DNA of 64,000 bases from an uncultured Clostridia bacterium (GTDB taxonomy: Bacteria; Bacillota; Clostridia; Christensenellales; Aristaeellaceae), in contig CAMVFE010000001.1 in NCBI GenBank assembly GCA_947166705.1, positions 62,001-126,000 on the forward strand, read 5' to 3'. A model generated the notes under the pieces. The model was not told where the DNA came from and searched no databases. It saw nothing but the letters and a program-made list of their open reading frames with translations. Of this stretch, positions 1 through 64,000 are shown one piece after another. The translations under genes and the position numbers were made by a program. Each line of letters begins with the position of its first letter. Positions within the stretch are counted from its first letter, which is position 1.

Positions 1-758
1 TTGTCGAAGATGACGTAGACGCCGAAGACCAGCGCCAGCACCCCGAAGACCAGCCCAACCCCTGTCAGCAGGCGGATGGGCTTGTGGGAAAACACGATGA
101 AGGTGTCCACGAACAGGTTGATCCGCTTGGAATAGGTCCACATGGAAACGCCCTTTTCCCGGTCCAGCCGGTCGTATTCCAGGATCGTCGGCTTGTATCC
201 CAGCCAGATCAGCTGCAGGTAGATGCTGGAGTTCTTCTCCTGCATTTCCACCAGCTGGCGGACCACCGACCGGTCGATGACGAAGAAATCAAAGCCCCGC
301 TCCGGATAGTCGGAAATCACCCACCGGCGGATCAGCCGGTAATAGGAATCCGCGAACCAGTTCTTCATCCGCCCCTTGTCCCGCTCCCGGCGGACGGCCA
401 GGTTCACCTTGTTCCCCTGCTTCCAGGATTCCATCATCCGGAGGATCATCTCCGGGGGATCCTGCAGGTCCGCGCTGATGACCGCCACGGCCTCCCCCTC
501 CGCCACGGAAAGGCCCGCGACGATGGCGCGGAACTCCCCGAAGTTCCGGGAAAGCTTGACAACCCGGATCCGCGGATCCCTGTCCCGCAGGCTGAGGGCC
601 GTCTCCAGCGTCCGGTCCCCGGAGCCGTCGTCCACCAGCACCCATTCCCACTCCGTGTCCCCGGAAGAAGCGTCAAAGACCTTCTCCCGGATCGCCGCGT
701 AGGTATCCTCCAGGTTTTTCTCGTTATAGTAGCAGGGGGTCACAATCGACAGCTTCAT
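1..758 (-). CDS. Glycosyltransferase family 2 (DPM1/GtrB-like, C-terminal TM), 3' end outside window
   Basis: Reverse-complement reading from ATG at 758 gives MKLSIVTPCYYNEKNLEDTYAAIREKVF...VLVDDGSGDRTLE...ISADLQDPPEM..., a classic GT2 start, DDGS and DLQDPPE motifs, then a hydrophobic C-terminus; open at window edge. Confidence 0.88.
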   Translation of the reverse strand, partial: MKLSIVTPCYYNEKNLEDTYAAIREKVFDASSGDTEWEWVLVDDGSGDRTLETALSLRDRDPRIRVVKLSRNFGEFRAIVAGLSVAEGEAVAVISADLQDPPEMILRMMESWKQGNKVNLAVRRERDKGRMKNWFADSYYRLIRRWVISDYPERGFDFFVIDRSVVRQLVEMQEKNSSIYLQLIWLGYKPTILEYDRLDREKGVSMWTYSKRINLFVDTFIVFSHKPIRLLTGVGLVFGVLALVFGVYVIFD

Positions 759-802
759 CCCCGGCTCCTCCCTTTCTTCCGTCTTCCCTCCGCCGGCCCG
801 GC

Positions 803-2845
803 TCAGCCTTCCCCGCCGGCCGCCGCGTATTCCTCCGCCAGCGCCAGGTCCCCCGCCGGCGTGAAGTAGAACTCCATGTCCCCCTTGCCGGCGATGCCCA
901 GGACGGAGATTTCCAGCTCATATTCCTTTCCGGGCACCAGCTCCGCCGCCAGCGGACAGCGGGAAAAGAAATTGTCCGCGATGTCCTTCCCGGTGATTTC
1001 CGCCTCCGCGGCCGCCGCGCCGCTCCCGGCTTCCGTCAGCCGCACCCGAAGCGTCGGATCGCTCCTGCGGTTGAAGCACGCCGCGCAGAACCGGACGGCG
1101 GTCAGCCTCTCCGCCTCCGCCGTGAACCGCGCCGTCACCGCCTGCCCCGGGAAATACTTGACCGGCCGGTTCTCCGTCACGGCCTTCACGCGGGTGCGGA
1201 CCAGGTCCCCGTACCCCTCCGCCCGCAGGCGGCGCTCCGCCTCCGGCAGGAATTCGTTTGAAACCCAGATCTCCTCCGCCTGGGGCAGCCGGGTGTAGTG
1301 CTCCTCCATAAACGCGTCAAAGTCCGGCGCGTATTCCCGGAACACGTATCCCCAGATCTGCTCGTCCCCGTTGTACAGCACGACGTTGGGCAGGTCCCGG
1401 ATCGAGGCCATCTGCCGTTCCCCCCACATCTCGTAGAAATACGGGTAGCTGATCGCGCCGCAGGCCTCCTTGGGAACCAGCTCCAGGTCCATCACGTCCA
1501 GGCTGTTCACCGGGGCGTTGCAGGAAAAGACCTTTTCCCCGGGCTCGGTCAGCAGGTCCAGGATTTTTTCCTCGCACCGCGGCGTCCTGTCCAGCAGGAT
1601 CTGCGGATACAGCAGGTTGTACCCCGCCCAGACCGCGAAGGGCGCCGTCAGGATCAGCCCCGCCGCCGCGCCCGCGGCCAGGACGGCCCGCCGGACCGGC
1701 TTCCGGAGCTTCGGCAGGCGCTCCGCGCCCATGCCCGCCGCCAGCGCCAGCGCGGCCGTGGCCTGGGCATGGTAGGCCATCCCGTGGAAGCCGTCAAAGT
1801 CCCGCAGCCCGCCGTACACGGCCGCCAGCAGGATCAGCACCCCCGCGGCCGGGGATTTCCGCCCGGTCCGCGCGGCCAGGAAGAACAGCCCCGCCGCGGA
1901 AAGAAGCACCGGCACGGCTTTCCCGGGCGCGGCGGGAAGGCTCCGGATGGTATCCCACAGGTAAACGCCGTACCGCCGGACCGTATCCCAGACGACGGCT
2001 GCCGGGTCGCTGCCCAGTCCGCCCGTGTATTTCGAATAAACCTGCGTCACGATCTCGTAGGCGCCGGAGAAGAAGTTCGCCACGTTGCCGCTTACGGCGT
2101 ACCAGCCCATCAGCAGCGCAAAGGGCAGCAGGCACAGCAGGATGAGCCGCAGGTCCTCCAGCAGGTAAGCCTTTCCCTTCAGCCGCCCCTCCGGGTCCCC
2201 GCCCTTCCGGTCCCGCCGGACCGCCTGCGCCTGCATCACAGCCACGGCCAGGAAGAAGCAGCACACGGAGTACGCGGAAGCGAAGGAGGTCCCGAGGCTC
2301 AGCGCGATGCCCAGGCAGGCCATCCCCGCACAGGGCAGGGAAATCTCCCGCCGGTCCGCGTACCGCACCGTCTCCAGCAGGATCAGCACAAGCCCGATCC
2401 CCTGCCAGTGGTCGGAAATCATGGTCGTGCCCATGTACAGGGTCTTCAGCACCGTCAGGTACAGCAGCGGCATCGCGAAAAGCGCCGCGGGATGGAAAGC
2501 CTTCCGGTGCCGCAGGTACGCGGCCTCCCAGACGGCCGACAGGAGGAGGTAGATCCCCAGCCGGAACTGGTACACCGTCCGCGCCCCGAGCAGCGCGACG
2601 GGGACGGTGAAGTAGTAGGAAAAGGGCATGTGCTGGGACAGGAACGCGCGGTAGATATCCTGCCCCTTAGCCACGTTGTAGGCCCCGAAAAAAACGTCCT
2701 GCTCATCGGTGAAATAGGGCTCGCTGAGGAACGACCAGTACAGGAAAAACACGAATAGAAAATAAACCGCCGGCAGCGCCTTTTCCAGCCTGCCGATCCA
2801 TTGCCTTCCCCTGTCCGTCCTTCCGGCCTGGCCCACCCTTTTCAC
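803..2845 (-). CDS. Multi-TM GT-C-like membrane glycosyltransferase
   Basis: 680-aa ORF with about 10 hydrophobic helices and an early luminal acidic motif (FTDEQDVF), typical of GT39/PMT-like proteins. Confidence 0.65.
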   Translation of the reverse strand: MKRVGQAGRTDRGRQWIGRLEKALPAVYFLFVFFLYWSFLSEPYFTDEQDVFFGAYNVAKGQDIYRAFLSQHMPFSYYFTVPVALLGARTVYQFRLGIYLLLSAVWEAAYLRHRKAFHPAALFAMPLLYLTVLKTLYMGTTMISDHWQGIGLVLILLETVRYADRREISLPCAGMACLGIALSLGTSFASAYSVCCFFLAVAVMQAQAVRRDRKGGDPEGRLKGKAYLLEDLRLILLCLLPFALLMGWYAVSGNVANFFSGAYEIVTQVYSKYTGGLGSDPAAVVWDTVRRYGVYLWDTIRSLPAAPGKAVPVLLSAAGLFFLAARTGRKSPAAGVLILLAAVYGGLRDFDGFHGMAYHAQATAALALAAGMGAERLPKLRKPVRRAVLAAGAAAGLILTAPFAVWAGYNLLYPQILLDRTPRCEEKILDLLTEPGEKVFSCNAPVNSLDVMDLELVPKEACGAISYPYFYEMWGERQMASIRDLPNVVLYNGDEQIWGYVFREYAPDFDAFMEEHYTRLPQAEEIWVSNEFLPEAERRLRAEGYGDLVRTRVKAVTENRPVKYFPGQAVTARFTAEAERLTAVRFCAACFNRRSDPTLRVRLTEAGSGAAAAEAEITGKDIADNFFSRCPLAAELVPGKEYELEISVLGIAGKGDMEFYFTPAGDLALAEEYAAAGGEG

Positions 2846-2911
2846 CCCGTCCGGTCCCCTGCCCTCCGGGACATTTCCCCGGGGCTGGGACCCTTTATTC
2901 CACCAGTATGA

Positions 2912-2940
2912 ATTATACTATAAGCCCCGCCAAAACTCAA
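2912..2940 (-). promoter_or_regulatory. Sigma-A-like promoter (TTGAGT-17-TATAAT)
   Basis: Reverse complement TTGAGT TTTGGCGGGGCTTATAG TATAAT upstream of the 803-2845 CDS. Confidence 0.6.
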
Positions 2941-3081
2941 GGCGGGCCGGCTTCCGGTCCGCCGTATTCTCTCTCATCCGGACCCGGCCCCCGCCCGGGA
3001 TCCGGAAGTGGGGCGCTTTCCGGTCCAGTGGGGCCCTCCTCCGTCCGGCCCTTCCTTCGTTTGTTCTCCGTATCCCCTTTT

Positions 3082-4170
3082 TCAGTTCAGCATGCCCTGG
3101 TAATCAAAATGCAGGAAGCCGTCCAGTTCACGCGCCAGCAGCGCCTCACAGTTCTCCTGGGTCACCAGCCCGTCCCCGTCCTTCATGGCGGTCAGGATCC
3201 ACTCGTTCACCCATTCACCGAAGTGCACCGTGTCCGTGTAGTTGTCCAGGTTCCCCAGCAGGTCGGTCCGGTCGTTCCAGGAGTACAGGCGGACGTTCGG
3301 ATGGCGGAAGATTTCCTCCATCATCACCCGCTCCGCCTCCACGATGGCGTACACGCTGCCGTCCTCCACCTTCCGGTACCACCATCCCATGCAGTCCGGC
3401 GGGATAAAGCAGTAAAACTCCGTCTCCGGATACCGGTCCGCCGCATCGGTCAGGTTCTGGCGCACGCTGGCCTGAACCTCCTCAGCCTGTTCCGCCGTCA
3501 GGTGTACCGGCTCGCCCGGAACAAGCTCCTCCAGCCCGTCCGGAAGCACCGCGCCAGGCCCGAACCAGTCCGGGGACAGGCGCCACCTGTCGTACCGGTC
3601 AAAATCGGTGATCCCGGGCCTGAAGCCGCTCTTTCCCCGGTCTATCATCATCGGGATCACCCGGGAAAACAGGATGTCCCGGTTCAGCACATAGTGAACG
3701 TCGTTCAGCGGGTTCTCGTCATACAGGTAGACCGGGCGCAGGGTCAGGTCCGCCGACCACATCTCGTCCCTCGGGGCCAGGATGTATTCCAGGTCCAGCC
3801 CCCGGATCACCGTCCGCAGCCCTGGATTCCGCTCCAGCGCCCGCGCCACCGCCTCATTTACCTCCCGGTACGATGCGCCGTCGAAGGCAATCTTGATAAA
3901 CCGTCCCCCGAACAGCTCCTCCGCCTGTGAGGCCCTGAAATTCTTGGTCACGGAGGTCCCCGTGATCAGGCCGGTATATTTGAAGTGCCGGGTAATCCCG
4001 TCGTTCTGGCTGCGCTGATTGTCCAGGGTGTAAAAGTATTCCCCGGTCCGCGGCGCGTGGAAATGGAAGAAGGGATCCACCCAGGCAACGGCCCACACGG
4101 CCGCGGAAACACCCAGGAAGAAGGCCGCCGCGAAAAGGGCGGTCCACAGCTTTTCCCGCCGGTGCCTCAT
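3082..4170 (-). CDS. SGNH-like/DltD-like membrane-anchored partner of MBOAT acyltransferase
   Basis: N-terminal TM then WVDPFFHFHAP...DNQRSQNDGITRHFKYTGLITGTSVTKNF, typical of proteins encoded next to MBOAT; directly follows the MBOAT gene. Confidence 0.65.
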   Translation of the reverse strand: MRHRREKLWTALFAAAFFLGVSAAVWAVAWVDPFFHFHAPRTGEYFYTLDNQRSQNDGITRHFKYTGLITGTSVTKNFRASQAEELFGGRFIKIAFDGASYREVNEAVARALERNPGLRTVIRGLDLEYILAPRDEMWSADLTLRPVYLYDENPLNDVHYVLNRDILFSRVIPMMIDRGKSGFRPGITDFDRYDRWRLSPDWFGPGAVLPDGLEELVPGEPVHLTAEQAEEVQASVRQNLTDAADRYPETEFYCFIPPDCMGWWYRKVEDGSVYAIVEAERVMMEEIFRHPNVRLYSWNDRTDLLGNLDNYTDTVHFGEWVNEWILTAMKDGDGLVTQENCEALLARELDGFLHFDYQGMLN

Positions 4171-4278
4171 CCTCTTTCACCTCCCCGCCTTGCCGGGCGA
4201 AAATCGTTTGCCTTCCGGACTGTCCCCCCTTCAGGCTCCCTCAGAACCCGGAAGAGGTCCATACGTTCCCCGGCTCCC

Positions 4279-5724
4279 TCAGAAGCCAGAATAGATAAAT
4301 ACCGTTTCCGTGCCCAGGCACAGGAGGCTCAGCACCAGGGCCCCCGCCGCCAGCAGGGCGCTGGCCGGGGAAAGCTCCCGCTTCTCCAGGAGGGCCTTGT
4401 GGCTGTTCCGGGGAATCAGCGCGATGGCCAGGGCCGCCGCCAGGAAAAGGGCCGCGGGGATCCAGGCCGCCGTCTGCCGGATACCCTCCAGCCCCAGCAG
4501 GCGGAGCAGTGCCGTCAGCTCCGGAACAAAGAAGGCGTCCGTAAACCGGCTGCTGAGGCCTCCGCCCCGGAAGGACAGCAGCTGGCGCATCAGCCCCGCC
4601 CACTGCCCGACCGTCCCGGAGCGGAACAGCAGCCAGAGGATATTGATCAGCAGGAAGGCCGCCGGCCAGGCCAGGGCCGCCGGGATCTTCCGCTCCCTCC
4701 GCCGGGCCACCCTTTCCGCGATCATGATCAGGCCGTTCAGGAGCCCCCACAGCAGGAAGGTCGGATGGGCGCCATGCCACATGCCGCTGATCAGGAAAAC
4801 CGCCAGGATATTCGCACAGGTCCGCGCGACGCCCTTCCGGTTTCCGCCCAGCGGAATGTAGATATTCCGGGTGAAAAACCGCGTCAGGGAGATGTGCCAC
4901 CTCTTCCAGAAATCGGATACGGAAACCGCCCGGTAGGGGGAATTGAAGTTCAGGGGCAGGTCGATGTTCAGCATCGACGAGATTCCGGCGGCCATATCGA
5001 TATATCCGCTGAAATCAAAATAGATCTGGAAGGTGTAGCTCAGCATGACGAGGGCCAGCTCCGCCGCGGAAACCTGCGGCGCCGTCTCAAAGAAGGCGTT
5101 CACCGCCCGGGCGAAGGTGTCCGCGATCACCATCTTCTTGAACATTCCGAAGCTGAAAACCTTCAGGCCGGCCGCGGCGCGGTACCAGTCCCACCGGTGC
5201 CGCTCCGGGTCCCGGATCTGGGCAATGATCTCCCCGGGCTCCGCCAGCGGGCCCATCGTCAGCTTCGGAAAATACAGGATATACGACAGGTAGTCCAGCC
5301 AGCGGTGCTCCTTCAGCTCTCCCCGGCGCAGGGCGAGGATGTACATAATCTGCTGGAAGGAAAAGAAGCTGAAGCCCAGCGGCTGGATGATCATCGGCAG
5401 GTTCCCGGCCTGCCCGGGAAGCACCCGCGGAATCACCCACCAGTACTTGTAAAGGAAAAGGGCGCCCGCGTGCAGGATCACGCACAGGGCGGTCAGGGCG
5501 TTCTTCACCGTCCGCCTCTCCGTCCGCGCGACGCCGGCGGCCAGGCCTCCGGTAACCAGGATGCTGGCGGCCAGCCGGAGGGCGTTTCCCCATCCCGCGA
5601 AGGCGTAAAAGACCGCCCCGCCCAGGATGAGGACCTGCCGGTTCCACCGGCCGGGCACAAGGAAATAAGCCAGCAGGAAAGCCGGAAAAAACGCCAGGAC
5701 AAATTCGTAGGAATTAAACTGCAT
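4279..5724 (-). CDS. MBOAT family O-acyltransferase (AlgI/DltB-like)
   Basis: Motifs FWKRWHISLTRFFTRNIYIPLGGNRKG and SGMWHGAHPTFLLWGLLNG. Confidence 0.93.
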   Translation of the reverse strand: MQFNSYEFVLAFFPAFLLAYFLVPGRWNRQVLILGGAVFYAFAGWGNALRLAASILVTGGLAAGVARTERRTVKNALTALCVILHAGALFLYKYWWVIPRVLPGQAGNLPMIIQPLGFSFFSFQQIMYILALRRGELKEHRWLDYLSYILYFPKLTMGPLAEPGEIIAQIRDPERHRWDWYRAAAGLKVFSFGMFKKMVIADTFARAVNAFFETAPQVSAAELALVMLSYTFQIYFDFSGYIDMAAGISSMLNIDLPLNFNSPYRAVSVSDFWKRWHISLTRFFTRNIYIPLGGNRKGVARTCANILAVFLISGMWHGAHPTFLLWGLLNGLIMIAERVARRRERKIPAALAWPAAFLLINILWLLFRSGTVGQWAGLMRQLLSFRGGGLSSRFTDAFFVPELTALLRLLGLEGIRQTAAWIPAALFLAAALAIALIPRNSHKALLEKRELSPASALLAAGALVLSLLCLGTETVFIYSGF

Positions 5725-5828
5725 GCTCCGTCTTCCCCCGCGGTTCCGCCGGCGGACGCGCCGCGGATCCTGCCTTTCCCCATTTCTTCGCTCTTCCGGG
5801 CGCCCGCGCCCGGCACGGAACCCTGGAA

Positions 5829-5857
5829 ATTATACCCCCTTCGGGCAACGGATTCAA
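5829..5857 (-). promoter_or_regulatory. Sigma-A-like promoter (TTGAAT-17-TATAAT) for MBOAT operon
   Basis: Reverse complement TTGAAT CCGTTGCCCGAAGGGGG TATAAT, divergent from 5937-5966. Confidence 0.65.
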
Positions 5858-5936
5858 GCCTTCCGGCCCCGGGGCCCTGGGACGCCTGTGCCGTCATCCC
5901 CCGCGGCGCCGCCCCGGCCACGGAAGGGCGAAGCTC

Positions 5937-5966
5937 TTGCTTTTGGGGGCCTCCGGGCCGTATAAT
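5937..5966 (+). promoter_or_regulatory. Sigma-A-like promoter (TTGCTT-18-TATAAT)
   Basis: ttgctt ... tataat upstream of CDS at 6022 with RBS ggacaggagg. Confidence 0.55.
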
Positions 5967-6021
5967 AAACCCGGCGGCGGCCGGGTCACGGACGGCGCCG
6001 GGACAGGAGGATCGCGGATCA

Positions 6022-6981
6022 ATGATATCAGTCGTTTTGCCCTCCTATAACGAGGAGGAGAATATCCTTCGGGCCGTGGAGCGCATCGGGGAGGTGCTCC
6101 GCCCCGAAGGCACGGATTACGAGCTGGTCTTCGTCAACGACGGCTCCCGGGACGGCACCTGGCAGAAGATCCTGGACGCGGCGCGGGAGGATTCCCACGT
6201 GGTCGGCGTCAATTTTTCCCGCAATTTCGGCAAGGAAGCCGCCATCCTGGCGGGGCTCGCCCAGGCGAAGGGCGACTGCTGCGCGGTCATGGACTGCGAC
6301 CTCCAGCATCCGCCGGAAACCCTGGCGGAAATGCTCCGCCTCTGGCGCGAGGGCTATGAGGTGATCGAGGGGGTCAAGCGCAGCCGCGGCACCGAGTCCG
6401 CCCTGCACCGCTTCGCGGCCGGCTCCTTCTACCGGCTGATGAGCGGGGCCACGGGGGTGGACATGTCCCGGGCCTCCGATTTCAAGCTGATGGACCGGAA
6501 GGCGGTGAACGCCATCCTCTCCCTGCCGGAAAAGAACGCCTTCTTCCGGGCGCTGTCCTCCTGGGTCGGCTTCCGGACCACCTCAGTGGAGTTCGACGTA
6601 CAGGACCGGGAGGCCGGCGTCTCCAAATGGAGCTCCCGCTCCCTGGCCAGCTACGCCGTGCGGAACATCACCTCCTTCTCCTCCGCGCCGCTCCAGCTGA
6701 TCACGGTCTGCGGCGGCCTCGTCCTCGTCCTGGCGGTGATCCTGGGCATCCAGACCCTGGTGCGCTATTTCTCCGGCACGGCGGTGGAGGGCTTTACCAC
6801 CGTTATCCTGCTGATCCTGCTGATCGGCAGCGTGCTGATGCTGAGCCTGGGGCTCATCGGCTATTACCTGGCCCAGATCTACAACGAGCTGAAAAATCGC
6901 CCGCGTTACCTGATTTCGGAGGTTGTCCGGGGCGGCGGGAACGAAAGTCCGGAAGGGGAGGGCCGCGATGAACGGAAATAA
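6022..6981 (+). CDS. Glycosyltransferase family 2 (GtrB/ArnC-like)
   Basis: MISVVLPSYNEEENIL...FVNDGSRDGTW...DCDLQHPPE plus two C-terminal TMs; start chosen at 6022 because the 998-aa ORF prefix is antisense/non-coding. Confidence 0.9.
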   Translation: MISVVLPSYNEEENILRAVERIGEVLRPEGTDYELVFVNDGSRDGTWQKILDAAREDSHVVGVNFSRNFGKEAAILAGLAQAKGDCCAVMDCDLQHPPETLAEMLRLWREGYEVIEGVKRSRGTESALHRFAAGSFYRLMSGATGVDMSRASDFKLMDRKAVNAILSLPEKNAFFRALSSWVGFRTTSVEFDVQDREAGVSKWSSRSLASYAVRNITSFSSAPLQLITVCGGLVLVLAVILGIQTLVRYFSGTAVEGFTTVILLILLIGSVLMLSLGLIGYYLAQIYNELKNRPRYLISEVVRGGGNESPEGEGRDERK

Positions 6982-8281
6982 AGCCTCCCTCGCCCGGAAG
7001 CTCTGGCAGTACGCGGGAAAGCCGCTGCTGCTGGTCCTGCTGTCCGCCGCGGTCGGGACGGGGCTGCTGGTCCTGTCGGAGTTCCTCCCGGCGGAGCCGA
7101 TGGACCGGAATCTGGCGCGCTCCGCGGATATCTTCGAGGCCACGGGCAAGTTCCCGAACCTGCACACCTGGTGCTCCAGCCGGCTGGACAATTATTCGGA
7201 CGCCATCATGCTGCAGATTGCCGGGAACGTGTCGGCGGAGCGTCCCGTGGAATACGCGATGCTCTCCCGCTATCCCGTCCTGGGCGAGCTGGACCCGGTG
7301 CAGAGCATCGTCGCGCATTACGCCGGCGGGGAGCCGTATGAGGGCTGGGCGCCCTACGCCCGCTACTGGCACGGCTACGGCGTTATTTACCGCCTGCTGC
7401 TGCAGTTTCTCGACTATCACAAAATCCGCCTGCTGAACATGGCGGCGCAGATCGCGCTGATGCTTTACATCTGCTTCCGCCTGTTCCGGGCAGGGTCCCG
7501 GGGCCGGGGCATGATCCCGCCCCTGCTGATCTCCTGGGGCATGCTGGCGCCGGTCGTCATGGGGCTGAACCTGGAATACTCGCTGGGCTTCTACGTCTCC
7601 CTGTTCTCCGTGCTGGCGATGCTCCGCCTCTCCCGGAAGGGAAGCCTCCGGGAAAAGGAGGCCCTGGTGCTCCTGTTCTCGGGCATCTGCACCGCGTACT
7701 GGGACGTGCTGACCTATCCGATGGCGGCGCTGGGTCTTCCGCTGGCGGCGGCCTTCTTCCTGGACCCGGAGGAAAAGCCCGGCCGGGCGCTGGCCCGGCT
7801 GTTCCGCCTGGGCCTGGCCTGGGGCGCGGGATACGGCCTCATGTGGGTGTCCAAATGGCTGATCGGCACGGCCCTGACCGGCTATAACGCGGTGGAGGAG
7901 GGGCTTTCGACCTTCCTGCTCCGGACCGGGGAGGAGGCCTACGGGGAAGCGGTCACCGTCGGGGAAACCCTCTGGAGGAACCTGGTGTATTTCTTCCGCA
8001 CGCCCGTCTCCTTCCTCTTCCTGGCCTGGCTGCTGGGCGCGGGTTTCCTGCTGGTCCGCCGGGCGGTTCAAACCCGCGCATCGGCCCGGACCCTGGGCAG
8101 GCTCCTGCTCCCCTGGCTGCTGATCGCGTGCATTCCCTTTGCCTGGTGCGCCGTCACCAAGAACCATGCCTATATCCACGACTGGCTGGCCAGCAAGGCC
8201 TTCATCGTAACGACGACAGCCCTGCTGTGCGGGCTGGACCGGGCCCGGCGGGCGCTGCCGGAGCCGGACAGGGCCGCCTGA
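6968..8281 (+). CDS. Multi-TM membrane protein, probable GT-C-type glycosyltransferase
   Basis: 438 codons from ATG at 6968, overlapping the upstream GT2; polytopic. Confidence 0.6.
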   Translation: MNGNKASLARKLWQYAGKPLLLVLLSAAVGTGLLVLSEFLPAEPMDRNLARSADIFEATGKFPNLHTWCSSRLDNYSDAIMLQIAGNVSAERPVEYAMLSRYPVLGELDPVQSIVAHYAGGEPYEGWAPYARYWHGYGVIYRLLLQFLDYHKIRLLNMAAQIALMLYICFRLFRAGSRGRGMIPPLLISWGMLAPVVMGLNLEYSLGFYVSLFSVLAMLRLSRKGSLREKEALVLLFSGICTAYWDVLTYPMAALGLPLAAAFFLDPEEKPGRALARLFRLGLAWGAGYGLMWVSKWLIGTALTGYNAVEEGLSTFLLRTGEEAYGEAVTVGETLWRNLVYFFRTPVSFLFLAWLLGAGFLLVRRAVQTRASARTLGRLLLPWLLIACIPFAWCAVTKNHAYIHDWLASKAFIVTTTALLCGLDRARRALPEPDRAA

Positions 8282-8326
8282 TCCGGCGGCAGCCGCGCAG
8301 GGCGGAAAACGGAGGAGGAGATCGTT

Positions 8327-9622
8327 TTGAAACAGCGTGCGAAGGCCTTTCTGGCCCGGCTGCGGAAGGATCCGCGGAATCTGTTCTGGCTGATCTCGGC
8401 GGCGGGCATCCTGGGCTATTTCCTGCTCTCCTTCCGGTACGGGGGGAAGCTGTACGCCTGGATGATCCAGGAAAACTCCCCGGCCATCCGCTTCATCGAT
8501 TATTTTTCGCACCTGTCCGACGCGTCGGACAGGATGAGCCTGTATTCCCATTTTTCCGGGAGCTCCCTGGCCGGCTATCGGCCGCTCTTTCCGCCCCTGG
8601 CCTACTGCATGTATCATTTCCTGTTCCGGCTGACGTCCCTTCCGGACGGCTCCGTCACGGGCCTCCCGCCGGAAACCGTGCCCGGCGCGCTGTCCGTCTT
8701 CACCCTCTGGCTCGTCTTCACGGCGGTGCTTTTCTTCGCCGCCCTCGGCCTCATCGGGAAAAGGAACCGGAAAAAGGACCTGGCCCTCTTCACCCTGCTG
8801 ACGCTGTCCGCGGTTTTCGCGGGCAGCGGTTTCCTGACGGGCAACTCCGCAATGCTGGCCCTGGGCCTTACAGCGGCCGGGCTCGGCCTTTCGGAAAGCC
8901 CCTCCCCGCGGCGCAGGAAGGCCGGAATCCTGCTGCTGGCGCTCAGCGTGGCGCTGAAGCTGTATCCGGCGGTATTCGGGCTTTTGTTCCTGAAGGAGAA
9001 AAAAAATAAGGACCTGCTCCTGCTGGTCCTCCTGAGTCTCGCGCTGGTGCTGGTTCCCTTCGTTTTCTTCGGCGGCGTCTCCGCGCTTCAGACGTGGCTG
9101 GACAACCTCTTCCGCCCCCTGCAGTCGGATTACGGGCGGCCGCAGTACCTGAAGGGGGTTTTCTTCTCCCTGATCCGGGATCTGACGGGCCGGGAGGCCT
9201 CCGGCGTCAGCACGGCGCTGTCCGCGGCGGTCTGCCTGCTGTGGGCGTTCCTGGCCTGGCGAAGCCGCAGCCGTCAGCGCGCCGTGTTTTTCCTGACCTG
9301 TATCATGGTGTTCTTCCCGACCAATTCCTTCCGCTACACCCTGGCCTTTTTCGCCGTCCCGCTGGCGATGCTGCTGAAGGAGGAGCCGGAGGAGCCGCTC
9401 CGGGCCTGGCCCGCCGGCGTCGTCTCCGCGCTGTACGGCATGCTTTTCACCGTTCCCGTCTGGATCCTCGCGGTGGTGCCCATGGACCTGCGGTACGATT
9501 TTTACGCCCTGACCTCGGTGGAAATCTGGCTGTACCTCGCGGCCTACGCCCTCGCCGCGGTCATGACGGCCGCGGAGCTGACGGACCGCGGTCCCCGGCG
9601 GATTCCCGCGCGGCGCCCGTAA
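8327..9622 (+). CDS. Multi-TM mannosyltransferase-like protein (GT87/DUF2029-like)
   Basis: 431-aa polytopic protein; ALSVALKLYPAVFGLLFLKEKK is typical of DUF2029. Confidence 0.65.
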   Translation: MKQRAKAFLARLRKDPRNLFWLISAAGILGYFLLSFRYGGKLYAWMIQENSPAIRFIDYFSHLSDASDRMSLYSHFSGSSLAGYRPLFPPLAYCMYHFLFRLTSLPDGSVTGLPPETVPGALSVFTLWLVFTAVLFFAALGLIGKRNRKKDLALFTLLTLSAVFAGSGFLTGNSAMLALGLTAAGLGLSESPSPRRRKAGILLLALSVALKLYPAVFGLLFLKEKKNKDLLLLVLLSLALVLVPFVFFGGVSALQTWLDNLFRPLQSDYGRPQYLKGVFFSLIRDLTGREASGVSTALSAAVCLLWAFLAWRSRSRQRAVFFLTCIMVFFPTNSFRYTLAFFAVPLAMLLKEEPEEPLRAWPAGVVSALYGMLFTVPVWILAVVPMDLRYDFYALTSVEIWLYLAAYALAAVMTAAELTDRGPRRIPARRP

Positions 9623-9687
9623 CTGCCCCGGGACAGCGAAACAAAAACCGCGGGAATACCGCTGCAGGCGGCGCCAAACATGCGGTA

Positions 9688-9714
9688 CAAAAAAGCCGGG
9701 CCGAAAAGCCCGGC
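9688..9714 (-). terminator. Rho-independent terminator
   Basis: Reverse strand GCCGGGC-TTTTCG-GCCCGGC followed by TTTTTT, downstream of the 9733-10113 CDS. Confidence 0.75.
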
Positions 9715-9732
9715 GGATCCCCATACCGCTCA

Positions 9733-10113
9733 TTATTCTCCGTTCCGGTCCTTTCCGGCCCCTTCCGGGCCGGTTTTTTCCTGTTCCCGGCGCCGCTGGA
9801 CCGCGACGGCCTGGGCCGTCTCCTCTGCCTGCCGCTGCAGGACGGAAATCCGCTGGTCCATCAGGAACAGCTTGATGATCATCAGGAAGATGACGATCAG
9901 GAAAACCAGGTTCGCGGCGCTCATCACGCCGATCAGGTCCGCCAGCCGGGTCACCAGGTCCGGCAGCGCGCCCATCAGCACCAGGATCAGGCTGAACGCC
10001 AGCCAGAACACGGAATCCTCCGTCCGCATCCGGCTCTTCCGCACCCTGCGGAGCACATAACCCGCGGTCAACAGCGATCCCGCGATCAGCAGGATCCGCA
10101 TCATCGTGGACAT
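9733..10113 (-). CDS. DUF2304-like small membrane protein
   Basis: 126 aa, 3 TMs; FWLAFSLILVLMGALPDLVTRLADLIGV...NLVFLIVIFLMI; adjacent to GT2, a typical DUF2304 context. Confidence 0.75.
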   Translation of the reverse strand: MSTMMRILLIAGSLLTAGYVLRRVRKSRMRTEDSVFWLAFSLILVLMGALPDLVTRLADLIGVMSAANLVFLIVIFLMIIKLFLMDQRISVLQRQAEETAQAVAVQRRREQEKTGPEGAGKDRNGE

Positions 10114-10114
10114 C

Positions 10115-10810
10115 TTACAGCTTCTCCTTCCGGATCACCCACTGCAGAAAGAAGATGTTCATCCCCATCTGCGCCATATACCGCAGGGAACGCCCCAGAC
10201 TCAGGTAGCTTTCCCCGGCCTGCCGCTCCCGGATGGACACCGGGCATTCCCCGGTTTTCGCGCCGCACCGGATCAGAAAGGCGATCGTATCCGGCTCCGG
10301 CCGCGCCGACGGGGAGGCCGCCATGTACGTCATCACCCGCCGCCCGTACAGCCGCATGCCGCAGGTCGGATCCGTGACGCGCTTCCCGCAGGTCAGCCGC
10401 AGCGCGCCCTCGATCAGCGCGTTCCCCGCCATCCGCAGGCTCCGGGGCCGTCTTTTTGTCAGGAAGCGGGAGCCCATCACCAGGTCCAGCCCTTCCCGCT
10501 CCATCATCTCCGCCATGGGCCGGATGAAGTCCGGATCGTGCTGCCCGTCCGCGTCCAGCTGCAGCGCCGCGTCATATCCCTCTTCCAGCGCGTATTTCAT
10601 GCCCGTCCGGAACGCGCCCGTCAGCCCCAGGTTGGTGGGCAGGTCCAGCAGCGGCCAGCCGTTCTCCCGGCAGAGCTCCGCCGTCCGGTCCTGGGATCCG
10701 TCGTTCACGACGACGAAGTCCGCCTCCGGCGCCTTTTCCCGCAGTTCCCGCACCGTTCCGGGCAGGCTGGCCTCCTCGTTGTACGCGGGAATCACCACCA
10801 GCAGCCTCAT
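10115..10810 (-). CDS. Glycosyltransferase family 2
   Basis: MRLLVVIPAYNEEASLPG...VVNDGSQDRT...LDADGQHDP. Confidence 0.9.
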   Translation of the reverse strand: MRLLVVIPAYNEEASLPGTVRELREKAPEADFVVVNDGSQDRTAELCRENGWPLLDLPTNLGLTGAFRTGMKYALEEGYDAALQLDADGQHDPDFIRPMAEMMEREGLDLVMGSRFLTKRRPRSLRMAGNALIEGALRLTCGKRVTDPTCGMRLYGRRVMTYMAASPSARPEPDTIAFLIRCGAKTGECPVSIRERQAGESYLSLGRSLRYMAQMGMNIFFLQWVIRKEKL

Positions 10811-12213
10811 GTCGCGGCCTCCTTTCCCCTGATCCGCCGGATCAGGCCGCCCGCCAGATCCCGCAGGATCGCGGCATCCGCGATCAGCATCAGGAAAAGG
10901 GAGGGATAGAAGTACCGGAAATCGTAGGCCGGCGTATCCAGCAGGTACGCCAGGTAGTAAAATGCCGCCAGCGCGAACACCAGAGCGTATTTCCGCCGGT
11001 CCTTCCCCCGCAGCGCAAATTCCAGCCCCGTCAGCAGCAGGCTGGCCAGGAAGGGAATCCAGGGCCGCAGCGTCAGGAAGCCCAGCGTGCCGCAGGTCCA
11101 CACAAAGGAATTGTAAAACGCGCGCCGCTGGCTGGAATCGTTGAAGCCGTATTCCGCCATCGCGTCCCACCGGTTATAGTCGTACTCCGAATAGTCCAGC
11201 GGCTGGGTGATCCCCAGGGAGCGGAACACCACGTCCCGCTTCACGCCCCACCAGACCCCCGGCTTTTCGATCATCAGCCGCGCGTATCTCCGCAGGGCCT
11301 CCGCCGTGGCCCCCGGCCGGGAGGTGCTGTCGATGCCCAGCGAGTTCCCCCACATGAAGTTCCCCGCTGTGTCCTCCGTGCTGGTCGCCAGCGCGCCCCG
11401 GGTGGAGCCCGGCCCGCCGATCCCGTCCAGGTAGTCCTCGTATTCCGCCCGCTCCTCCGCCGGCATCCGCTGGATCGCCGTCAGCATCTCCCAAACGATC
11501 CCGGTGGAGGCGGTCGACATGGAGTGGATATCGAAAATCCACGGCAGCGCCTTCGTCCAGAACAGCCCCAGCGCAAGGGCCAGCGCCGCCAGGCGCTTCA
11601 CCTTTCCCGCCGCCTTCAGCCGCAGCAGGAAATAAACCAGCACGGGCACGATGGTCAGCGCGTTGGTCCGGTATCCGAAGGTGACGTAGGAAAAGAACAT
11701 GGTCAGCAGGAATTCGATCACCCGGTCCCCGCGGCCCTTTTCGTCCCCGATCCGAAGCAGCAGCAGGATCAGCCCCGCGATGCCGGTGACGCAGCCGATG
11801 CCCGCCTCGTAATAGACCGACATCCCGTAGATCAGCGGGCAGACCGCGAACAGCGCCTGCTGGATCCGCCCGCCCCGGGGGTTCATCTCCCGGATCAGCA
11901 GGAACATCGCGGCATAGAACCCGAAGGCCTGGGCAAAGGTGTACAGCGCGACGTGCCCGGTCAGCCCCTGGCTCACCGCCATGAAAAAGGAGGGCGTCAC
12001 GGTAAAGGCGTTCCCGGTGAAAATCGGCGCCCGCTGCCCGGTCAGCGTCCGCACCACGGCGGCCAGCACCGCGCTGCCGGTCGTCACGCGCACATAGGAA
12101 TCGGAATACCAGATGCCCGGGTAGGAGATCAGCGTGCACAGCAGCGCAAGCACAGCGCTTCCGAGCCATACGGCCCGGTTCGCCGCGATCCGCCTCGCGT
12201 AATATCCCTTCAC
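10807..12213 (-). CDS. Multi-TM membrane protein (GT-C/DUF6020-like)
   Basis: 468-aa polytopic; ISYPGIWYSDSY motif also resembles the 32102-34114 protein (YPGMIVADTV). Confidence 0.55.
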   Translation of the reverse strand: MKGYYARRIAANRAVWLGSAVLALLCTLISYPGIWYSDSYVRVTTGSAVLAAVVRTLTGQRAPIFTGNAFTVTPSFFMAVSQGLTGHVALYTFAQAFGFYAAMFLLIREMNPRGGRIQQALFAVCPLIYGMSVYYEAGIGCVTGIAGLILLLLRIGDEKGRGDRVIEFLLTMFFSYVTFGYRTNALTIVPVLVYFLLRLKAAGKVKRLAALALALGLFWTKALPWIFDIHSMSTASTGIVWEMLTAIQRMPAEERAEYEDYLDGIGGPGSTRGALATSTEDTAGNFMWGNSLGIDSTSRPGATAEALRRYARLMIEKPGVWWGVKRDVVFRSLGITQPLDYSEYDYNRWDAMAEYGFNDSSQRRAFYNSFVWTCGTLGFLTLRPWIPFLASLLLTGLEFALRGKDRRKYALVFALAAFYYLAYLLDTPAYDFRYFYPSLFLMLIADAAILRDLAGGLIRRIRGKEAAT

Positions 12214-12246
12214 GCGTCCCTCTCCTCTCCGTCCGCCGGCGCCCGC

Positions 12247-13344
12247 TCAGAAGCGGTTCAGCGCGTCGGCCACGTATCCGATCTGCTCCTCTGTCATCCC
12301 CGGGTACAGCGGAATGCTCAGCTCCGTCTCCGCCAGCTCCTCCGCCGCGGGGAAATCCCCCTTCCGGTATCCCAGTCCGGCGTAGGCCTTCTGCAGATGC
12401 ACCGGAATCGGGTAATGGATCAGGCAGTGGATGCCCGCCGCCTCCAGCTCGTCCCGCAGCCGGTCCCGCTCACGGGTGAACACCGGGAAAATGTGGTGTA
12501 CGCACCCGGCGTCCTCCGACAGCAGGCGGATCTTCTCATTGCGGATATTCTCCCGGTAAACCGCCGCGATGCGCCGGCGCTCCGCCGTCCAGGCCGCCAG
12601 GTGCGGCAGCTTGACCCGCAGGAAAGCGGCCTGCAGCTCGTCCAGCCGGGAGTTGACGCCCTGCATCTCGTGGTGGTACTTGGTCTCCGATCCGTAATTG
12701 CTCAGGGCGCGCACCCTCCGCGCCAGCTCCGCGTCGTCCGTCGCCACGGCGCCGGCGTCGCCCAGCGCGCCCAGGTTCTTCCCGGGGTAGAAGGAAAAGC
12801 CCGCGGCCGCCCCGAAGGCGCCCGCCCTTTTCCCGTTCCGCTCCGCTCCGTGGGCCTGGGCGGCGTCCTCGATCAGCGCCAGGCCGTGCTTTTCCGCCAG
12901 CGCGGCAAAGCTCTCCATGTCCGCCACCCGGCCGTACAGCTGCACAGCCATAATGGCCTTCGTCCGCTCCGTGATATGCTTCGCGGCCTCCTCCGGGGTG
13001 ATCAGCGCCGTCTCCCGGTCGGGATCGACCAGCACCGGCCTCGCCCCGACGTAGGAAACCGCCAGCGCGCTGGCGATGAAGGTGTTCGCGGGCACCAGCA
13101 CCTCGTCCCCCGCTCCGATGCCCATGGCCAGCAGGATCAGCCGCAGCGCGTCCAGCCCGTTGCCCACACCCACGCAGTGCTTCACGCCGCAGAAGGCCGC
13201 GAACTCCCGCTCGAAGGCCCGGTCCTCCTCCCCGCCGATGAACCATTCCCGGTCCATGACCCGGCGCCACGCCGCGTCCAGCTCCCCGCGAAGCGGATCG
13301 TGGGCCTTCGCGAAATCCGTATACGGTACCTGTATGCCGCTCAC
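12247..13344 (-). CDS. DegT/DnrJ/EryC1 family sugar aminotransferase (FdtB/QdtB-like)
   Basis: PLP-dependent fold motifs [42 protein letters not shown] start at 13344. Confidence 0.9.
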
Positions 13345-13763
13345 GCCTGCTTTCCCTCCGCGTTCTTCTTTTTCAGATAATCCAGGAAGGCGTCGTAGTT
13401 CCGGATGTAGTCGGACTCGTCGTACAGCTGGTCCGCCAGCACCATCAGCACCGCGTCCTCGGAAAAGTCGTACATCTCCCGCCAGGTGTCGGCGGTGATG
13501 TACAGCCCCAGGTTCGGCCGGTCCAGCAGCACCGTCGCCTGCTCCGTCCCGTCGTCCAGCAGGATCCTGCAGCTTCCGCGCACGCACACCAGCACCTGCC
13601 GCAGGGTCTTGTGGGCATGGTATCCCCGCCGCACCCCCGGCATCAGGTTGTACATGAAATAGCACCGGCGGATGGTAAAGGGAATGTTCAGATTCTCCTC
13701 CAGGGAGATCAGAATTCCCCGCTCGTCCCCGTGCTCCTCAAAATCAAAGGTCGTAATCCTCAA
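13341..13763 (-). CDS. FdtA/QdtA-like cupin sugar 3,4-ketoisomerase
   Basis: 140 aa; [11 protein letters not shown]...[27 protein letters not shown]; start overlaps the aminotransferase as in fdtA-fdtB pairs. Confidence 0.85.
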
Positions 13764-13845
13764 CCTTCCGGTCCTCCCGCGCCTTCATTCAGCCCCGGCT
13801 CCCGGGGTGCCGCTCCCGCCCGCGTCCCCGCGGGGCGGACGGCGT

Positions 13846-14271
13846 TTATTCCGCCTTCTTCCGGAAAACCAGCAGCTTGCTGAACACGTAGTTCGCGATG
13901 ATGATGATCACCTGCGCCACCAGCTTCACGGCCCTGTCGTTGATCCCCAGGACGGAAACCCCCAGCCCCATGATCCCCATCTCCATCAGCAGCGTCGCCA
14001 CCCGGGACCCGACGAATTTCGCCGCCTCCGCCAGCCGGTTTTCCTCCCGGCTGAAGAAGACGTACCGCCGGTTGGCGAAGTAGGCAAACGCCACCGCGCA
14101 GATCCAGCTGATCACGTTCGCGGCCTGTAGCTGCAGCGCGTCCTCCGGGTTCAGGAAGGCCTTCGTGCAGATCCAGTAGGAAGCCAGGCTCACCAGCGTG
14201 GTCAGCCCGCCCACGATCAGATAGTTGATCTGCTCCCGGTACCTGAGGTAAAGCGCCTTCAGCTTCTCCAT
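13846..14271 (-). CDS. GtrA-like flippase family protein
   Basis: INYLIVGGLTTLVSLASYW...AFAYFANRRYVF, 4 TMs. Confidence 0.9.
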   Translation of the reverse strand: MEKLKALYLRYREQINYLIVGGLTTLVSLASYWICTKAFLNPEDALQLQAANVISWICAVAFAYFANRRYVFFSREENRLAEAAKFVGSRVATLLMEMGIMGLGVSVLGINDRAVKLVAQVIIIIANYVFSKLLVFRKKAE

Positions 14272-14301
14272 CCGGCGTCCTCCTTCCGTTTTCCGGCCTT
14301 T

Positions 14302-14330
14302 ATGATACTCCTCTTTGTTCCTTCGCGCAA
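14302..14330 (-). promoter_or_regulatory. Sigma-A-like promoter (TTGCGC-17-TATCAT)
   Basis: Reverse complement TTGCGC GAAGGAACAAAGAGGAG TATCAT upstream of the gtrA-like gene. Confidence 0.5.
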
Positions 14331-14389
14331 GCAACGCCCTCATGGAGCGCGAGAGCGTCCGCGGACGCAAATACCGCAGATGGCGGCAT

Positions 14390-15625
14390 TTATGTCTCGT
14401 GTACTGAACCAAGCTTCTCTTCCAGGTAGTCGACGGTCCTCTTCGCGCCCTCGCCGATATACGCCCAGGTCTCCCGCCTCGCGCGCTCCCTCGCCTCCCG
14501 GTACATCGGCCCGTGAATGCACTGCTCGATCAGCTCGCCCACCCGGGAAAGGTTCTCCCGGGTCAGCTGCTGCCCGAGCCGCGGCAGCGTCTCAAAGGTC
14601 CACAGCGGCTCCTCCAGCCAGCAGCAGTCGTAGGGCGCCGGGTCGAAGGAGGTATCCGCGTAGATGACGGGCTTGTCAAAGATCAGCGCGAAATCGAAGG
14701 TCACGCCGGAGAAGTCCGAAATCAGGATATCCGCCTCCCGGAGGACCCCGAAATTGTCGTTGTCCCGGTTCCAGGTCAGCCGGCCGCTGTCCGGATACCG
14801 CGCCATGAGCCCCTGCAGCAGGGCCGCCTCCGACGTGAAGGACTGGGGATGGGGCCGGACGATGATCCGATTCCCGGTCGCAAGCAGCGCGTCCAGGATC
14901 TCCCCGCCGTATACGCTCAGGATGCCGCTCGCGCCCCACGAGGGCGCCAGCAGCACCGTCCGCTTCCCCGTCTCCGGCGCCGGAACCGGGCCCGCCGCCG
15001 CAAGCCTGCTCCGCATCGCGTCCATGTAGGGCAGCCCGACGATCCGCAGCTCCTTTTCCGGCAGGCCACGCAGCCGCTCCAGCTCCCGGATCTGGTGAAT
15101 CTGGTATTCTCCAGAAAGCAACACCGCGTCATAGTAATCCAGCCCGAACATCCGGTACCGGGTCACGTCCCCCGGCGCGTGCGCGATATGCACGTAGAAG
15201 GGAACGTCCCGGGACCGCTTCCACTGGTACACGTCCAGCCCCGGCGTGGAGGACAGCACCACCCGCGCCTTCAGGAAGTTCAGCCGCGCGTAGGCCCGGT
15301 TCCCCTCCCCGATCCATTCGCGGCGGATATGTCGGTAGGGCTTTTCCAGCGCCGGATCGTCCGGCGACTCGGTATAGTAAACCGCGTCCATCCCCCGCGC
15401 TTCCAGCTCGTCGCAGATGGGCTCGAAAATGTTCCAGTACCGCTTATGGTCCGAAAACAGCACCAGCGGCAGCGTCTCGTTCCCGGCGCCGTCCTTCGCC
15501 TTCCTGCTGAACAGGATGCCCATCCGGGCCTTCAGCCCGCGCAGCAGGTAGACCAGGGAACCGATCGCCGCGATCAGAAGCGTGAACAGCATGCTGCCCG
15601 TTCCCGGATCGATGTATAAAAGCAT
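14390..15625 (-). CDS. CDP-glycerol:polyglycerophosphate glycerophosphotransferase-like (TagB/TagF family) with N-terminal TM anchor
   Basis: N-terminal MLLYIDPGTGSMLFTLLIAAIGSLVYLLRGL anchor then VLLAPSWGASGILS...NRIIVRPHPQSF...ADILISDFSGVTFDFALIFDKPVIY. Confidence 0.88.
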   Translation of the reverse strand: MLLYIDPGTGSMLFTLLIAAIGSLVYLLRGLKARMGILFSRKAKDGAGNETLPLVLFSDHKRYWNIFEPICDELEARGMDAVYYTESPDDPALEKPYRHIRREWIGEGNRAYARLNFLKARVVLSSTPGLDVYQWKRSRDVPFYVHIAHAPGDVTRYRMFGLDYYDAVLLSGEYQIHQIRELERLRGLPEKELRIVGLPYMDAMRSRLAAAGPVPAPETGKRTVLLAPSWGASGILSVYGGEILDALLATGNRIIVRPHPQSFTSEAALLQGLMARYPDSGRLTWNRDNDNFGVLREADILISDFSGVTFDFALIFDKPVIYADTSFDPAPYDCCWLEEPLWTFETLPRLGQQLTRENLSRVGELIEQCIHGPMYREARERARRETWAYIGEGAKRTVDYLEEKLGSVHET

Positions 15626-15712
15626 GTGGTGTCTTTCCCTCTGTCCCGCGTTTTTTCACGCCGTACACCCGCGGCACGCTCATGCGCGGCGGCTCCCGGT
15701 GCGGCAGGAGGA

Positions 15713-16651
15713 TCAGTCCGTCCGGCCCGGCTTCTCCTTCGAAACCTGAATCAGCCGCATCTCAAAATCCTGCTGGTTCTTGTGGACCATCGTCTGCAGC
15801 TGAAGCCCGGTGAACAGGGACTGAATCGCGGCGATCACCAGGAAGCCGCTCACGATCAGCGTCGGGAAGCGCGGCACCAGGCCGGTGCGGACGTATTCCA
15901 CGCCGATCGGAACAAACAGAATCAGCGCGGCGGCCGCCAGCAGCAGCGCAATCGCGCTGAAAAAGCGCAGGGGATGGTAGGTGCGGTAAAGCCGCAGGAT
16001 CGTCCGCAGCACGCGGAACCCGTCGCGGTAAGTGTTCAGCTTGGAAGCGCTGCCCTCCGGCCGGTCCCGGTAGGCGATCTCCACGTTCCGCACCTGCATG
16101 TTTTTGTCCACCGCGTGGATCGTCATCTCCGTCTCGATCTCGAAGCCCTTGGACAGGACCGGAAAGGTCTTGACGAACTCATAGCTGAAGGCCCGGTATC
16201 CGGTCATGATGTCCCGGATCCGGTTCTGGAAAAGCAGGTTGATGCTCCCGCGCACCAGCGCGTTCCCCAGGTTGTGGAAGGGCCGCTTGTTCTCCGTAAA
16301 ATAGGTGGTGGAAAGCCGGTCCCCGACCACCATGTCCGCCCGTCCGGCCAGCACCTCGTCCGCCATCTCCCGGGCGCTTTCCGCAGGGTAGGTGTCGTCC
16401 CCGTCGGTCATCAGGTAGCATTCCGCGTCGATCTCCCGGAACATCCGGCGGATCACGTTCCCCTTGCCCTGCATGTATTCATGCCGGACCACGGCCCCCG
16501 CCCGTTCGGCGGCCTCCGCGGTCCCGTCGGTGGAGTTGTTGTCGTAGACGTAGACCACCGCCTCCGGAAGCTGCTCCCGGAAATCCCGGACCACCTTCTC
16601 AATGGTCTTTTCCTCGTTCCAGCAGGGAATCAGCACCGCGATCCGGTCCAT
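15713..16651 (-). CDS. Glycosyltransferase family 2 with two C-terminal TMs
   Basis: MDRIAVLIPCWNEEKTIEKVV...VYDNNSTDGT...LMTDGDDTYPAE. Confidence 0.92.
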   Translation of the reverse strand: MDRIAVLIPCWNEEKTIEKVVRDFREQLPEAVVYVYDNNSTDGTAEAAERAGAVVRHEYMQGKGNVIRRMFREIDAECYLMTDGDDTYPAESAREMADEVLAGRADMVVGDRLSTTYFTENKRPFHNLGNALVRGSINLLFQNRIRDIMTGYRAFSYEFVKTFPVLSKGFEIETEMTIHAVDKNMQVRNVEIAYRDRPEGSASKLNTYRDGFRVLRTILRLYRTYHPLRFFSAIALLLAAAALILFVPIGVEYVRTGLVPRFPTLIVSGFLVIAAIQSLFTGLQLQTMVHKNQQDFEMRLIQVSKEKPGRTD

Positions 16652-16681
16652 GCCCTGTCCTCCTTCTTTTTTCCCGGGGCC

Positions 16682-18100
16682 TTATTCGCCCGTCAGCACC
16701 CGGAATACGCCCAGGTCGGTCAGGTCGTCCATGATCGTCTGGCAGGCGGATGTGGGAATCCCGATCAGGAACTTCAGCATTCCCTCCAGCATGGGTTTCA
16801 CCAGGTCGGGCAGGAATTCCTTGATCTTCGCGTCATTGGTGATGTACAGGTTCAGCGCTCCGTTCATATCCTCAAAAGTAACTTCCCGCACGAGCGTCCC
16901 CTCCGGAAGCGGCAGCATGTCCCCTTCCACAGTCATGAACTCCGCGCCGGGCTCCCCGTCCACGGTGGGTTTGCGTAAAACCATCCGGAAATGCCCGTTC
17001 GACTGTCCCTCCAGGTAGCTGCTCAGGCCTACATTCGGGAACAGCCCGCCCGTCAGGTTCAGGCTCAGCAGGGAATAGCAGTCCGCGGGCCATTTTTCCG
17101 GCACCGCGACGATGGAGGCCTCCAGGTTCAGAATGTCCTGCAGGGAATCCGTGCCCAGGATCTTCGCCCGCAGGCTTCCCGAAACCTTTCCCATCTCCCG
17201 GTAGGTCTCCAGCGACCAGACCGGCAGGTAGCCGATTTCCATCCGGGGCAGGTCCAGTTCCTCCGTGGAGCCGTGCTCCGTCTCCGTTCGGGTATAGAAG
17301 GTTTCGCCCGCCTCGGTCTGAAGGGTGAAAATCCCATTCTCCTCCAGCACCCGCATCGTCTTCTGGTCCAGCACCTCGATGTAGAAGTAATTGGGAATCG
17401 CGTTCACAAGTCCCCGGAACGCGTCCTCCACATCCCGGTCCTGGCACAGGGCGTTCACCATCGCCTTGAAGGCCTCGTCCTCCGTCAGGCGGTACGTCCA
17501 GTACCCCCGCAGCTGCTCCGTGTCCGTCTCCGAAATCACGCCGTTTTCGTCCTTCCGGCCCAGCGTGTAGTTCCAGTCCTGGATCGGAAATTTCATCCCG
17601 TATTCCCAGGTGTAGGGAACCAGCAGCGCCAGATAGTGCAGCGGGATCTCCAGGTGCTCGCTCATCTTGAAGCAGAAGGGCAGCATGGAATAATTCGAAA
17701 GCTGGAGCGTCTTCCAGCCGAAAAGATTGGAGCTCACAAACATCAGGTCGTCCGCGCCGCGCAGCCAGATCTCCACGGTCCCGTCGGGATAGTTGACCGG
17801 CGTGACGTAAAGCTTCAGTTCAAAGCTCATCCCGTCGTAGATCTTGGCATAGCTCCCCCTGAAGCGCAGCGCGCCCAGCAGGTCCGCATATCCCTGCGCC
17901 TTCTCCCGCAGGGCCGGTGAAAGCGCCTCCGGATGCAGCTTTACCGTAAAATCAAAATCGTATCCCCAGCCGGGAGTCCAGGTCAGCTTCGTCTCGTCCG
18001 CGGCCGGATTGAAGCCCATGGAACCCTCCTCCTCCGCCCATGCCGGGACGCAGGCCGCCAGCAGGCAGGCCGTCAGCGCCAGGGAAATCAGCCTCTTCAA
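16682..18100 (-). CDS. Exported protein of unknown function
   Basis: 472 aa with clear signal peptide MKRLISLALTACLLAACVPAWAEEE; no family recognised by eye. Confidence 0.8.
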   Translation of the reverse strand: MKRLISLALTACLLAACVPAWAEEEGSMGFNPAADETKLTWTPGWGYDFDFTVKLHPEALSPALREKAQGYADLLGALRFRGSYAKIYDGMSFELKLYVTPVNYPDGTVEIWLRGADDLMFVSSNLFGWKTLQLSNYSMLPFCFKMSEHLEIPLHYLALLVPYTWEYGMKFPIQDWNYTLGRKDENGVISETDTEQLRGYWTYRLTEDEAFKAMVNALCQDRDVEDAFRGLVNAIPNYFYIEVLDQKTMRVLEENGIFTLQTEAGETFYTRTETEHGSTEELDLPRMEIGYLPVWSLETYREMGKVSGSLRAKILGTDSLQDILNLEASIVAVPEKWPADCYSLLSLNLTGGLFPNVGLSSYLEGQSNGHFRMVLRKPTVDGEPGAEFMTVEGDMLPLPEGTLVREVTFEDMNGALNLYITNDAKIKEFLPDLVKPMLEGMLKFLIGIPTSACQTIMDDLTDLGVFRVLTGE

Positions 18101-18135
18101 GTTCTCATCCCTCTTCCTCGTGTTTTCCGTGCTTT

Positions 18136-18164
18136 ATGATACTCTGTTTTCCCCTGTTCCGCAA
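18136..18164 (-). promoter_or_regulatory. Sigma-A-like promoter (TTGCGG-17-TATCAT)
   Basis: Reverse complement TTGCGG AACAGGGGAAAACAGAG TATCAT upstream of the exported protein gene. Confidence 0.55.
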
Positions 18165-18165
18165 G

Positions 18166-20736
18166 TCAGCCCTTCCCGCTGAACCCTTCGTATCCCGGGT
18201 ATTCCGCGTACGCCGGGTCCGCCGCGATAAGCTCGATAAAGTTGTCGATCTCCATGATGTCGCTCTTCCGGCACTCCCGGATTTCGATCCGGTAGTTCTT
18301 CCGCAGGATCCGCAGCGGCACCTGCTCCCAGAGGTTCTCCTTCCCGCCCCGGCTTCCGTAAACCCGGCGGAGGTCGGTCTTCAGCCTCTCCCCGTCCTTT
18401 CCGTCCCAGTAGGAGATGCCGAAGGCCTGCCAGCAGTCCGTGCCGCCCATCCGGTAATCCGCGGCGTACCCGCCCCGCTTCCGGAAGCACCAGTCGTCGG
18501 TCTCCGCGACCCGCGCGCCCAGGTAATTCGTCCGGTACTCGTACCGGCGGATGACGTCCGGATTGCTGACGTACAGGTCCGCCTCGCAGATATAGCACCG
18601 GTCGAACAGGTCGGCGGCCAGCACGGCGGAGCCGATGTTGTTGGCCAGGTTGAATTCCGGGTTGTCGATGAACCTCAGCGTCGGATACTTCTCGAGCAGG
18701 GCGTCGAACTGCTCCTTCCGGTATCCCCGCACGACCGTGATGTTCGTGATGCCCTTTGCGTACAGCGCGTCCAGCAGCGTGTCGAGGATCCGCGTCCCTT
18801 TGATTTTCACCAGCGGCTTCGGAGTGTCCAGCGTCACCGGCGCCAGCCGCTGGCCGAACCCGGCCGCGAGGATGACGGCCTTCCGCACCCGGTAGGGCTC
18901 CAGCGCCTTCAGTCCCTTTTCGCTGATCTCCAGGCTCCCGTCCGCCAGCACGTTGATCCGATCCTGCTCCGCCATTTCCCGGGTCAGCTTTGCGGCGCCG
19001 CCCAGCGTAATCGTCATCTCGTCCGCCAGCTGCCGCTGGGTGCAGGCGGCCCTGCCGTTTTTCTCCAGGCAGGCCAGGAACTCAAACTCCGCCCGGGTCA
19101 GGCCCGCCCCGTCCGCGCCCTCCCGGCGCTCCCGCCGGCCCAGCGCCGAGGATACCGCGGCGAAAACCGTCCGGGCCCCGATGTTCAGCGCCAGGATGAT
19201 CAGGCTGATGACGCTCTGCATCTCATAGTTGCCGCTCTTTTCGTAGGTGGTGATCAGGATGGACAGGGGCTGGTTGTCATAGGTGCACAGGAAGGCCACG
19301 GCGGAGATCGTGATCATGCTGTTCAGGAAGAAATACGAAAACATTTCCGTCAGCGTGGAGGCGGAAGAGGGAATCAGCACCTTCCGGAGGATGCCCGCCC
19401 GGCCGATGCCCAGCGTTTCCCCGATCACCTCGTATTCCGAATTGATCTTGCTCAGGCAGTTTTTGGCCAGCAGGTACGGCGAACCGAGGAAATGGAAGAC
19501 GTTCACGGTCATCAGGATCAGAACCGTTCCGTAGAAGGTTCCGCCGGTGTCCTTAAACAGGAAGATGTAGCCGATGCCCAGCACCAGCCCGGGGATCGCG
19601 ATGGTGCTGAGCGCGAGCAGGTCCACCGCCTTGCCCATGCGCCCGCCCTGCCGCACGCTCAGGTATCCCAGCAGGTACGCGAAGAACGTCCCGGCCGCGG
19701 CGGTCAGCAGCGCCAGGCCCAGGGAGTTGGCGATATACGCCCCCAGCCCGATGCCGTAGGTGTTGGAAAAGATCCCGGCCACATGCTCCAGCGTCAGGAT
19801 CAGGTCCTGCGGGAAGGCGCGGGTGAAGGAAAGGCAGATGAAGGCGGCCTGCGGCGTGAACAGCAGCGCGCACAGAACCAGGATCACGGCGGCCGCGGCG
19901 CGGTTGAAGCCCTTCCCGGCCCCGATCAGCCTTTCCCGCTTCTCGCTGCTCTGCTCCCGGAAGGCCAGGTCAAACCCGAAGGAAATCAGGGACGGAACCA
20001 GCAGCACCAGGCCGGCGATACTGCCGCGCCCGTACTGGAAGGAAGACATGAACTGGTCGTACAGGTACATGGGCAGCGTCCGGACCTTCCCGGCGATCTC
20101 CATCGGGATACCATAGTCGGAGAAGGTCAGGGTGAAGCACGCGAAAAAAGCGGACACCAGGGCGACGCGCAGGTAGGGCAGCGTCAGCCGGAAAAAGGTG
20201 CTCCCCCGCCCGATCCCCAGGACGTCCGCGGCATCGTAGGGCCCCTTGTCCTCATAGCCGAGCGCGTCGTACAGGATCAGGAAGGTGGCCGGGAAGGAGG
20301 CGATCACGGAGCCCAGGATCAGCCCGGGAAAGCCCCGGATCTCGATCACCGTTCCGGTCAACAGGTCCACCAGGCCGTTCCTTCCAAACAGAATTCGAAG
20401 CCCAAGCCCCACCGAAATCGTCGGAACGAGCATTCCAAGGGTCAGAAACACCACCAGCGTGTTCTTCCGGTGCAGACCGGAGGCGTTCAGCAGCCAGGCG
20501 GCCCCGAGGGCCAGCGCCGTGGTGACCGCGGCCGCCGCCCCGGAATACAGGAGGGAGTTCAGCACGGCCTCCCGGAAATTCCGGTCCCGGCCCATGAAGG
20601 CCCAATCCTTCCCCGTGATGTGGAAGGCCAGCGTCGCCAGCGGCAGGATGGCGAAGAGCAGGATGCACCCCACGGAAATCAGGCGCGGCATCTCCCGCCC
20701 GAGGAACCTGCCGGCCCGGATCATGCGTCTGTTCAT
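18166..20736 (-). CDS. Fusion: Fe3+/2-aminoethylphosphonate-type ABC permease (two permease domains) + winged HTH + LicC-like nucleotidyltransferase
   Basis: About aa 1-545 polytopic with two binding-protein-dependent permease domains; then LTRAEFEFLACLEKNGRAACTQRQLADEMTITLGGAAKLTREM (wHTH) and KAVILAAGFGQRLAPVTLDTPKPLVKIKGTRILD (NTP transferase) in one uninterrupted frame. Confidence 0.9.
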   Translation of the reverse strand: MNRRMIRAGRFLGREMPRLISVGCILLFAILPLATLAFHITGKDWAFMGRDRNFREAVLNSLLYSGAAAAVTTALALGAAWLLNASGLHRKNTLVVFLTLGMLVPTISVGLGLRILFGRNGLVDLLTGTVIEIRGFPGLILGSVIASFPATFLILYDALGYEDKGPYDAADVLGIGRGSTFFRLTLPYLRVALVSAFFACFTLTFSDYGIPMEIAGKVRTLPMYLYDQFMSSFQYGRGSIAGLVLLVPSLISFGFDLAFREQSSEKRERLIGAGKGFNRAAAAVILVLCALLFTPQAAFICLSFTRAFPQDLILTLEHVAGIFSNTYGIGLGAYIANSLGLALLTAAAGTFFAYLLGYLSVRQGGRMGKAVDLLALSTIAIPGLVLGIGYIFLFKDTGGTFYGTVLILMTVNVFHFLGSPYLLAKNCLSKINSEYEVIGETLGIGRAGILRKVLIPSSASTLTEMFSYFFLNSMITISAVAFLCTYDNQPLSILITTYEKSGNYEMQSVISLIILALNIGARTVFAAVSSALGRRERREGADGAGLTRAEFEFLACLEKNGRAACTQRQLADEMTITLGGAAKLTREMAEQDRINVLADGSLEISEKGLKALEPYRVRKAVILAAGFGQRLAPVTLDTPKPLVKIKGTRILDTLLDALYAKGITNITVVRGYRKEQFDALLEKYPTLRFIDNPEFNLANNIGSAVLAADLFDRCYICEADLYVSNPDVIRRYEYRTNYLGARVAETDDWCFRKRGGYAADYRMGGTDCWQAFGISYWDGKDGERLKTDLRRVYGSRGGKENLWEQVPLRILRKNYRIEIRECRKSDIMEIDNFIELIAADPAYAEYPGYEGFSGKG

Positions 20737-21497
20737 CGGATGCTGTCCTCGATGGATTTCACTTTTTCGTCCAGATGGTCAACAATAAACCGCTTCACGA
20801 AAGGATCGGCGGGATGGCGGTACAGGTTGCGCGGCGTATCCAGCTGGGCGATCTTCAGGTCGTCGATCACCATGATCCGGTCCGAAAGCGCGAAAGCCTC
20901 CTCCTGGTCGTGGGTCACGTACACCATCGTGATCTTCATCTGCCGCTGGATCTCCTTGAGCTGCTTCCGCAGGGCGGCCTTGATCTCCGCGTCCAGCGCG
21001 GACATCGGCTCGTCGAAAAGGATCAGGTCGGGGTTCAGCACCAGCGTCCGCGCGATGGCCACCCGCTGCTGCTGGCCGCCGGAAAGCTGTCGGGGCTTTT
21101 TGAAAATATGCTCCTCCAGCCCGACGGTTCCGATGATTCCCCGCACCCGCCGGTCCGTCTCCTCCTTCCCCGTCCCCCGGTGCCGCAGGGCGTAGGAGAT
21201 GTTGTGGTAGACGTCCATGTTGGGAAACAGCGAATAGTTCTGGAAAACGATGCCGATATTCCGGTCCTTCGGGCGGGCGCCGGTGATATCGGCCCCGTCC
21301 TTCAGGATCTGCCCCGCGTCCGGATGCTCGATGCCGGCCAGGATTTTCAGCAGGGTCGTCTTCCCGCAGCCGGAGGGCCCGAGCAGGGACAGGAATTCCC
21401 CTCTCCGGATATCAAACGTCAGATCCTCCAGCACTGTCCTGGATCCGTATTTCTTGGTGATTCCCCTGCAGCGGATAATGGCCGCTTCCTCGCTCAT
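20733..21497 (-). CDS. ABC transporter ATP-binding protein (POPT family type)
   Basis: LLGPSGCGKTTLLKILAGIE, RQLSGGQQQRVAIARTLVLNPDLILFDEPMSALD. Confidence 0.95.
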   Translation of the reverse strand: MSEEAAIIRCRGITKKYGSRTVLEDLTFDIRRGEFLSLLGPSGCGKTTLLKILAGIEHPDAGQILKDGADITGARPKDRNIGIVFQNYSLFPNMDVYHNISYALRHRGTGKEETDRRVRGIIGTVGLEEHIFKKPRQLSGGQQQRVAIARTLVLNPDLILFDEPMSALDAEIKAALRKQLKEIQRQMKITMVYVTHDQEEAFALSDRIMVIDDLKIAQLDTPRNLYRHPADPFVKRFIVDHLDEKVKSIEDSIR

Positions 21498-21553
21498 CTT
21501 TTCTCTCCGTTCTCCCGTCCCGGATCCCGCGCCCGCCGGCGTTCCCGCCGCGG

Positions 21554-22555
21554 TCAGTACGCCCACAGGTCCAGCAGGTCCTGCTTGTACCGGAAGTCAA
21601 ACAGCCCGTTCATCGGGATTTCCTCATAGCTCTCCGGATAGCCCGGGATCTCCGCCGCGGGCATGTCCGCGTAGATCCGGTCCGGGTTGAACGCCGCGCA
21701 CTGCGGCCGGTTCAGCTCGTTGTACAGGGCGTCGAACACCGCCTTCACCGAAGGCTTCTCCTCATGCCCGGCGATCATGCCCATCGTGAACAGGTCGTAG
21801 GCCAGGCCCTGCTCCGGGATCACCACCCGCAGGCCCTCGTTCTCGTTCGCGTACCGCACGCACTGCCACAGCAGGCCGTAGGCGATGGCCGCCTCCCCGC
21901 GGACGGCGGAGCGGGCGGGCGCGGAGCCGGAGGTCGTGTATTCCAGGATGTTGGGATAGATGTCGTCGAAGTATTTCAGCCCGGCTTCCTGCCCCAGCAG
22001 CGTCACCATGCCGTTGTAATAGCTGTACCCCGTGCCCGAGGACAGGGGGCTGGGCATTGCGATCAGCCCCTCGTAGGCCGGGTCGAGCATGTCCTCATAG
22101 GAAGCCGGGACGGGCAGGCCCTTCTCCTCCAGCATCGCCGTGTTCACGAGGAAGGCCCCCGCGGTCTTGCCGTTCACGGCGTACCGATGGTGCCTTTCCG
22201 TGTATCCCGTCACGGAGGGATCGTAAATGCTGAAATCATAGCCGCTCAGGTCGGCGAAAAGCTCCGGGTCCGCGTTCAGGATGATCTCCGCGTTCACAAC
22301 CTCCAGGTCGTAGAAAATATCGCAGTCGCTGCCGCGGCCCTCCGCCTGCAGCCTGGAAAGCAGCTGCCCCGTCCCCAGGGACTGGAACACAATCTCCGTG
22401 TCGGGGAACCTCCGGTCCAGCTCCGCCTGCAGCCAGGCGATGCGCTCCTCCTCCGCCGCCGTGTAGATCACGACGCGGTCCTCCGCTGCCAGGGCGTAGC
22501 CGAAGGCGGACAGTGCGCAGCACAGAGCAGTCAGGACACAAAGTATCTTTTTCAT
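21554..22555 (-). CDS. ABC transporter substrate-binding protein (Fe3+/AEP/thiamine-like)
   Basis: Signal peptide MKKILCVLTALCCALSAFGYALAAED; VVIYTAAEEERIAWLQAEL, GFDD-type periplasmic binding fold; adjacent ATPase and permease. Confidence 0.88.
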   Translation of the reverse strand: MKKILCVLTALCCALSAFGYALAAEDRVVIYTAAEEERIAWLQAELDRRFPDTEIVFQSLGTGQLLSRLQAEGRGSDCDIFYDLEVVNAEIILNADPELFADLSGYDFSIYDPSVTGYTERHHRYAVNGKTAGAFLVNTAMLEEKGLPVPASYEDMLDPAYEGLIAMPSPLSSGTGYSYYNGMVTLLGQEAGLKYFDDIYPNILEYTTSGSAPARSAVRGEAAIAYGLLWQCVRYANENEGLRVVIPEQGLAYDLFTMGMIAGHEEKPSVKAVFDALYNELNRPQCAAFNPDRIYADMPAAEIPGYPESYEEIPMNGLFDFRYKQDLLDLWAY

Positions 22556-22590
22556 GGTCATAGCCTCCCGGAATAATCTTTTCGTCCCCG

Positions 22591-22647
22591 CGGACACGGG
22601 GACGGTTCTTTTGTCTTGGCGGACACGGGGACGGTTCTTTTGTCTTG
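22591..22647. repeat. Two tandem 29-bp repeats (cggacacggggacggttcttttgtcttgg)
   Basis: Copies at 22591-22619 and 22620-22647, nearly identical; same sequence family at 43030-43091. Confidence 0.95.
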
Positions 22648-22696
22648 TTTCTCATGTCTCCATCCCGCCGCGGAACCGGAACCGGAACCGGTCTCC

Positions 22697-22725
22697 ATTA
22701 TAGGATACTCGTCGCCGGATGTCAA
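22697..22725 (-). promoter_or_regulatory. Consensus promoter (TTGACA-17-TATAAT) for ABC importer operon
   Basis: Reverse complement TTGACA TCCGGCGACGAGTATCC TATAAT. Confidence 0.75.
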
Positions 22726-22792
22726 TGTGTTTTGTTCAAATTTTCAACTCTATTTCTTATTTTTGAACAGCGAAAGCGGCCCATTTTGCGAA

Positions 22793-24620
22793 ATCGAGTA
22801 GGGAGAGTTTAATCTCCCTCTCACACCACCGGACGTGCCGTTCGGCATCCGGCGGTTCGGTTCAATTTCAAAGCATGTTGGTTCATGTAGTAATCAAGGC
22901 AACTGACCAGGCCTCGCTTGGTCAGTATTTCTTTTGAGACCGCCCGGCTCAAGCAAGATTTTGTTGCCACGAGGATGTAACAATTACCCCAGTATGCTGT
23001 TTTGCTTGCGAGCCATTCCGGTATGCCGAGTTTCTGCAATCCCCATTTCCGTTTAGATGGTACTTTCCACTGTTTCCAGATAATCATCCGCATCATTGTC
23101 CGCAAATGTTCGTCAGTAGTTTGCATGGTTTTCTTCATATCACCCATAGCAAAGTAATTGATCCATCCGCGGATAACCTCATTAAGCTTCTTGAGCCGGT
23201 AATCCATGTCTACGCTCCAGCTTCTGCAGCACAGTTTCTTCAACTTCCGCTTGAATTTCGCCACGGATTTCTGGTGTGGTCTTGCTCTCCATGTCCCCTC
23301 TTTGTCCTTCCAGAACCCAAAGCCGAGATATTTCAGATTCGTTGGTTTCGTGATGCAGGTTTTCTCCGCATTGACCTTTAATCCCAGCTTGCGTTCTATC
23401 CAGTCGGTAATGGAGTACATGACCCTCTTGGCCGCCGCACTGCTGCCCACCACGATTACACAATCGTCTGCATATCGGGTAAACTTCAGCCCTCTGGCCT
23501 CAAGTTCTTTATCCAGCTCATTCAGCATAATGTTGCTAAGTAACGGTGACAGATTACCTCCTTGCGGCGTTCCGGTCAGCGTTTCCTCATACTTCCCCTT
23601 GACCATGACCCCGGCTTGCAGATACTTCCGTATCAGTGACTCCGTGTCTCCATCATGGATCGTACGATTAATGATACTCATCAGTCTGTCCTGTGGTACG
23701 GTGTCAAAGAACTTCTCCAGATCGATATCAACAATCCATATGCTTCCTTCGTTGAAATACTCCAACAGTTTCACAATGGCTTGTTCGCAACTCTTGCCAG
23801 GCCTGAAGCCGTAGCTGTTCTCGCTGAATTGTTTTTCAAATATCGGCGAGAGTGTCTGCGCTATTGCCTGCTGGACCGTTCTGTCCACCACAGTCGGAAT
23901 TCCGAGTTTTCTGACGCCGCCGTTTTCCTTCGGGATTTCCACCCGTTCTACTGGTTGTGGTTTGTACCGTCTTTCCCGGATCGCCTGCTCAATTTCCTTC
24001 CAGTGGTCAGACATATACAGATTCAGTTCTTCGACTTCCATGCCATCTACTCCGGATGCCCCCTTATTGGCGCATACGCGTTTCATGGCTCTCTGTATGT
24101 TCTCCCAGTCCAGAATCCTGTCCAGCAGGCTTCCCATGCTTCCGTCTCCTTCCTTTCCGCTCCTAACTGCATCGCCCTATGTGTGCCGCTTCGCCTCATA
24201 TACGTTTCGGTTACCCGGCCTGTCGGGCTTGCTGTTGGGACATGCATTCATTTGACGTCTTGAACCGTTCGGCCCTTCACCTTTCGGCTACTATGGCCTC
24301 TGCTGACTTCTCGCAATTCGTTGTTACTACGGTTAATGAAACCGCTTGCGAGATCTCACGGGATAAGTCCCGAACCTTTCCTCGTTTACCCGTCCGATTT
24401 ACGCAACAGGGTTACGGTTGCCTTTTGGACTTCACTGCGTTTTGCCAGCTCATCCGCCTGTTACGCCTTGGTATCGGCTTCCTGTTCGTCGGGCCACGAT
24501 TTCGCTATGGCTTCTTCTCCCCTGCGCCTCACGACGCAGACCTTGCCAGTCACTATCGGGTTCGTCGGCAGCTACGCCCCTTGGGACTTCCACCCAAGCT
24601 TCGGGACATGCCCGTCATAC
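22793..24620 (-). mobile_element. Group II intron (bacterial class C-like), approx. 1.83 kb
   Basis: Putative 5' end GTATGACGGGC immediately after a terminator stem at 24621-24662; RT ORF inside; 3' region has a domain V-like hairpin (CCGCCGGATGCCGAACGGCACGTCCGGTGG) and domain VI-like stem (GGGAGATTAAACTCTCCC) ending CTACTCGAT; boundaries approximate. Confidence 0.8.
22821..24137 (-). CDS. ltrA: Group II intron reverse transcriptase/maturase
   Basis: KRVCANKGASGVDGM, IPKENGGVRKLGIPTVVDRTVQQAIAQ, YGFRPGKSCEQA, GTPQGGNLSPLLSNIMLNELD, RYADDCVIVV, then maturase X domain. Confidence 0.96.
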   Translation of the reverse strand: MGSLLDRILDWENIQRAMKRVCANKGASGVDGMEVEELNLYMSDHWKEIEQAIRERRYKPQPVERVEIPKENGGVRKLGIPTVVDRTVQQAIAQTLSPIFEKQFSENSYGFRPGKSCEQAIVKLLEYFNEGSIWIVDIDLEKFFDTVPQDRLMSIINRTIHDGDTESLIRKYLQAGVMVKGKYEETLTGTPQGGNLSPLLSNIMLNELDKELEARGLKFTRYADDCVIVVGSSAAAKRVMYSITDWIERKLGLKVNAEKTCITKPTNLKYLGFGFWKDKEGTWRARPHQKSVAKFKRKLKKLCCRSWSVDMDYRLKKLNEVIRGWINYFAMGDMKKTMQTTDEHLRTMMRMIIWKQWKVPSKRKWGLQKLGIPEWLASKTAYWGNCYILVATKSCLSRAVSKEILTKRGLVSCLDYYMNQHALKLNRTAGCRTARPVV

Positions 24621-24662
24621 AAAAGCGGGCGGAACTCCCACTTCCGGGAGCCCGCCCGCTTT
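24621..24662 (-). terminator. Rho-independent terminator of the 24703-25599 gene; intron insertion site
   Basis: Nested inverted repeat aaagcgggcgg-a-ctccc-acttcc-gggag-c-ccgcccgcttt directly abutting the inferred intron 5' end. Confidence 0.8.
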
Positions 24663-24702
24663 CAGGCATCCGTATTCTTTTCCGTTTTGTGAACGCGCCG
24701 AC

Positions 24703-25599
24703 CTACACATCGTAGGCCTTATCGATGGCCTTCAGCTCCCCGAAGGTATCGATCTCCACGATATCCTCGTCCTGGCATTCCCGGACCTCAACCCGGTAAT
24801 GCCCCTTCCGGTACACCAGCGGCACCTGCTCCCAGTACCGCTCCTTTCCGCCGGGGGAATCGTAGACCTCCCGGATATCCCGGTCCAGCCAGCGGCCGTC
24901 CTCCTCATTCCAGTAGGAGATGCCGACCATCTGCCAGATGTCGTCCCCCTCGCCGCCGACCATCTCCTCGGTGATGACCCCGTCCTTCACCCGGAAGCAC
25001 CAGTCGTTGGTCCGCTCCTTCCGGATCGCGAGGAAATCGGAGGCGTAGTGGTATTTCCGGATGATCGCCGGATTGGAGATCAGCAGGTCCGCCTCGAACA
25101 CGTACGCGTTGGAAAGCAGGCCGCGGGCGGCGAGGGCGGAACTGATGTTGTTCGCCTCGTTGTACGCCGGGTTCTCCAGAAACCTGATCATGGGATAGGT
25201 ATGCAGCAGCTGGTCGAACTGCTCGCCCAGGTACCCCCGCACGATCCAGATCTCTTCGATCCCGGCCGCCAGGCACGCATCGATCAGGCGGCTGATGATC
25301 GGCACGCCGTGCACGCGCACCAGCGGCTTGGGGGTGTTCAGGGTGATCGGCACCAGCCGGGATCCGAACCCGGCGGCGATGAACACCGCCCGCTTCGCGC
25401 GGTAGGGCTCCAGCGCGCGGATTCCGTCGGCGGTCACCCGCCCTTCCTCGGCCAAGCCGCGGCCCTTCAGCTCACGCAGCACCCGGTTCACCGTCCCGAG
25501 GGAGTGCCTCGTCCGGGACTCCAGCTCCCGCTGGGTCAGCGGGCTCCGGCTTTCGGCCAGCGCCTCCAGGATGTCAAACTCTTTTCTTGTCAGGTCCAT
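24703..25599 (-). CDS. Winged-HTH + LicC-like sugar/choline-phosphate nucleotidyltransferase
   Basis: LTRKEFDILEALAESRSPLTQRELESRTRHSLGTVNRVLRELKGRGL then RAVFIAAGFGSRLVPITLNTPKPLVRVHGVPIISRLIDA; paralogous to the C-terminus of the 18166-20736 fusion. Confidence 0.9.
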   Translation of the reverse strand: MDLTRKEFDILEALAESRSPLTQRELESRTRHSLGTVNRVLRELKGRGLAEEGRVTADGIRALEPYRAKRAVFIAAGFGSRLVPITLNTPKPLVRVHGVPIISRLIDACLAAGIEEIWIVRGYLGEQFDQLLHTYPMIRFLENPAYNEANNISSALAARGLLSNAYVFEADLLISNPAIIRKYHYASDFLAIRKERTNDWCFRVKDGVITEEMVGGEGDDIWQMVGISYWNEEDGRWLDRDIREVYDSPGGKERYWEQVPLVYRKGHYRVEVRECQDEDIVEIDTFGELKAIDKAYDV

Positions 25600-25608
25600 C
25601 GGAGAAGC

Positions 25609-25902
25609 TTATGCCTCCTTCTCGCCGTCCTGGTCCACCGCGACGACATCCTCTTCCGTCTCCTTGTTCTTGTCGAAGTCGATGCCCGCCTTGTCCTTCA
25701 GATTTTTCTTGACACGGCGCCAGATGATCACGGCCACGGAGCCCACGGCGATGGCGATGCCGGCCGCCGCCTGGATCAGGTAGGTGGTCGCCGAGGGGTC
25801 GATATAGGCAAGGGCGTTCTGCGGCACGGTCACCGTCAGGTACAGGCCCGCCGCCGTCACCAGCCCGAGCTTCTTCAGGACGTTCTTCACAGGTTTCTTC
25901 AT
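25609..25902 (-). CDS. Small single-TM membrane protein with YIDPSATTYLIQ motif
   Basis: 97 aa; AYIDPSATTYLIQAAAGIAIAVGSVAVIIWRRVKK, similar to the N-terminus of the TagB-like protein at 14390-15625 (YIDPGTGSMLF). Confidence 0.75.
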   Translation of the reverse strand: MKKPVKNVLKKLGLVTAAGLYLTVTVPQNALAYIDPSATTYLIQAAAGIAIAVGSVAVIIWRRVKKNLKDKAGIDFDKNKETEEDVVAVDQDGEKEA

Positions 25903-25978
25903 GGATTTCCTCTCCTTTGCGTATCTTGTCTGCTTTCCGGGTCCAGCCCCGGCTTTTATCTGAGGTCCGGCCCCGGTT

Positions 25979-27937
25979 TTATTTGTCCGTCTTCCCCCGT
26001 TTTTCCTCCCCGGCGCGCCGGGCGGCGGCCTCCGTCAGGCGCCGCACGATGTAGGCGGCCCCGGTCTTCCCGCTTTCCCCGGGATGGAAGATGTTCTCCT
26101 CCCGCACCCGGCGGATCTGCTCCCGCCAGGCCTCCGGATCCCGGGTCATCTCCGCGATCACCCCGTTCACCCGGTCTAGCTCATCCTTGTTCAGGGATCG
26201 GCCGATCCGGTCCCGCAGGGCGATTTCCAGCGGCGTGATGCCGATCCGCTCCCAGTTGGGGTTGGGCGCCTTCATCTTCGTGTTGATGAACAGGGTAGGC
26301 CGCTCCCGGGCGTAGGAGTACTCGTACGCGATCCCGGACCAGTCGGTGATCAGCACGTCCGCCTCCTCCATGCTCCGGTTGGAGGAAAAGTCCGTCTCGA
26401 ACCGCAGGCCCTCCCCCGTCTTATCCGCCCAGCGGTTCATCAGGCTCTCCAGCTTCGGTCCGTACCGCTTCACGTATTCCGGATGCGGCCGCACCGTCAC
26501 GATCCGGCCCTCCGCCGGCAGCCGCTCCAGCAGACCGTCGATGCATGAATCCAAGATATTGTCCTCGTTCCAGCTGGGGGCGATCAGCACCCGCTGGATG
26601 CCGTCCTTCTCCGAAGGCAGGGCGTCGGCGCCCTCCGCCCGCAGGTCATCCAGCAGCGGATAGCCGAACTCCACCAGCGTCTTCGCCGGCAGGCCGTAGA
26701 CCTCCTCGGTCTTCCGGATCTCGCGGACCTGCTGGGGCCCGACGCAGAACACCGTGTCGAAGTGGTCCATCGCGCCCTCCCGGAAGCTCATGTGGACGCT
26801 CATCGGGTCGTGGGGCGTGTAGATGTACTCAATATCCTTCCGTACGTAGCTCCGCTTGATGTGGAAGGACTCCAGGTCCGGGGTCGTCATCACGACGATG
26901 TCCGCGTCCATCTTCATCATCAGGGTGATGATCTTCTTCGGCCCGATATAATACGGTAGGATCCGGGGCTCCTTCTCCGCGATCCGGAAAACCTGGTCGT
27001 CCGGGTCGTTGGTCACGTAATGGATCCGGACGTTGGACTGCTTCAGCAGCTCCTCCGCGGTATCCCGGAAGTATTTCCAGAAGCCGCTCTTCTCGCTGTA
27101 GAACACGACGTGCTTGTTCCGGATGGAGAAGAACCGGCGGTAGTCCGCCTTCTCCCGCTTCGCGTTTTCATCATGGGCGAAAAGGCCCTTCTTTTCCCCG
27201 CCGAGGCTCTCGATCTCCCGCAGCGCCTCCCGGCTCTTTTCCAGCTCCGCGTAGTCCACGTGCTTCTGCGGCGGGATGGCCGCGTTCAGGGCGTACATCT
27301 GGGCCACGGACAGCAGGTTCCCGGCGATCCAGTACAGGCCGATCCCCGCGGCCACGAAGATCCCGAGATACAGGCTCAGCCCGACGGAAATCACCAGCAT
27401 GCTCACCTGGTTCAGCCGGCTCTGCTCCGCCTGCAGCGCCTGGCTCCGGTTCTGCGCCGCGCACATGACCAGCGCGCTGAGCGCCGCGGCGACGGGCACC
27501 GCGATGGAAATGCCGCCCCGTTCGGCGGGCACCCAGCCCAGGTTGATCCCCAGGAACGTCAGGTCCTTCTCCGCCGCGCCGCCGATCAGGCTCCGGATCG
27601 CCTCCACCAGCCCCAGCAGGATGATGAGCTGCACGATCACCGGAACGACCCCGGCCATGGGGTTGTATTTTTCCCGCTTGTAGAGCTTCGCCGTCTCCTC
27701 GGCGATGGCGTCCTTGTCCCCGTAGCGGTTAACGTGCAGCCAGTTGATCTCCGGCATCAGCCGGACCATCTTCAGCCCGTTCAGGTGAACCCATACGCTC
27801 AGGGGCAGCAGCAGGACACGGGTCACCAGCGTAAAGAGCAGGATCGCCCAGCCGTAATTCCCGCACAGGGAAAAGCACCAGCCCATCACCGCGCCCGCGG
27901 CGTCCCCGATCCACCCGATCACCGTCTGCAAAGCCAA
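25979..27937 (-). CDS. Fusion: YidC/Oxa1-like insertase domain + CDP-glycerol glycerophosphotransferase-like domain
   Basis: N-terminal GNYGWAILLFTLVTRVLLLPLSVWVHLNGLKMVRLMPEIN...LYKREKYNPMAGVVPVIVQLIILLGLVEAI (YidC-like); C-terminal VLIAPSWNEDNILD, VRPHPEYVKRYG, ADVLITDWSGIAYEYSYARERPTLFI (TagF-like); single ORF of 652 aa. Confidence 0.93.
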   Translation of the reverse strand: MALQTVIGWIGDAAGAVMGWCFSLCGNYGWAILLFTLVTRVLLLPLSVWVHLNGLKMVRLMPEINWLHVNRYGDKDAIAEETAKLYKREKYNPMAGVVPVIVQLIILLGLVEAIRSLIGGAAEKDLTFLGINLGWVPAERGGISIAVPVAAALSALVMCAAQNRSQALQAEQSRLNQVSMLVISVGLSLYLGIFVAAGIGLYWIAGNLLSVAQMYALNAAIPPQKHVDYAELEKSREALREIESLGGEKKGLFAHDENAKREKADYRRFFSIRNKHVVFYSEKSGFWKYFRDTAEELLKQSNVRIHYVTNDPDDQVFRIAEKEPRILPYYIGPKKIITLMMKMDADIVVMTTPDLESFHIKRSYVRKDIEYIYTPHDPMSVHMSFREGAMDHFDTVFCVGPQQVREIRKTEEVYGLPAKTLVEFGYPLLDDLRAEGADALPSEKDGIQRVLIAPSWNEDNILDSCIDGLLERLPAEGRIVTVRPHPEYVKRYGPKLESLMNRWADKTGEGLRFETDFSSNRSMEEADVLITDWSGIAYEYSYARERPTLFINTKMKAPNPNWERIGITPLEIALRDRIGRSLNKDELDRVNGVIAEMTRDPEAWREQIRRVREENIFHPGESGKTGAAYIVRRLTEAAARRAGEEKRGKTDK

Positions 27938-28023
27938 GGACCTCCTTCCGCGCCCGCGTGTCCGCCCCCGGCTCCGGGGGCCCGGCCTCCGGAACCCCGG
28001 TCGCGTTGCACTCTTAATTTTTT

Positions 28024-28052
28024 ATTATACTCTGTTTCCCGCGGTCCCGCAA
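28024..28052 (-). promoter_or_regulatory. Sigma-A-like promoter (TTGCGG-17-TATAAT)
   Basis: Reverse complement TTGCGG GACCGCGGGAAACAGAG TATAAT upstream of the YidC-GPT fusion. Confidence 0.6.
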
Positions 28053-28266
28053 GGGGAACGCGTCCGGGGGCGAAGCCGAAACTTCCCGCAGTGCGGGAAA
28101 TGCGGGGTGGAAGCCCAATGAGCAAGGAAGTGATGCAGGCAGCAGCGCGCAGCACAGCCATTGCAAATTGCGCAAATACCGCCGCAGGCGTCCTGCACAC
28201 CCCGTGAATAGCAGCCCCGACGGGAAACCGGGCGCAAGCCCCGGCGGGGAACCGGGCACGCCAGCC

Positions 28267-28295
28267 TTGAAATCGGGGCCGTTTCCGTTTATAAT
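28267..28295 (+). promoter_or_regulatory. Sigma-A-like promoter (TTGAAA-17-TATAAT)
   Basis: ttgaaa tcggggccgtttccgtt tataat upstream of 28354. Confidence 0.65.
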
Positions 28296-28353
28296 AGGCT
28301 GTATTCTGGGGCGATCCCGTATACGGGCGGCAGGTCCGCCCGATGGAGGAACT

Positions 28354-29301
28354 GTGTACGAACTTGATTTTCACGCGGACGATTACGCCGCCTCGGTCGA
28401 GAATTCCCGGCGCATCCTGTCGCTGCTGGAGGCCGGGCGCATCGACAGCATCAGCGTGATCGTGAACATGAGCTGTTACGGCGAATGCATGGATATGCTG
28501 CGGGACAGCTGGTCCCGTTTTCCGAAAAAGCCCCTCCTGTCGCTCCATATCAACCTGATCGACGGCCGCCGGCTCTCCTCCCCGGGCGGAAAGGAAATCA
28601 TCCGCCAGTCCTGGGGGCAGCTCCTCTTCGGCGGCTTCCTGCCGGGCGGGAAACAGCTCCGGGAAGCCTGCGCCCGGGAAATCGGGGCGCAGCTGCAGGC
28701 CTTCCTGGAGCAGACCGCCCAGCTTCGGGATGACGGGGGCCGGCCCCTCCCCCTGCGGATCGATGGACATGTGCATACCCATATGACCCCCCTGGTTTTC
28801 CGCGCCCTGACGGACGCCCTGTCCCGGACGGGCCTCCTTTCCCGGGTCAGCTTCATCCGCTGTTCCGCAGAGCCCCTGGCGCCTTTTCTTTTCACGCCCG
28901 GGGTCGCCTTCACCCTGTCCCCCGTGAACGTCCTGAAAAACCGGGTGCTTCATCTGCTCAGCTTTTCCGTCCGGCGGAAGCTGCGCCGGATGGGCCTTCC
29001 CGCGGGCTGCGTCTTCGGCATCGCCCTGACCGGGGAAATGGACACGGACCGCGTCCGCCGCCTGCTGCCGAAAATGAAGCGGTATGCGCGGGGGAAGGAC
29101 GTCCGCCTGGAGGTCATGGCCCATCCCGGGCGCACCCTGCCCGCCGAGGTCACGGAGGAATACGGCCCGGACGACCGCCGTGCCTTCCTTTCCCCGAAAA
29201 GGGACCTGGAGCGCCGGATGCTCCTGGAGCTTTCGGACGCGGACCGGCTGCCCGCCGGGGCCGCGGAATCCGGTCCGGTAAATCATCGGGAGGAATCGTG
29301 A
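28354..29301 (+). CDS. YdjC/ChbG/HpnK-like carbohydrate deacetylase
   Basis: GTG start; ELDFHADDYAASVENSRRILSLLEAGRIDSISVIVNM, LSLHINLIDGR, RIDGHVHTHMTPLVF, MAHPG. Confidence 0.82.
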   Translation: MYELDFHADDYAASVENSRRILSLLEAGRIDSISVIVNMSCYGECMDMLRDSWSRFPKKPLLSLHINLIDGRRLSSPGGKEIIRQSWGQLLFGGFLPGGKQLREACAREIGAQLQAFLEQTAQLRDDGGRPLPLRIDGHVHTHMTPLVFRALTDALSRTGLLSRVSFIRCSAEPLAPFLFTPGVAFTLSPVNVLKNRVLHLLSFSVRRKLRRMGLPAGCVFGIALTGEMDTDRVRRLLPKMKRYARGKDVRLEVMAHPGRTLPAEVTEEYGPDDRRAFLSPKRDLERRMLLELSDADRLPAGAAESGPVNHREES

Positions 29302-29302
29302 A

Positions 29303-31981
29303 ATGCCCGCCGCTTCGCTGCTGTCCAACCTTGTCCTCGGGCCGGTCTGGCTCCTGCTCGAGTTCTTTTTTTCATCCTTTTTCCAATTGGGAAGCGCGGC
29401 CCTGTCCCTCGTTCTCCTGGGCCCCGCCGTCAGCCTCGTCTTCCTTCCGCTCCGGGCCGCCGCGGCATCCTTCGGTGCGCGGGCGGCCGGCCGCCCGGGC
29501 GGGCGGAAGCCGTCCCGCCTCCCGCTCCGGACCGCGGAAATCCTGGTCCCGCTCCTGCCGGACCTTGGCCTTTTCCTGGCCGCCCGCCGGTTCACGGACG
29601 GGCTGGAGGCGCTTTCCGGCGCGTCCCTCGGGCCTGTCCGGGACCTTTCCCTGCCCGACGGGCTCCTCGGCGGCCAGCTCAGCCTCCTGCCGTTCCTGGC
29701 GGCGGCCGCCGGCCTGCTGCCCGTGCTGTTTTCCCCGCGCCGCCCCGGTTCCGGCCGCACCCTGCCCCGGCTCCTTCCGCGGGCCGTCCCGGTCCCGGCG
29801 CTGCTTTTCGCCGGCCTGACGGTCGGCGCGCCTTCCGGCTTCGCGCTGTTCTGGATCCTTTTTCTCCTGTCCGGCTTCCTGCTGCGGCGGGCGCTGTCCC
29901 CGGTGTTCCGGCGTCTCCGCGCCCTCCTGTCCCGGCCCGGCTCCGGCAAAAGGCCGGCTCCGGACGCAGCGGGCAGGCGTTCCCCGGCGCCTGTGTCCCG
30001 GCCCGGCTTCTTCGGGAAAGCAGCCGCCGTCCTCCGGACGTATCTCCGCGGCAGGCCGGCCCCCGGGTTCTTTTTCCTCTGCGCGGCCCTTCTCTCCGTC
30101 CTGACGGGGCTGACGATTCCTTCCTCCGTGCTGGCCGCCTCCCCCCAAGAGTTTGTGGAATACCTTTCCGACCTGCATCCCCTCTGGAACCTCGCCAATT
30201 CCTTCCTGCTCGCGGCCGGGTTCTTCATGCTCTGGCCCGGCCTGCTTTACCTGCTGTCTCCCGCCGCGCTGAAGAAGGCGCTGGAGGCCGCGGCCTGGGC
30301 CGCCTCCGCCTGCTTCCTGGTCACCTTCCTGTTCTGCCGGAACGGGCTGGGAACCGTCTCGCCGTCGCTGGTATACGACGTCACCCCCGTCTACGGCAAA
30401 ATCGAGGGCATCATCCAGCTGACCGTCCTGCTGGTTCTTTCGGCGGGGGCCGTGTGGCTGCTGGTCCGGGAAAAGGGCCTGACGCGGGGAATCGCGCTGG
30501 CCCTCGCCGTGGTCCTCACGGGGCTGTCCGCCTGGAATATGGCGGGGATCCGGCGGGAAACGGAGGAGGTTTACCGCGTCCAGGAGCGGAACTACAGCGG
30601 GGAAAAGGTCATCCCCCTCAGCCGTGGCGGAAACAACGTGGTCGTCCTGATGCTGGACAGGGCCATCAGCAGCTACCTGCCCTGCATCCTGTACGAGCGC
30701 CCGGACCTGCGGGAGGTTTTTTCCGGCTTTGTCTACTATCCGAACGCCCTGTCCTTCGCGATGCATACAAACCTGGGCGCGCCGCCCCTCTTCGGGGGAT
30801 ATGAGTATACGCCCCTCGCCGTGGAGGAGCGGAAGGACGAACTCCTGCGGGACAAATACAACGAAGCCCTGCTGCTCATGCCGACCCTTTTCAGCCGGCA
30901 GGGATACCGGGTCTCCGTCTTTGACGTCCCGTATCCAGGAAGCTATACGGACGCCGGGGATTATACGATCTTTGACAGCCTGCCCCGTACGAACGCCCGC
31001 ATCCTGCGGGCCGCGGAGGACAGCGCGGTGCGGGACCGAACGGCGGAAAACGCCAGGCTCCGGAACTTCTTCTGCTACAGCCTGGCGATGGCGGGCCCCA
31101 CCCTCCTTTTCAACCGGGTGTACGACCTGGGAAACTATCACCGGCTTGCGAGGGAACAGAACCTCTACTCCCCGGGCAGCGGATCCCCTCGGGATGAAGG
31201 CCGGTATGTGTCCTCGGAGTTCCTCGCGGAATACGAAGTGCTCCGGAGCCTGGGCGCGATGACAAAGGTGTCGGACGGCGAAGGGGATACCTTCCTGCTG
31301 CTGGTCAACAACACGACCCATACTCCGGTCCTCCTGCCGGAACCGGAATACGCCCCGGTCCGGGAGCCGGACAACGCAGCGTATGACGCGGCGCACGCGG
31401 ACCGCTTCCTCGCCGGGCCCCTTCCCCTCCGCTTCACCACCGACCGCCAGATGGCGCATTACCAGGTCGACATGGCTGCGCTGCTGCGGGTTGGAGAATG
31501 GCTGGAGCAGCTGAAGCGGGAGGGGGTTTACGACCGTACGCGGATCATCATCGCCGCCGACCACGGATACGACTTCCAGCAGATCCCGGGGAGCAGCCTG
31601 CCGGCGGACGGAAACCTGCCGCACCAGACCGCGGACGGAAAAACCGTTTTCGAGGAAAACATCATGGGCTACAATCCGCTCCTGATGGTCAAGGATTTCG
31701 GCGCGGTGGGCCCCGTCCGGACGGATGCCTCCTTCATGACCAACGCGGACGTGCCCGGCCTGGCCCTGTCGGGCCTGGTCGAAAACCCTGTCAATCCCTT
31801 TACCGGGCAGCCCGTCTCCTCCGACGCGAAAAACGGGCCGCTGTACGTCAGCACCTATCACGGCCGGGGCGTCGGGCGGGACCGGGGCAATACCTACGGC
31901 CTGTCCACCTGGCTGATCGTCCGGGGCGGCGGCGATACGCTCTTCGACCCTTCCCGCTGGACCTTCCGCGCGGATCCCTGA
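29303..31981 (+). CDS. Multi-TM alkaline-phosphatase-superfamily (sulfatase/LTA synthase-like) membrane enzyme
   Basis: Polytopic N-terminus then NNVVVLMLDRAISSY...NNTTHTP...RTRIIIAADHGYDFQQ...GNTYGLSTWLIVRGGG. Confidence 0.75.
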   Translation: MPAASLLSNLVLGPVWLLLEFFFSSFFQLGSAALSLVLLGPAVSLVFLPLRAAAASFGARAAGRPGGRKPSRLPLRTAEILVPLLPDLGLFLAARRFTDGLEALSGASLGPVRDLSLPDGLLGGQLSLLPFLAAAAGLLPVLFSPRRPGSGRTLPRLLPRAVPVPALLFAGLTVGAPSGFALFWILFLLSGFLLRRALSPVFRRLRALLSRPGSGKRPAPDAAGRRSPAPVSRPGFFGKAAAVLRTYLRGRPAPGFFFLCAALLSVLTGLTIPSSVLAASPQEFVEYLSDLHPLWNLANSFLLAAGFFMLWPGLLYLLSPAALKKALEAAAWAASACFLVTFLFCRNGLGTVSPSLVYDVTPVYGKIEGIIQLTVLLVLSAGAVWLLVREKGLTRGIALALAVVLTGLSAWNMAGIRRETEEVYRVQERNYSGEKVIPLSRGGNNVVVLMLDRAISSYLPCILYERPDLREVFSGFVYYPNALSFAMHTNLGAPPLFGGYEYTPLAVEERKDELLRDKYNEALLLMPTLFSRQGYRVSVFDVPYPGSYTDAGDYTIFDSLPRTNARILRAAEDSAVRDRTAENARLRNFFCYSLAMAGPTLLFNRVYDLGNYHRLAREQNLYSPGSGSPRDEGRYVSSEFLAEYEVLRSLGAMTKVSDGEGDTFLLLVNNTTHTPVLLPEPEYAPVREPDNAAYDAAHADRFLAGPLPLRFTTDRQMAHYQVDMAALLRVGEWLEQLKREGVYDRTRIIIAADHGYDFQQIPGSSLPADGNLPHQTADGKTVFEENIMGYNPLLMVKDFGAVGPVRTDASFMTNADVPGLALSGLVENPVNPFTGQPVSSDAKNGPLYVSTYHGRGVGRDRGNTYGLSTWLIVRGGGDTLFDPSRWTFRADP

Positions 31982-32013
31982 CGGAGCCGCCCCCGCCGGA
32001 CCGTCTGTTCGGC

Positions 32014-32042
32014 TTGCGTATCCGGCCGCGCTGTGCTATGCT
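32014..32042 (+). promoter_or_regulatory. Sigma-A-like promoter (TTGCGT-17-TATGCT)
   Basis: ttgcgt atccggccgcgctgtgc tatgct upstream of 32102. Confidence 0.4.
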
Positions 32043-32101
32043 TTGCGCAGGTTCTCCGAAGAGGCGGGACAGCCGCCCCGCGCAGGAAGGAAGCGGTACC
32101 C

Positions 32102-34114
32102 ATGAACAGGAAAAACAAAAGGCTGCCGGGCAGCCCGATCCCGGAGGGCACGCGGTGCCTCCGCATCCTCCTCCAGTCGGCGGTCACCTGGATGGCTGTT
32201 TCCTGCAGCCTGGAAGTGAACCCCATGCTGGATTACTGGGGGCTGCGGGGCTTCACGGCTGTGTACTGGAACCTGACAGAGTCCTTTGAATCTTATTCCT
32301 TCGCGCGTTTCATGCTCCTCCCCGGGATTTTCCTTCTTTATACCTTCATATCCCGGGCCTGGGAAAGGGATGGGGAATATACTCTGCCCGCCGGGGCACC
32401 CGGGACCGGGCGGCGCCTGGGGCCCAGCGTTCGCCTTCCTGCCGCCTTTTTCGCCGGGATGATGATCCTGGGCTGGTCCTTCTCCCACGACATTCCCCTT
32501 TCCCTGTCGCTGACCTTCGCGGACGGGCAGCTGCTTAAAAGCGCGCTGGTCTTCGGGGGATATTACCTGCTGTACCGGTATCTGATCCAGTATGTTTACC
32601 TGAAGTATGCCGTGGGATTCAGGCGCCCGTCCTTCTTCCGCGCGAAAAAGCCGAAAATCCTCCTGTGGTATGAGAAGCACCTGCTTCGGGCGCCTTTCCG
32701 GACCGCGGCACTGACACTGCTGATCCTGTATCTTCCGCTGATGATTGTTTCCTACCCCGGAATGATCGTGGCGGACACCGTCGGGCAGACCCTGAGGGGT
32801 TATCCGCTGCTCGCGGAGCCGACCATTCTTCCCGAAGCGGCGAAAGCGGGGAAGCCGCTGGCCCACCTGAATAACCACCATCCCGTCGCCCATACCCTGC
32901 TGATCCATTACTGCCTGTCCCTGGCGGACAGGGTGCTGCATTCCTGGAACGCGGGATTTTACCTCTATTCCGTCCTCCAGGAGCTGGCTTTCATCTGCGT
33001 CGTTGCCTTCCTGCTCCGGGAGTATATCCGGAAGCGCGGGGTATCTGTCTTTTATGCCGTGGGGGTGCTGGCCTATCTGTTCGCAAGCCCCTTTATCCAC
33101 AATTTTGTGATCCAGAACACCAAGGACGTTTTCTATTCCCTGTTCCTGCTGATGACGGTTTATTACTGGCATGAGCTGCTGAAGGAGGGAGGGCGGAGGA
33201 ATCTGCTGCTGCTCCTGCTGTTCGCCACCGGATCCGTTCTGTTCCGGAACGAGGGGCAATACGTGCTGATGCTGGCCGCCGCGGGGACGATCTGCCTGAA
33301 CCGGGAGTCGCGGAAAAGGTTCGCGGTGGTTCTCCTTTATCTTGCTGTTTTTTCGGCGGGATATTTCCACCTGCTGTTTCCGGCGCTGGGCATCGCCCCG
33401 GGCAGCCGCCGGGAGATGCTCTCCGTACCCTTCCAGCAGACGGCCCGGTACCTGGTCAAATACGGCGATGAGGTTACGGAGGAAGAACGGCAGGCTATTG
33501 ACGCGGTCCTGGATTACGACCGCGTCGCGGGAAGCTACAATCCGGTTTCCTCGGATCCTGTCAAGGACCTGTACCGGGAAGAAACCGCCACCCCGGCGGC
33601 GCTGGTCCGATACCTGATCAACTGGGCCAGGATGGGGCTGAAGCACCCCAAAACCTACCTGGCCGCTTTTATGCGCAACAACTATGAATATTTTTACCCG
33701 GATCACGGAATCCTGACCGTTGAAGAGTACAGGAGATCGGGCTTCCTGTTCGGGTGGCTGACGGAATTAGCGGAGCCGATGGGAATCGCGCCCGCCCAGC
33801 CTGCTTTCCTGGCTCCCCTCCGGAACCTGGCGGATGACACGCTGGCCTGGATCACCGGGTTCTCCCCGCTGACCTTTTTCATGATCACTTCCCTGTACCC
33901 CACTTTTGCGATCCTGCTCCTATGCTGCGCCATCCGGAAAAGGGACCGCACGCTGGTTTCCGTGAGCCTGATTCCCCTGCTGACGCTGATGGCCTGCCTG
34001 GCGGGCCCGTACAACGGATCGCACAGCCGGTACCTGCTTCCGCTGGCGCTGGCCTGGCCCTTTTTCGACCCGATTATCCGTCCCCGAAGGGAATCCCTGC
34101 CGGCAAATGCGTGA
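32102..34114 (+). CDS. Multi-TM membrane protein (DUF6020-like, GT-C-type)
   Basis: 671 codons; polytopic; LMIVSYPGMIVADTVGQTLRGYPLL...LNNHHPVAHTLLIHYCL. Confidence 0.6.
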   Translation: MNRKNKRLPGSPIPEGTRCLRILLQSAVTWMAVSCSLEVNPMLDYWGLRGFTAVYWNLTESFESYSFARFMLLPGIFLLYTFISRAWERDGEYTLPAGAPGTGRRLGPSVRLPAAFFAGMMILGWSFSHDIPLSLSLTFADGQLLKSALVFGGYYLLYRYLIQYVYLKYAVGFRRPSFFRAKKPKILLWYEKHLLRAPFRTAALTLLILYLPLMIVSYPGMIVADTVGQTLRGYPLLAEPTILPEAAKAGKPLAHLNNHHPVAHTLLIHYCLSLADRVLHSWNAGFYLYSVLQELAFICVVAFLLREYIRKRGVSVFYAVGVLAYLFASPFIHNFVIQNTKDVFYSLFLLMTVYYWHELLKEGGRRNLLLLLLFATGSVLFRNEGQYVLMLAAAGTICLNRESRKRFAVVLLYLAVFSAGYFHLLFPALGIAPGSRREMLSVPFQQTARYLVKYGDEVTEEERQAIDAVLDYDRVAGSYNPVSSDPVKDLYREETATPAALVRYLINWARMGLKHPKTYLAAFMRNNYEYFYPDHGILTVEEYRRSGFLFGWLTELAEPMGIAPAQPAFLAPLRNLADDTLAWITGFSPLTFFMITSLYPTFAILLLCCAIRKRDRTLVSVSLIPLLTLMACLAGPYNGSHSRYLLPLALAWPFFDPIIRPRRESLPANA

Positions 34115-34132
34115 AGCAGAGCGGACGGGGGA

Positions 34133-36091
34133 TCAGGCGCCGCCGGTCCTTTCGATCTCCGCGCTTTCCAGCGCCGCGTCCTTCGGGGAGCGGTTGACTA
34201 TGACCAGCTCAAAATCATCGCAATCCGACTCGAGGGCGATTTCAAAGGTCAGGACCTGTTTTCCGTCCGCGGCTTCTGCCGCGGCGTTTTGTATGTCAAA
34301 GGCCGATGCGCCGCCGTCGGAGACGCAGGAGCACTCCAGTCCGTCCAGGTTTTTCCCGGCGATCCGGACCCGGTAACGTCCCGCGTTCAGGAAGACGGCG
34401 GGCCCCCGGGAGCTTCCGTTCTCCCTCAGGGTCCGGATTCCGTCCCGGTCCGCGCCGTTCGTGCAGTACGCGGAATTGCTGAACTCATACCGGTACGAGC
34501 TGTACAGGCGGCTCTTCATCGCCTCAAAGCTGTCATATCCGTAGAGGCGGTAGGTATCCGTCCTGAATTTCAGGTCCTCATCCCGCAGGTTTGATTTCCA
34601 GCGGCATGCCGCCAGCTGGCCGTCCTCCAGCAGCAGGAAGACCTTTCCCTCCGGAATCCGGTCCTCGCGGCCCGCTTCCTGCAGCCATTCGGCGGTCTCC
34701 CCGACGTACCGGACGTCCTCCGTCCCGGCCCGGCAGAACGTGCGCATTTCCACGGCACCGTCCGTGAGCTCGGTCAGGATGTTCCCGTTCCAGAAGGACG
34801 AATATCCGCAGGCATACCCCTCACTTTTCGCGAACTCCGCCGTCTGCCGCAGCTCCAGGTTGGACCGGGGATCCCGGCCGACGTCCCGGTATCCGAACAG
34901 GGCCACGGCGGAAACCGCCAGGACCCACAGGCACGCCAGGGCGAAGGCCGCCCGGCCTTTCCCCCGGGAGTCCAGGCGGAGCATGCCCGCCTTTTCCCGG
35001 ATCCCGTCCCGGGCCCAGCACAGGGTCACCAGGATTCCGAGCGCGGCCGTCGGCAGGCTGTAGCGGGAGTACAGGAGCAGGTTGGAAAAGGTGTAGGCGC
35101 AGGTCTGCACAAACACGGCGGACAGGTACAGTGCCGAAAGCGCCGAAAGCCCCGCGCCGCCCTTCCGGATCCCCTGGAAGGACGCGTACAGGGAAAGCAT
35201 AAAGACCGCCATTGCGGTTCCGTTGGCGGTGAGCGTCAGGTAGGACGCCATCCCCGTCTTCCAGCCGTAACAGGTCAGGAGATCGGAAAAGCTCAGGAAC
35301 AGGCGCTCCGCGTTGACCGTCGAGAAGGCAAGGCTCGCGTAGGTATCAAAGCGGAAAAAGCGGGGGAACACCATCTGGTTGATGATGAATCCCAGCGCCG
35401 CGGCCGCGCATGAAGCGGCCGAAAAAACCAGCGCCCGGATCCTGCAGGCGGGGGGAACCGTCTCCAGGCTGAAAAGGATCCAGACCGCGGAGAGCATCAT
35501 CGGGATATAGAACAGGACCGGCACGCGGGGCCCGCCCAGCCCCGCCGCGAAAGCCAGGAGGATTCCGGCCGCGGCCCCGGCGGCGGTTCCGATGCCCTTT
35601 TCCTTCCGGAGCAGCCCGCCCAGGACGCCGGCCGCGAAGAGGATCGTGGCGATATGCGGGATATAATAGGAGCGCTCGATCACGAACTCATAGTAGTCCG
35701 CCGAGAACGGCACGCAGAAAAAGGCCGCGGCCCAGGGCGCGATATCCCGGTATCCGAAGCGGCGGAGCAGGAAGACCACGGAGGCCAGCAGGATCAGGAC
35801 CATCAGGAGCGATCCCGTGACCCGGACGGCGTGCCAGGAGGAAAAAACCTTAAACAGGGGCGCCCAGACAACGTTCGTGTTCAGGACGCGCACCTCCGTG
35901 GAATAATACCAGTTTGGGGTGATGATCCTTCCCTCCCGGGCCAGCAGGGCGGACAGCACCAGCTCGCTGGAATCGTCCGCGTCAAGCCTTCCGTCCACGG
36001 TCCGGTTCAGGTAAAAGGCAAAAAAACAGAACGCGATCAGCAGAACCGCCCAGCCCGCGGCCAGGAAAAGCTTCCTTGATTTATTCGTCAC
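34133..36091 (-). CDS. Multi-TM GT-C-like membrane protein
   Basis: 652 aa, N-terminal TM then luminal DADDSSELVLSALLAREG motif and about 10 TMs. Confidence 0.6.
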   Translation of the reverse strand: MTNKSRKLFLAAGWAVLLIAFCFFAFYLNRTVDGRLDADDSSELVLSALLAREGRIITPNWYYSTEVRVLNTNVVWAPLFKVFSSWHAVRVTGSLLMVLILLASVVFLLRRFGYRDIAPWAAAFFCVPFSADYYEFVIERSYYIPHIATILFAAGVLGGLLRKEKGIGTAAGAAAGILLAFAAGLGGPRVPVLFYIPMMLSAVWILFSLETVPPACRIRALVFSAASCAAAALGFIINQMVFPRFFRFDTYASLAFSTVNAERLFLSFSDLLTCYGWKTGMASYLTLTANGTAMAVFMLSLYASFQGIRKGGAGLSALSALYLSAVFVQTCAYTFSNLLLYSRYSLPTAALGILVTLCWARDGIREKAGMLRLDSRGKGRAAFALACLWVLAVSAVALFGYRDVGRDPRSNLELRQTAEFAKSEGYACGYSSFWNGNILTELTDGAVEMRTFCRAGTEDVRYVGETAEWLQEAGREDRIPEGKVFLLLEDGQLAACRWKSNLRDEDLKFRTDTYRLYGYDSFEAMKSRLYSSYRYEFSNSAYCTNGADRDGIRTLRENGSSRGPAVFLNAGRYRVRIAGKNLDGLECSCVSDGGASAFDIQNAAAEAADGKQVLTFEIALESDCDDFELVIVNRSPKDAALESAEIERTGGA

Positions 36092-36206
36092 AGGCCATAT
36101 CCCTTTCCGTTGTTTTGTCAGACTTCATGTTAGTATACGGATCCCTGCCTGTCAAGGAGGAAACGGGCACGGCCGCGGCCCGGCGGCGGGATAACTCCGG
36201 AACCGC

Positions 36207-36235
36207 TTGAATCCAGGCCCGTTTTCACCTATAAT
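36207..36235 (+). promoter_or_regulatory. Sigma-A-like promoter (TTGAAT-17-TATAAT)
   Basis: ttgaat ccaggcccgttttcacc tataat upstream of 36365. Confidence 0.65.
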
Positions 36236-36364
36236 GTGCTGAATTCTTTTCGGGCAGGCAGTCCCGGATCCTTTTTCTTCCGGGATTCAGCCTCCCGGGC
36301 ATCCCGGCGGCAATCATCACGGAGCGCGGGCCGCATACCGTTATTGTATGGAGGAAACCGCCGT

Positions 36365-37957
36365 ATGAAACCGATGAACCTGTTCCGGACAGCGCTGCTC
36401 GCGGCGGCGCTGCTGCTGGCTGGATACTCCGGCGCCCGGGCGGCGGGCAAAACGGAGAAGCGGGTAATGCCGCTGATTTCCATCGAAGCCATCGATCCGG
36501 AAGAAGGAACCCGCTTTGTGACGGAGCCGCAGAGCGCCGGCGTCTCCGAGGAAATCGCGTCCTGGTCGCCCGGATATGTTCCTCCCCCCGAGCCCTATTA
36601 CGTCGGCTGCGTCGTTTCCTGGACCGAAACGGACGGAAGCGTCACCGTCGACCGGGCGGAAGCGCAGGTGAAGGTCCGGGGCAACTGGACCACCAACTAC
36701 GAGAAAAAGCCCCTGCGGATCAAATTCGGCGAAAAGCAGTCCCTCGGCGGGCTCAACGGGGGAAGGGCGTTTAAAAACTGGCTGCTGCTGGCGGAATACA
36801 AGGACCTTTCCATGCTCCGGAACAAGGCGGCCTTTGACCTGGCGCACAAAATCCTCGGGGAAGGCCTGTACTGCTCCGACTGCATGCTGGTCGAGGTGGA
36901 AATCAACGGCGAGTACTGGGGCGTCTATCTCCTGGCGGAGCAGCAGGAGGCGGTCGAGGGGCGCGTGAACGTGCCGGAGCCCGGCAAGAACGAAACCGGG
37001 CCGTACGTGGGCTACCTGGTGGAGTTTGACGGGAATTTCCGGCATGAGGATCCCCTCACCACATTCACGATTGATTACAACGGTTACGCGCCACTGATCC
37101 CGTTCGCCGGCACGGAGGAGACGGAACCCTTCACGCCGCTCTCCACGAATCCCGAACACAGCCGGGACCTTGTGGGCTATACCGTCAAGAGCAGCGTTCG
37201 CTCCGAAGAGCAGCGCGACACGATCCGAAACTTTATTTCCAACGTGTATGTCATCATGTATTCCGCATCCTATGATGAAGCGGCCCTGGAGATGACCCCG
37301 GATTTCTCCCGGACCGTCCCGTCGTCAAAGACACCCCGGGAGGCTGTCGAGGCCGTCGTCGACTTTCAGTCGCTGGCGGATATGTATATCCTGAGTGAGA
37401 TCACCTGCGACCCGGATATCTGCTTTTCCAGCTTTTTCATGAGCGCCGACCTCAGCGAGGACGGCGACAGGAAGCTGCGGTTTGAGGCGCCGTGGGACTT
37501 TGACTCAGCCCTGGGAAACTGCCGTGTCGTTGAAAACGCGACAGGCTTCCACGCGGCCAATACCGTGTACAACGTGGATCACGATTTTTGGTCGGTCAAT
37601 CCGTGGCTCACAGTGATGATGCGGCAGGAATGGTTCCGGGAGCTCATCGCCCAGAAGTGGACGGAGCTTTTCGACAGCGGCGCGCTGAAGGAAACCGTCG
37701 TAATGATCCGTTCCGACAGCAAAAAGTATAAAGCGGCGTTCACGCGGAATTATAAGCGCTGGGACAATATGGCGGACAAGGAGGCCATCAGGCGGGAACT
37801 GAACAAAAAAGCCCGCTCCTGCAGGTCGGAGGAAGAAGCCGCCAGGTGGCTCGCGGACTGGCTTTGGAAACGGATCCGGGTCCTGAACGGCTTCTGGCGC
37901 CGGCAGGCTTCAGGCGTTTCCCGGAACTTCCTGAAGGGTCCGGCGTTCCGGCCGTAG
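36365..37957 (+). CDS. Exported CotH kinase family protein
   Basis: Signal peptide; VKVRGNWTTNYEKKPLRIKFGEKQ, NWLLLAEYKDLSMLRNKAAFDLA, VEVEINGEYWGVYLLAEQ, LRFEAPWDFDSALGN, typical CotH. Confidence 0.9.
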   Translation: MKPMNLFRTALLAAALLLAGYSGARAAGKTEKRVMPLISIEAIDPEEGTRFVTEPQSAGVSEEIASWSPGYVPPPEPYYVGCVVSWTETDGSVTVDRAEAQVKVRGNWTTNYEKKPLRIKFGEKQSLGGLNGGRAFKNWLLLAEYKDLSMLRNKAAFDLAHKILGEGLYCSDCMLVEVEINGEYWGVYLLAEQQEAVEGRVNVPEPGKNETGPYVGYLVEFDGNFRHEDPLTTFTIDYNGYAPLIPFAGTEETEPFTPLSTNPEHSRDLVGYTVKSSVRSEEQRDTIRNFISNVYVIMYSASYDEAALEMTPDFSRTVPSSKTPREAVEAVVDFQSLADMYILSEITCDPDICFSSFFMSADLSEDGDRKLRFEAPWDFDSALGNCRVVENATGFHAANTVYNVDHDFWSVNPWLTVMMRQEWFRELIAQKWTELFDSGALKETVVMIRSDSKKYKAAFTRNYKRWDNMADKEAIRRELNKKARSCRSEEEAARWLADWLWKRIRVLNGFWRRQASGVSRNFLKGPAFRP

Positions 37958-38087
37958 GCGCAGAATTTCGCGTCTGTTTTCTGGACAGGTACGCCGCCGT
38001 TCCGGGCGCCGCGCTTCCATTCCTTCGGATGTGGACTTTTCGTTCCGGGAATGGTAGAATACCAGCATATCAAAGACGGAGGCCGCT

Positions 38088-38783
38088 ATGAATCAGAAAG
38101 ATTTTACCCTTTCCATCGTGATTCCCTGCTATAACGAGAAGGACAGCATCCATACGATTGTGGAGAAGGTGCTGGCCGCGCCGGTCGCCAATAAGGAAAT
38201 TATCGTGGTGGACGACAAAAGCACCGACGGAACGGGAGAGATCCTGGACCGGGAAATCGCTCCGCTGGTCAGCAAGGTCATTCACCACGAGGCCAACCAG
38301 GGAAAGGGCGGAGCGCTCCGCACCGGATTCCGGGAAGCGACCGGGGATATCGTCATCATCCAGGACGCCGACCTGGAGTATGATCCGAACGAGTATCCCA
38401 AGGTGGTTACGCCCGTCGTGAACGGGGAATGCGACGTGTGCTACGGCTCCCGGTTCCTGGGGCAGGCCGCCAAGGGCTATAAGGCCAACCAGCTGGCCAA
38501 CCGGTTCCTGACGAAGCTTTCCAACCTGTTCACCGGGCTGAAGCTGACGGATATGGAAACCTGCTACAAGTGCTTCAGGCGGGAGATTATCCAGAAGGTG
38601 GACATCCGGGAGAACCGTTTCGGCTTTGAGCCCGAGATCACCGCCAAGGTGGCCCGGATGGGCGTCCGGGTGAAGGAGGTTCCGATCTCCTACTACCCGC
38701 GCACCAACGAGGAAGGCAAGAAAATCGGGTATAAGGACGGGCTGCGCGCCATCTACTGCATCTGGAAATACCGGCGGGGATGA
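38088..38783 (+). CDS. Glycosyltransferase family 2 (dolichyl-P-mannose synthase-like)
   Basis: LSIVIPCYNEKDSIHTIVEKV...VVDDKSTDGTGEIL...QDADLEYDPNEYP. Confidence 0.93.
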   Translation: MNQKDFTLSIVIPCYNEKDSIHTIVEKVLAAPVANKEIIVVDDKSTDGTGEILDREIAPLVSKVIHHEANQGKGGALRTGFREATGDIVIIQDADLEYDPNEYPKVVTPVVNGECDVCYGSRFLGQAAKGYKANQLANRFLTKLSNLFTGLKLTDMETCYKCFRREIIQKVDIRENRFGFEPEITAKVARMGVRVKEVPISYYPRTNEEGKKIGYKDGLRAIYCIWKYRRG

Positions 38784-38840
38784 GGAGCTGCCCGCGTCCG
38801 GACGCACCGGCGGGGAAGAAAAAACAGGGGAAGTGATCTG

Positions 38841-40793
38841 ATGACCGAGGCGGCTGAAACCATCCGTCTTTTTGTTCCCGGACGGCTGTGCCTGTTCGGG
38901 GAGCATTCCGACTGGGCCGGGATGTACCGGTCCGTCAATTCCAAAATCGAAAAAGGCAGGGCCATCGTATCCGGCATTGAGCAGGGGATCCGGGCCACGG
39001 CGGAAAAATCGGACCGCTTCATCATCACCACCTCCCCGGATTTTCCCGAAGAGGAATACTGGGAATGCGAGATGGATACCGCGAAGCTGCTGGAGACCGC
39101 GCAGAAGGGCGGATACTTCTCCTATGTGGCCGGCGTGGCGTCCTACATCAACGACAACTACAGCGTGGGCGGGGTGAAGATCACCGTCGAGAAGCGGGAC
39201 CTGCCCATCAAAAGCGGCCTTTCGTCCTCGGCCGCCATCTGCGTGCTGACCGCCCGGGCGTTCAACCAGCTTTACAAGCTGAAGATGAACGTGAAGGGAG
39301 AAATGCAGGCGGCTTTCCGCGGCGAGCAGCGGACGCCGTCCCGCTGCGGCAGGCTGGATCAGGCGTGCGCGTACGGCGTCAAGCCCGTGCTGATGGATTT
39401 TGACGGGGTGGAGATCGATTCCCGGGAGATCCGGGTCGGAACCACCTTCCACTGGGTGGTGGCCAACCTGATGGCCTCCAAGGACACGATCAGAATCCTG
39501 GCGGACCTGAACAGGGCCTATCCGTTCGCGGAGAACGAGGCAGAGCGGAGGGTCCAGGAAGCGCTGGGACCGGAAAACCGGGCCCTTGTCACCCGGGCGC
39601 GGGAGCTCATCGAGCGGGGGGACGCCGAAGGCCTCGGGCGGTTGATGACCCGGGCTCAGGAGATTTTCGACGCGAAGATCGCCCCCATGTGTTCCGAGCT
39701 GAAGGCTCCGGTTCTGCACGCGGTGCTGGAGGATCCGGAGATCCGGAAGCTGACCTGGGGCGGCAAGGGCGTCGGATCCCAGGGGGACGGCTCCGTCCAG
39801 TTCCTGGCGAGGGACGGCGCGTCCGCGGCGCTGCTGCGGGAATATCTCGAAAAAAAGAAGGGCATGCCCTCCTTCACCCTGACGCTGAAACCGGGGCAGA
39901 CGGTCCGGAAGGCCATTATCCCGCTGGCCGGATTCGGGACCCGGGTGTTTCCCGCGACCAAGTGCATGCCGAAGTGCATGATGCCGGTCTATGACACGGA
40001 CGGTGTGCTGAAACCGGCGCTGATGATCATGCTGGAGCAGCTGCTGGAGGCGGGCATCGAGGACATCTGCCTGATTATCGGGGAGGACGAGGAGGCGGAC
40101 TTCAACCGCTTTTTCGCGCCGCTGCCGGAGGAACAGATGGAAAAACTGCCCGACAGCAGGCGCGCGGAGGAGGAAAAGATCCGGAAGCTGCGGGAGCATG
40201 TGACCTATGTGTACCAGAAGGAAAGGCTTGGCTTCGGGCACGCGGTCTGGCTGACCCGGAGCTTTACGGAGGGCGATCCGGTGCTGCTCCTGCTGGGCGA
40301 TTTCCTGTACCGTTCCGGGCGGGAGGTCAACTGCTGCAGGCAGGTGATCGACGCGTACAAGGAATGCGGCTGCGCGCTGGTCAGCATCACGGAGGTGCCG
40401 CTGAGCCGGGTCGTCCATTACGGCATCGTGCACGGCGTGTGGAGCAACAGCGAGGAAAACCTGATGAAGGCGGACCGGATGGTGGAGAAGCCGACGGACG
40501 ACTACGCCAGGGAGTACCTGGGCGTCCGGAACGCGCGGAACGAACAGAAATACTACGCGACCTTCGGGCAGTACGTCCTGACGCCGGACGTTTACGAAGA
40601 GCTGGAATACCGGATCCGGGTTATCGGGAAGCCCTCCGAAGGGAAGGAGTTCGGCCTGACGGCGGCGCTGGACGCCGTTCGGGAAAAGAACGGCCTGTGC
40701 GGTTTTGTCCCGGACGGGGAGTCCTTCGACATCGGGCTGCCGGACGCCTACCGGGAAACCGTGTGGCGCTACGCCGGGCCGGAGGCGAAATAA
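38841..40793 (+). CDS. Bifunctional GHMP sugar kinase + GalU-like sugar-1-phosphate nucleotidylyltransferase
   Basis: N-terminal RLCLFGEHSDWAG and PIKSGLSSSAAICVLTARAFN (GHMP); C-terminal KAIIPLAGFGTRVFPATKCMPKCMMPVYD...GDFLY (UTP-glucose-1-P uridylyltransferase-like). Confidence 0.9.
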   Translation: MTEAAETIRLFVPGRLCLFGEHSDWAGMYRSVNSKIEKGRAIVSGIEQGIRATAEKSDRFIITTSPDFPEEEYWECEMDTAKLLETAQKGGYFSYVAGVASYINDNYSVGGVKITVEKRDLPIKSGLSSSAAICVLTARAFNQLYKLKMNVKGEMQAAFRGEQRTPSRCGRLDQACAYGVKPVLMDFDGVEIDSREIRVGTTFHWVVANLMASKDTIRILADLNRAYPFAENEAERRVQEALGPENRALVTRARELIERGDAEGLGRLMTRAQEIFDAKIAPMCSELKAPVLHAVLEDPEIRKLTWGGKGVGSQGDGSVQFLARDGASAALLREYLEKKKGMPSFTLTLKPGQTVRKAIIPLAGFGTRVFPATKCMPKCMMPVYDTDGVLKPALMIMLEQLLEAGIEDICLIIGEDEEADFNRFFAPLPEEQMEKLPDSRRAEEEKIRKLREHVTYVYQKERLGFGHAVWLTRSFTEGDPVLLLLGDFLYRSGREVNCCRQVIDAYKECGCALVSITEVPLSRVVHYGIVHGVWSNSEENLMKADRMVEKPTDDYAREYLGVRNARNEQKYYATFGQYVLTPDVYEELEYRIRVIGKPSEGKEFGLTAALDAVREKNGLCGFVPDGESFDIGLPDAYRETVWRYAGPEAK

Positions 40794-40865
40794 TCCTTTC
40801 AGATTGCGCAGACAGCTTGAATCATATGCATGTTGTTAGCCACAGCTAACACGTGGGCCTTTATA

Positions 40866-40906
40866 AAGGGCCTCCGGCGCGCCGCCGGAGGCCCCTCCCA
40901 TTTTTT
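40866..40906 (+). terminator. Rho-independent terminator
   Basis: aaagggcctccggcg-cgc-cgccggaggcccctcccatttttt: perfect 12-bp stem followed by T run. Confidence 0.85.
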
Positions 40907-40910
40907 CGTT

Positions 40911-42878
40911 CTATTCGCCGCGATTCACCAGCACGCTCCCGCAGCCGGCGAAGGCGTCCGGAGCGATGACGGTATCCGGTCCCGCCGTGACATATTTCAG
41001 ATTCGGGCAGTCCGCGAAGGCCCTGCTTTCGATTTCCGCGCAGCCTTCCGGAATCCGCACCGCGTCAAAATCACCTTTTTCAAAAGCGCCGGCCTCCACC
41101 CTCACCGTATCCTCCGGCAGGATCAGCCAGTTCATCACCCCTGCGGGCGGGCAGATTGCGCCGCATCCGGTGCAAACGCCGTCCACGAAATGATGTCCCA
41201 CCCGTACCGGAAGGGTAATGCTCAGCGCCGGCCAGTCCGCCGCGGAGACGGTCAGCTCCGTTTCTCCGAAGGCAAGCGCCGTCAGCGTCTCTTCCTGAAC
41301 CGCGGCAATTTCCTCGTCCCCGGACGCCAGGGTCACCCGGTCCAGCGCGAAGCACGCGTCGATCGTAAAGCATCCGGTGAGGTCCAGGCTTTCTCCCTCC
41401 TCCAGCCGGAGCTCCGCCAGCCCTGTCTGGATGGATGGCGCGGTTTCCCCCGTGGCGCTGATGATGATCCGGGGATCGACCACGATCTCCAGCACCGTCC
41501 CCCAGTCCTCCGCCGACAGCTGGCCGTTGCAGTTCCGTGTATAGTCGTACAGTGTCCCGCTTCCGCGGATGAACAGCGTTCCGTCCGCGTACAACTCGTA
41601 CGTCGCGTTCTCTCCGGCCGGAGCGATGAAATGACCGTCGTCTCCGTTTGAAACCGCCGTCATCCCGTGGCTTGCCGCATACTGAACTGCGCAGGACTCA
41701 TCCGAGCAGTACAAGGTAAGCTGATCCTTGTCGCAGCCCTCGAATGCGTTCGCGTCAATGGTGGTCACGGTGTCCGGTATCACGATATGCTTCAGGCCCG
41801 TGCAGTAACTGAAAGCATACATGTCGATCTTCGTCATGCCGGAAGGGATGATGATGCTCTCCAGACTGCTGCATCCGGAAAAGGCCCCCGCCTCGATCAC
41901 CGTTATTCCCTCCGGCAGCGCCGCGCTCTTCAGGCCCGTACAGGATTGAAACGCAAACATCCCCAGCTTCGTCACGCCCGGGGGAATAATAATCTCCTGC
42001 AGCCCGCTGCAGCCGCTGAAGGCGCTGTTCCCGATCTCTGTCACCGAGGAGGGGATCTCCACGCGCGCCGCGCCACTGCAGCCGGCAAACGCCTGTTCCC
42101 CCAGTGTCTGAACCCCTTCCGGAATGATGATTTCTGTCAGCCCGCTGCAGTTCAGAAATGTCTGCTTCTCTATTTTTGTTACGCTTCCCGGGATAGAAAC
42201 CCGCAGCAGTCCGCTGCAATTCTGGAATGCTGCGGCCTGCAGGATGGTAACGGTTTCCGGAATCTCGATCTCCGTCAGGCCGCTGCACCAGGAAAACGCG
42301 TAGCTTCCGATCATCCATACTCCGGATGGAATCGTCGCTTCCTTCAGGCTCTCACAGCCGCAAAAGACATACCCGTCGATGTATTTCAGGCGGGAGGGTA
42401 TGGTCACCCGTTCCAGGCTCCCGCAGCTCCTGAAGGCGCCGTTCCCGATCGTTTCCACACTGTCCGGGATGAGCGCCTCCTTCAGGCTGCTGCATTGTCT
42501 GAAAGCACCTTCGCCGATCTCTCTCATGCTTTCCGGAAAACTCACCCCGGTCAGATTTTCACATCCACTAAATGCGCTTTTCCCGATGTTGTACACATTG
42601 CCCTGAAAGGTCACCGTCCTGATCTGGCTTCGAAGGCTCTCCGCCCTCCAGGCCTCCGCCGAAGATGCGCCGAAATCCTGCATCCGGGCGGTTCCGCTGT
42701 CGGGTCCGATGATCGTCAGCTCCCCGGTCCCGGTGTTCAGATTCCAGCTCAGGTTTCCCCAGGAGCCGCTCTGGTCCGCCAACGCGGCCGGCAGTCGCAG
42801 CAGAACCGCCAGCGCGCAGGCGCAGATGAGCGCCCAGCCGGCGATGCGCATTCCCTTCCGATGACCAATCCTTTTCAT
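40911..42878 (-). CDS. Exported BspA-like leucine-rich-repeat (LRR_5) surface protein
   Basis: Signal peptide then more than 10 repeats of type IxxxAFxGCSGLxxIxIPxxVTxIGxxAF. Confidence 0.93.
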   Translation of the reverse strand: MKRIGHRKGMRIAGWALICACALAVLLRLPAALADQSGSWGNLSWNLNTGTGELTIIGPDSGTARMQDFGASSAEAWRAESLRSQIRTVTFQGNVYNIGKSAFSGCENLTGVSFPESMREIGEGAFRQCSSLKEALIPDSVETIGNGAFRSCGSLERVTIPSRLKYIDGYVFCGCESLKEATIPSGVWMIGSYAFSWCSGLTEIEIPETVTILQAAAFQNCSGLLRVSIPGSVTKIEKQTFLNCSGLTEIIIPEGVQTLGEQAFAGCSGAARVEIPSSVTEIGNSAFSGCSGLQEIIIPPGVTKLGMFAFQSCTGLKSAALPEGITVIEAGAFSGCSSLESIIIPSGMTKIDMYAFSYCTGLKHIVIPDTVTTIDANAFEGCDKDQLTLYCSDESCAVQYAASHGMTAVSNGDDGHFIAPAGENATYELYADGTLFIRGSGTLYDYTRNCNGQLSAEDWGTVLEIVVDPRIIISATGETAPSIQTGLAELRLEEGESLDLTGCFTIDACFALDRVTLASGDEEIAAVQEETLTALAFGETELTVSAADWPALSITLPVRVGHHFVDGVCTGCGAICPPAGVMNWLILPEDTVRVEAGAFEKGDFDAVRIPEGCAEIESRAFADCPNLKYVTAGPDTVIAPDAFAGCGSVLVNRGE

Positions 42879-43029
42879 TTTCTTTTCCCTCTCCCGGGAT
42901 TCATTGCTGCTGTGCTTCTGAGACATGTCAGATTCTGATGAAGTGACCATTTATGCGATTTATTCCAAAGTCGGAGCACAATATCTGCCGTTGGCTTCGG
43001 AACAGGAACAAATCAGAACCATTCTGAGT

Positions 43030-43091
43030 CAAGACAAAAGAACCGTCCCCGTGTCTTCAAGAACCGTCCCCGTGTCTTCCCCCGTGTCTTC
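43030..43091. repeat. Tandem/degenerate copies of the AAGAACCGTCCCCGTGTCTT repeat
   Basis: caagacaaaagaaccgtccccgtgtctt, caagaaccgtccccgtgtcttc and a partial ccccgtgtcttc; same family as 22591-22647. Confidence 0.92.
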
Positions 43092-43112
43092 TCTCCGCAG
43101 AGTCCCCGGTTC

Positions 43113-45338
43113 TCAGCGGATCAGCCCCTCGTAGGCGCTGACGATCTGCTCCCGCAGGTCCTGCCAGTCCCGGCCGCGGACGGTCTCCAGTCCGCCCTTG
43201 TACAGCCTTTCCCGCAGCTCCGCGTCCTCCGTGATCCTCCGGATGGCTTCCACCGCCGCCCCAACGTCCCCCGCCGGGTACAGCAGGCAGTTCTCCCCGT
43301 CCCGCAGGTATTCGGCGTTCCCGCCGTTGGGAACCACGACGCAGGCTCCGCCCGTCGCCATCATCTCCAGCGGCGGGTAGGAGAAGCTCTCCAGCAGGCT
43401 GGACTTCAGCAGGATGTCGCACTCCCCGTAGACCTCCGGCGTCCTGTCGTAGGGCACGGCGTGCAGGAACTGATCCACCCGGTAGGTTTCCTTCGGCTCC
43501 GCGTTGTAGGACATGTACCGGATCTCGTATTTCTCCGGGTCCAGCATCCCGGCGATCCGGAAGCTCTCGTCCACGTTCTTGTAGTCCACCGCGCAGTCGC
43601 CCTCGATCAGGATCCGGATCTTCCGCCCGGCCCAGTCCCGCCTCCGGGGCGTGTATTTCTCCGTCTCCAGCCCGTTCCGCAGGAGGATCGGCCGCTGTCC
43701 GTAGCGCTCCCGCAGCCAGCCCTCGCACCAGGGGGAGATCGTCAGGTACTTCCATTCCTTCGGCAGGAAGTAGCTCGCCTCGCTCCCCAGCCGCTGCGGG
43801 TCGCCGCAGGGATAGAAATCCCGCTCATAGTTCTGCACCAGGTAGGCCCGGGTTCCGACCCGCGGATAGCCGCGGATGAAATCCACCGTGGTCCACATGG
43901 TGGCGACCATCAGGTCGTAGTAAGCGTTGAACTCGCAACCGCCGTCGGCGTAGGAAAGGCACTGGAAGCTGTGCCCGAATTCCTTCCACACGTGCCATTT
44001 CGCGGTGGTCGAAATCAGGTCCACGTTCCATCCCGCGTCCTGCAGGAAGCACGCGTGCCGCAGCGCCACCATGATGCCCCCGCTCAGCTCGCAGGAGGGC
44101 AGCACGAAGGCTGCGTGCGGCTTCCGGATCTTCTCGTAAATCTCCCGGACCCGCGCCGTATTCTCCGTGGTCACGCAGTGCGCCCGGCAGTACCGGTACG
44201 CGTTCTCCGCGATCCTGTCCCGCAGCTCCGTCTCCCGGACCGCCCGGCTCAGAACCTCGTACCATTCCCCGTCCGCGGCCGTCAGCCCGGTCTCCCCGTC
44301 CCGGATCATCTCCTCGAAGGCGCCGGTCCGGCTGGCGGCGGTTGGCACCTTCACCAGCGCGGCTTCGACCCATTTGTTCTCGGACTTGGCCCGGTTGAAC
44401 ACCGTGTCCTCCACCGGCGCCAGGTTCAGGTCCACCCCCGCGATGATTTCCGGCAGCCCCTCCCATTCCGTGAAGGGCTTCCGGATGATACGGCCCTCGT
44501 AGGGCTTCAGCTCCTCCGGCAGGTCCAGCATCCCCATCAGCAGCAGCCGGACCTCCGGGTTTTCATCCATCACCCGGGTCACCGCCGGGCGGATCAGCTC
44601 GAAATCGGCGTTGTGCGTCACGGATCCGCTGAAGTAGCCCAGGATGACTTCCTTCCCCGCCGCGCGCCGCACCCGCTTCTCCTCCGCCGCCTTCCGCCAG
44701 GCGTCCTCGCTCAGCTGCACCATCCTTTCGGAGGCGCAGTTCCGGTTCACGTACACCGGGCTCAGGATCTTCTCCATCTCCCGGCGCATGCCCTCCGTCG
44801 TGGTCGTGGCCGCCTCGCACATCCGCAGCGTGGCGCCGTAGCGCTCGACGCCCTCGTCGTACAGGGCCCGCTCCTCCCGGCTGAAGGCCTTCACGGCCGG
44901 GATCGACTCCGTGTATTTCGTGTCGATCACCAGGTCGTCGATGTCGAAGGCCACCCGCTTTCCGACGCTCTTCGCCAGCCGGATCGCCTCCCCGGTCTTC
45001 TCCGTGTACGGGCAGCGGAAGAACACGATGGTGCTTCCCGCCAGCACGTCCTCCGGCCGGCAGGCTTCCGCGGAAATCTCCGCGGCGGTATACCCCGCCG
45101 CGCGCAGCTGCTCGATCTGGTGCGTCACCCGGTACCGGGGCGGATGCGGGGCCTGCTCCGGCGGGCAGCCGTTCACGAACAGCACGTCGTAAAGCACACG
45201 CTCCGGCCGGCTGTATTCATGGTGCTCCCGTTCATATTTCCGGATGAACCGCGTCCGAGCCTCCCGGAAGGTGCCCTTCAGCCCCGCCTCGTCCCACGAC
45301 CGCAGGAAAAGGTAGCTCCATCTCAGCGCTCTTCCCAT
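43113..45338 (-). CDS. Large two-domain glycosyltransferase (GT4/GT-B-type)
   Basis: 741 aa; two GT-B-like segments (RKPFTEWEGLPEIIAGVDLNLAPVEDTVFNRAKSENKWVEAALVKVPTAAS and YGECDILLKSSLLESFSYPPLEMMATGGACVVVPNGGNAEYL). Confidence 0.87.
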   Translation of the reverse strand: MGRALRWSYLFLRSWDEAGLKGTFREARTRFIRKYEREHHEYSRPERVLYDVLFVNGCPPEQAPHPPRYRVTHQIEQLRAAGYTAAEISAEACRPEDVLAGSTIVFFRCPYTEKTGEAIRLAKSVGKRVAFDIDDLVIDTKYTESIPAVKAFSREERALYDEGVERYGATLRMCEAATTTTEGMRREMEKILSPVYVNRNCASERMVQLSEDAWRKAAEEKRVRRAAGKEVILGYFSGSVTHNADFELIRPAVTRVMDENPEVRLLLMGMLDLPEELKPYEGRIIRKPFTEWEGLPEIIAGVDLNLAPVEDTVFNRAKSENKWVEAALVKVPTAASRTGAFEEMIRDGETGLTAADGEWYEVLSRAVRETELRDRIAENAYRYCRAHCVTTENTARVREIYEKIRKPHAAFVLPSCELSGGIMVALRHACFLQDAGWNVDLISTTAKWHVWKEFGHSFQCLSYADGGCEFNAYYDLMVATMWTTVDFIRGYPRVGTRAYLVQNYERDFYPCGDPQRLGSEASYFLPKEWKYLTISPWCEGWLRERYGQRPILLRNGLETEKYTPRRRDWAGRKIRILIEGDCAVDYKNVDESFRIAGMLDPEKYEIRYMSYNAEPKETYRVDQFLHAVPYDRTPEVYGECDILLKSSLLESFSYPPLEMMATGGACVVVPNGGNAEYLRDGENCLLYPAGDVGAAVEAIRRITEDAELRERLYKGGLETVRGRDWQDLREQIVSAYEGLIR

Positions 45339-45389
45339 CTTTTTCCCTTTCTCTTTCCGTTCTCTCCGCGGCTTCCGTCTTCCTTTCCG

Positions 45390-47105
45390 TCAGCCGGGCG
45401 TATTCTCCTCTGCCTCCGTCAGAAGCCTCCCCTGCCGGAGCCTCCAGTGCTTTTCGCAGATGCCGTCCGCCGCCGGCCGGTGGCTGACGAGGATCACCGT
45501 CCTGTCCCGCAGGCCGGCGATGTTCCGCAGCATGGCCGCCTCCGTCTCCGCGTCCAGCGCGGAGGTGGCCTCGTCCAGCAGCAGGATGGGCGCGCCGCTC
45601 AGGATGGCCCGCGCCGCCGCGACGCGCTGCGCCTGGCCCTCCGAAAGCCCGATGCCGTGCTCACCCAGCACGGCGTCCAGCCCGATCTCGTCCGCCAGCT
45701 CCTCGATGCACGCCGCCCTCAGGGCCGCGCGCACCGCCTCCGGCGGGGCGTCCCCGGCGAAAAGCAGCAGGTTCTCCCGCAGCGTCCCAGAAAACAGCGT
45801 GTTCCCCTGGGGAACGTAGGCGAAGAGCCTCCGGATCCCCCGGGACGCGGGAACCTCCCGGCCCCCGCCCTCGAAAACGATGCGTCCGGACGTCGGCTTC
45901 CAGATCCCGAGCAGCAGCTGGAAAAGGCTGGTTTTTCCCTCCCCGGACGCTCCCCGCAGCGAAATGGAATCCCCCTTCCGGATCTCGCCGCAGGCGTCCC
46001 GCAGCACGTCCTCAGTCCCGTCTCCGTACCGGAAGCTCACGTGGTCCAGCCGGATGCGCTCAAAGTCCGCGAGGGTCCCCAGGTTCTCGTCCTCCGGCAG
46101 GCTCAGGAACTCCTGCAGCCGCTCCGCGGACGACGTCGCCGCGTAGACCCGCGCCATCAGGTTCGCCGCGCCCGCGACCGGATTCTGCAGCCTGCTCACC
46201 AGCGGAATCAGCGCTGCCAGGCTTCCGTAGCTGAATTCGCCCCGGAAGATTTTGACGCAGCCCCACAGGTAGCAGAACAGCCAGGAAAAATCCAGCACGC
46301 TTCCGACACCGCTGCGCATGAAAACGGCCAGCATCCCGTTCCGCTTCCGGGCCTCCGCCAGCTCCTCCGCGCGCTTCCCCACGCGTTCCATCGCCCGCGC
46401 CTCCGCCGCGCCGGCCTTCAGCACGCGGATGTTTCCGACCGTCTCCTGCGCCGCGGCGTGCATCGCGTCCTCCGCCCGCTGCATGCGGCGGTGCCGCGCG
46501 CGCACCGGTCCCCGGAACATGCGCGTGAACGCCGTCCACGCCGCGGAGCCCAGCAGCAGCGCGGGCACGAACCGCCAGTCCATCGTGATCAGGATCGCCG
46601 CCGCCCCGATGAAGGATACGCCCGTCCGGACCAGGGACGGCAGGACCTCCGTCACCCCGTCCCGCACCTCGGTGGCGTCGGAAAAGATCCGGTTCACCAG
46701 CTCCCCGCTGTGGTAGCCCTGCAGCGCCGCCCAGTCCCGCGTCAGCAGCCCCTGCACCGCGTTCCGCTGGATCTCCTTCTGCAGGTCCGCGGAAGCCCGG
46801 TTCTGCATGTGCCCGCTGAGAAAGGAAAACACCCGCTCCAGCACGATCGCCGCCGCCAGCAGGCATCCGAAGCGGATCATCGGCTCCCGTGCCCCGGCCG
46901 CGGCGCTGTCCACCAGCTCCCGGGTGATCAGCGGTATGCCCAGCGCGGTCAGCACGAAGAGAATATTGAGCAGGATCATCAGCCGCACGGTGCCCCGCAC
47001 CGGCCGGCACCAGCCCCGGATCAGCGAAAGCGGGGAAAAGCGGAAAACCTTTTTCAGCTTTTCCAGATCGGATACCTGCCTGTCCGTTTCCCTGCCGTCC
47101 CTCAT
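45390..47105 (-). CDS. ABC exporter (fused TMD-NBD), last transport gene of RiPP operon
   Basis: 6-TM domain plus GASGEGKTSLFQLLLGIW, LSEGQAQRVAAARAILSGAPILLLDEATSALD. Confidence 0.93.
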   Translation of the reverse strand: MRDGRETDRQVSDLEKLKKVFRFSPLSLIRGWCRPVRGTVRLMILLNILFVLTALGIPLITRELVDSAAAGAREPMIRFGCLLAAAIVLERVFSFLSGHMQNRASADLQKEIQRNAVQGLLTRDWAALQGYHSGELVNRIFSDATEVRDGVTEVLPSLVRTGVSFIGAAAILITMDWRFVPALLLGSAAWTAFTRMFRGPVRARHRRMQRAEDAMHAAAQETVGNIRVLKAGAAEARAMERVGKRAEELAEARKRNGMLAVFMRSGVGSVLDFSWLFCYLWGCVKIFRGEFSYGSLAALIPLVSRLQNPVAGAANLMARVYAATSSAERLQEFLSLPEDENLGTLADFERIRLDHVSFRYGDGTEDVLRDACGEIRKGDSISLRGASGEGKTSLFQLLLGIWKPTSGRIVFEGGGREVPASRGIRRLFAYVPQGNTLFSGTLRENLLLFAGDAPPEAVRAALRAACIEELADEIGLDAVLGEHGIGLSEGQAQRVAAARAILSGAPILLLDEATSALDAETEAAMLRNIAGLRDRTVILVSHRPAADGICEKHWRLRQGRLLTEAEENTPG

Positions 47106-47175
47106 GCCGCGTCCTCCCGCCGTGCCGTCCGAATTCCGTCTCCCCGTGCCGTCCGCGGGGCGCCCGCAGGCGGTC

Positions 47176-48327
47176 CTACCGCGCCGGCGGATCCTGCTTC
47201 CCCCGTTCCGGCAGCAGGCCCAGCACGGCCTTCATCTCCGCCGCCGCCTTTCCCCTCCGGCGGGAAAACACCCCGCGCGCCAGGCGCGCCGCGCAGTACG
47301 CCGGATACAGGAACGGCGCCCTGCGCAGGGAGGGAAAGGCCTCGGTCATGTAGCTGTAGGGGGGAACGAGCCGCGCCAGGAAATAGCGGAGCCGGCCCCG
47401 CTGCGCCACCTTTTTCCGGATGCCCTCCTCCATTTCGCCGTAGGCCCCGGCGTCGGCGATCCGCCCGAACATCTCCCGCTGCGCCGCGGTCAGCTCCCGC
47501 CCGGAGAAAAGCGCCTCCGCCAGTTCCCGGTTCGTCCGCTCGAAATCCGCGATCCCCATCTTTTGCGCTTCCCGGGCGATGTAGGCCATGTCCGGCCGGC
47601 AGCTCCGCAGGAAAACGTAGATATCCAGCAGGGACCGCAGCCCCGTCCCGTTCTCGGAATAGTGCTTGTATTCATGGGCGGTCATGTAGAGGTAGAAATC
47701 CTCGTCCGAAAAATGGTATCCGAACCCGTTCCCCTCGTCCTTGATGAGCCGGTCCTTCACATGCTCGTAGTACGCCGCCACCCCGGATCCGCGGATTCCG
47801 GAAAACACCGTCTCCGAAAACAGCTTCCGGTGCATCTCGAAATTGCTGACCGGCGGCCGCATGTAGACGTCGTGGGCGTCCGCGCCGTAATGCTCCTGCG
47901 TGAAGCCCAGCTCCAGCATGATCCGCCGGACGTCCTTCGCCCGCGCCGCGTCGAACAGGATGTCGTTGTCCGCCATCTCCCGGAGCCCGAAGCCGGGATA
48001 CCGCTCCTTCATCACCGCTCCCTTGAGCGGCATGTACCAGATGCCGGCATCCTCCAGCGCCGCGAGCACCCGCGCCCGGTCCCGGTCCAGCAGCAGGATC
48101 CGCCGCTGGGCCTGGGCGATCGCCCGGTGAAACCTTTCGTCGCGGATTCCCGCGGCCTCCAGGGCGGTCCCCGCCGCGGATGCCAGGGAGTGGCGCGCGG
48201 CGGCTTCATAAACCCGGCCCAGGTCCATCCGGGAAACCAGCTCCCCGGGCGGCGCCTCGCCCCTCACGGCGCAGGAAGCCAGCAGCGCCGCCTGCTCCGC
48301 CGGCGTCCCGTAAGCTCTTTCCATCAT
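47176..48327 (-). CDS. NTP_transf_5-like nucleotidyltransferase family protein
   Basis: ALEDAGIWYMPLKGAVMKERYPGFGLREMADNDILFDAARAKDVRRIMLELGF, EMHRKLFSE; frequent companion of Clostridial PqqD/HprK/rSAM RiPP loci. Confidence 0.8.
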   Translation of the reverse strand: MMERAYGTPAEQAALLASCAVRGEAPPGELVSRMDLGRVYEAAARHSLASAAGTALEAAGIRDERFHRAIAQAQRRILLLDRDRARVLAALEDAGIWYMPLKGAVMKERYPGFGLREMADNDILFDAARAKDVRRIMLELGFTQEHYGADAHDVYMRPPVSNFEMHRKLFSETVFSGIRGSGVAAYYEHVKDRLIKDEGNGFGYHFSDEDFYLYMTAHEYKHYSENGTGLRSLLDIYVFLRSCRPDMAYIAREAQKMGIADFERTNRELAEALFSGRELTAAQREMFGRIADAGAYGEMEEGIRKKVAQRGRLRYFLARLVPPYSYMTEAFPSLRRAPFLYPAYCAARLARGVFSRRRGKAAAEMKAVLGLLPERGKQDPPAR

Positions 48328-48773
48328 GCCTCTCTCTTCCGCCGGAACCGCCGGATCCGCCGCAGCAGCCCCCGCGCCCGCAGCGCGATCACCCGCGCCG
48401 GGTACCCGGCGCCCCAGATCCGCGCGTAAATCCGGTATTTCCGGTCCTTCACCGATATCGTCTTCCCGTCCCGGATGACCGCCGTCAGCACGCCGATCAT
48501 CTGCCGCGGCGGAACGCCCTTCTCCCGCCGCCACCGGTTGTCCCCGCACATCACGTACCCGTCCGGCCGGATCTTCAGGATCCGGTGCAGCACGTATTCC
48601 CCGCTGTCCCGCCGGTACAGCGGCACGTCGTATTTCCTCAGCGGCTCCCGGATGGGCTCGATGACCACCAGGTCCCGGCCCTCCCGGATCAGGGGAAGCA
48701 TGCTGTCCCCCCGGTTCGTGTAAACCAGCCGGCCGTCCCGCTCCAGGATCTCGCGAAAGTCCATCTTACTCAT
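48324..48773 (-). CDS. S24/S26-like signal peptidase-fold protein
   Basis: TNRGDSMLPLIREGRDLVVIEP (Ser motif), YDVPLYRRDSGEYVLHRILKIRPDGYVMCGDNRW (LHRI and GDN motifs). Confidence 0.8.
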   Translation of the reverse strand: MSKMDFREILERDGRLVYTNRGDSMLPLIREGRDLVVIEPIREPLRKYDVPLYRRDSGEYVLHRILKIRPDGYVMCGDNRWRREKGVPPRQMIGVLTAVIRDGKTISVKDRKYRIYARIWGAGYPARVIALRARGLLRRIRRFRRKREA

Positions 48774-51201
48774 CCGCAGGCCCCGCCTCTTCCCCCGTCC
48801 CGTGAATCCGCCAGACCTGCGCCGCCCAGCCGGCCTTCCGGGCATATCCGATCCGCAGCTGGGCAAGGCTTTCCTCCCCGGCCGTGTCGGCGTACCAGGT
48901 TCCCAGCTTCTCAAAGCCCTCCACGGATGCGTCCTCGCAGACCAGCAGGCGGACCAGCAGGCTGTCGCAAAGGTTTTCGCTGCACAGGAAGGCGCAGTAC
49001 CGCCCCTTCTCCCGCAGCAGGACGGCGGCCAGGCCGTCGTTTTCCCGCCTCTCGTCCCGGATCCTTTTTCCGTTCTCCCAGACGCAGAGGCGGCTGAACG
49101 CGCGGGTCTCTCCCTTCAGGGTGTATTCCGCTTCGATGTGCCCGTACTCCCCTTCCCGGATCCGGACGGTATATCTCCCGTCCGTCATCGGGATCAAGGC
49201 CTCCCCGTTCTCCGCCGCGGCGGACGCGGACGAGCTCAGCGTGAAAGCGCGCTCCTCCTGCGCCCTCGTCTCCGGGTTCCAGAAGCCGAAATATCCCAGG
49301 GAGGTGTATCGCTGCAGGATGTCCGTGCTCAGCACCAGCGCCGCCGGATCCGGATCAACAGGATGGGTTTCGTCCAGCACCGCCGCCGGCGCCCCCTCCT
49401 CCCGGAAAACCGCCCCCGCTTCGTCCCGGGAAAGCGGCAGGATCCGGAGCAGCAGGCCGGCGGCCCGCGCCTGGTCCATCCCCGCCTCCGTCAGCCGGTC
49501 CAGCGCGTCGGTCCCGCTCTCGCCCAGCATGCGGAAAATGCCGGCCGCCAGCCTCGGGTCCTCGGCCAGCAGCGCCTTCGCCAGAAACCAGCTCCGCGCC
49601 CCGCTGTCGCTTCCGCCGTCCCCAAGGGTCCGGCGGTCTCCCCGGTACTGCAGGTAATATCCGTCGTCCCACCAGGACGCGGCCACGGTGTTCTCCGGCG
49701 TGTGCTCCCGGACCCACCCGAGGGCCTCCGCCTTGCTGTCGTTGATCAGGGTGGAGGGCGCAGAGCTCCGGAGGTTCTTTACGCCCGTCCGGCACGCGGG
49801 AAGGGCGGCGGCCAGCGCCAGCGCCGCGCACAGCGCCCGGGCGGCCGTTCTCCGGCGTCCCTGCGCCCGGCCCGCGAGCCGGTACAGTTCCCCCACCGTC
49901 AGCCCGCACAGCAGGCAGACGGGCAGCGCCGTGATCTCCGCGAAGCGCACCGCCCGCAGCCCGAGCAGGATCCCGGCCGTCAGCCACAGGCTGAAATAAA
50001 CCGTCTCCGTCCGGGCATACGCGGCCTCCCGCCTAAGGGTCTCGTCCTCCGCCCCGCGCCGGGTCGCGGCGGCCCGCGCCCAGCTGAGCGGGAACCAGTA
50101 GACCGCCAGTGCGAAGGGAATCAGCCCGCCCGCACGGCCGAGCAGCGAATCCGTGCCCGGCAGGATCAGCTTCCGCAGCCCGCCCTTCGGCAGGAAGGGC
50201 AAAGGCTGCATCTCCGCAATATGCTCCAGGGCGTACGGCATGGCGTCTGCGCTTCCGGCCGCCGCGCGAAACGCGGCCGGCGCGCGCAAAAGCTCCGCAA
50301 GCCCTTCCCGCCCGCGCACCAGCAACAGCGCCGCCGCGGGCAGCAGCAGCCCCGGCAGCGCACGCCGGAGGATCAGCCGGATCCGCCGGGACGGCGCCAG
50401 GCCCGGAAAAGCGCGGGAAAAAAGCAGCAAAGCGGCGCTGATCGCCAGCGCCGCCTCGGAAAGCAGCAGGTATCCGGAATGCGCGCGCCAGAAAAGCCCC
50501 GTCGCGGCAAAGGCGGCGGCGCTCAGCAGGGCGCAGGCCAGCCTCCGCCCGCGGCCCGGCTCGCACAGGCTCGCCATCTGCGCCGTCACGGCCGCCGTCG
50601 GCAGCACGGCCAGCGCCATGTCCGTATCAAAAAAGCCCGCCTGCGTATGCTGCACGAAGGGAATCGCCCCGGCCGCCAGCAGCGCCGCCGTGAGCCCGCC
50701 CGCGAGCGAGGTCCTTCTCCGCGTATAAAAATACGCGGGTAGCACTGCGAGGCTCCCGATCACGGGGCCCATCCAAGCAGCGGTCCGCGTCAGGGAAACG
50801 CCGAAGGGGGAAAGCAGCCGCCACAGCGCCCACGCGAGCACGGAAAGGCCCAGCGGCTGTACAGCGCCGTCCTTCCCGCCGCCCGTGCGCGCGCCGATCA
50901 GGGGATCATCCTCCCGGTTCTGGGTCCAGGCCGCGCCTCCCCCCTCCGCCATCTCCCGCGCCTTGCGCAGGTAGTAGTACGAATCGTTCTCCGTCAGATA
51001 GGGCTCCCCGTCCTCATCCTGGAAAAAAGAAAAAACCCGGGGTTCCTCCGCCGGGAGCAGGTATGCGGAGGCCCGGATCAAAAAGGCCGCGCAAAATACA
51101 ACTGCCAGCAGAATCCCCGGAAGCAGTTTCCTGAAAGCGTATTTCCGGCGCGGTTTTCCCTCCGCCCCGTTTTTCGTCTCCAAGTCTTTCCCGTCCTTCA
51201 T
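48766..51201 (-). CDS. STT3/PglB/AglB-type oligosaccharyltransferase (GT66-like)
   Basis: ENDSYYYLRKAREM (first-loop acidic motif), AGFFDTDMA (DxD), signature AASWWDDGYYLQYRGDRRTLGDGGS (WWDxGY), polytopic N-terminus with soluble C-terminus, 811 aa. Confidence 0.93.
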   Translation of the reverse strand: MKDGKDLETKNGAEGKPRRKYAFRKLLPGILLAVVFCAAFLIRASAYLLPAEEPRVFSFFQDEDGEPYLTENDSYYYLRKAREMAEGGGAAWTQNREDDPLIGARTGGGKDGAVQPLGLSVLAWALWRLLSPFGVSLTRTAAWMGPVIGSLAVLPAYFYTRRRTSLAGGLTAALLAAGAIPFVQHTQAGFFDTDMALAVLPTAAVTAQMASLCEPGRGRRLACALLSAAAFAATGLFWRAHSGYLLLSEAALAISAALLLFSRAFPGLAPSRRIRLILRRALPGLLLPAAALLLVRGREGLAELLRAPAAFRAAAGSADAMPYALEHIAEMQPLPFLPKGGLRKLILPGTDSLLGRAGGLIPFALAVYWFPLSWARAAATRRGAEDETLRREAAYARTETVYFSLWLTAGILLGLRAVRFAEITALPVCLLCGLTVGELYRLAGRAQGRRRTAARALCAALALAAALPACRTGVKNLRSSAPSTLINDSKAEALGWVREHTPENTVAASWWDDGYYLQYRGDRRTLGDGGSDSGARSWFLAKALLAEDPRLAAGIFRMLGESGTDALDRLTEAGMDQARAAGLLLRILPLSRDEAGAVFREEGAPAAVLDETHPVDPDPAALVLSTDILQRYTSLGYFGFWNPETRAQEERAFTLSSSASAAAENGEALIPMTDGRYTVRIREGEYGHIEAEYTLKGETRAFSRLCVWENGKRIRDERRENDGLAAVLLREKGRYCAFLCSENLCDSLLVRLLVCEDASVEGFEKLGTWYADTAGEESLAQLRIGYARKAGWAAQVWRIHGTGEEAGPADE

Positions 51202-51222
51202 CTCCGCCGCGGGCCGGATTGC

Positions 51223-51348
51223 TCAGCAGCTGACGTTCATGTTCGAGGAGCCGTACTTGGAGGTGCAGTCCTCTCCCGAGGTCAGGATCGCGTCGTCCTC
51301 GAGCTCGATGACTTCCATTTCGGGCTTTTCGTAAGCGGTCTTTTCCAT
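51223..51348 (-). CDS. RiPP-type precursor peptide (41 aa) with NVS sequon and two Cys in core
   Basis: RBS GGGAGGAACCACC then MEKTAYEKPEMEVIELEDDAILTSGEDCTSKYGSSNMNVSC; sits between pqqD-like/rSAM and STT3; the 61-aa ORF in the track starts too far upstream. Confidence 0.85.
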   Translation of the reverse strand: MEKTAYEKPEMEVIELEDDAILTSGEDCTSKYGSSNMNVSC

Positions 51349-51404
51349 GGTGGTTCCTCCCGGATAGTCTCTTCCGCGCGGGCCGGATTCCGGCCCGTTC
51401 GCTG

Positions 51405-51665
51405 TCATTCCTCCAGCGCGCCGATTCCGCGCAGAGTATTCAGGATATTCGACACGTCCCGGGCAATCTCCTCCCTCGGCGCGTCGTATTTTTGGAATAA
51501 TTCCTCCACGATCCGCTCCTCCGTGGTTTCCTCCTTCAGCCGGTCCACGATGAAGGCGGCCGCGGCGTTGCTGCGGACGATGCCCTTGAAGGCCTCCCGT
51601 CCCAGCGGCACCAGGAACTGAACGCCGTCCAGCTCCTGGGTCATAAAATTCTCTTTAAGCTTCAT
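51405..51665 (-). CDS. PqqD-like RiPP recognition element protein
   Basis: 86 aa MKLKENFMTQELDGVQFLVPLGREAFKGIVRSNAAAAFIVDRLKEETTEERIVEELFQKYDAPREEIARDVSNILNTLRGIGALEE; typical PqqD fold pattern. Confidence 0.9.
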   Translation of the reverse strand: MKLKENFMTQELDGVQFLVPLGREAFKGIVRSNAAAAFIVDRLKEETTEERIVEELFQKYDAPREEIARDVSNILNTLRGIGALEE

Positions 51666-51679
51666 CTTCCGTCCCTCCT

Positions 51680-53026
51680 TCAGCAGTCCGCGTCCGGAAC
51701 TTCTTCCTCCGCCGCCGGTGCTTTTCCTTCCAGATATTCCGCCGTCCTGATCTGAAAACGAAGCATGCGGATTTCCCGGCATCCGGCGTCCTGCACCGGG
51801 CAGGACGCGAAGGGCGTGCATTCCGGCAGGAACGGGCATTTCCGGCATTTCTCCCGGACGCTGTCCGTCCCGCGGATGCGTTCCTCCTTTTCCGGATCCG
51901 CGCTTCCGTCCGTCAGGTTCCCGTAGCGCATTTCCTCCGAGCAGTGCTCGCACGCGTACAGGCTGCCGTCCGGCCCGATCACGACGCTTCCCATGTCCGC
52001 CATGCAGTGGCGGTTCCTGAAATCGTACAGGGTGAAGCGAGAATCCCGCGCCCGGAAGCCGAAGGAGCGGATCAGCGGCCGCGATTCCGCGATCTTCCGC
52101 CACAGCGCCGGGCTGCCCCCGCTTTCCCGTACGGCGTTCAGCCCGCTCAGGTAAACGTCCACGTTCGATTTGTCCGGCACCGCCTCCGCCAGGTCGGAAA
52201 GGAAGGCGCCGACCCCGCCGATGTTCTCCTCGTCCACATTGCTCCGGACGGAAACCTTCACGCCCCGCTCCGCCAGCATCCGGACGGCGCTGAGCACCCG
52301 GCGATAATGCCCCTTCCCGGCGGGATACCTTTTGCGGGCGGCGTAGTCCGCTTCGTCCCCGTCCATGGAAACCTGCGCGTGCCGGATCTGCCAGGGCCCC
52401 GCCATCCGGTCCGCGGTTTTCTCCGTGATCAGGCTGCCGTTCGTGGTGATGTTGCCCTGGAAGGGAATGCCGGCCTCCCGGACGCGCTCCGTGATGAAAT
52501 CGATCACCGCCGGCGCGGCCAGCGGTTCTCCGCCGAACCAGTTCAGGACGATCTCCCCGGGGCGGCGCGTCCGGATGATATACTCCGCCGTCTTCTCCGC
52601 GGTCTCCTGCGTCATGGTCGTCTGCGGCCGGCCCTCCTCGAAGCAGTAGACGCAGCGCGCGTTGCACGCGGTGGTCGGAAGGATGGTGTACCCCGCGATC
52701 CCCTTCCGCCGGACCATCGCGTGCATGATCCGGAAAACGCCCATGTAGAACGCGCATTCGTCCTTCCCCTCCGGGACAAGGTAATACGCGCGGATCAGCT
52801 CCTCCAGCTCCCCGTTCCCCGCGGCCTCCTCCGCCGTGACGCGCTCCGGCAGCCTGCCCTCCGGCTCTGCCAGCTGCCTGGTCAGGGTATGGAACCACAG
52901 CCGCCTGCCTTCATGCTCGAAGGGCAGCGCGAACTGCGACCGGACGTAGGCGCCGTCCCGCCGCACCGCCTGCGGCGGCAGGATTTTCCGCAGCGCGGGA
53001 TCTGCCCTGCGGCATTCCTTCAGCAT
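51680..53026 (-). CDS. Radical SAM/SPASM peptide maturase
   Basis: ILPTTACNARCVYCFEEG (CxxxCxxC), NWFGGEPL, SPASM-like Cys cluster CEHCSEEMRYGNL...CRKCPFLPECTPFASCPVQDAGC. Confidence 0.95.
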   Translation of the reverse strand: MLKECRRADPALRKILPPQAVRRDGAYVRSQFALPFEHEGRRLWFHTLTRQLAEPEGRLPERVTAEEAAGNGELEELIRAYYLVPEGKDECAFYMGVFRIMHAMVRRKGIAGYTILPTTACNARCVYCFEEGRPQTTMTQETAEKTAEYIIRTRRPGEIVLNWFGGEPLAAPAVIDFITERVREAGIPFQGNITTNGSLITEKTADRMAGPWQIRHAQVSMDGDEADYAARKRYPAGKGHYRRVLSAVRMLAERGVKVSVRSNVDEENIGGVGAFLSDLAEAVPDKSNVDVYLSGLNAVRESGGSPALWRKIAESRPLIRSFGFRARDSRFTLYDFRNRHCMADMGSVVIGPDGSLYACEHCSEEMRYGNLTDGSADPEKEERIRGTDSVREKCRKCPFLPECTPFASCPVQDAGCREIRMLRFQIRTAEYLEGKAPAAEEEVPDADC

Positions 53027-53754
53027 CCGAATACCCCCCTGTACGCGGTCTTCGCCGCCTCCGGCGACATATTGCATTCCAGCCCGTAAAAGGCCGCCCT
53101 GTCCAGCATTTCCTGCCGAAGTGCCATCGTCCTTTTCGCCTCCTCCGGATCCTCCGGCATCCAGGAATGCTTCGCCATCAGCAGGAACGCCTCGTCCCGG
53201 GTCAGCGGGGCAATCCGGTTCCCCTCGCTCCGCCGCACCCGGATCACCGCCTTCAGCGGGGCACTGACGTTCCTGCTCAGCCGGTGCTTCCCGTCCCAGG
53301 GCGATCCGTGGACCATGACCCGATCCTCCGAAAGCCTCAGCAGAGGCTTGTCGTCGTTGATCATCCACACCCGGTCTCCGAAGGCCTCCCGCCAGAGGCG
53401 GGCCTGGGTGCTCTTCCCGGTCCCGCTCGGCGCGGTGAATATGACCGCTTCCCCGTCCATGCACAGGGCGGAGCCGTGAAGCAGCAGCACGCCGAAAGGC
53501 AGCAGCGCCTGGACGATCAGCCGGTGCAGGGCATTGTTTTCGAGGTAGCTGTCCGCCACGCGCTCGTATCGGAAGCCCTGTCTTTCGGCCATCCGGTCCA
53601 TCTCGAGGCGCGTCCGACGCAGGTCATCCTCCGAGGGCTCCACCGCCGCTTTCGGCTCCCTGTCCGTCAGATAGTTCGCCAGGAAGTCCCGGTTCTCTTC
53701 AAACCTGCATTTCACCTGAACCGGCACCCCGGCCAGCTCCGCCGTGAAGGTCAT
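53020..53754 (-). CDS. HPr kinase (HprK)-like P-loop protein of RiPP locus
   Basis: LLLHGSALCMDGEAVIFTAPSGTGKSTQARLWREAFGDRVWMINDDKPLLRL (Walker A and INDDKP motif). Confidence 0.88.
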   Translation of the reverse strand: MTFTAELAGVPVQVKCRFEENRDFLANYLTDREPKAAVEPSEDDLRRTRLEMDRMAERQGFRYERVADSYLENNALHRLIVQALLPFGVLLLHGSALCMDGEAVIFTAPSGTGKSTQARLWREAFGDRVWMINDDKPLLRLSEDRVMVHGSPWDGKHRLSRNVSAPLKAVIRVRRSEGNRIAPLTRDEAFLLMAKHSWMPEDPEEAKRTMALRQEMLDRAAFYGLECNMSPEAAKTAYRGVFGC

Positions 53755-53907
53755 ATCCGTTTGTCCCCTACTTTTTATTTATTCAGGCCATCCGCTTGCA
53801 AATCGGAATCCAGCTTTTATACAGCAGCTTGATCAGATCGCCCAAAGTGAAAGCACTACAACCTATTCCCGGATCACATTATTATGCGTCAGCCGGTTGC
53901 CCCGCTG

Positions 53908-54129
53908 TCACCGGCTGAATGCTTCATAATAAAAATGTAGGAACCTACACGAGGGGCTTGAAAAAACAAGTTGGTTCTGCTTGAACAGTACTTCTCCAGC
54001 CCGGAGTTTATCGCCAGAATTGTCAAAGCATTCAATGACATCCAGTCTGTCCAATACCTGCTGCAGCGTGTAGTCCATAAAGAGATTGTTGTCCTGCATC
54101 TGTTTCTTAATGTAGGAAATCTTTAACAT
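53908..54129 (-). pseudogene. C-terminal fragment of an IS1634-like transposase
   Basis: SYIKKQMQDNNLFMDYTLQQVLDRLDVIECFDNSGDKLRAGEVLFKQNQLVF resembles transposase C-termini; no N-terminal part present. Confidence 0.45.
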
Positions 54130-54195
54130 CTAACACTTTTAGAACAGTCCTGCTTGGTCTCTATTTCTAGAAAACCAAGCCCCAAATGTAATGCA

Positions 54196-55538
54196 CTATT
54201 TTGCTGCGTTAGAGACATCTGACAAGTATTGATCTTGAATAATTTGGTATTTGTTTTTGTAAAATTCTTCGGCAGCATTCCAATTTTTTCGTTCAAATTG
54301 TTCACCAGTTAGCTGTTCTGCGATTACCCAAGTGCTAAATTTATAGTCTCCTCTCCAATCTTTTGTCGATTTAAGATTAGTTTGTGTAAGGTTAGATACA
54401 ATCAATAACACACATAATATACACAGCAAAACCTTCACTATAGCCGCTCCTTTTTCAGTTTCAATGCATTTGAGCTTTTTGATAACACTGGAAAACAGAT
54501 CATAAAAACATAGCACAATGAAAGAGTAGAACGGGAGCAGAACTCTGGTGGCAATATAGCCTTTATGCATAATAAGTTGCATTAAAATATTCGTTGCAAT
54601 GAATATAACCAACATCATTGGCAAATCTTGTTTCGAAAAGTCTTTTCTCAAGAATAGTATGGCTACAGCGCCACAAATCAAGGCAAGAAGCGCAAGAATA
54701 AACGCCAGCGTGTTGTTATTAGTAAACATTCTTGTATAGCCTTCAACAACGCTACTAAAGAAGTTCTGTGCTCTACCTGTATAAAGTGGCTTTCCTTCAG
54801 AACTAATATTCATGTGAAACTTAACCATTAATAAAGTGAAAACAATGAAAAATAGGAAAAAGATACCACACTTTTTCAGTAAATGTTTAATCGTTTTTCT
54901 CTGAATTATGCGAAGCAAGCAGATTAATCCGACTGCCGGATATAGTAGAAGTACTATAGTATTAGAAAAAACTCCCATGCTCATATATACCATCAACCAA
55001 TTTAAATGCTTCATCTCAAAATAATCAGAGTCGATCCACTTTTTATATGCAAGGAATGCAAAAAAACGCAAGTGTTCGCCATACCATAACCACGTGCAAG
55101 GCCATAAAACTCCAGAAGATAGTAATTGCTTACAAGAAAGAATAATGTAGTTAGTGAAAATTGTTTCCTTTTGTATCCATAACCAACGCCAATGAGATAG
55201 AGAACGAAAAAAACTAATGATGGCAGCCTGATTAGAAACTCATTGTAATCAACTCCTGTGATCAAATGGCAAAGATTAATCAGCATGGAGTTTAGCCAAT
55301 GGTTATTTGCTATACAACCTGCTTTACTATACAAATGCCGCAATGTGTTATAGTTGAACAAATCAATTCTGCCAAAATTCATATAAGTATATGCCTCGTC
55401 ATAAGTGATGCCTGAGACAATACTCCTGATAAGCACGATCGCAAATAGTAAAAGAAAATAACCAAAAAGCAACCAAAACAAAAGGCGAATTGCCTTATTG
55501 TCTATCCACTTTCTGTTTGTTTCCTGAACATTCATCAT
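54196..55538 (-). pseudogene. Low-GC GT39-like multi-TM glycosyltransferase gene, frameshifted
   Basis: N-terminal half (55011-55538) and C-terminal half (54196-55071) lie in different frames, overlapping at a T7 homopolymer; SGITYDEAYTYMNFG...NNHWLNSMLINLCHLITG...GLARGYGMAN is typical of GT39-like proteins. Confidence 0.75.
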
Positions 55539-55590
55539 ACCTCACCTCATGTTGACATGGGGGAGTACTTTATACCGAGTGGGGGCAAAA

Positions 55591-55785
55591 TCACCTTACC
55601 ACCCACACCCCGTTCTCATCCGTAAAAAACGGAAGCTCCGGGGAATCGGCGGCCGGAAAGCAGTATGTAGCGGCCCGGATCCCAAAGCCTGCGCAGAACA
55701 CCGCCGCCAGCAGGATTCCCGGAAGCATGATCTTCGAAAGGAAACGCCGAAGCGAAGCCCTCTCCCTTTTTTCCATCGCGATCAA
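55591..55785 (-). pseudogene. N-terminal remnant of a second STT3-like gene
   Basis: LRRFLSKIMLPGILLAAVFCAGFGIRAATYCFPAADSPELPFFTDENG aligns with FRKLLPGILLAVVFCAAFLIRASAYLLPAEEPRVFSFFQDEDG of the full-length STT3, then stops. Confidence 0.85.
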
Positions 55786-55833
55786 AGCCTTTCCGCCCTT
55801 TATTCCTTTACGGCATCGGCAGGCTGAGGAACG

Positions 55834-55962
55834 TCATATGGCAGCACCGCCGATACTGTTCGGATCCAGATCAGCTGTCATAATCAGGACCGCATCGTCC
55901 CCGATTTCTATCCCTTCTATCTCCAGCTTTTCATAAGCCATCTTCTCCAAGGGATATCCCAT
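55834..55962 (-). CDS. Second RiPP-type precursor homologue (42 aa; possibly decaying)
   Basis: Reverse-strand reading MGYPLEKMAYEKLEIEGIEIGDDAVLIMTADLDPNSIGGAAI; leader aligns with MEKTAYEKPEMEVIELEDDAILTSG; absent from ORF track because under 60 aa. Confidence 0.75.
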   Translation of the reverse strand: MGYPLEKMAYEKLEIEGIEIGDDAVLIMTADLDPNSIGGAAI

Positions 55963-55976
55963 ATAGACAATCACTG

Positions 55977-58103
55977 TCAGTTTACTGTCTCAATGGTCTG
56001 GGTCTGCTTTAAGGATTCAGAAGGGTCTGTTTCTTCCAGGTACATGGCCGTCATATAAAAACTCAATAACCTTTTATCTCCACTTTCTCCTAATTCCCTT
56101 GGGGAAACAGCATCCGGAATTTCAATCCTTAATTTGAGTTTTCCATTCACAATTGTTCCTTTGGGGATGATAAATTCGAATGTCTTAGGATTGTTTATTT
56201 CTGAATCCATTACTAAGATATTGTTTGCATATGCTCTGACCGTTTGATGATCGTTATAAATTCTATTATAATCAAAGTGAACCTTTAGATCTTTTTCGAT
56301 TTCCTTGTTGAATTTGAAAGAGGCAACCGCTTCGTGTCCCGTCATCCATGTTGCGTTTTCTTCACTTAGGCCCAGGCCTAAATTCCAGTATTGCCTTGCA
56401 GTACCGTCTCCTATAAATGATAGTTTGTCTCCCAAAGTATAATCCCTGTATTCTGAGGCTACGAAATGGAAATTTGATTCTTTATTCCCTTCTGAATCAA
56501 CACTGTATTCAGTCAAAGTCGGAAGATAATCACCCAAAGCACCATCCCATATATAGTAAAAATACTGCCGCTGTCTTTCATCTTTCTCTGGAATGTCAAA
56601 AACAGATTCGCCAAATCGATGGTCCAGATTCAATCCAATTTCTTCCATCACTGTTGCTTGTAAATCTCCATGGCAAACAGGCGCATCCGATACTTTAAGC
56701 TTACCCCGGCTGCCCACAGGCTTAATAAGCAAAACAGGATTGGTAAATAATTCATCAGTACGGCCATGATCTGCAGTAATTATTATCAAGGAATTATCGT
56801 ATACACCTAGTTTCGTCAACTGTGCCATATATTCATAAACAATTGCTAAACATGCTTTCGATTCTGAAATGCAATCAGCACTTCCATCTGTCACCGTTTC
56901 AAGGTTTTCATTAAGCGTAAACGGAGGATGTGGCCCATTTAAGTGGATTACACTATATCTGTTTCCATCCTTTTGAATTTTCAGCGGATTCGATCGGAGC
57001 CAATTATAATACCAGGCATTATCATCGCTGAACAATTCTTTGTTATCGAAAGAACCGCTCTTTTTCCATTTGTTGAATTCATCACTGTAAAGCCAGACAA
57101 ACCTTTTCAACGCATCAGGGAAAAACCTGAAAGCAGCAAATTGATAAAGAGTCTTTGTCAATCCTGCGTAAGAGGAAACAATGGGTCTCGACTCAGAATA
57201 ATTGCAAATCAACCGGTTGCCTTTATCCGTCTCAACAAATAAGGGATCTGTATAGATTCCTATTGAATAACCATTTTCTGAAAGCAAATCATAATAATCC
57301 GTTTTTTTGAACGCTTCTCTAATATACTCTCTTAATGGCATCTCATTTCTGTTTATCTGTCCGGTTAGCATGTATGGTAATGATCCCGCGGTAGTCGGAT
57401 ACATACAGGTAACATTGCGAAAATAAACAAACCCATCCAACGGCTCAATGTATCTTTCATCATTCTGGTTTATTTCATCAAAATAATCCTGATCGAATGT
57501 ATCCAGAACAAAAACTATCACATTACGGTTTTCGGATATTTCATCCAGTCCTTCTGTAGTCAGAGTTTTCTTAATTCCTGCTGTACCTTGCCCGCCGTTA
57601 TTGACAATGAGCATAATCATAACAGCCGACAACTGAATTGCCAGCAGTAAATAAGACCCATACTGGATACATTTCCTGCCAATATTTGGCTTGATAAACA
57701 TTATTACAACTGGAAGTGCCAATATTGCTAACCATAATGCAGCATCCTTTATCTCTCTCCCCAAGTATTGACTCCAGTCAATCATCCGGCCATCTAAAAC
57801 ACCATAATCAGCATTGATAAAATTACCTTGGACATAAAGACATAGTGAAAGGCCAAACAGAGTGCACATAAAAAACTCCCGGCCCTTTTGTGGAATTAGC
57901 ACGCCAACGACAGAGAGAATTACGAATGATAAAAACGCACACAAGATGCAGGGAAGAACAATATCCGTCAGTGAAAACCATAATTCACTTTGATTGGTCA
58001 AGTATACAATCAACGGACAACATATTCCCGCTGTTACAGCCAGTAACGCTGCCGTTGGAAAAATTGTTTTCAGTGCTGTTTTGTAATCCTTCATAATGGT
58101 CAT
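55977..58103 (-). CDS. Multi-TM sulfatase/LTA synthase-like alkaline phosphatase superfamily protein
   Basis: 5-6 N-terminal TMs, NVIVFVLDTFDQDYFDEI, MYPTTAGSLPYMLTG, IHLNGPHPPFT, SLIIITADHGRTDE. Confidence 0.85.
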   Translation of the reverse strand: MTIMKDYKTALKTIFPTAALLAVTAGICCPLIVYLTNQSELWFSLTDIVLPCILCAFLSFVILSVVGVLIPQKGREFFMCTLFGLSLCLYVQGNFINADYGVLDGRMIDWSQYLGREIKDAALWLAILALPVVIMFIKPNIGRKCIQYGSYLLLAIQLSAVMIMLIVNNGGQGTAGIKKTLTTEGLDEISENRNVIVFVLDTFDQDYFDEINQNDERYIEPLDGFVYFRNVTCMYPTTAGSLPYMLTGQINRNEMPLREYIREAFKKTDYYDLLSENGYSIGIYTDPLFVETDKGNRLICNYSESRPIVSSYAGLTKTLYQFAAFRFFPDALKRFVWLYSDEFNKWKKSGSFDNKELFSDDNAWYYNWLRSNPLKIQKDGNRYSVIHLNGPHPPFTLNENLETVTDGSADCISESKACLAIVYEYMAQLTKLGVYDNSLIIITADHGRTDELFTNPVLLIKPVGSRGKLKVSDAPVCHGDLQATVMEEIGLNLDHRFGESVFDIPEKDERQRQYFYYIWDGALGDYLPTLTEYSVDSEGNKESNFHFVASEYRDYTLGDKLSFIGDGTARQYWNLGLGLSEENATWMTGHEAVASFKFNKEIEKDLKVHFDYNRIYNDHQTVRAYANNILVMDSEINNPKTFEFIIPKGTIVNGKLKLRIEIPDAVSPRELGESGDKRLLSFYMTAMYLEETDPSESLKQTQTIETVN

Positions 58104-58300
58104 TGTGAAGATCTCATTGCTTTAGAGAACTCCCCATTACCTCCTTCCGTATTTTTACGTAACCCCCATTAATTCCCATAGCCTCTATGCCTTTTTCGCC
58201 TCGACGATCCTGCACTGTACAGTACGTACAATACCGTCACGGTCCGCTGCAGGCATAATGCGGCCAATAGTTACTCTTGGATTTATTCACTGTCGAAAAA

Positions 58301-60208
58301 TTATGCCAAACCTGCATATTCCATTCGCATTCCCCAAACCCCTTCTTTTTCATCTTCATCCCGGATACTGTAGTCTTCCCTCCGCAGGGTCAGATTCGGA
58401 TTGTAATAAGGATCCCCTTTGCCCCGGAATGCCTGCCATTTCTCCCGAAAATGGGCTGCTTCCGTCTCAAACCGCTCCCTGTTTCTGCCCTCTTCATCCA
58501 GTCCCCGGCTTTTGGATTCAAAGTGGTACAGCTCCGCGAAGGGAGTGAAAACGATGAAATACCCCTTCCCGCGGATTCTCAGGCAGAAATCCACGTCGTT
58601 CAGTCCTACCCGGAACGATTCGTCCAGCCCGGACACCTCGTCATAGACTTTCCGGGAAATCATCATACAGGCGCCCGTAACCGCGGAAACGTTCTGCGCC
58701 ACAGCCAGCCTGGACATATAGCCCTCCGCCCCACGCGGAAAACCACGAAACGCGTGTCCCGCCGCAATCCCGGTTCCGATGATGACTCCCGCATGCTGAA
58801 CCGTATCGTCCGGATAATACAGCATGCATCCCACCGCGCCGACATCCCCGCGCTGCGCAAACATCAGCATTTCCTCCAGCCATCCGGGCGTAATGACTTC
58901 CGTGTCATTATTCAGCAGCAGAACATACTCCCCGGTTGCAAAAGAAACACCGTAATTGCATACCGCGGAGAAGTTGAACTCTTTATCCCATCTGACAACC
59001 CGGATCCTGGGATCGGACCCGGTGATTTCCTGGTAATACCGGAAGATTTCATCCCGGCTGCTGTTGTTTTCAACGATGATGATCTCCCAGTTCTGCCAGG
59101 TCGTTTTTTTTCGGATGGAATCAACGCACTTCCGCAGGTCCTCCGGATGATCCATATTCGGAATCACGATGGAAACCCGGGGGCTTCCGATGATCCGGTA
59201 TCTGACCCGGCATGTCCCGGGAACTGCAGCGTCCAGCACCTCACCCGTCATCCCGGTCCGCTTCAGATATGCGGAAACCGCGTTTTTTGCGCCATCCGGG
59301 TATGAGAACCCGTTCCCTCTTTCAGAACCGCCTCCGATTCTTTGATAATACAGTTCTTTCGGTATATGAACAACGGAATGGGCGTTCTCCGTCAGTCGAA
59401 GAACCAGATCATAATCCCGGTCTGTTTCAGGATCCGGGCTGTATCCGTCCCCCGCCTTTTCCATCAGCCCGCGGCTGAATACCGAAAGATGGCCGATGTA
59501 GTTGCAGCTCCGCAGCAGATCGGGTGAATAATCCGGTTTGAACAGAAAACGCCTGACGTCTTTGAGTTTTTGACTGAAAATGGCTTCGTCCGTGTATATA
59601 AAATCCGCCGACTGAAGGTCGATCGCTTTCGCCGTTTCAAATAAAGCCGAAGGATGCAGCAGATCTTTCGGGGACAGAAATGCCAGATACTCTCCTTTGG
59701 CCATGCTCAGACAGGCATTACAGACGTCTGAGAAGCCTGGATTCCCCTCCATGTGCTGATACCAGATCCGGGGATCTTTCCTTGCCATTTTCCGGCAGTA
59801 CCTGCCTGTTTCCGACTGCTCGGGTCCGCCATCCGCGATGCACAGCTCCCATTTCTCATACGTCTGGTTCAGAACAGACCGAACCGTCTCCCTGAGTCGC
59901 GCGGCGGGAACCGTGCCGCAAACCGGAACCATCAGGCTGAACAGGACGTTGCCGTCCCAAACCGTATTCCGCTGCCTCCATTTCTCTTCGCCGGCAACCC
60001 TGTATCCCCGGTAACTGTGTGGATGGTTCATATTGACGTAATCGTCATACCTTTTTCTTGCCTCCGCCGGACCCAGCGTTATCCAGCATCGAAGGGTCCG
60101 CAGATACAGATAGAACATCTCGTGCCTGTGCAGAAACGCGTCCATACGGTTCAGGATGACCGTCCGGTCCTGCGCTGGTTCTTCTGTCCTTTTGCTGTCC
60201 GTGCTCAT
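58301..60208 (-). CDS. Glycosyltransferase family 2 (two GT-A segments, rhamnosyltransferase-like)
   Basis: LMVPVCGTVPAARLRETVRSVLNQTYEKWELCIADGG and VSIVIPNMDHPEDLRKCVDSIRKKTTWQNWEIIIVENNSS...LLLNNDTEVI. Confidence 0.93.
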   Translation of the reverse strand: MSTDSKRTEEPAQDRTVILNRMDAFLHRHEMFYLYLRTLRCWITLGPAEARKRYDDYVNMNHPHSYRGYRVAGEEKWRQRNTVWDGNVLFSLMVPVCGTVPAARLRETVRSVLNQTYEKWELCIADGGPEQSETGRYCRKMARKDPRIWYQHMEGNPGFSDVCNACLSMAKGEYLAFLSPKDLLHPSALFETAKAIDLQSADFIYTDEAIFSQKLKDVRRFLFKPDYSPDLLRSCNYIGHLSVFSRGLMEKAGDGYSPDPETDRDYDLVLRLTENAHSVVHIPKELYYQRIGGGSERGNGFSYPDGAKNAVSAYLKRTGMTGEVLDAAVPGTCRVRYRIIGSPRVSIVIPNMDHPEDLRKCVDSIRKKTTWQNWEIIIVENNSSRDEIFRYYQEITGSDPRIRVVRWDKEFNFSAVCNYGVSFATGEYVLLLNNDTEVITPGWLEEMLMFAQRGDVGAVGCMLYYPDDTVQHAGVIIGTGIAAGHAFRGFPRGAEGYMSRLAVAQNVSAVTGACMMISRKVYDEVSGLDESFRVGLNDVDFCLRIRGKGYFIVFTPFAELYHFESKSRGLDEEGRNRERFETEAAHFREKWQAFRGKGDPYYNPNLTLRREDYSIRDEDEKEGVWGMRMEYAGLA

Positions 60209-61611
60209 GGATCAGATTTCTCCTGTGTCGGTTTTTCAGGATGATCAGTCCTGTCCGCCGTCATTTTGATTTCTCCCCTCCGGCTCAGCTCCTCCATAAT
60301 CTCTTCATAGCGGATCCGGATGTCCTGTGCGCATTTTTCAACGCTTAACTCCCGCCGGATATAATCACGGGCTTTTTCTCCCATTTCCCTGGCCCATTCC
60401 GGGTTTTCACGTATTTTTTTCAGGTATTCCGCCGCCTGATGCACATCCGGTTCAGCCCAGCGCTGGCCTGCCTCTCCCCACTGATAGGCATCCCCGACAG
60501 GTACCAGATTATACCCGACTCTGCACGTGCAGTCCTCCGGCATAAACTCCGCGTTGGCGGACCATCCTGTCGCAACAACCGGTACCCCGAGATTCATCGC
60601 TTCGGCGACCACCAGCCCGAAGCCCTCGCTTCGATGCAGGCTTATAAACGCGTCGCAGCAGGAAATGAGCGCGTTCAGATGCTCCTTCTCCAGGAGCTCC
60701 GTCACAAGATGATACCGCACGCCCTTCTGTTCCAGGGTTTCCCTCAGCCGCCTGATCTCTTCCTCTTTCCCGTTCGCTACCTTCAGGATCAGCCGGGCTT
60801 TTGCATCCGCGTCCGGAAAAGCCTCCGCAAAGGCCCGGATCGCGCCGTCCGGATTCTTCCTGTTGGCATGGCTGCGGGAATCATACATGGCAAGAACCAG
60901 AAACTCATCCTCTGGCAGTCCGAAATCCGCACGGGTGCTTCCGTCCACCGGCGTTTCAATCCCGTACCGGATCACAGTAACCGGCTTGTCAGTTACCCTC
61001 CTGATCGCGTTGGCGATAAACTCAGAGGACGCCCACAACTCATCAACATAATCCAGTATTGATACCCACGAAGCCGGCAGGATCTCCAACTCCCAGGCCC
61101 ATACACCGATATTGTAGTGCTGATCAAACTGCCGGTGCGGGAAGCATCTGCTTGCGTTTTCCCACTGATCCGGATTGACATGTATCACATTAACCGCGTA
61201 TCCGCCTCTTCGGGTCATCAGGGAATCCAGGTTATGATCATCCTGCTCCAGCCAGTCCAGGTATCCCAGGTTGACCAGCGTATAAGGAATCCCGGAGTAT
61301 GCCATGGCTTTGGCGTAAAGCTTTGCTCCCTGAGCCAGCCCGCTTTTCGCGCGGAAAAAACCGAACTCATTGATCCCGGGCTTTCCATTGATTCTCCCGT
61401 TCTGAAAAGGGGCCCGATAGGGACGCAGATCCTTCGGCGTCGTGAGCCGGATCAGCTGGTCCCGAACCATGCGTCTGGGTCTTTCCGGAATAAAGTGCGT
61501 CACTTTCGCAAGGCCGGCTAACCCGAGGTTTGCCTTCATCTTTGCTTGCCGGAGCCTCTGTCTGCTATTGATCCTTACCTTTTTTGTCTCAGTCTTTTCC
61601 CTGTCAGCCAT
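60205..61611 (-). CDS. Glycosyltransferase family 4/GT1-like
   Basis: HYNIGVWAWELEILPASWVSILDYVDELWASSEFIANAIRRVTDKPVTVIRYGIE...DAFISLHRSEGFGLVVAEAMNLGVPVVATGWSANAEFM. Confidence 0.93.
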   Translation of the reverse strand: MADREKTETKKVRINSRQRLRQAKMKANLGLAGLAKVTHFIPERPRRMVRDQLIRLTTPKDLRPYRAPFQNGRINGKPGINEFGFFRAKSGLAQGAKLYAKAMAYSGIPYTLVNLGYLDWLEQDDHNLDSLMTRRGGYAVNVIHVNPDQWENASRCFPHRQFDQHYNIGVWAWELEILPASWVSILDYVDELWASSEFIANAIRRVTDKPVTVIRYGIETPVDGSTRADFGLPEDEFLVLAMYDSRSHANRKNPDGAIRAFAEAFPDADAKARLILKVANGKEEEIRRLRETLEQKGVRYHLVTELLEKEHLNALISCCDAFISLHRSEGFGLVVAEAMNLGVPVVATGWSANAEFMPEDCTCRVGYNLVPVGDAYQWGEAGQRWAEPDVHQAAEYLKKIRENPEWAREMGEKARDYIRRELSVEKCAQDIRIRYEEIMEELSRRGEIKMTADRTDHPEKPTQEKSDP

Positions 61612-61661
61612 ATTCCTTGTTTTCTCCTGTTTGGGGTATAGCCCGCACCGCCGGGCATACC

Positions 61662-61694
61662 AAAAAGCCGCGCGGAAAAAGATTTCCGCGCGGC
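61662..61694 (-). terminator. Rho-independent terminator of LRR/DUF4214 gene
   Basis: Reverse strand GCCGCGCGGAAA-TCTT-TTTCCGCGCGGC followed by TTTTTG. Confidence 0.8.
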
Positions 61695-61711
61695 CCGTCT
61701 TGTCTCTGCTA

Positions 61712-64000
61712 TCAGAGACCGAAAGATGAGATAAGTTTCTTGAATTCCGGTGATTCCGCAAAAGAATTCGCAACTGATTCACGGGATACGCCCTTGTTCA
61801 GCTTATTGACCCAGTTTGTAAGCCCACCCGAGTCATATTCGCGTCCCATATAAGTTCTGTACAGTACTTTTACAAACTCTGTGTTATTTACATTCTTTCT
61901 CCGGAATTCCGCTGAGAAGATGAAACTGGCTGCAACCTGCTTCAAGCTCATCTGACCGCTGAGGACTTTACCGGTCCAGTTATTCAGTCCACTCACATCA
62001 AAGGATCTCCCAAGTGCTTTCACATAGAATCGGGCTATAAACCTGGTTACGTTCAGATTCTTATCACGATTCTGAATCAATGTGAGTTTTCCCGGCCTTA
62101 TGCCATATGTCTGACACAGATATTCAAATTCCGCGGAAGTAACAAAGCCATAGGCTACCCGATCAATCGACGCACCATCCGCCATCACCTGCATCCAATT
62201 GGCCTTTCCGCTCGGATCAGAAGCGCGTCCCATCATAGCTTTATACAGTCTTTCAATCTGCTCACTATTGGAAAGGCCAAGGCCATTAAACTCAGCACTG
62301 CGAATAAAGCTGCCCACGATCGAAGCCCCTTGTGATTCGCCTCTCAAGAGCTTTCCTGTCCAGTTGTTCAGCCCTCCTACATCAAATTTACGGCCAAGCA
62401 GTTCTTTATAGCAACGGACAACAAAAGCTGTAGTTTTGGGATTTTTGTCACGATTCTCGGTCAACGTGATTTTTCCCGGTGTTACATAATGGTTTTGGCA
62501 CCAGGTTTTATATTCCTGAGAGCCTGCAATATTATTCGCAACATAGAAAGCACTCAAGCCTTCATCCATCATTTTCTGCTTTCCGCTAAGTCCGGAAGAA
62601 TCAGCAGAGCGGCCAAGCATCGCTACATAAAGCGCTTTGATTTCATCGGTTTCGGAAAGCTTTCTGTTCTTATACTCGGTGGACTTCAGAAGCTTTTCAA
62701 TCAGCGCGCCTCCGGTCATTGATCCGGATGCCAGGCTCCGTACCGTGGAAAGGATCTCCTGATCGCTCGGCGTTCTGTTCAGCATTCCTTTATAAGTCTG
62801 CTTTGCAAAATCCACTGTCTCCATCGGAATAAACGTGGTTCCGCTGTGTTCTTTCGCATATTTATGTCCGTCCGTATCGTAATACGCGATAATCGTGGAA
62901 TTTGTTCCCAACGCATTGGATCCCAGCTGCACGTTCTTCGGATAGAGGAATATCGCCGCATCTTCTTTCAGGCCATTAAAGGCAGAAGCAGCAATATTAG
63001 CAACCGTAGCGGGTATGGTCACCAGGCCCACGTTTGAGCATCCGTTGAAAGCCTGCGTACCAATCTGCGTGGCGCCGGACGGGATAATAATCTTCTGGAG
63101 TCCGGTGCATCCCTGGAACGTATAATTCCTGATTTCCTTGATGCTGCTCGGAAGAGAAAGCTCAGTGGCACCCGTGCAGTTCTCAAATGCCGATTTGCCG
63201 ATGTCCGTCGAAGCATCCGGCAGATAAATCCCTTTAAGGCCACTGCAGCCGCTGAACGCGTTAGCGCCGATCTTAACGGCTGTCGAGTCATCCAGCACCA
63301 GCTTACTCAGACTGGTGCAGCTTGCGAAAGCATAATCCCCGATCGCTGTTACAGTAGCAGGGAGCGCAGCAGCCGGCAGACTGCTGCAGCCTTCAAAGGC
63401 ATGAGCCTTAATGTCGGTCAGACTGTCCGGCCAGGAAATCGCTGAAAGGCTGCTGCATCCCTTGAACACGTCCTCGTTAATTGCTGTGATGCTGTTGGGA
63501 AGACTGACGCTCTTCAGCGCAGAGCAATTCAAAAATGCGCCCTGCTCAATACTGGTCAGCGATGTTGCCTGATGCAGCAGCATGCTGGTAATATTTCCAT
63601 TCCTCGCGAAAGCGCCTTCCGCAATAGCCGTTACAGTGATTCCGTTAATCTTAGGCTGAATCAGAATATCCGTATCCGTTCCGGTGTATTCTGTAATCAT
63701 CCCGGCCGATGTGATCACAAAATCGCTGTCCTGAGTGTCCGCCGTTTTAGCGGTCAGACCCTCAAGCTCCTCAGCGGAAATAGCTTCCGTTACCCCATCC
63801 TCTTCCGCGTTTTCGCCTTCAAGGGTTTCCTCGGCGTCATCCCCGGTTTCTTCGGCAAGCTCGCCTTCTTCACCATCTTCGCCGGTCAGGGTGTCCTCAC
63901 CTGTCTCTTCGCCGTCGGATTCTTCACCGTCTTCGCCGGCCAAGGCGTCCTCACCCGTCTCTTCGCCATCGGATTCTTCACCGTCTTCGCCGGTCAGGGC
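61712..64000 (-). CDS. Surface protein: acidic tandem repeats + BspA-like LRR_5 + DUF4214 repeats; 5' end outside window
   Basis: GEDGEESDGEETGEDTL repeats; LRR_5 units (AFEGCSSLPAAALPATVTAIGDYAF); three or more DUF4214-like units (FIARFYVKALGRSFDVSGLNNWTGKVLSG...FIFSAEF). Confidence 0.92.
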   Translation of the reverse strand, partial: ALTGEDGEESDGEETGEDALAGEDGEESDGEETGEDTLTGEDGEEGELAEETGDDAEETLEGENAEEDGVTEAISAEELEGLTAKTADTQDSDFVITSAGMITEYTGTDTDILIQPKINGITVTAIAEGAFARNGNITSMLLHQATSLTSIEQGAFLNCSALKSVSLPNSITAINEDVFKGCSSLSAISWPDSLTDIKAHAFEGCSSLPAAALPATVTAIGDYAFASCTSLSKLVLDDSTAVKIGANAFSGCSGLKGIYLPDASTDIGKSAFENCTGATELSLPSSIKEIRNYTFQGCTGLQKIIIPSGATQIGTQAFNGCSNVGLVTIPATVANIAASAFNGLKEDAAIFLYPKNVQLGSNALGTNSTIIAYYDTDGHKYAKEHSGTTFIPMETVDFAKQTYKGMLNRTPSDQEILSTVRSLASGSMTGGALIEKLLKSTEYKNRKLSETDEIKALYVAMLGRSADSSGLSGKQKMMDEGLSAFYVANNIAGSQEYKTWCQNHYVTPGKITLTENRDKNPKTTAFVVRCYKELLGRKFDVGGLNNWTGKLLRGESQGASIVGSFIRSAEFNGLGLSNSEQIERLYKAMMGRASDPSGKANWMQVMADGASIDRVAYGFVTSAEFEYLCQTYGIRPGKLTLIQNRDKNLNVTRFIARFYVKALGRSFDVSGLNNWTGKVLSGQMSLKQVAASFIFSAEFRRKNVNNTEFVKVLYRTYMGREYDSGGLTNWVNKLNKGVSRESVANSFAESPEFKKLISSFGL
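63891..63998. repeat. 54-bp tandem repeat (2 full copies visible, continues past window edge)
   Basis: gtgtcctcacctgtctcttcgccgtcggattcttcaccgtcttcgccggccaag and a near-identical second copy. Confidence 0.92.

Follow-up and report, generated by a model that had tools for sequence, protein, structure and literature searches.

The window, by which we mean the whole 64,000-nucleotide stretch of DNA analysed here, comes from a gut/rumen bacterium and contains a small modified-peptide operon with its own STT3-type oligosaccharyltransferase (OST). The genes lie on the minus strand in the order HprK-like kinase, radical SAM (rSAM)/SPASM enzyme, PqqD-like protein, precursor peptide, STT3, S24/S26 peptidase, NTP_transf_5 protein and ABC transporter, and several of them overlap or are at most about 70 bp apart. 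The HPr-kinase-like protein (53020–53754), a possible precursor kinase, was matched weakly by TIGR04352 (HprK-related kinase A; 0.0011), and its gene adjoins the rSAM gene in G156, L017, L022, L067, L069, L070 and other loci. The rSAM/SPASM peptide maturase (51680–53026; PF04055, 3.2e-15) has TIGR04463 and PapB NF047865 as its nearest NCBIfam models, but both scores are far below cut-off (for the PapB model, 101.6 bits where 340 are required), and the PqqD-like protein (51405–51665; PF05402, 1.7e-13) is a probable RiPP recognition element (RRE). On the other side of the precursor and STT3 genes are an S24/S26, signal-peptidase-like protease (48324–48773; TIGR02228, 5.5e-4, and PF00717, 0.0042, both weak), which is a candidate leader peptidase, an NTP_transf_5 nucleotidyltransferase-like protein (47176–48327; PF14907, 6.3e-39), and an ABC transporter with permease and ATPase domains (45390–47105; PF00664, 2.6e-28; PF00005, 1.6e-21). 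The best NCBIfam models for the transporter are MsbA-like, and either a peptide exporter or a lipid-linked-sugar flippase is a candidate role for it. A group-1 glycosyltransferase gene (43113–45338, minus strand; PF00534, 2.5e-24) adjoins the operon. An Rfam search of positions 43000–56500 gave no matches. Elsewhere, the window is rich in genes for glycosyltransferases, surface polysaccharides and LRR secreted proteins, and an open reading frame at 22821–24137 (minus strand) resembles, by eye, a group II intron reverse transcriptase.

The precursor gene (51223–51348, minus strand) encodes a peptide of 41 amino acids. Translation from 51348 to 51223 yielded MEKTAYEKPEMEVIELEDDAILTSGEDCTSKYGSSNMNVSC, identical to an earlier reading, which divides into the leader MEKTAYEKPEMEVIELEDDAILTSG and the core EDCTSKYGSSNMNVSC; a good ribosome-binding site, GGGAGGAA, sits before the ATG. 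The leader is of the KPxMEV type, and Tyr-x-Lys-Pro was invariant when it was aligned with 12 homologous leaders. With a short precursor, a conserved leader, a variable core, and an RRE and maturase in one operon, the locus fulfils the criteria for a RiPP. The 16-residue core contains two Cys residues and an NVS sequon, ends in N-V-S-C, and has no CX2D motif. A preliminary description of this DNA had placed NVS directly before the terminal Cys and a Cys at either end of the core; the translation bears out both statements, Cys28 and Cys41 being found near the two ends. It had also remarked that there is no acidic residue at position -2 from the sequon Asn, where we indeed read Asn, and had cautioned that a lone sequon in a short peptide might arise by chance. 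That caution was justified, for at least one sequon appeared in 51% of shuffles of the window core. Since the sequon of the window alone could be fortuitous, homologues were collected as evidence.

A search of its own genome, a 2.18-Mb MAG, showed the precursor to be present in a single intact copy. The second match (E=0.0019) was a decayed precursor at 55834–55974 (minus strand), which has a TTG start, reads EKMAYEKLEIEGIEIGDDAVLIMTADLDPNSIGGAAI, and contains neither Cys nor a sequon. Directly after it lies a remnant of a second STT3 (55591–55785, minus strand), comprising the first 64 amino acids with 45% identity to STT3 residues 1–65 (L002), and the segment from 55974 to 55591 is a decayed duplicate of the precursor-STT3 pair.

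The STT3 protein

The STT3-type OST (48766–51201, minus strand; 811 amino acids) begins 21 bp after the precursor stop codon. It matched PF02516 (2.2e-26; 93.8 bits against a cut-off of 24.5) and PF21436 (1.8e-8), both over cut-off, and aligned with the PglB structure 5ogl of the PDB with E=8.9e-11. We noted the motifs WWDDG, FFDTD and NDSYYY, and observed that WWDxG and the catalytic DxD are intact in all of the RiPP-linked STT3 proteins, in which the Tyr of WWDYG is Asp. The position of PglB Arg147, as read from a partial PDB alignment, is occupied by His, which is also found there in several non-RiPP Clostridia STT3s. An AlphaFold model of the protein, built from only four sequences, had a mean pLDDT of 46, a quality too low to support a fold search.

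The RiPP-linked STT3s grouped together as a single clade (91/91) beside the non-RiPP STT3s of Clostridia. The species that carry them belong to the window's family and to the Lachnospiraceae, and we infer from this distribution of sequences that the cluster has probably moved horizontally. By Pfam search, each of six genomes (G000, G156, G1045, G1046, G1047 and G1147) encodes exactly one STT3, which is the cluster-linked one, and no STT3 was detected in the other 20 of the 26 genomes, namely those with STT3-less loci, within the limits set by MAG incompleteness. No further RiPP-linked locus was found by STT3 searches of viral contigs, a class sample and the family of L021, or by an rSAM search of plasmids; the additional Lachnospiraceae STT3s that were found are of the non-RiPP kind.

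Sequons in homologous precursors

Fifteen loci in named genomes were retrieved with the rSAM protein as query, as were further loci from the family and order to which the window belongs, and STT3 searches contributed others; at each locus we read short open reading frames with a KPxMEV-type leader. The five genomes with both STT3 and precursor represent at least two families. Sequons were present in 7/7 of their precursors, in cores that are otherwise unalignable: NVS in the window, two NNT in G156, NGT in L014, NQT and NGS in L015, NHT in L021, and, in two tandem precursors on contig C59, NVT and NDT in one and NGS in the other. Contig C59 belongs to G1045, the genome of L014, in which STT3 lies on a different contig from these two precursors. 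For G156, the precursor is on L037 and STT3 on L004, contigs that are joined by an exact 87-bp overlap. The end of L004 had been read as INITDSISC, which proved to be out of frame, and joining to L037 gave SFSNNTH as the true tail.

The seven cores contain 10 sequons, compared with 4.1 expected from their composition; in shuffles, the probability of a total of at least 10 was 0.0024, and that of every core having one was 0.0027. Neither of 2 control motifs was enriched in these cores, the reversed [ST]xN occurring twice and NxxS/T three times. In contrast, where loci with this rSAM family lack STT3, a sequon was seen in the core in 3/18, these being L068 (NWS), L070 (NDT in three near-copies) and L071 (NYS). 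The association of sequon with STT3 by locus had a Fisher exact P of 0.0017, with no correction for kinship. Because the STT3-linked genomes number only five and include two close relatives, we regard these P values as modest. Kinship of the rSAM enzymes alone does not account for the pattern, since the STT3-linked rSAMs do not form one clade in the rSAM tree. In the same tree, L068, L070 and L071 branch basally in the large group without STT3, adjoining the STT3-linked members, and on the strength of that position we speculate that their sequons might have been left behind by an STT3 since lost.

The preliminary description had proposed a comparison of precursors adjacent to STT3 with precursors from loci without it, and had named a lack of sequon conservation next to STT3 as the refuting outcome; that outcome was not observed. 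Its suggestion that the sequon fits the acceptor rule of the neighbouring STT3 draws support from this retention, although glycosylation itself remains an inference, and its expectation of relaxed specificity at -2 agrees with the presence of D or E at that position in 0/10 sequons.

Layout, gain and loss of the locus

In all five loci the precursor lies to the 5' side of STT3, with 21, 52, 125 and 270 bp between the two genes in the window, L015, G156 and L021, respectively; in L014 they are separated by one glycosyltransferase gene, of the GT4 type. In STT3-less loci the precursor usually precedes the rSAM gene instead. Within one genus, four genomes (L013, L014, L015 and L107) share a common site between DNA polymerase III subunit-like and dynamin-like genes. 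L014 and L015 have rSAM, PqqD, precursor, STT3, ABC transporter and NTP_transf_5 genes there, whereas L013 has only rSAM, PqqD and NTP_transf_5, the precursor, STT3 and ABC genes being jointly absent. L107 (genome G1147) retains only the S24/S26 peptidase gene and an intact STT3 gene (7938–10847), having lost rSAM, PqqD and any recognisable precursor.

Core sequences and their flanks

Between L015 and the first C59 precursor, DNA identity was 90% over 128 bp that include the tail of PqqD and the leader, yet the cores could not be aligned, and a conserved hairpin follows. A comparison of NGSLCSVV with NVTLCSVV shows that Gly has changed to Val and Ser to Thr without loss of the sequon. The core is thus hypervariable between conserved flanks, yet its sequons persist. 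The hairpin to the 3' side of the precursor was seen in L138 (300–400), L015 (9900–9929) and L014 (9951–10009), and is possibly an attenuator between the precursor and the downstream genes. A gene for an HldE-like bifunctional heptose kinase/nucleotidyltransferase (L138, 755–2191; C59) lies to the 3' side of two sequon-bearing precursors of a Lachnospiraceae MAG. Together with the GT4 gene of L014, its location ties sugar metabolism to the precursor.

The CX2D motif occurs 14 times in the seven STT3-linked cores, compared with 3.7 expected, and neither CX3D nor CX4D occurs in them. The enrichment covers the cores of L014, L015, L021, L037 and L138, and CX2D is a likely rSAM target motif. PapB joins Cys to Asp in CX3D and also accepts different spacings (PMC9413430), and for this reason Cys-Asp thioethers are plausible at the CxxD motifs of the homologous cores, although the rSAM chemistry is unproved. 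For the window core, which lacks the motif, the crosslink is uncertain.

Interpretation and alternatives

Gene order, domains, conserved OST motifs, retention of sequons with STT3, and a sole OST per genome are the observations on which we base our reading. We consider it probable, in the absence of biochemical evidence, that the operon product is an N-glycosylated, rSAM-modified RiPP whose core is glycosylated by the cluster STT3. In the pathway that we envisage, the PqqD-like RRE would bind the KPxMEV leader and the rSAM/SPASM enzyme would modify the core, in most relatives probably by forming Cys-Asp (CxxD) thioethers. By analogy with PsmK and PsmN in pseudomycoidin, the HprK-like kinase and the NTP_transf_5 protein may add phosphate and further groups to the peptide. 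The S24/S26 protease would then cleave near I-x-T-S-G to release the leader, and export of the peptide would follow, perhaps through the ABC transporter. At the outer face of the membrane the cluster STT3 would transfer a lipid-linked sugar en bloc to the sequon Asn, a step that we infer from association and that, unlike transfer by Campylobacter PglB, would need no acidic residue at -2.

It could be argued that STT3 is a general OST for secreted proteins which happens to lie beside RiPP genes, the sequons being a product of cores rich in Asn, Ser and Thr. Non-RiPP STT3s of Clostridia do exist, some of them in glycan loci that include GT2 and flippase genes and lie beside large secreted proteins; the STT3 of G1147 (L107) persists without a visible precursor, an awkward case for our reading. 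Also, Asn is more abundant in the STT3-linked cores (6.9% versus 4.0%). However, the excess of sequons persists in composition-controlled shuffles (P=0.002), reversed and shifted motifs show no such excess, the precursor precedes STT3 in all five genomes, which represent at least two families and whose STT3s belong to one clade, and the pairing is repeated in the decayed second copy of the window. We therefore find a general OST an unlikely explanation, but one that deserves to be kept in mind. Less credible still is that the STT3 acts on some other product of the cluster or of neighbouring glycan genes, such as a receptor, immunity or surface protein; despite the abundance of glycosyltransferase, surface-polysaccharide and LRR-protein genes in the window, the surface neighbours differ among the five loci, and precursor, rSAM and PqqD are the constant partners of STT3. 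We give this possibility very little weight.

The tails of several cores (NVSC, NNTH, NHTL and NGSIMSC) raise the question of whether a C-terminal Ser/Thr-Cys is instead a target for phosphorylation or phospho-glycosylation by the HprK-like kinase and NTP_transf_5 protein, NX(S/T) being a by-product of a conserved hydroxyl. There is precedent in paeninodin and pseudomycoidin, in which a C-terminal Ser receives phosphate from the HprK-like kinase and hexosylation depends on PsmN (PMC9266682). But these 2 genes are equally present in STT3-less loci, where precursors lack the sequons and such tails, and thus they do not explain the sequon pattern; moreover, selection for a hydroxyl alone would not favour Asn at -2 from it, and it is the sequon, not Ser/Thr alone, that tracks STT3. 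We judge this explanation improbable.

Returning to N-glycosylation of the core, we hold it slightly more likely than not that these loci represent a RiPP class in which a glycan, lipid-linked and possibly containing heptose, is moved en bloc by a dedicated cluster STT3 onto an Asn sequon of a hypervariable, rSAM-crosslinked core, with sugar genes as exchangeable cassettes between precursor and STT3. To our knowledge, oligosaccharyltransferases are known for proteins and not as RiPP tailoring enzymes, and a search of 5.39 million papers, which did not extend to subscription papers, retrieved no description of an OST within a RiPP cluster or of an OST-tailored RiPP. If the reading is correct, it defines a RiPP modification, reveals a natural minimal acceptor for a bacterial OST without need of an acidic -2 residue, supplies short peptides for testing sequon recognition by STT3, and implies that Clostridia recruited an OST as a one-substrate enzyme.

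Relation to known systems

The window STT3 shares with PglB, AglB and STT3 the PF02516 and PF21436 domains, WWDxG, DxD and the NX(S/T) acceptor, but its gene sits in a RiPP operon alongside that for a short precursor peptide, and the protein has WWDDG in place of WWDYG and His at the Arg147 position. Campylobacter PglB requires an acidic residue at -2, which is absent from the ten sequons of the STT3-linked cores. Like the glycocins, the proposed product is a RiPP that bears sugar, but glycocin sugars come from a glycosyltransferase and a nucleotide sugar, whereas here the sugar would be attached to Asn by an OST. In glycocins the sugars are on Ser, Thr or Cys (PMC9266682). The lasso clusters of pseudomycoidin and paeninodin have in common with the window an HprK-like kinase, a nucleotidyltransferase-like protein and a PqqD-type RRE, and in pseudomycoidin the first two yield phospho- and hexosyl-peptides, PsmN being linked to hexosylation of phospho-Ser (PMC9266682). 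The window operon differs in having an rSAM enzyme and an OST, and no lasso cyclase or B2 protease domain was found in those of its open reading frames that were scanned. With the ranthipeptides (PapB) it shares a related rSAM/SPASM maturase, judged by the nearest models, and fixed-spacing Cys-Asp pairs in most homologous cores, although the spacing is CX2D and not CX3D. Non-RiPP STT3 genes of Clostridia were noted at L147, L148 and L029; those at L147 and L148 are accompanied by GT2 and flippase genes, a context that suggests general N-glycosylation in Gram-positive anaerobes.

Follow-up and report, generated by a model that had tools for sequence, protein, structure and literature searches.

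A second, decayed copy of the precursor and STT3 genes from a radical SAM RiPP cassette in a Clostridia genome

The window, i.e., the whole analysed stretch of 64,000 nucleotides, holds an intact RiPP cassette (copy 1; 45390-53754, within a surface-polysaccharide locus) that encodes a precursor peptide followed by an oligosaccharyltransferase of the STT3 type, and at 55591-55962 an incomplete second version of this gene pair (copy 2). Our main reading, to which we give a probability of roughly 0.7, is that copy 2 is an old, decayed segmental duplicate, and that the intact cassette would make a peptide which is modified by a radical SAM enzyme with the help of a RiPP recognition element (RRE), exported, and glycosylated by STT3. 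Taken alone, a decayed paralog of this kind is nothing unusual; the interesting object is its parent. The pairing of RiPP maturation with an oligosaccharyltransferase is recurrent and apparently undescribed, and the product of the intact cassette is probably a new peptide that is both modified and decorated with sugar. All features are listed in Table 1.

Table 1. Features of the intact cassette (copy 1), of the second copy (copy 2) and of the genes abutting the latter, in window positions.
Feature	Position	Strand	Remark
MsbA-like ABC exporter (LppD-like)	45390..47105	-	clear match
NTP_transf_5 nucleotidyltransferase (LppN-like)	47176..48327	-	Pfam 6.3e-39
S24/archaeal-type signal peptidase I-like peptidase, LppS-like candidate	48324..48773	-	weak; TIGR02228 E 5e-4, below cut-off
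STT3, oligosaccharyltransferase, 811 aa	48766..51201	-	DxD, E, WWDDG motifs intact
Copy 1 precursor peptide MEKTAYEKPEMEVIELEDDAILTSGEDCTSKYGSSNMNVSC, 41 aa, ATG at 51348	51223..51348	-	YxxP-type leader
GC hairpin with a perfect 9-bp stem in the PqqD-precursor 1 gap	51367..51385 (approximate)	-	CGGGCCGGA-A-TCCGGCCCG
Discrete PqqD-type RiPP recognition element	51405..51665	-	Pfam PqqD 1.7e-13
Radical SAM/SPASM peptide maturase	51680..53026	-	five cassettes share CxxxCxxC and the SPASM cysteines
HprK-like kinase-related protein	53020..53754	-	weak; NCBIfam TIGR04352 E 0.0011, below cut-off
AT-rich membrane protein (about 36% GC), abuts copy 2 downstream	54196..55538	-	
STT3 remnant of copy 2, first ~60 codons including TM1	55591..55785	-	homology to copy 1 STT3
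Copy 2 precursor-like ORF, 42 codons	55834..55962	-	leader homologous to precursor 1; core unalignable
AT-rich sulfatase-superfamily gene (38.7% GC), abuts copy 2 upstream	55977..58103	-	

With regard to copy 1, the precursor contains two Cys residues and ends in the sequon NVS, and its predicted core is GEDCTSKYGSSNMNVSC. The intergenic stretch 51349-51404 (-), which includes the GC hairpin, comes to -24.3 kcal/mol; the hairpin may set the RNA dosage of the precursor over its enzymes. The STT3 scores 93.8 bits against PF02516 (cut-off 24.5, E 2.2e-26) and 35.4 bits against PF21436 (cut-off 23), matches solved PglB, and keeps the catalytic residues D73, D192/D194, E330 and W510-W511-D512. Judged by its sequence it groups with PglB, and glycan transfer to N-X-S/T is its predicted activity. 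The WWD motif, which in known STT3s reads the +2 residue of the sequon, is present as the variant WWDDG.

We scanned genome contigs by STT3 alignment and obtained 80 loci, most of which belong to Clostridia of ruminants and other gut sources. The gene order radical SAM-PqqD-precursor-STT3 recurs in four of these genomes, i.e., in L053 and L060 (both Lachnospiraceae/Acetatifactor), L056 (Lachnoclostridium) and L055 (Clostridia, yak rumen), with radical SAM proteins that are 45-50% identical to that of the window. Three of the four cassettes have the ABC exporter and two the NTP_transf_5 gene, and no HprK or S24 match was found near the cassette in any of them. A further locus (L052) retains STT3-ABC at a contig end. 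A leader-like ORF within 2 kb upstream of STT3 occurs at exactly the four recurrent loci (4/80); most of the STT3s found have no precursor nearby. In a tree of 78 STT3 sequences, all five cassette-linked STT3s fall into one 10-row clade (support 97), a concentration of about 1e-5 by count, where the linkage may be inherited within the clade. This clade has WWDDG, most other STT3s WWDYG or WWDMG; the variant was seen in all ten members (window 48766-51201, L049-L056, L060) and additionally in L058 and L078. In wider searches, the family of G086 (397 genomes) yielded no further cassettes and only distant STT3s (27-33% identity), viral contigs gave no match, a radical SAM profile run over the class found only two weak relatives besides the window, and the window's STT3 has no relative in the sampled genomes of its class.

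The earlier note had argued from the duplication that precursor and STT3 move as a unit, in support of a functional linkage. The duplication itself is no proof and weak evidence, since almost any segmental duplication would take along two genes that lie 21 nt apart as in copy 1. On this argument, moving as a unit is not supported: L060 has a glycosyltransferase gene between the two, most STT3s come without a precursor nearby, and 44 congeners yielded no intact second cassette. The linkage, on the other hand, is supported on other grounds, i.e., by the order recurring in four genomes, by the restriction to one STT3 clade, and by sequons in all five precursors.

These five precursors carry seven N-X-S/T motifs (NVS; NQT and NGS; NGT; NHT; NES and NES), such that each core has at least one, one lies near each C-terminus, and none is found in the leaders. 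Shuffling gives P 0.005 for this total number and P 0.015 for every one of the five having a motif. As controls we used precursors from radical SAM clusters of congeners (L042-L048), whose genomes have no STT3 match. None of the four radical SAM-linked control precursors has a sequon (0/4), while the two LPP-like ones (LPP, linear polyphosphorylated peptide; L043, L047) have two each, so that sequons are not unique to STT3-linked precursors. The respective Fisher tests for sequon presence give P 0.06 for 5/5 vs 2/6 and P 0.008 for the comparison with the 0/4 radical SAM-linked precursors. The two LPP-like precursors are N-rich and are encoded at L043 5123-5383 (-) and L047 12654-12929 (+), beside ABC and S24-type genes in their STT3-less genomes.

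From the homology, gene order, recurrence, catalytic motifs and sequons we infer the biochemical steps of the intact cassette and their order. The PqqD-type RRE would bind the YEKP leader and carry the precursor to the radical SAM/SPASM enzyme, which would modify the core inside the cell, probably at Cys. Phosphate or groups derived from nucleotides may be attached by the HprK-like and NTP-transferase enzymes. The S24/SpI-like peptidase would cut off the leader, and the MsbA-like pump would export the core. Outside the cell, STT3 would take a glycan from its lipid carrier and place it on the Asn of the N-X-S/T site near the C-terminus, i.e., the cassette peptide would be N-glycosylated.

Tentatively, and with slightly less than even confidence, we generalize this to a RiPP class of gut Clostridia in which an RRE-guided, radical SAM-modified peptide is first exported and then N-glycosylated by an STT3 of the WWDDG clade that is dedicated to it, with copy 2 as a dead duplicate. 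What is seen is that radical SAM RiPP cassettes repeatedly include a bacterial STT3, and that all of their precursors contain sequons. If the proposal is true, it would be the first link of en bloc N-glycosylation to RiPP maturation; the open-licence literature searched contains no paper that brings the two together. Provided that the precursor is the acceptor, N-linked glycosylation in bacteria would take in small modified peptides, STT3 would have a short substrate of its own that is amenable to in vitro tests, and N-glycosylated peptide scaffolds could be drawn from one small locus.

The strongest competing explanation is that the STT3 of the parent cassette serves as a general N-glycosylation enzyme of the surface-glycan locus and does not act on the precursor. 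We regard this as the less probable but a serious possibility, roughly one chance in three. It agrees with the location in a surface-polysaccharide locus and with the mostly solitary STT3s of the broad family. Within the cassette clade itself, L049-L051 have no RiPP genes nearby, and L054 keeps its STT3 at the place of L053 and L060 without the RiPP cassette, so this STT3 may have other substrates. Against a general enzyme speak the linkage, which recurs in four other genomes of different lineages yet in one STT3 clade only, and the sequon that all five precursors have near the C-terminus. As for L054 itself, its segment 5835-10355 encodes an S24 peptidase and STT3 without radical SAM, PqqD, precursor, ABC or NTP_transf_5; the neighbourhood corresponds to the same chromosomal place as in L053 and L060, so that nature has here either added the RiPP cassette next to STT3 or removed it.

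Copy 2 shows the order and strand of copy 1, i.e., precursor then STT3, as the earlier note had described. Its unlisted 42-codon minus-strand ORF with a precursor-like leader translates to MGYPLEKMAYEKLEIEGIEIGDDAVLIMTADLDPNSIGGAAI, and the STT3 N-terminus that was placed about 50 nt downstream is indeed found after a gap of 48 nt behind the precursor stop; it reads KIMLPGILLAAVFCAGFGIRAATYCFPAADSPELPFFTDENGVWVVR and then stops. Both features lie at the positions that the note had named; a small correction gives precursor 1 as 51223-51348 (41 aa). A nucleotide comparison gives local scores of 85 for the precursor part and 142 for the STT3 part, compared to maxima of 39 and 54 in 300 shuffles, i.e., homology is well above background. 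On the protein level, the two parts score 70 and 121, and 1000 shuffles reach no more than 39 and 55, respectively. Homology extends from a few bases past the stop of the upstream sulfatase-type gene to about STT3 codon 60. That is, STT3 is truncated as claimed, though not right after TM1: the similarity ends at DEDG/DENG shortly beyond it, just before the first conserved acidic motif. When the whole assembly (2.18 Mb, 71% complete) is searched, the STT3 query matches 48766-51201 and the remnant (E 6.5e-9) only, with no match past codon 65 at the second place, and the precursor 1 query matches its own gene and copy 2 (E 0.0046) only.

For the origin of copy 2, we aligned 42 codons of nucleotide sequence from both copies and eleven relatives. 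The remnant and the STT3 part of copy 1 show a DNA identity of 0.70, and every other pair with either of them at most 0.57. The two leaders are 0.73 identical, compared to at most 0.55 (copy 1) and 0.50 (copy 2) with the relatives, and in the nucleotide tree both copies are sisters at 0.967. Since each copy is nearest to its partner in the window, the alignment points to a duplication within this lineage. The GC content of the remnant is 0.56-0.58 and that of the same part of copy 1 0.56; the genes next to the remnant are at 0.387 and 0.363, and the entire cluster is at 0.678. In the simplest reading, copy 2 was once larger, and AT-rich genes took the place of its flanks and cut it back on both sides. 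On this view, 55591-55962 is the core that is left of a segmental duplication which is old, specific to this lineage and comprised the precursor-STT3 part of the cassette. The AT-rich island spans 53890-58200 (34-40% GC in a window of 61%) and is interrupted only by the GC-richer remnant; its membrane-protein gene consists of two overlapping frames (175 and 291 aa), i.e., a broken gene or a sequence error.

Copy 2 could instead be the trace of a related cassette that was acquired separately by horizontal transfer. The foreign-looking, AT-rich flanking genes, the identity of only about 68% between the copies and their high dS would fit such an event, but both copy 2 pieces are closer to copy 1 than to any fetched relative (80 loci), and the GC content of copy 2 matches copy 1 and not its own neighbours, which makes a separate acquisition unlikely in our view. 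We searched 44 congeners with the remnant for an intact second cassette and found none (best non-self E 0.01). This absence says little, since no congener shows a radical SAM-STT3 cassette at all.

The earlier note had called copy 2 probably decaying, with a weak precursor start and a core that lacks N-X-S/T, and all of this agrees with our data. The ATG of copy 1 is a TTG in copy 2 and the Shine-Dalgarno sequence is eroded, the proline of YxxP is replaced (YEKL), the core has neither a sequon nor a Cys, and the GC hairpin of copy 1 is absent. The STT3 frame stops 5 codons beyond DENG and contains none of the catalytic motifs, i.e., neither the first acidic motif nor DxD, the catalytic Glu or WWDxG. 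Kept are the leader pattern AYEKxExExIExxDDAxL and TM1 with DENG. Over 73 aligned codons the copies share a nucleotide identity of 0.68 with third positions least alike, and dN is 0.33 with dS 0.83, rough figures given the few codons. The lowest identity at third positions together with dN below dS indicates that copy 2 is old and was under constraint for part of its history. Now it looks dead and can by its reading frame no longer encode an oligosaccharyltransferase, since STT3 stops before the catalytic motifs, Shine-Dalgarno and ATG are lost, the core has no Cys or sequon, and AT-rich genes abut. The course of this decay is what we infer from these remains.

That copy 2 still provides a working precursor, one whose core has diverged and which the copy 1 enzymes process in trans, and that only its STT3 is dead, appears improbable, and more so than a separate acquisition. 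Rapid variation of the core is established for RiPPs as a class, copy 2 has an open frame and keeps the leader pattern, and in the leader alone dN is well under dS (0.27 vs 1.86, few codons). Nevertheless, the proline of YxxP is gone (YEKL), the start signals are eroded, the core offers no Cys to the maturase and no N-X-S/T to STT3, and an open run of ~16 codons past the leader is expected by chance. The idea that a chance ORF and a generic hydrophobic segment merely resemble copy 1 draws on the shortness of both pieces and is ruled out by shuffles and whole-genome searches, given scores far outside the shuffled range, the same order and strand, and two matching places per query genome-wide.

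Elsewhere in the window, we noted by eye several fusions. 25979-27937 (-) joins an N-terminal YidC-like domain to a CDP-glycerol glycerophosphotransferase-like domain (652 aa), 38841-40793 (+) a GHMP-type kinase to a UTP-sugar uridylyltransferase-like domain (650 aa), and 18166-20736 (-) an ABC permease to winged-helix and LicC-like nucleotidyltransferase parts (856 aa); the stand-alone HTH-LicC-like protein at 24703-25599 resembles part of the latter. A group II intron-type reverse transcriptase ORF (22821-24137, -) coincides with a local GC dip within the polysaccharide locus.

Among known systems, the cassette resembles the LPP RiPPs, linear peptides with polyphosphorylated Ser. In this family LppS has been shown to cleave and LppK to phosphorylate, and the loci also lie in polysaccharide regions (Popov et al. 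2026, PMC13381572). Common to both are a discrete RRE, an NTP transferase, an MsbA-like exporter, a YxxP-type leader and a surface-polysaccharide locus, with no lasso cyclase seen in the cluster; PqqD, NTP_transf_5 and ABC are clear in the window. The HprK-like kinase (E 0.001) and the SpI/S24-like peptidase (E 5e-4), which LPP clusters also have, are weak candidates here, with matches below their cut-offs. The window cassette differs by its additional radical SAM/SPASM maturase and STT3, neither of which is named in the LPP paper (PMC13381572), and by cores with Cys. Furthermore, of the LPP leader YxxPxVLxHQxIxFETxxS and the cassette's YEKPxMxVxxL only YxxP is common. Since the leader differs beyond YxxP and the four relatives have no HprK and S24 matches nearby, the cassette is, on sequence grounds, LPP-like and not an LPP.

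Lasso peptides of the paeninodin type share the YxxP leader, a B1-type RRE, an HprK-like kinase (a weak match here) and a nucleotidyltransferase; inspection of the ORFs at 43-60 kb and of the relatives' flanks revealed no macrolactam synthetase or B2 peptidase. Radical SAM/SPASM RiPPs, i.e., the C-rich target family TIGR04463 and the ranthipeptides, likewise have a maturase beside a short Cys-bearing precursor, and general radical SAM RiPP features are present here (CxxxCxxC and SPASM cysteines, a short adjoining precursor). The window maturase, whose nearest solved relative is 5wgg, differs in its separate PqqD recognition, in its STT3 neighbour and in its score: TIGR04463 and PapB are the profiles closest to it, yet its 101 bits fall far short of their curated cut-offs of 525 and 340.

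With PglB/STT3/AglB, the window STT3 shares the Pfam STT3 match, DxD, the catalytic Glu and the WWD motif, but it is encoded in a RiPP cassette, has WWDDG in place of WWDYG, and its predicted acceptor is a modified peptide of ~20-60 residues. Glycocins are glycosylated bacterial peptides as well; there, however, cytoplasmic S/O-glycosyltransferases act with nucleotide sugars, whereas here we propose an STT3 that would use a lipid-linked glycan.
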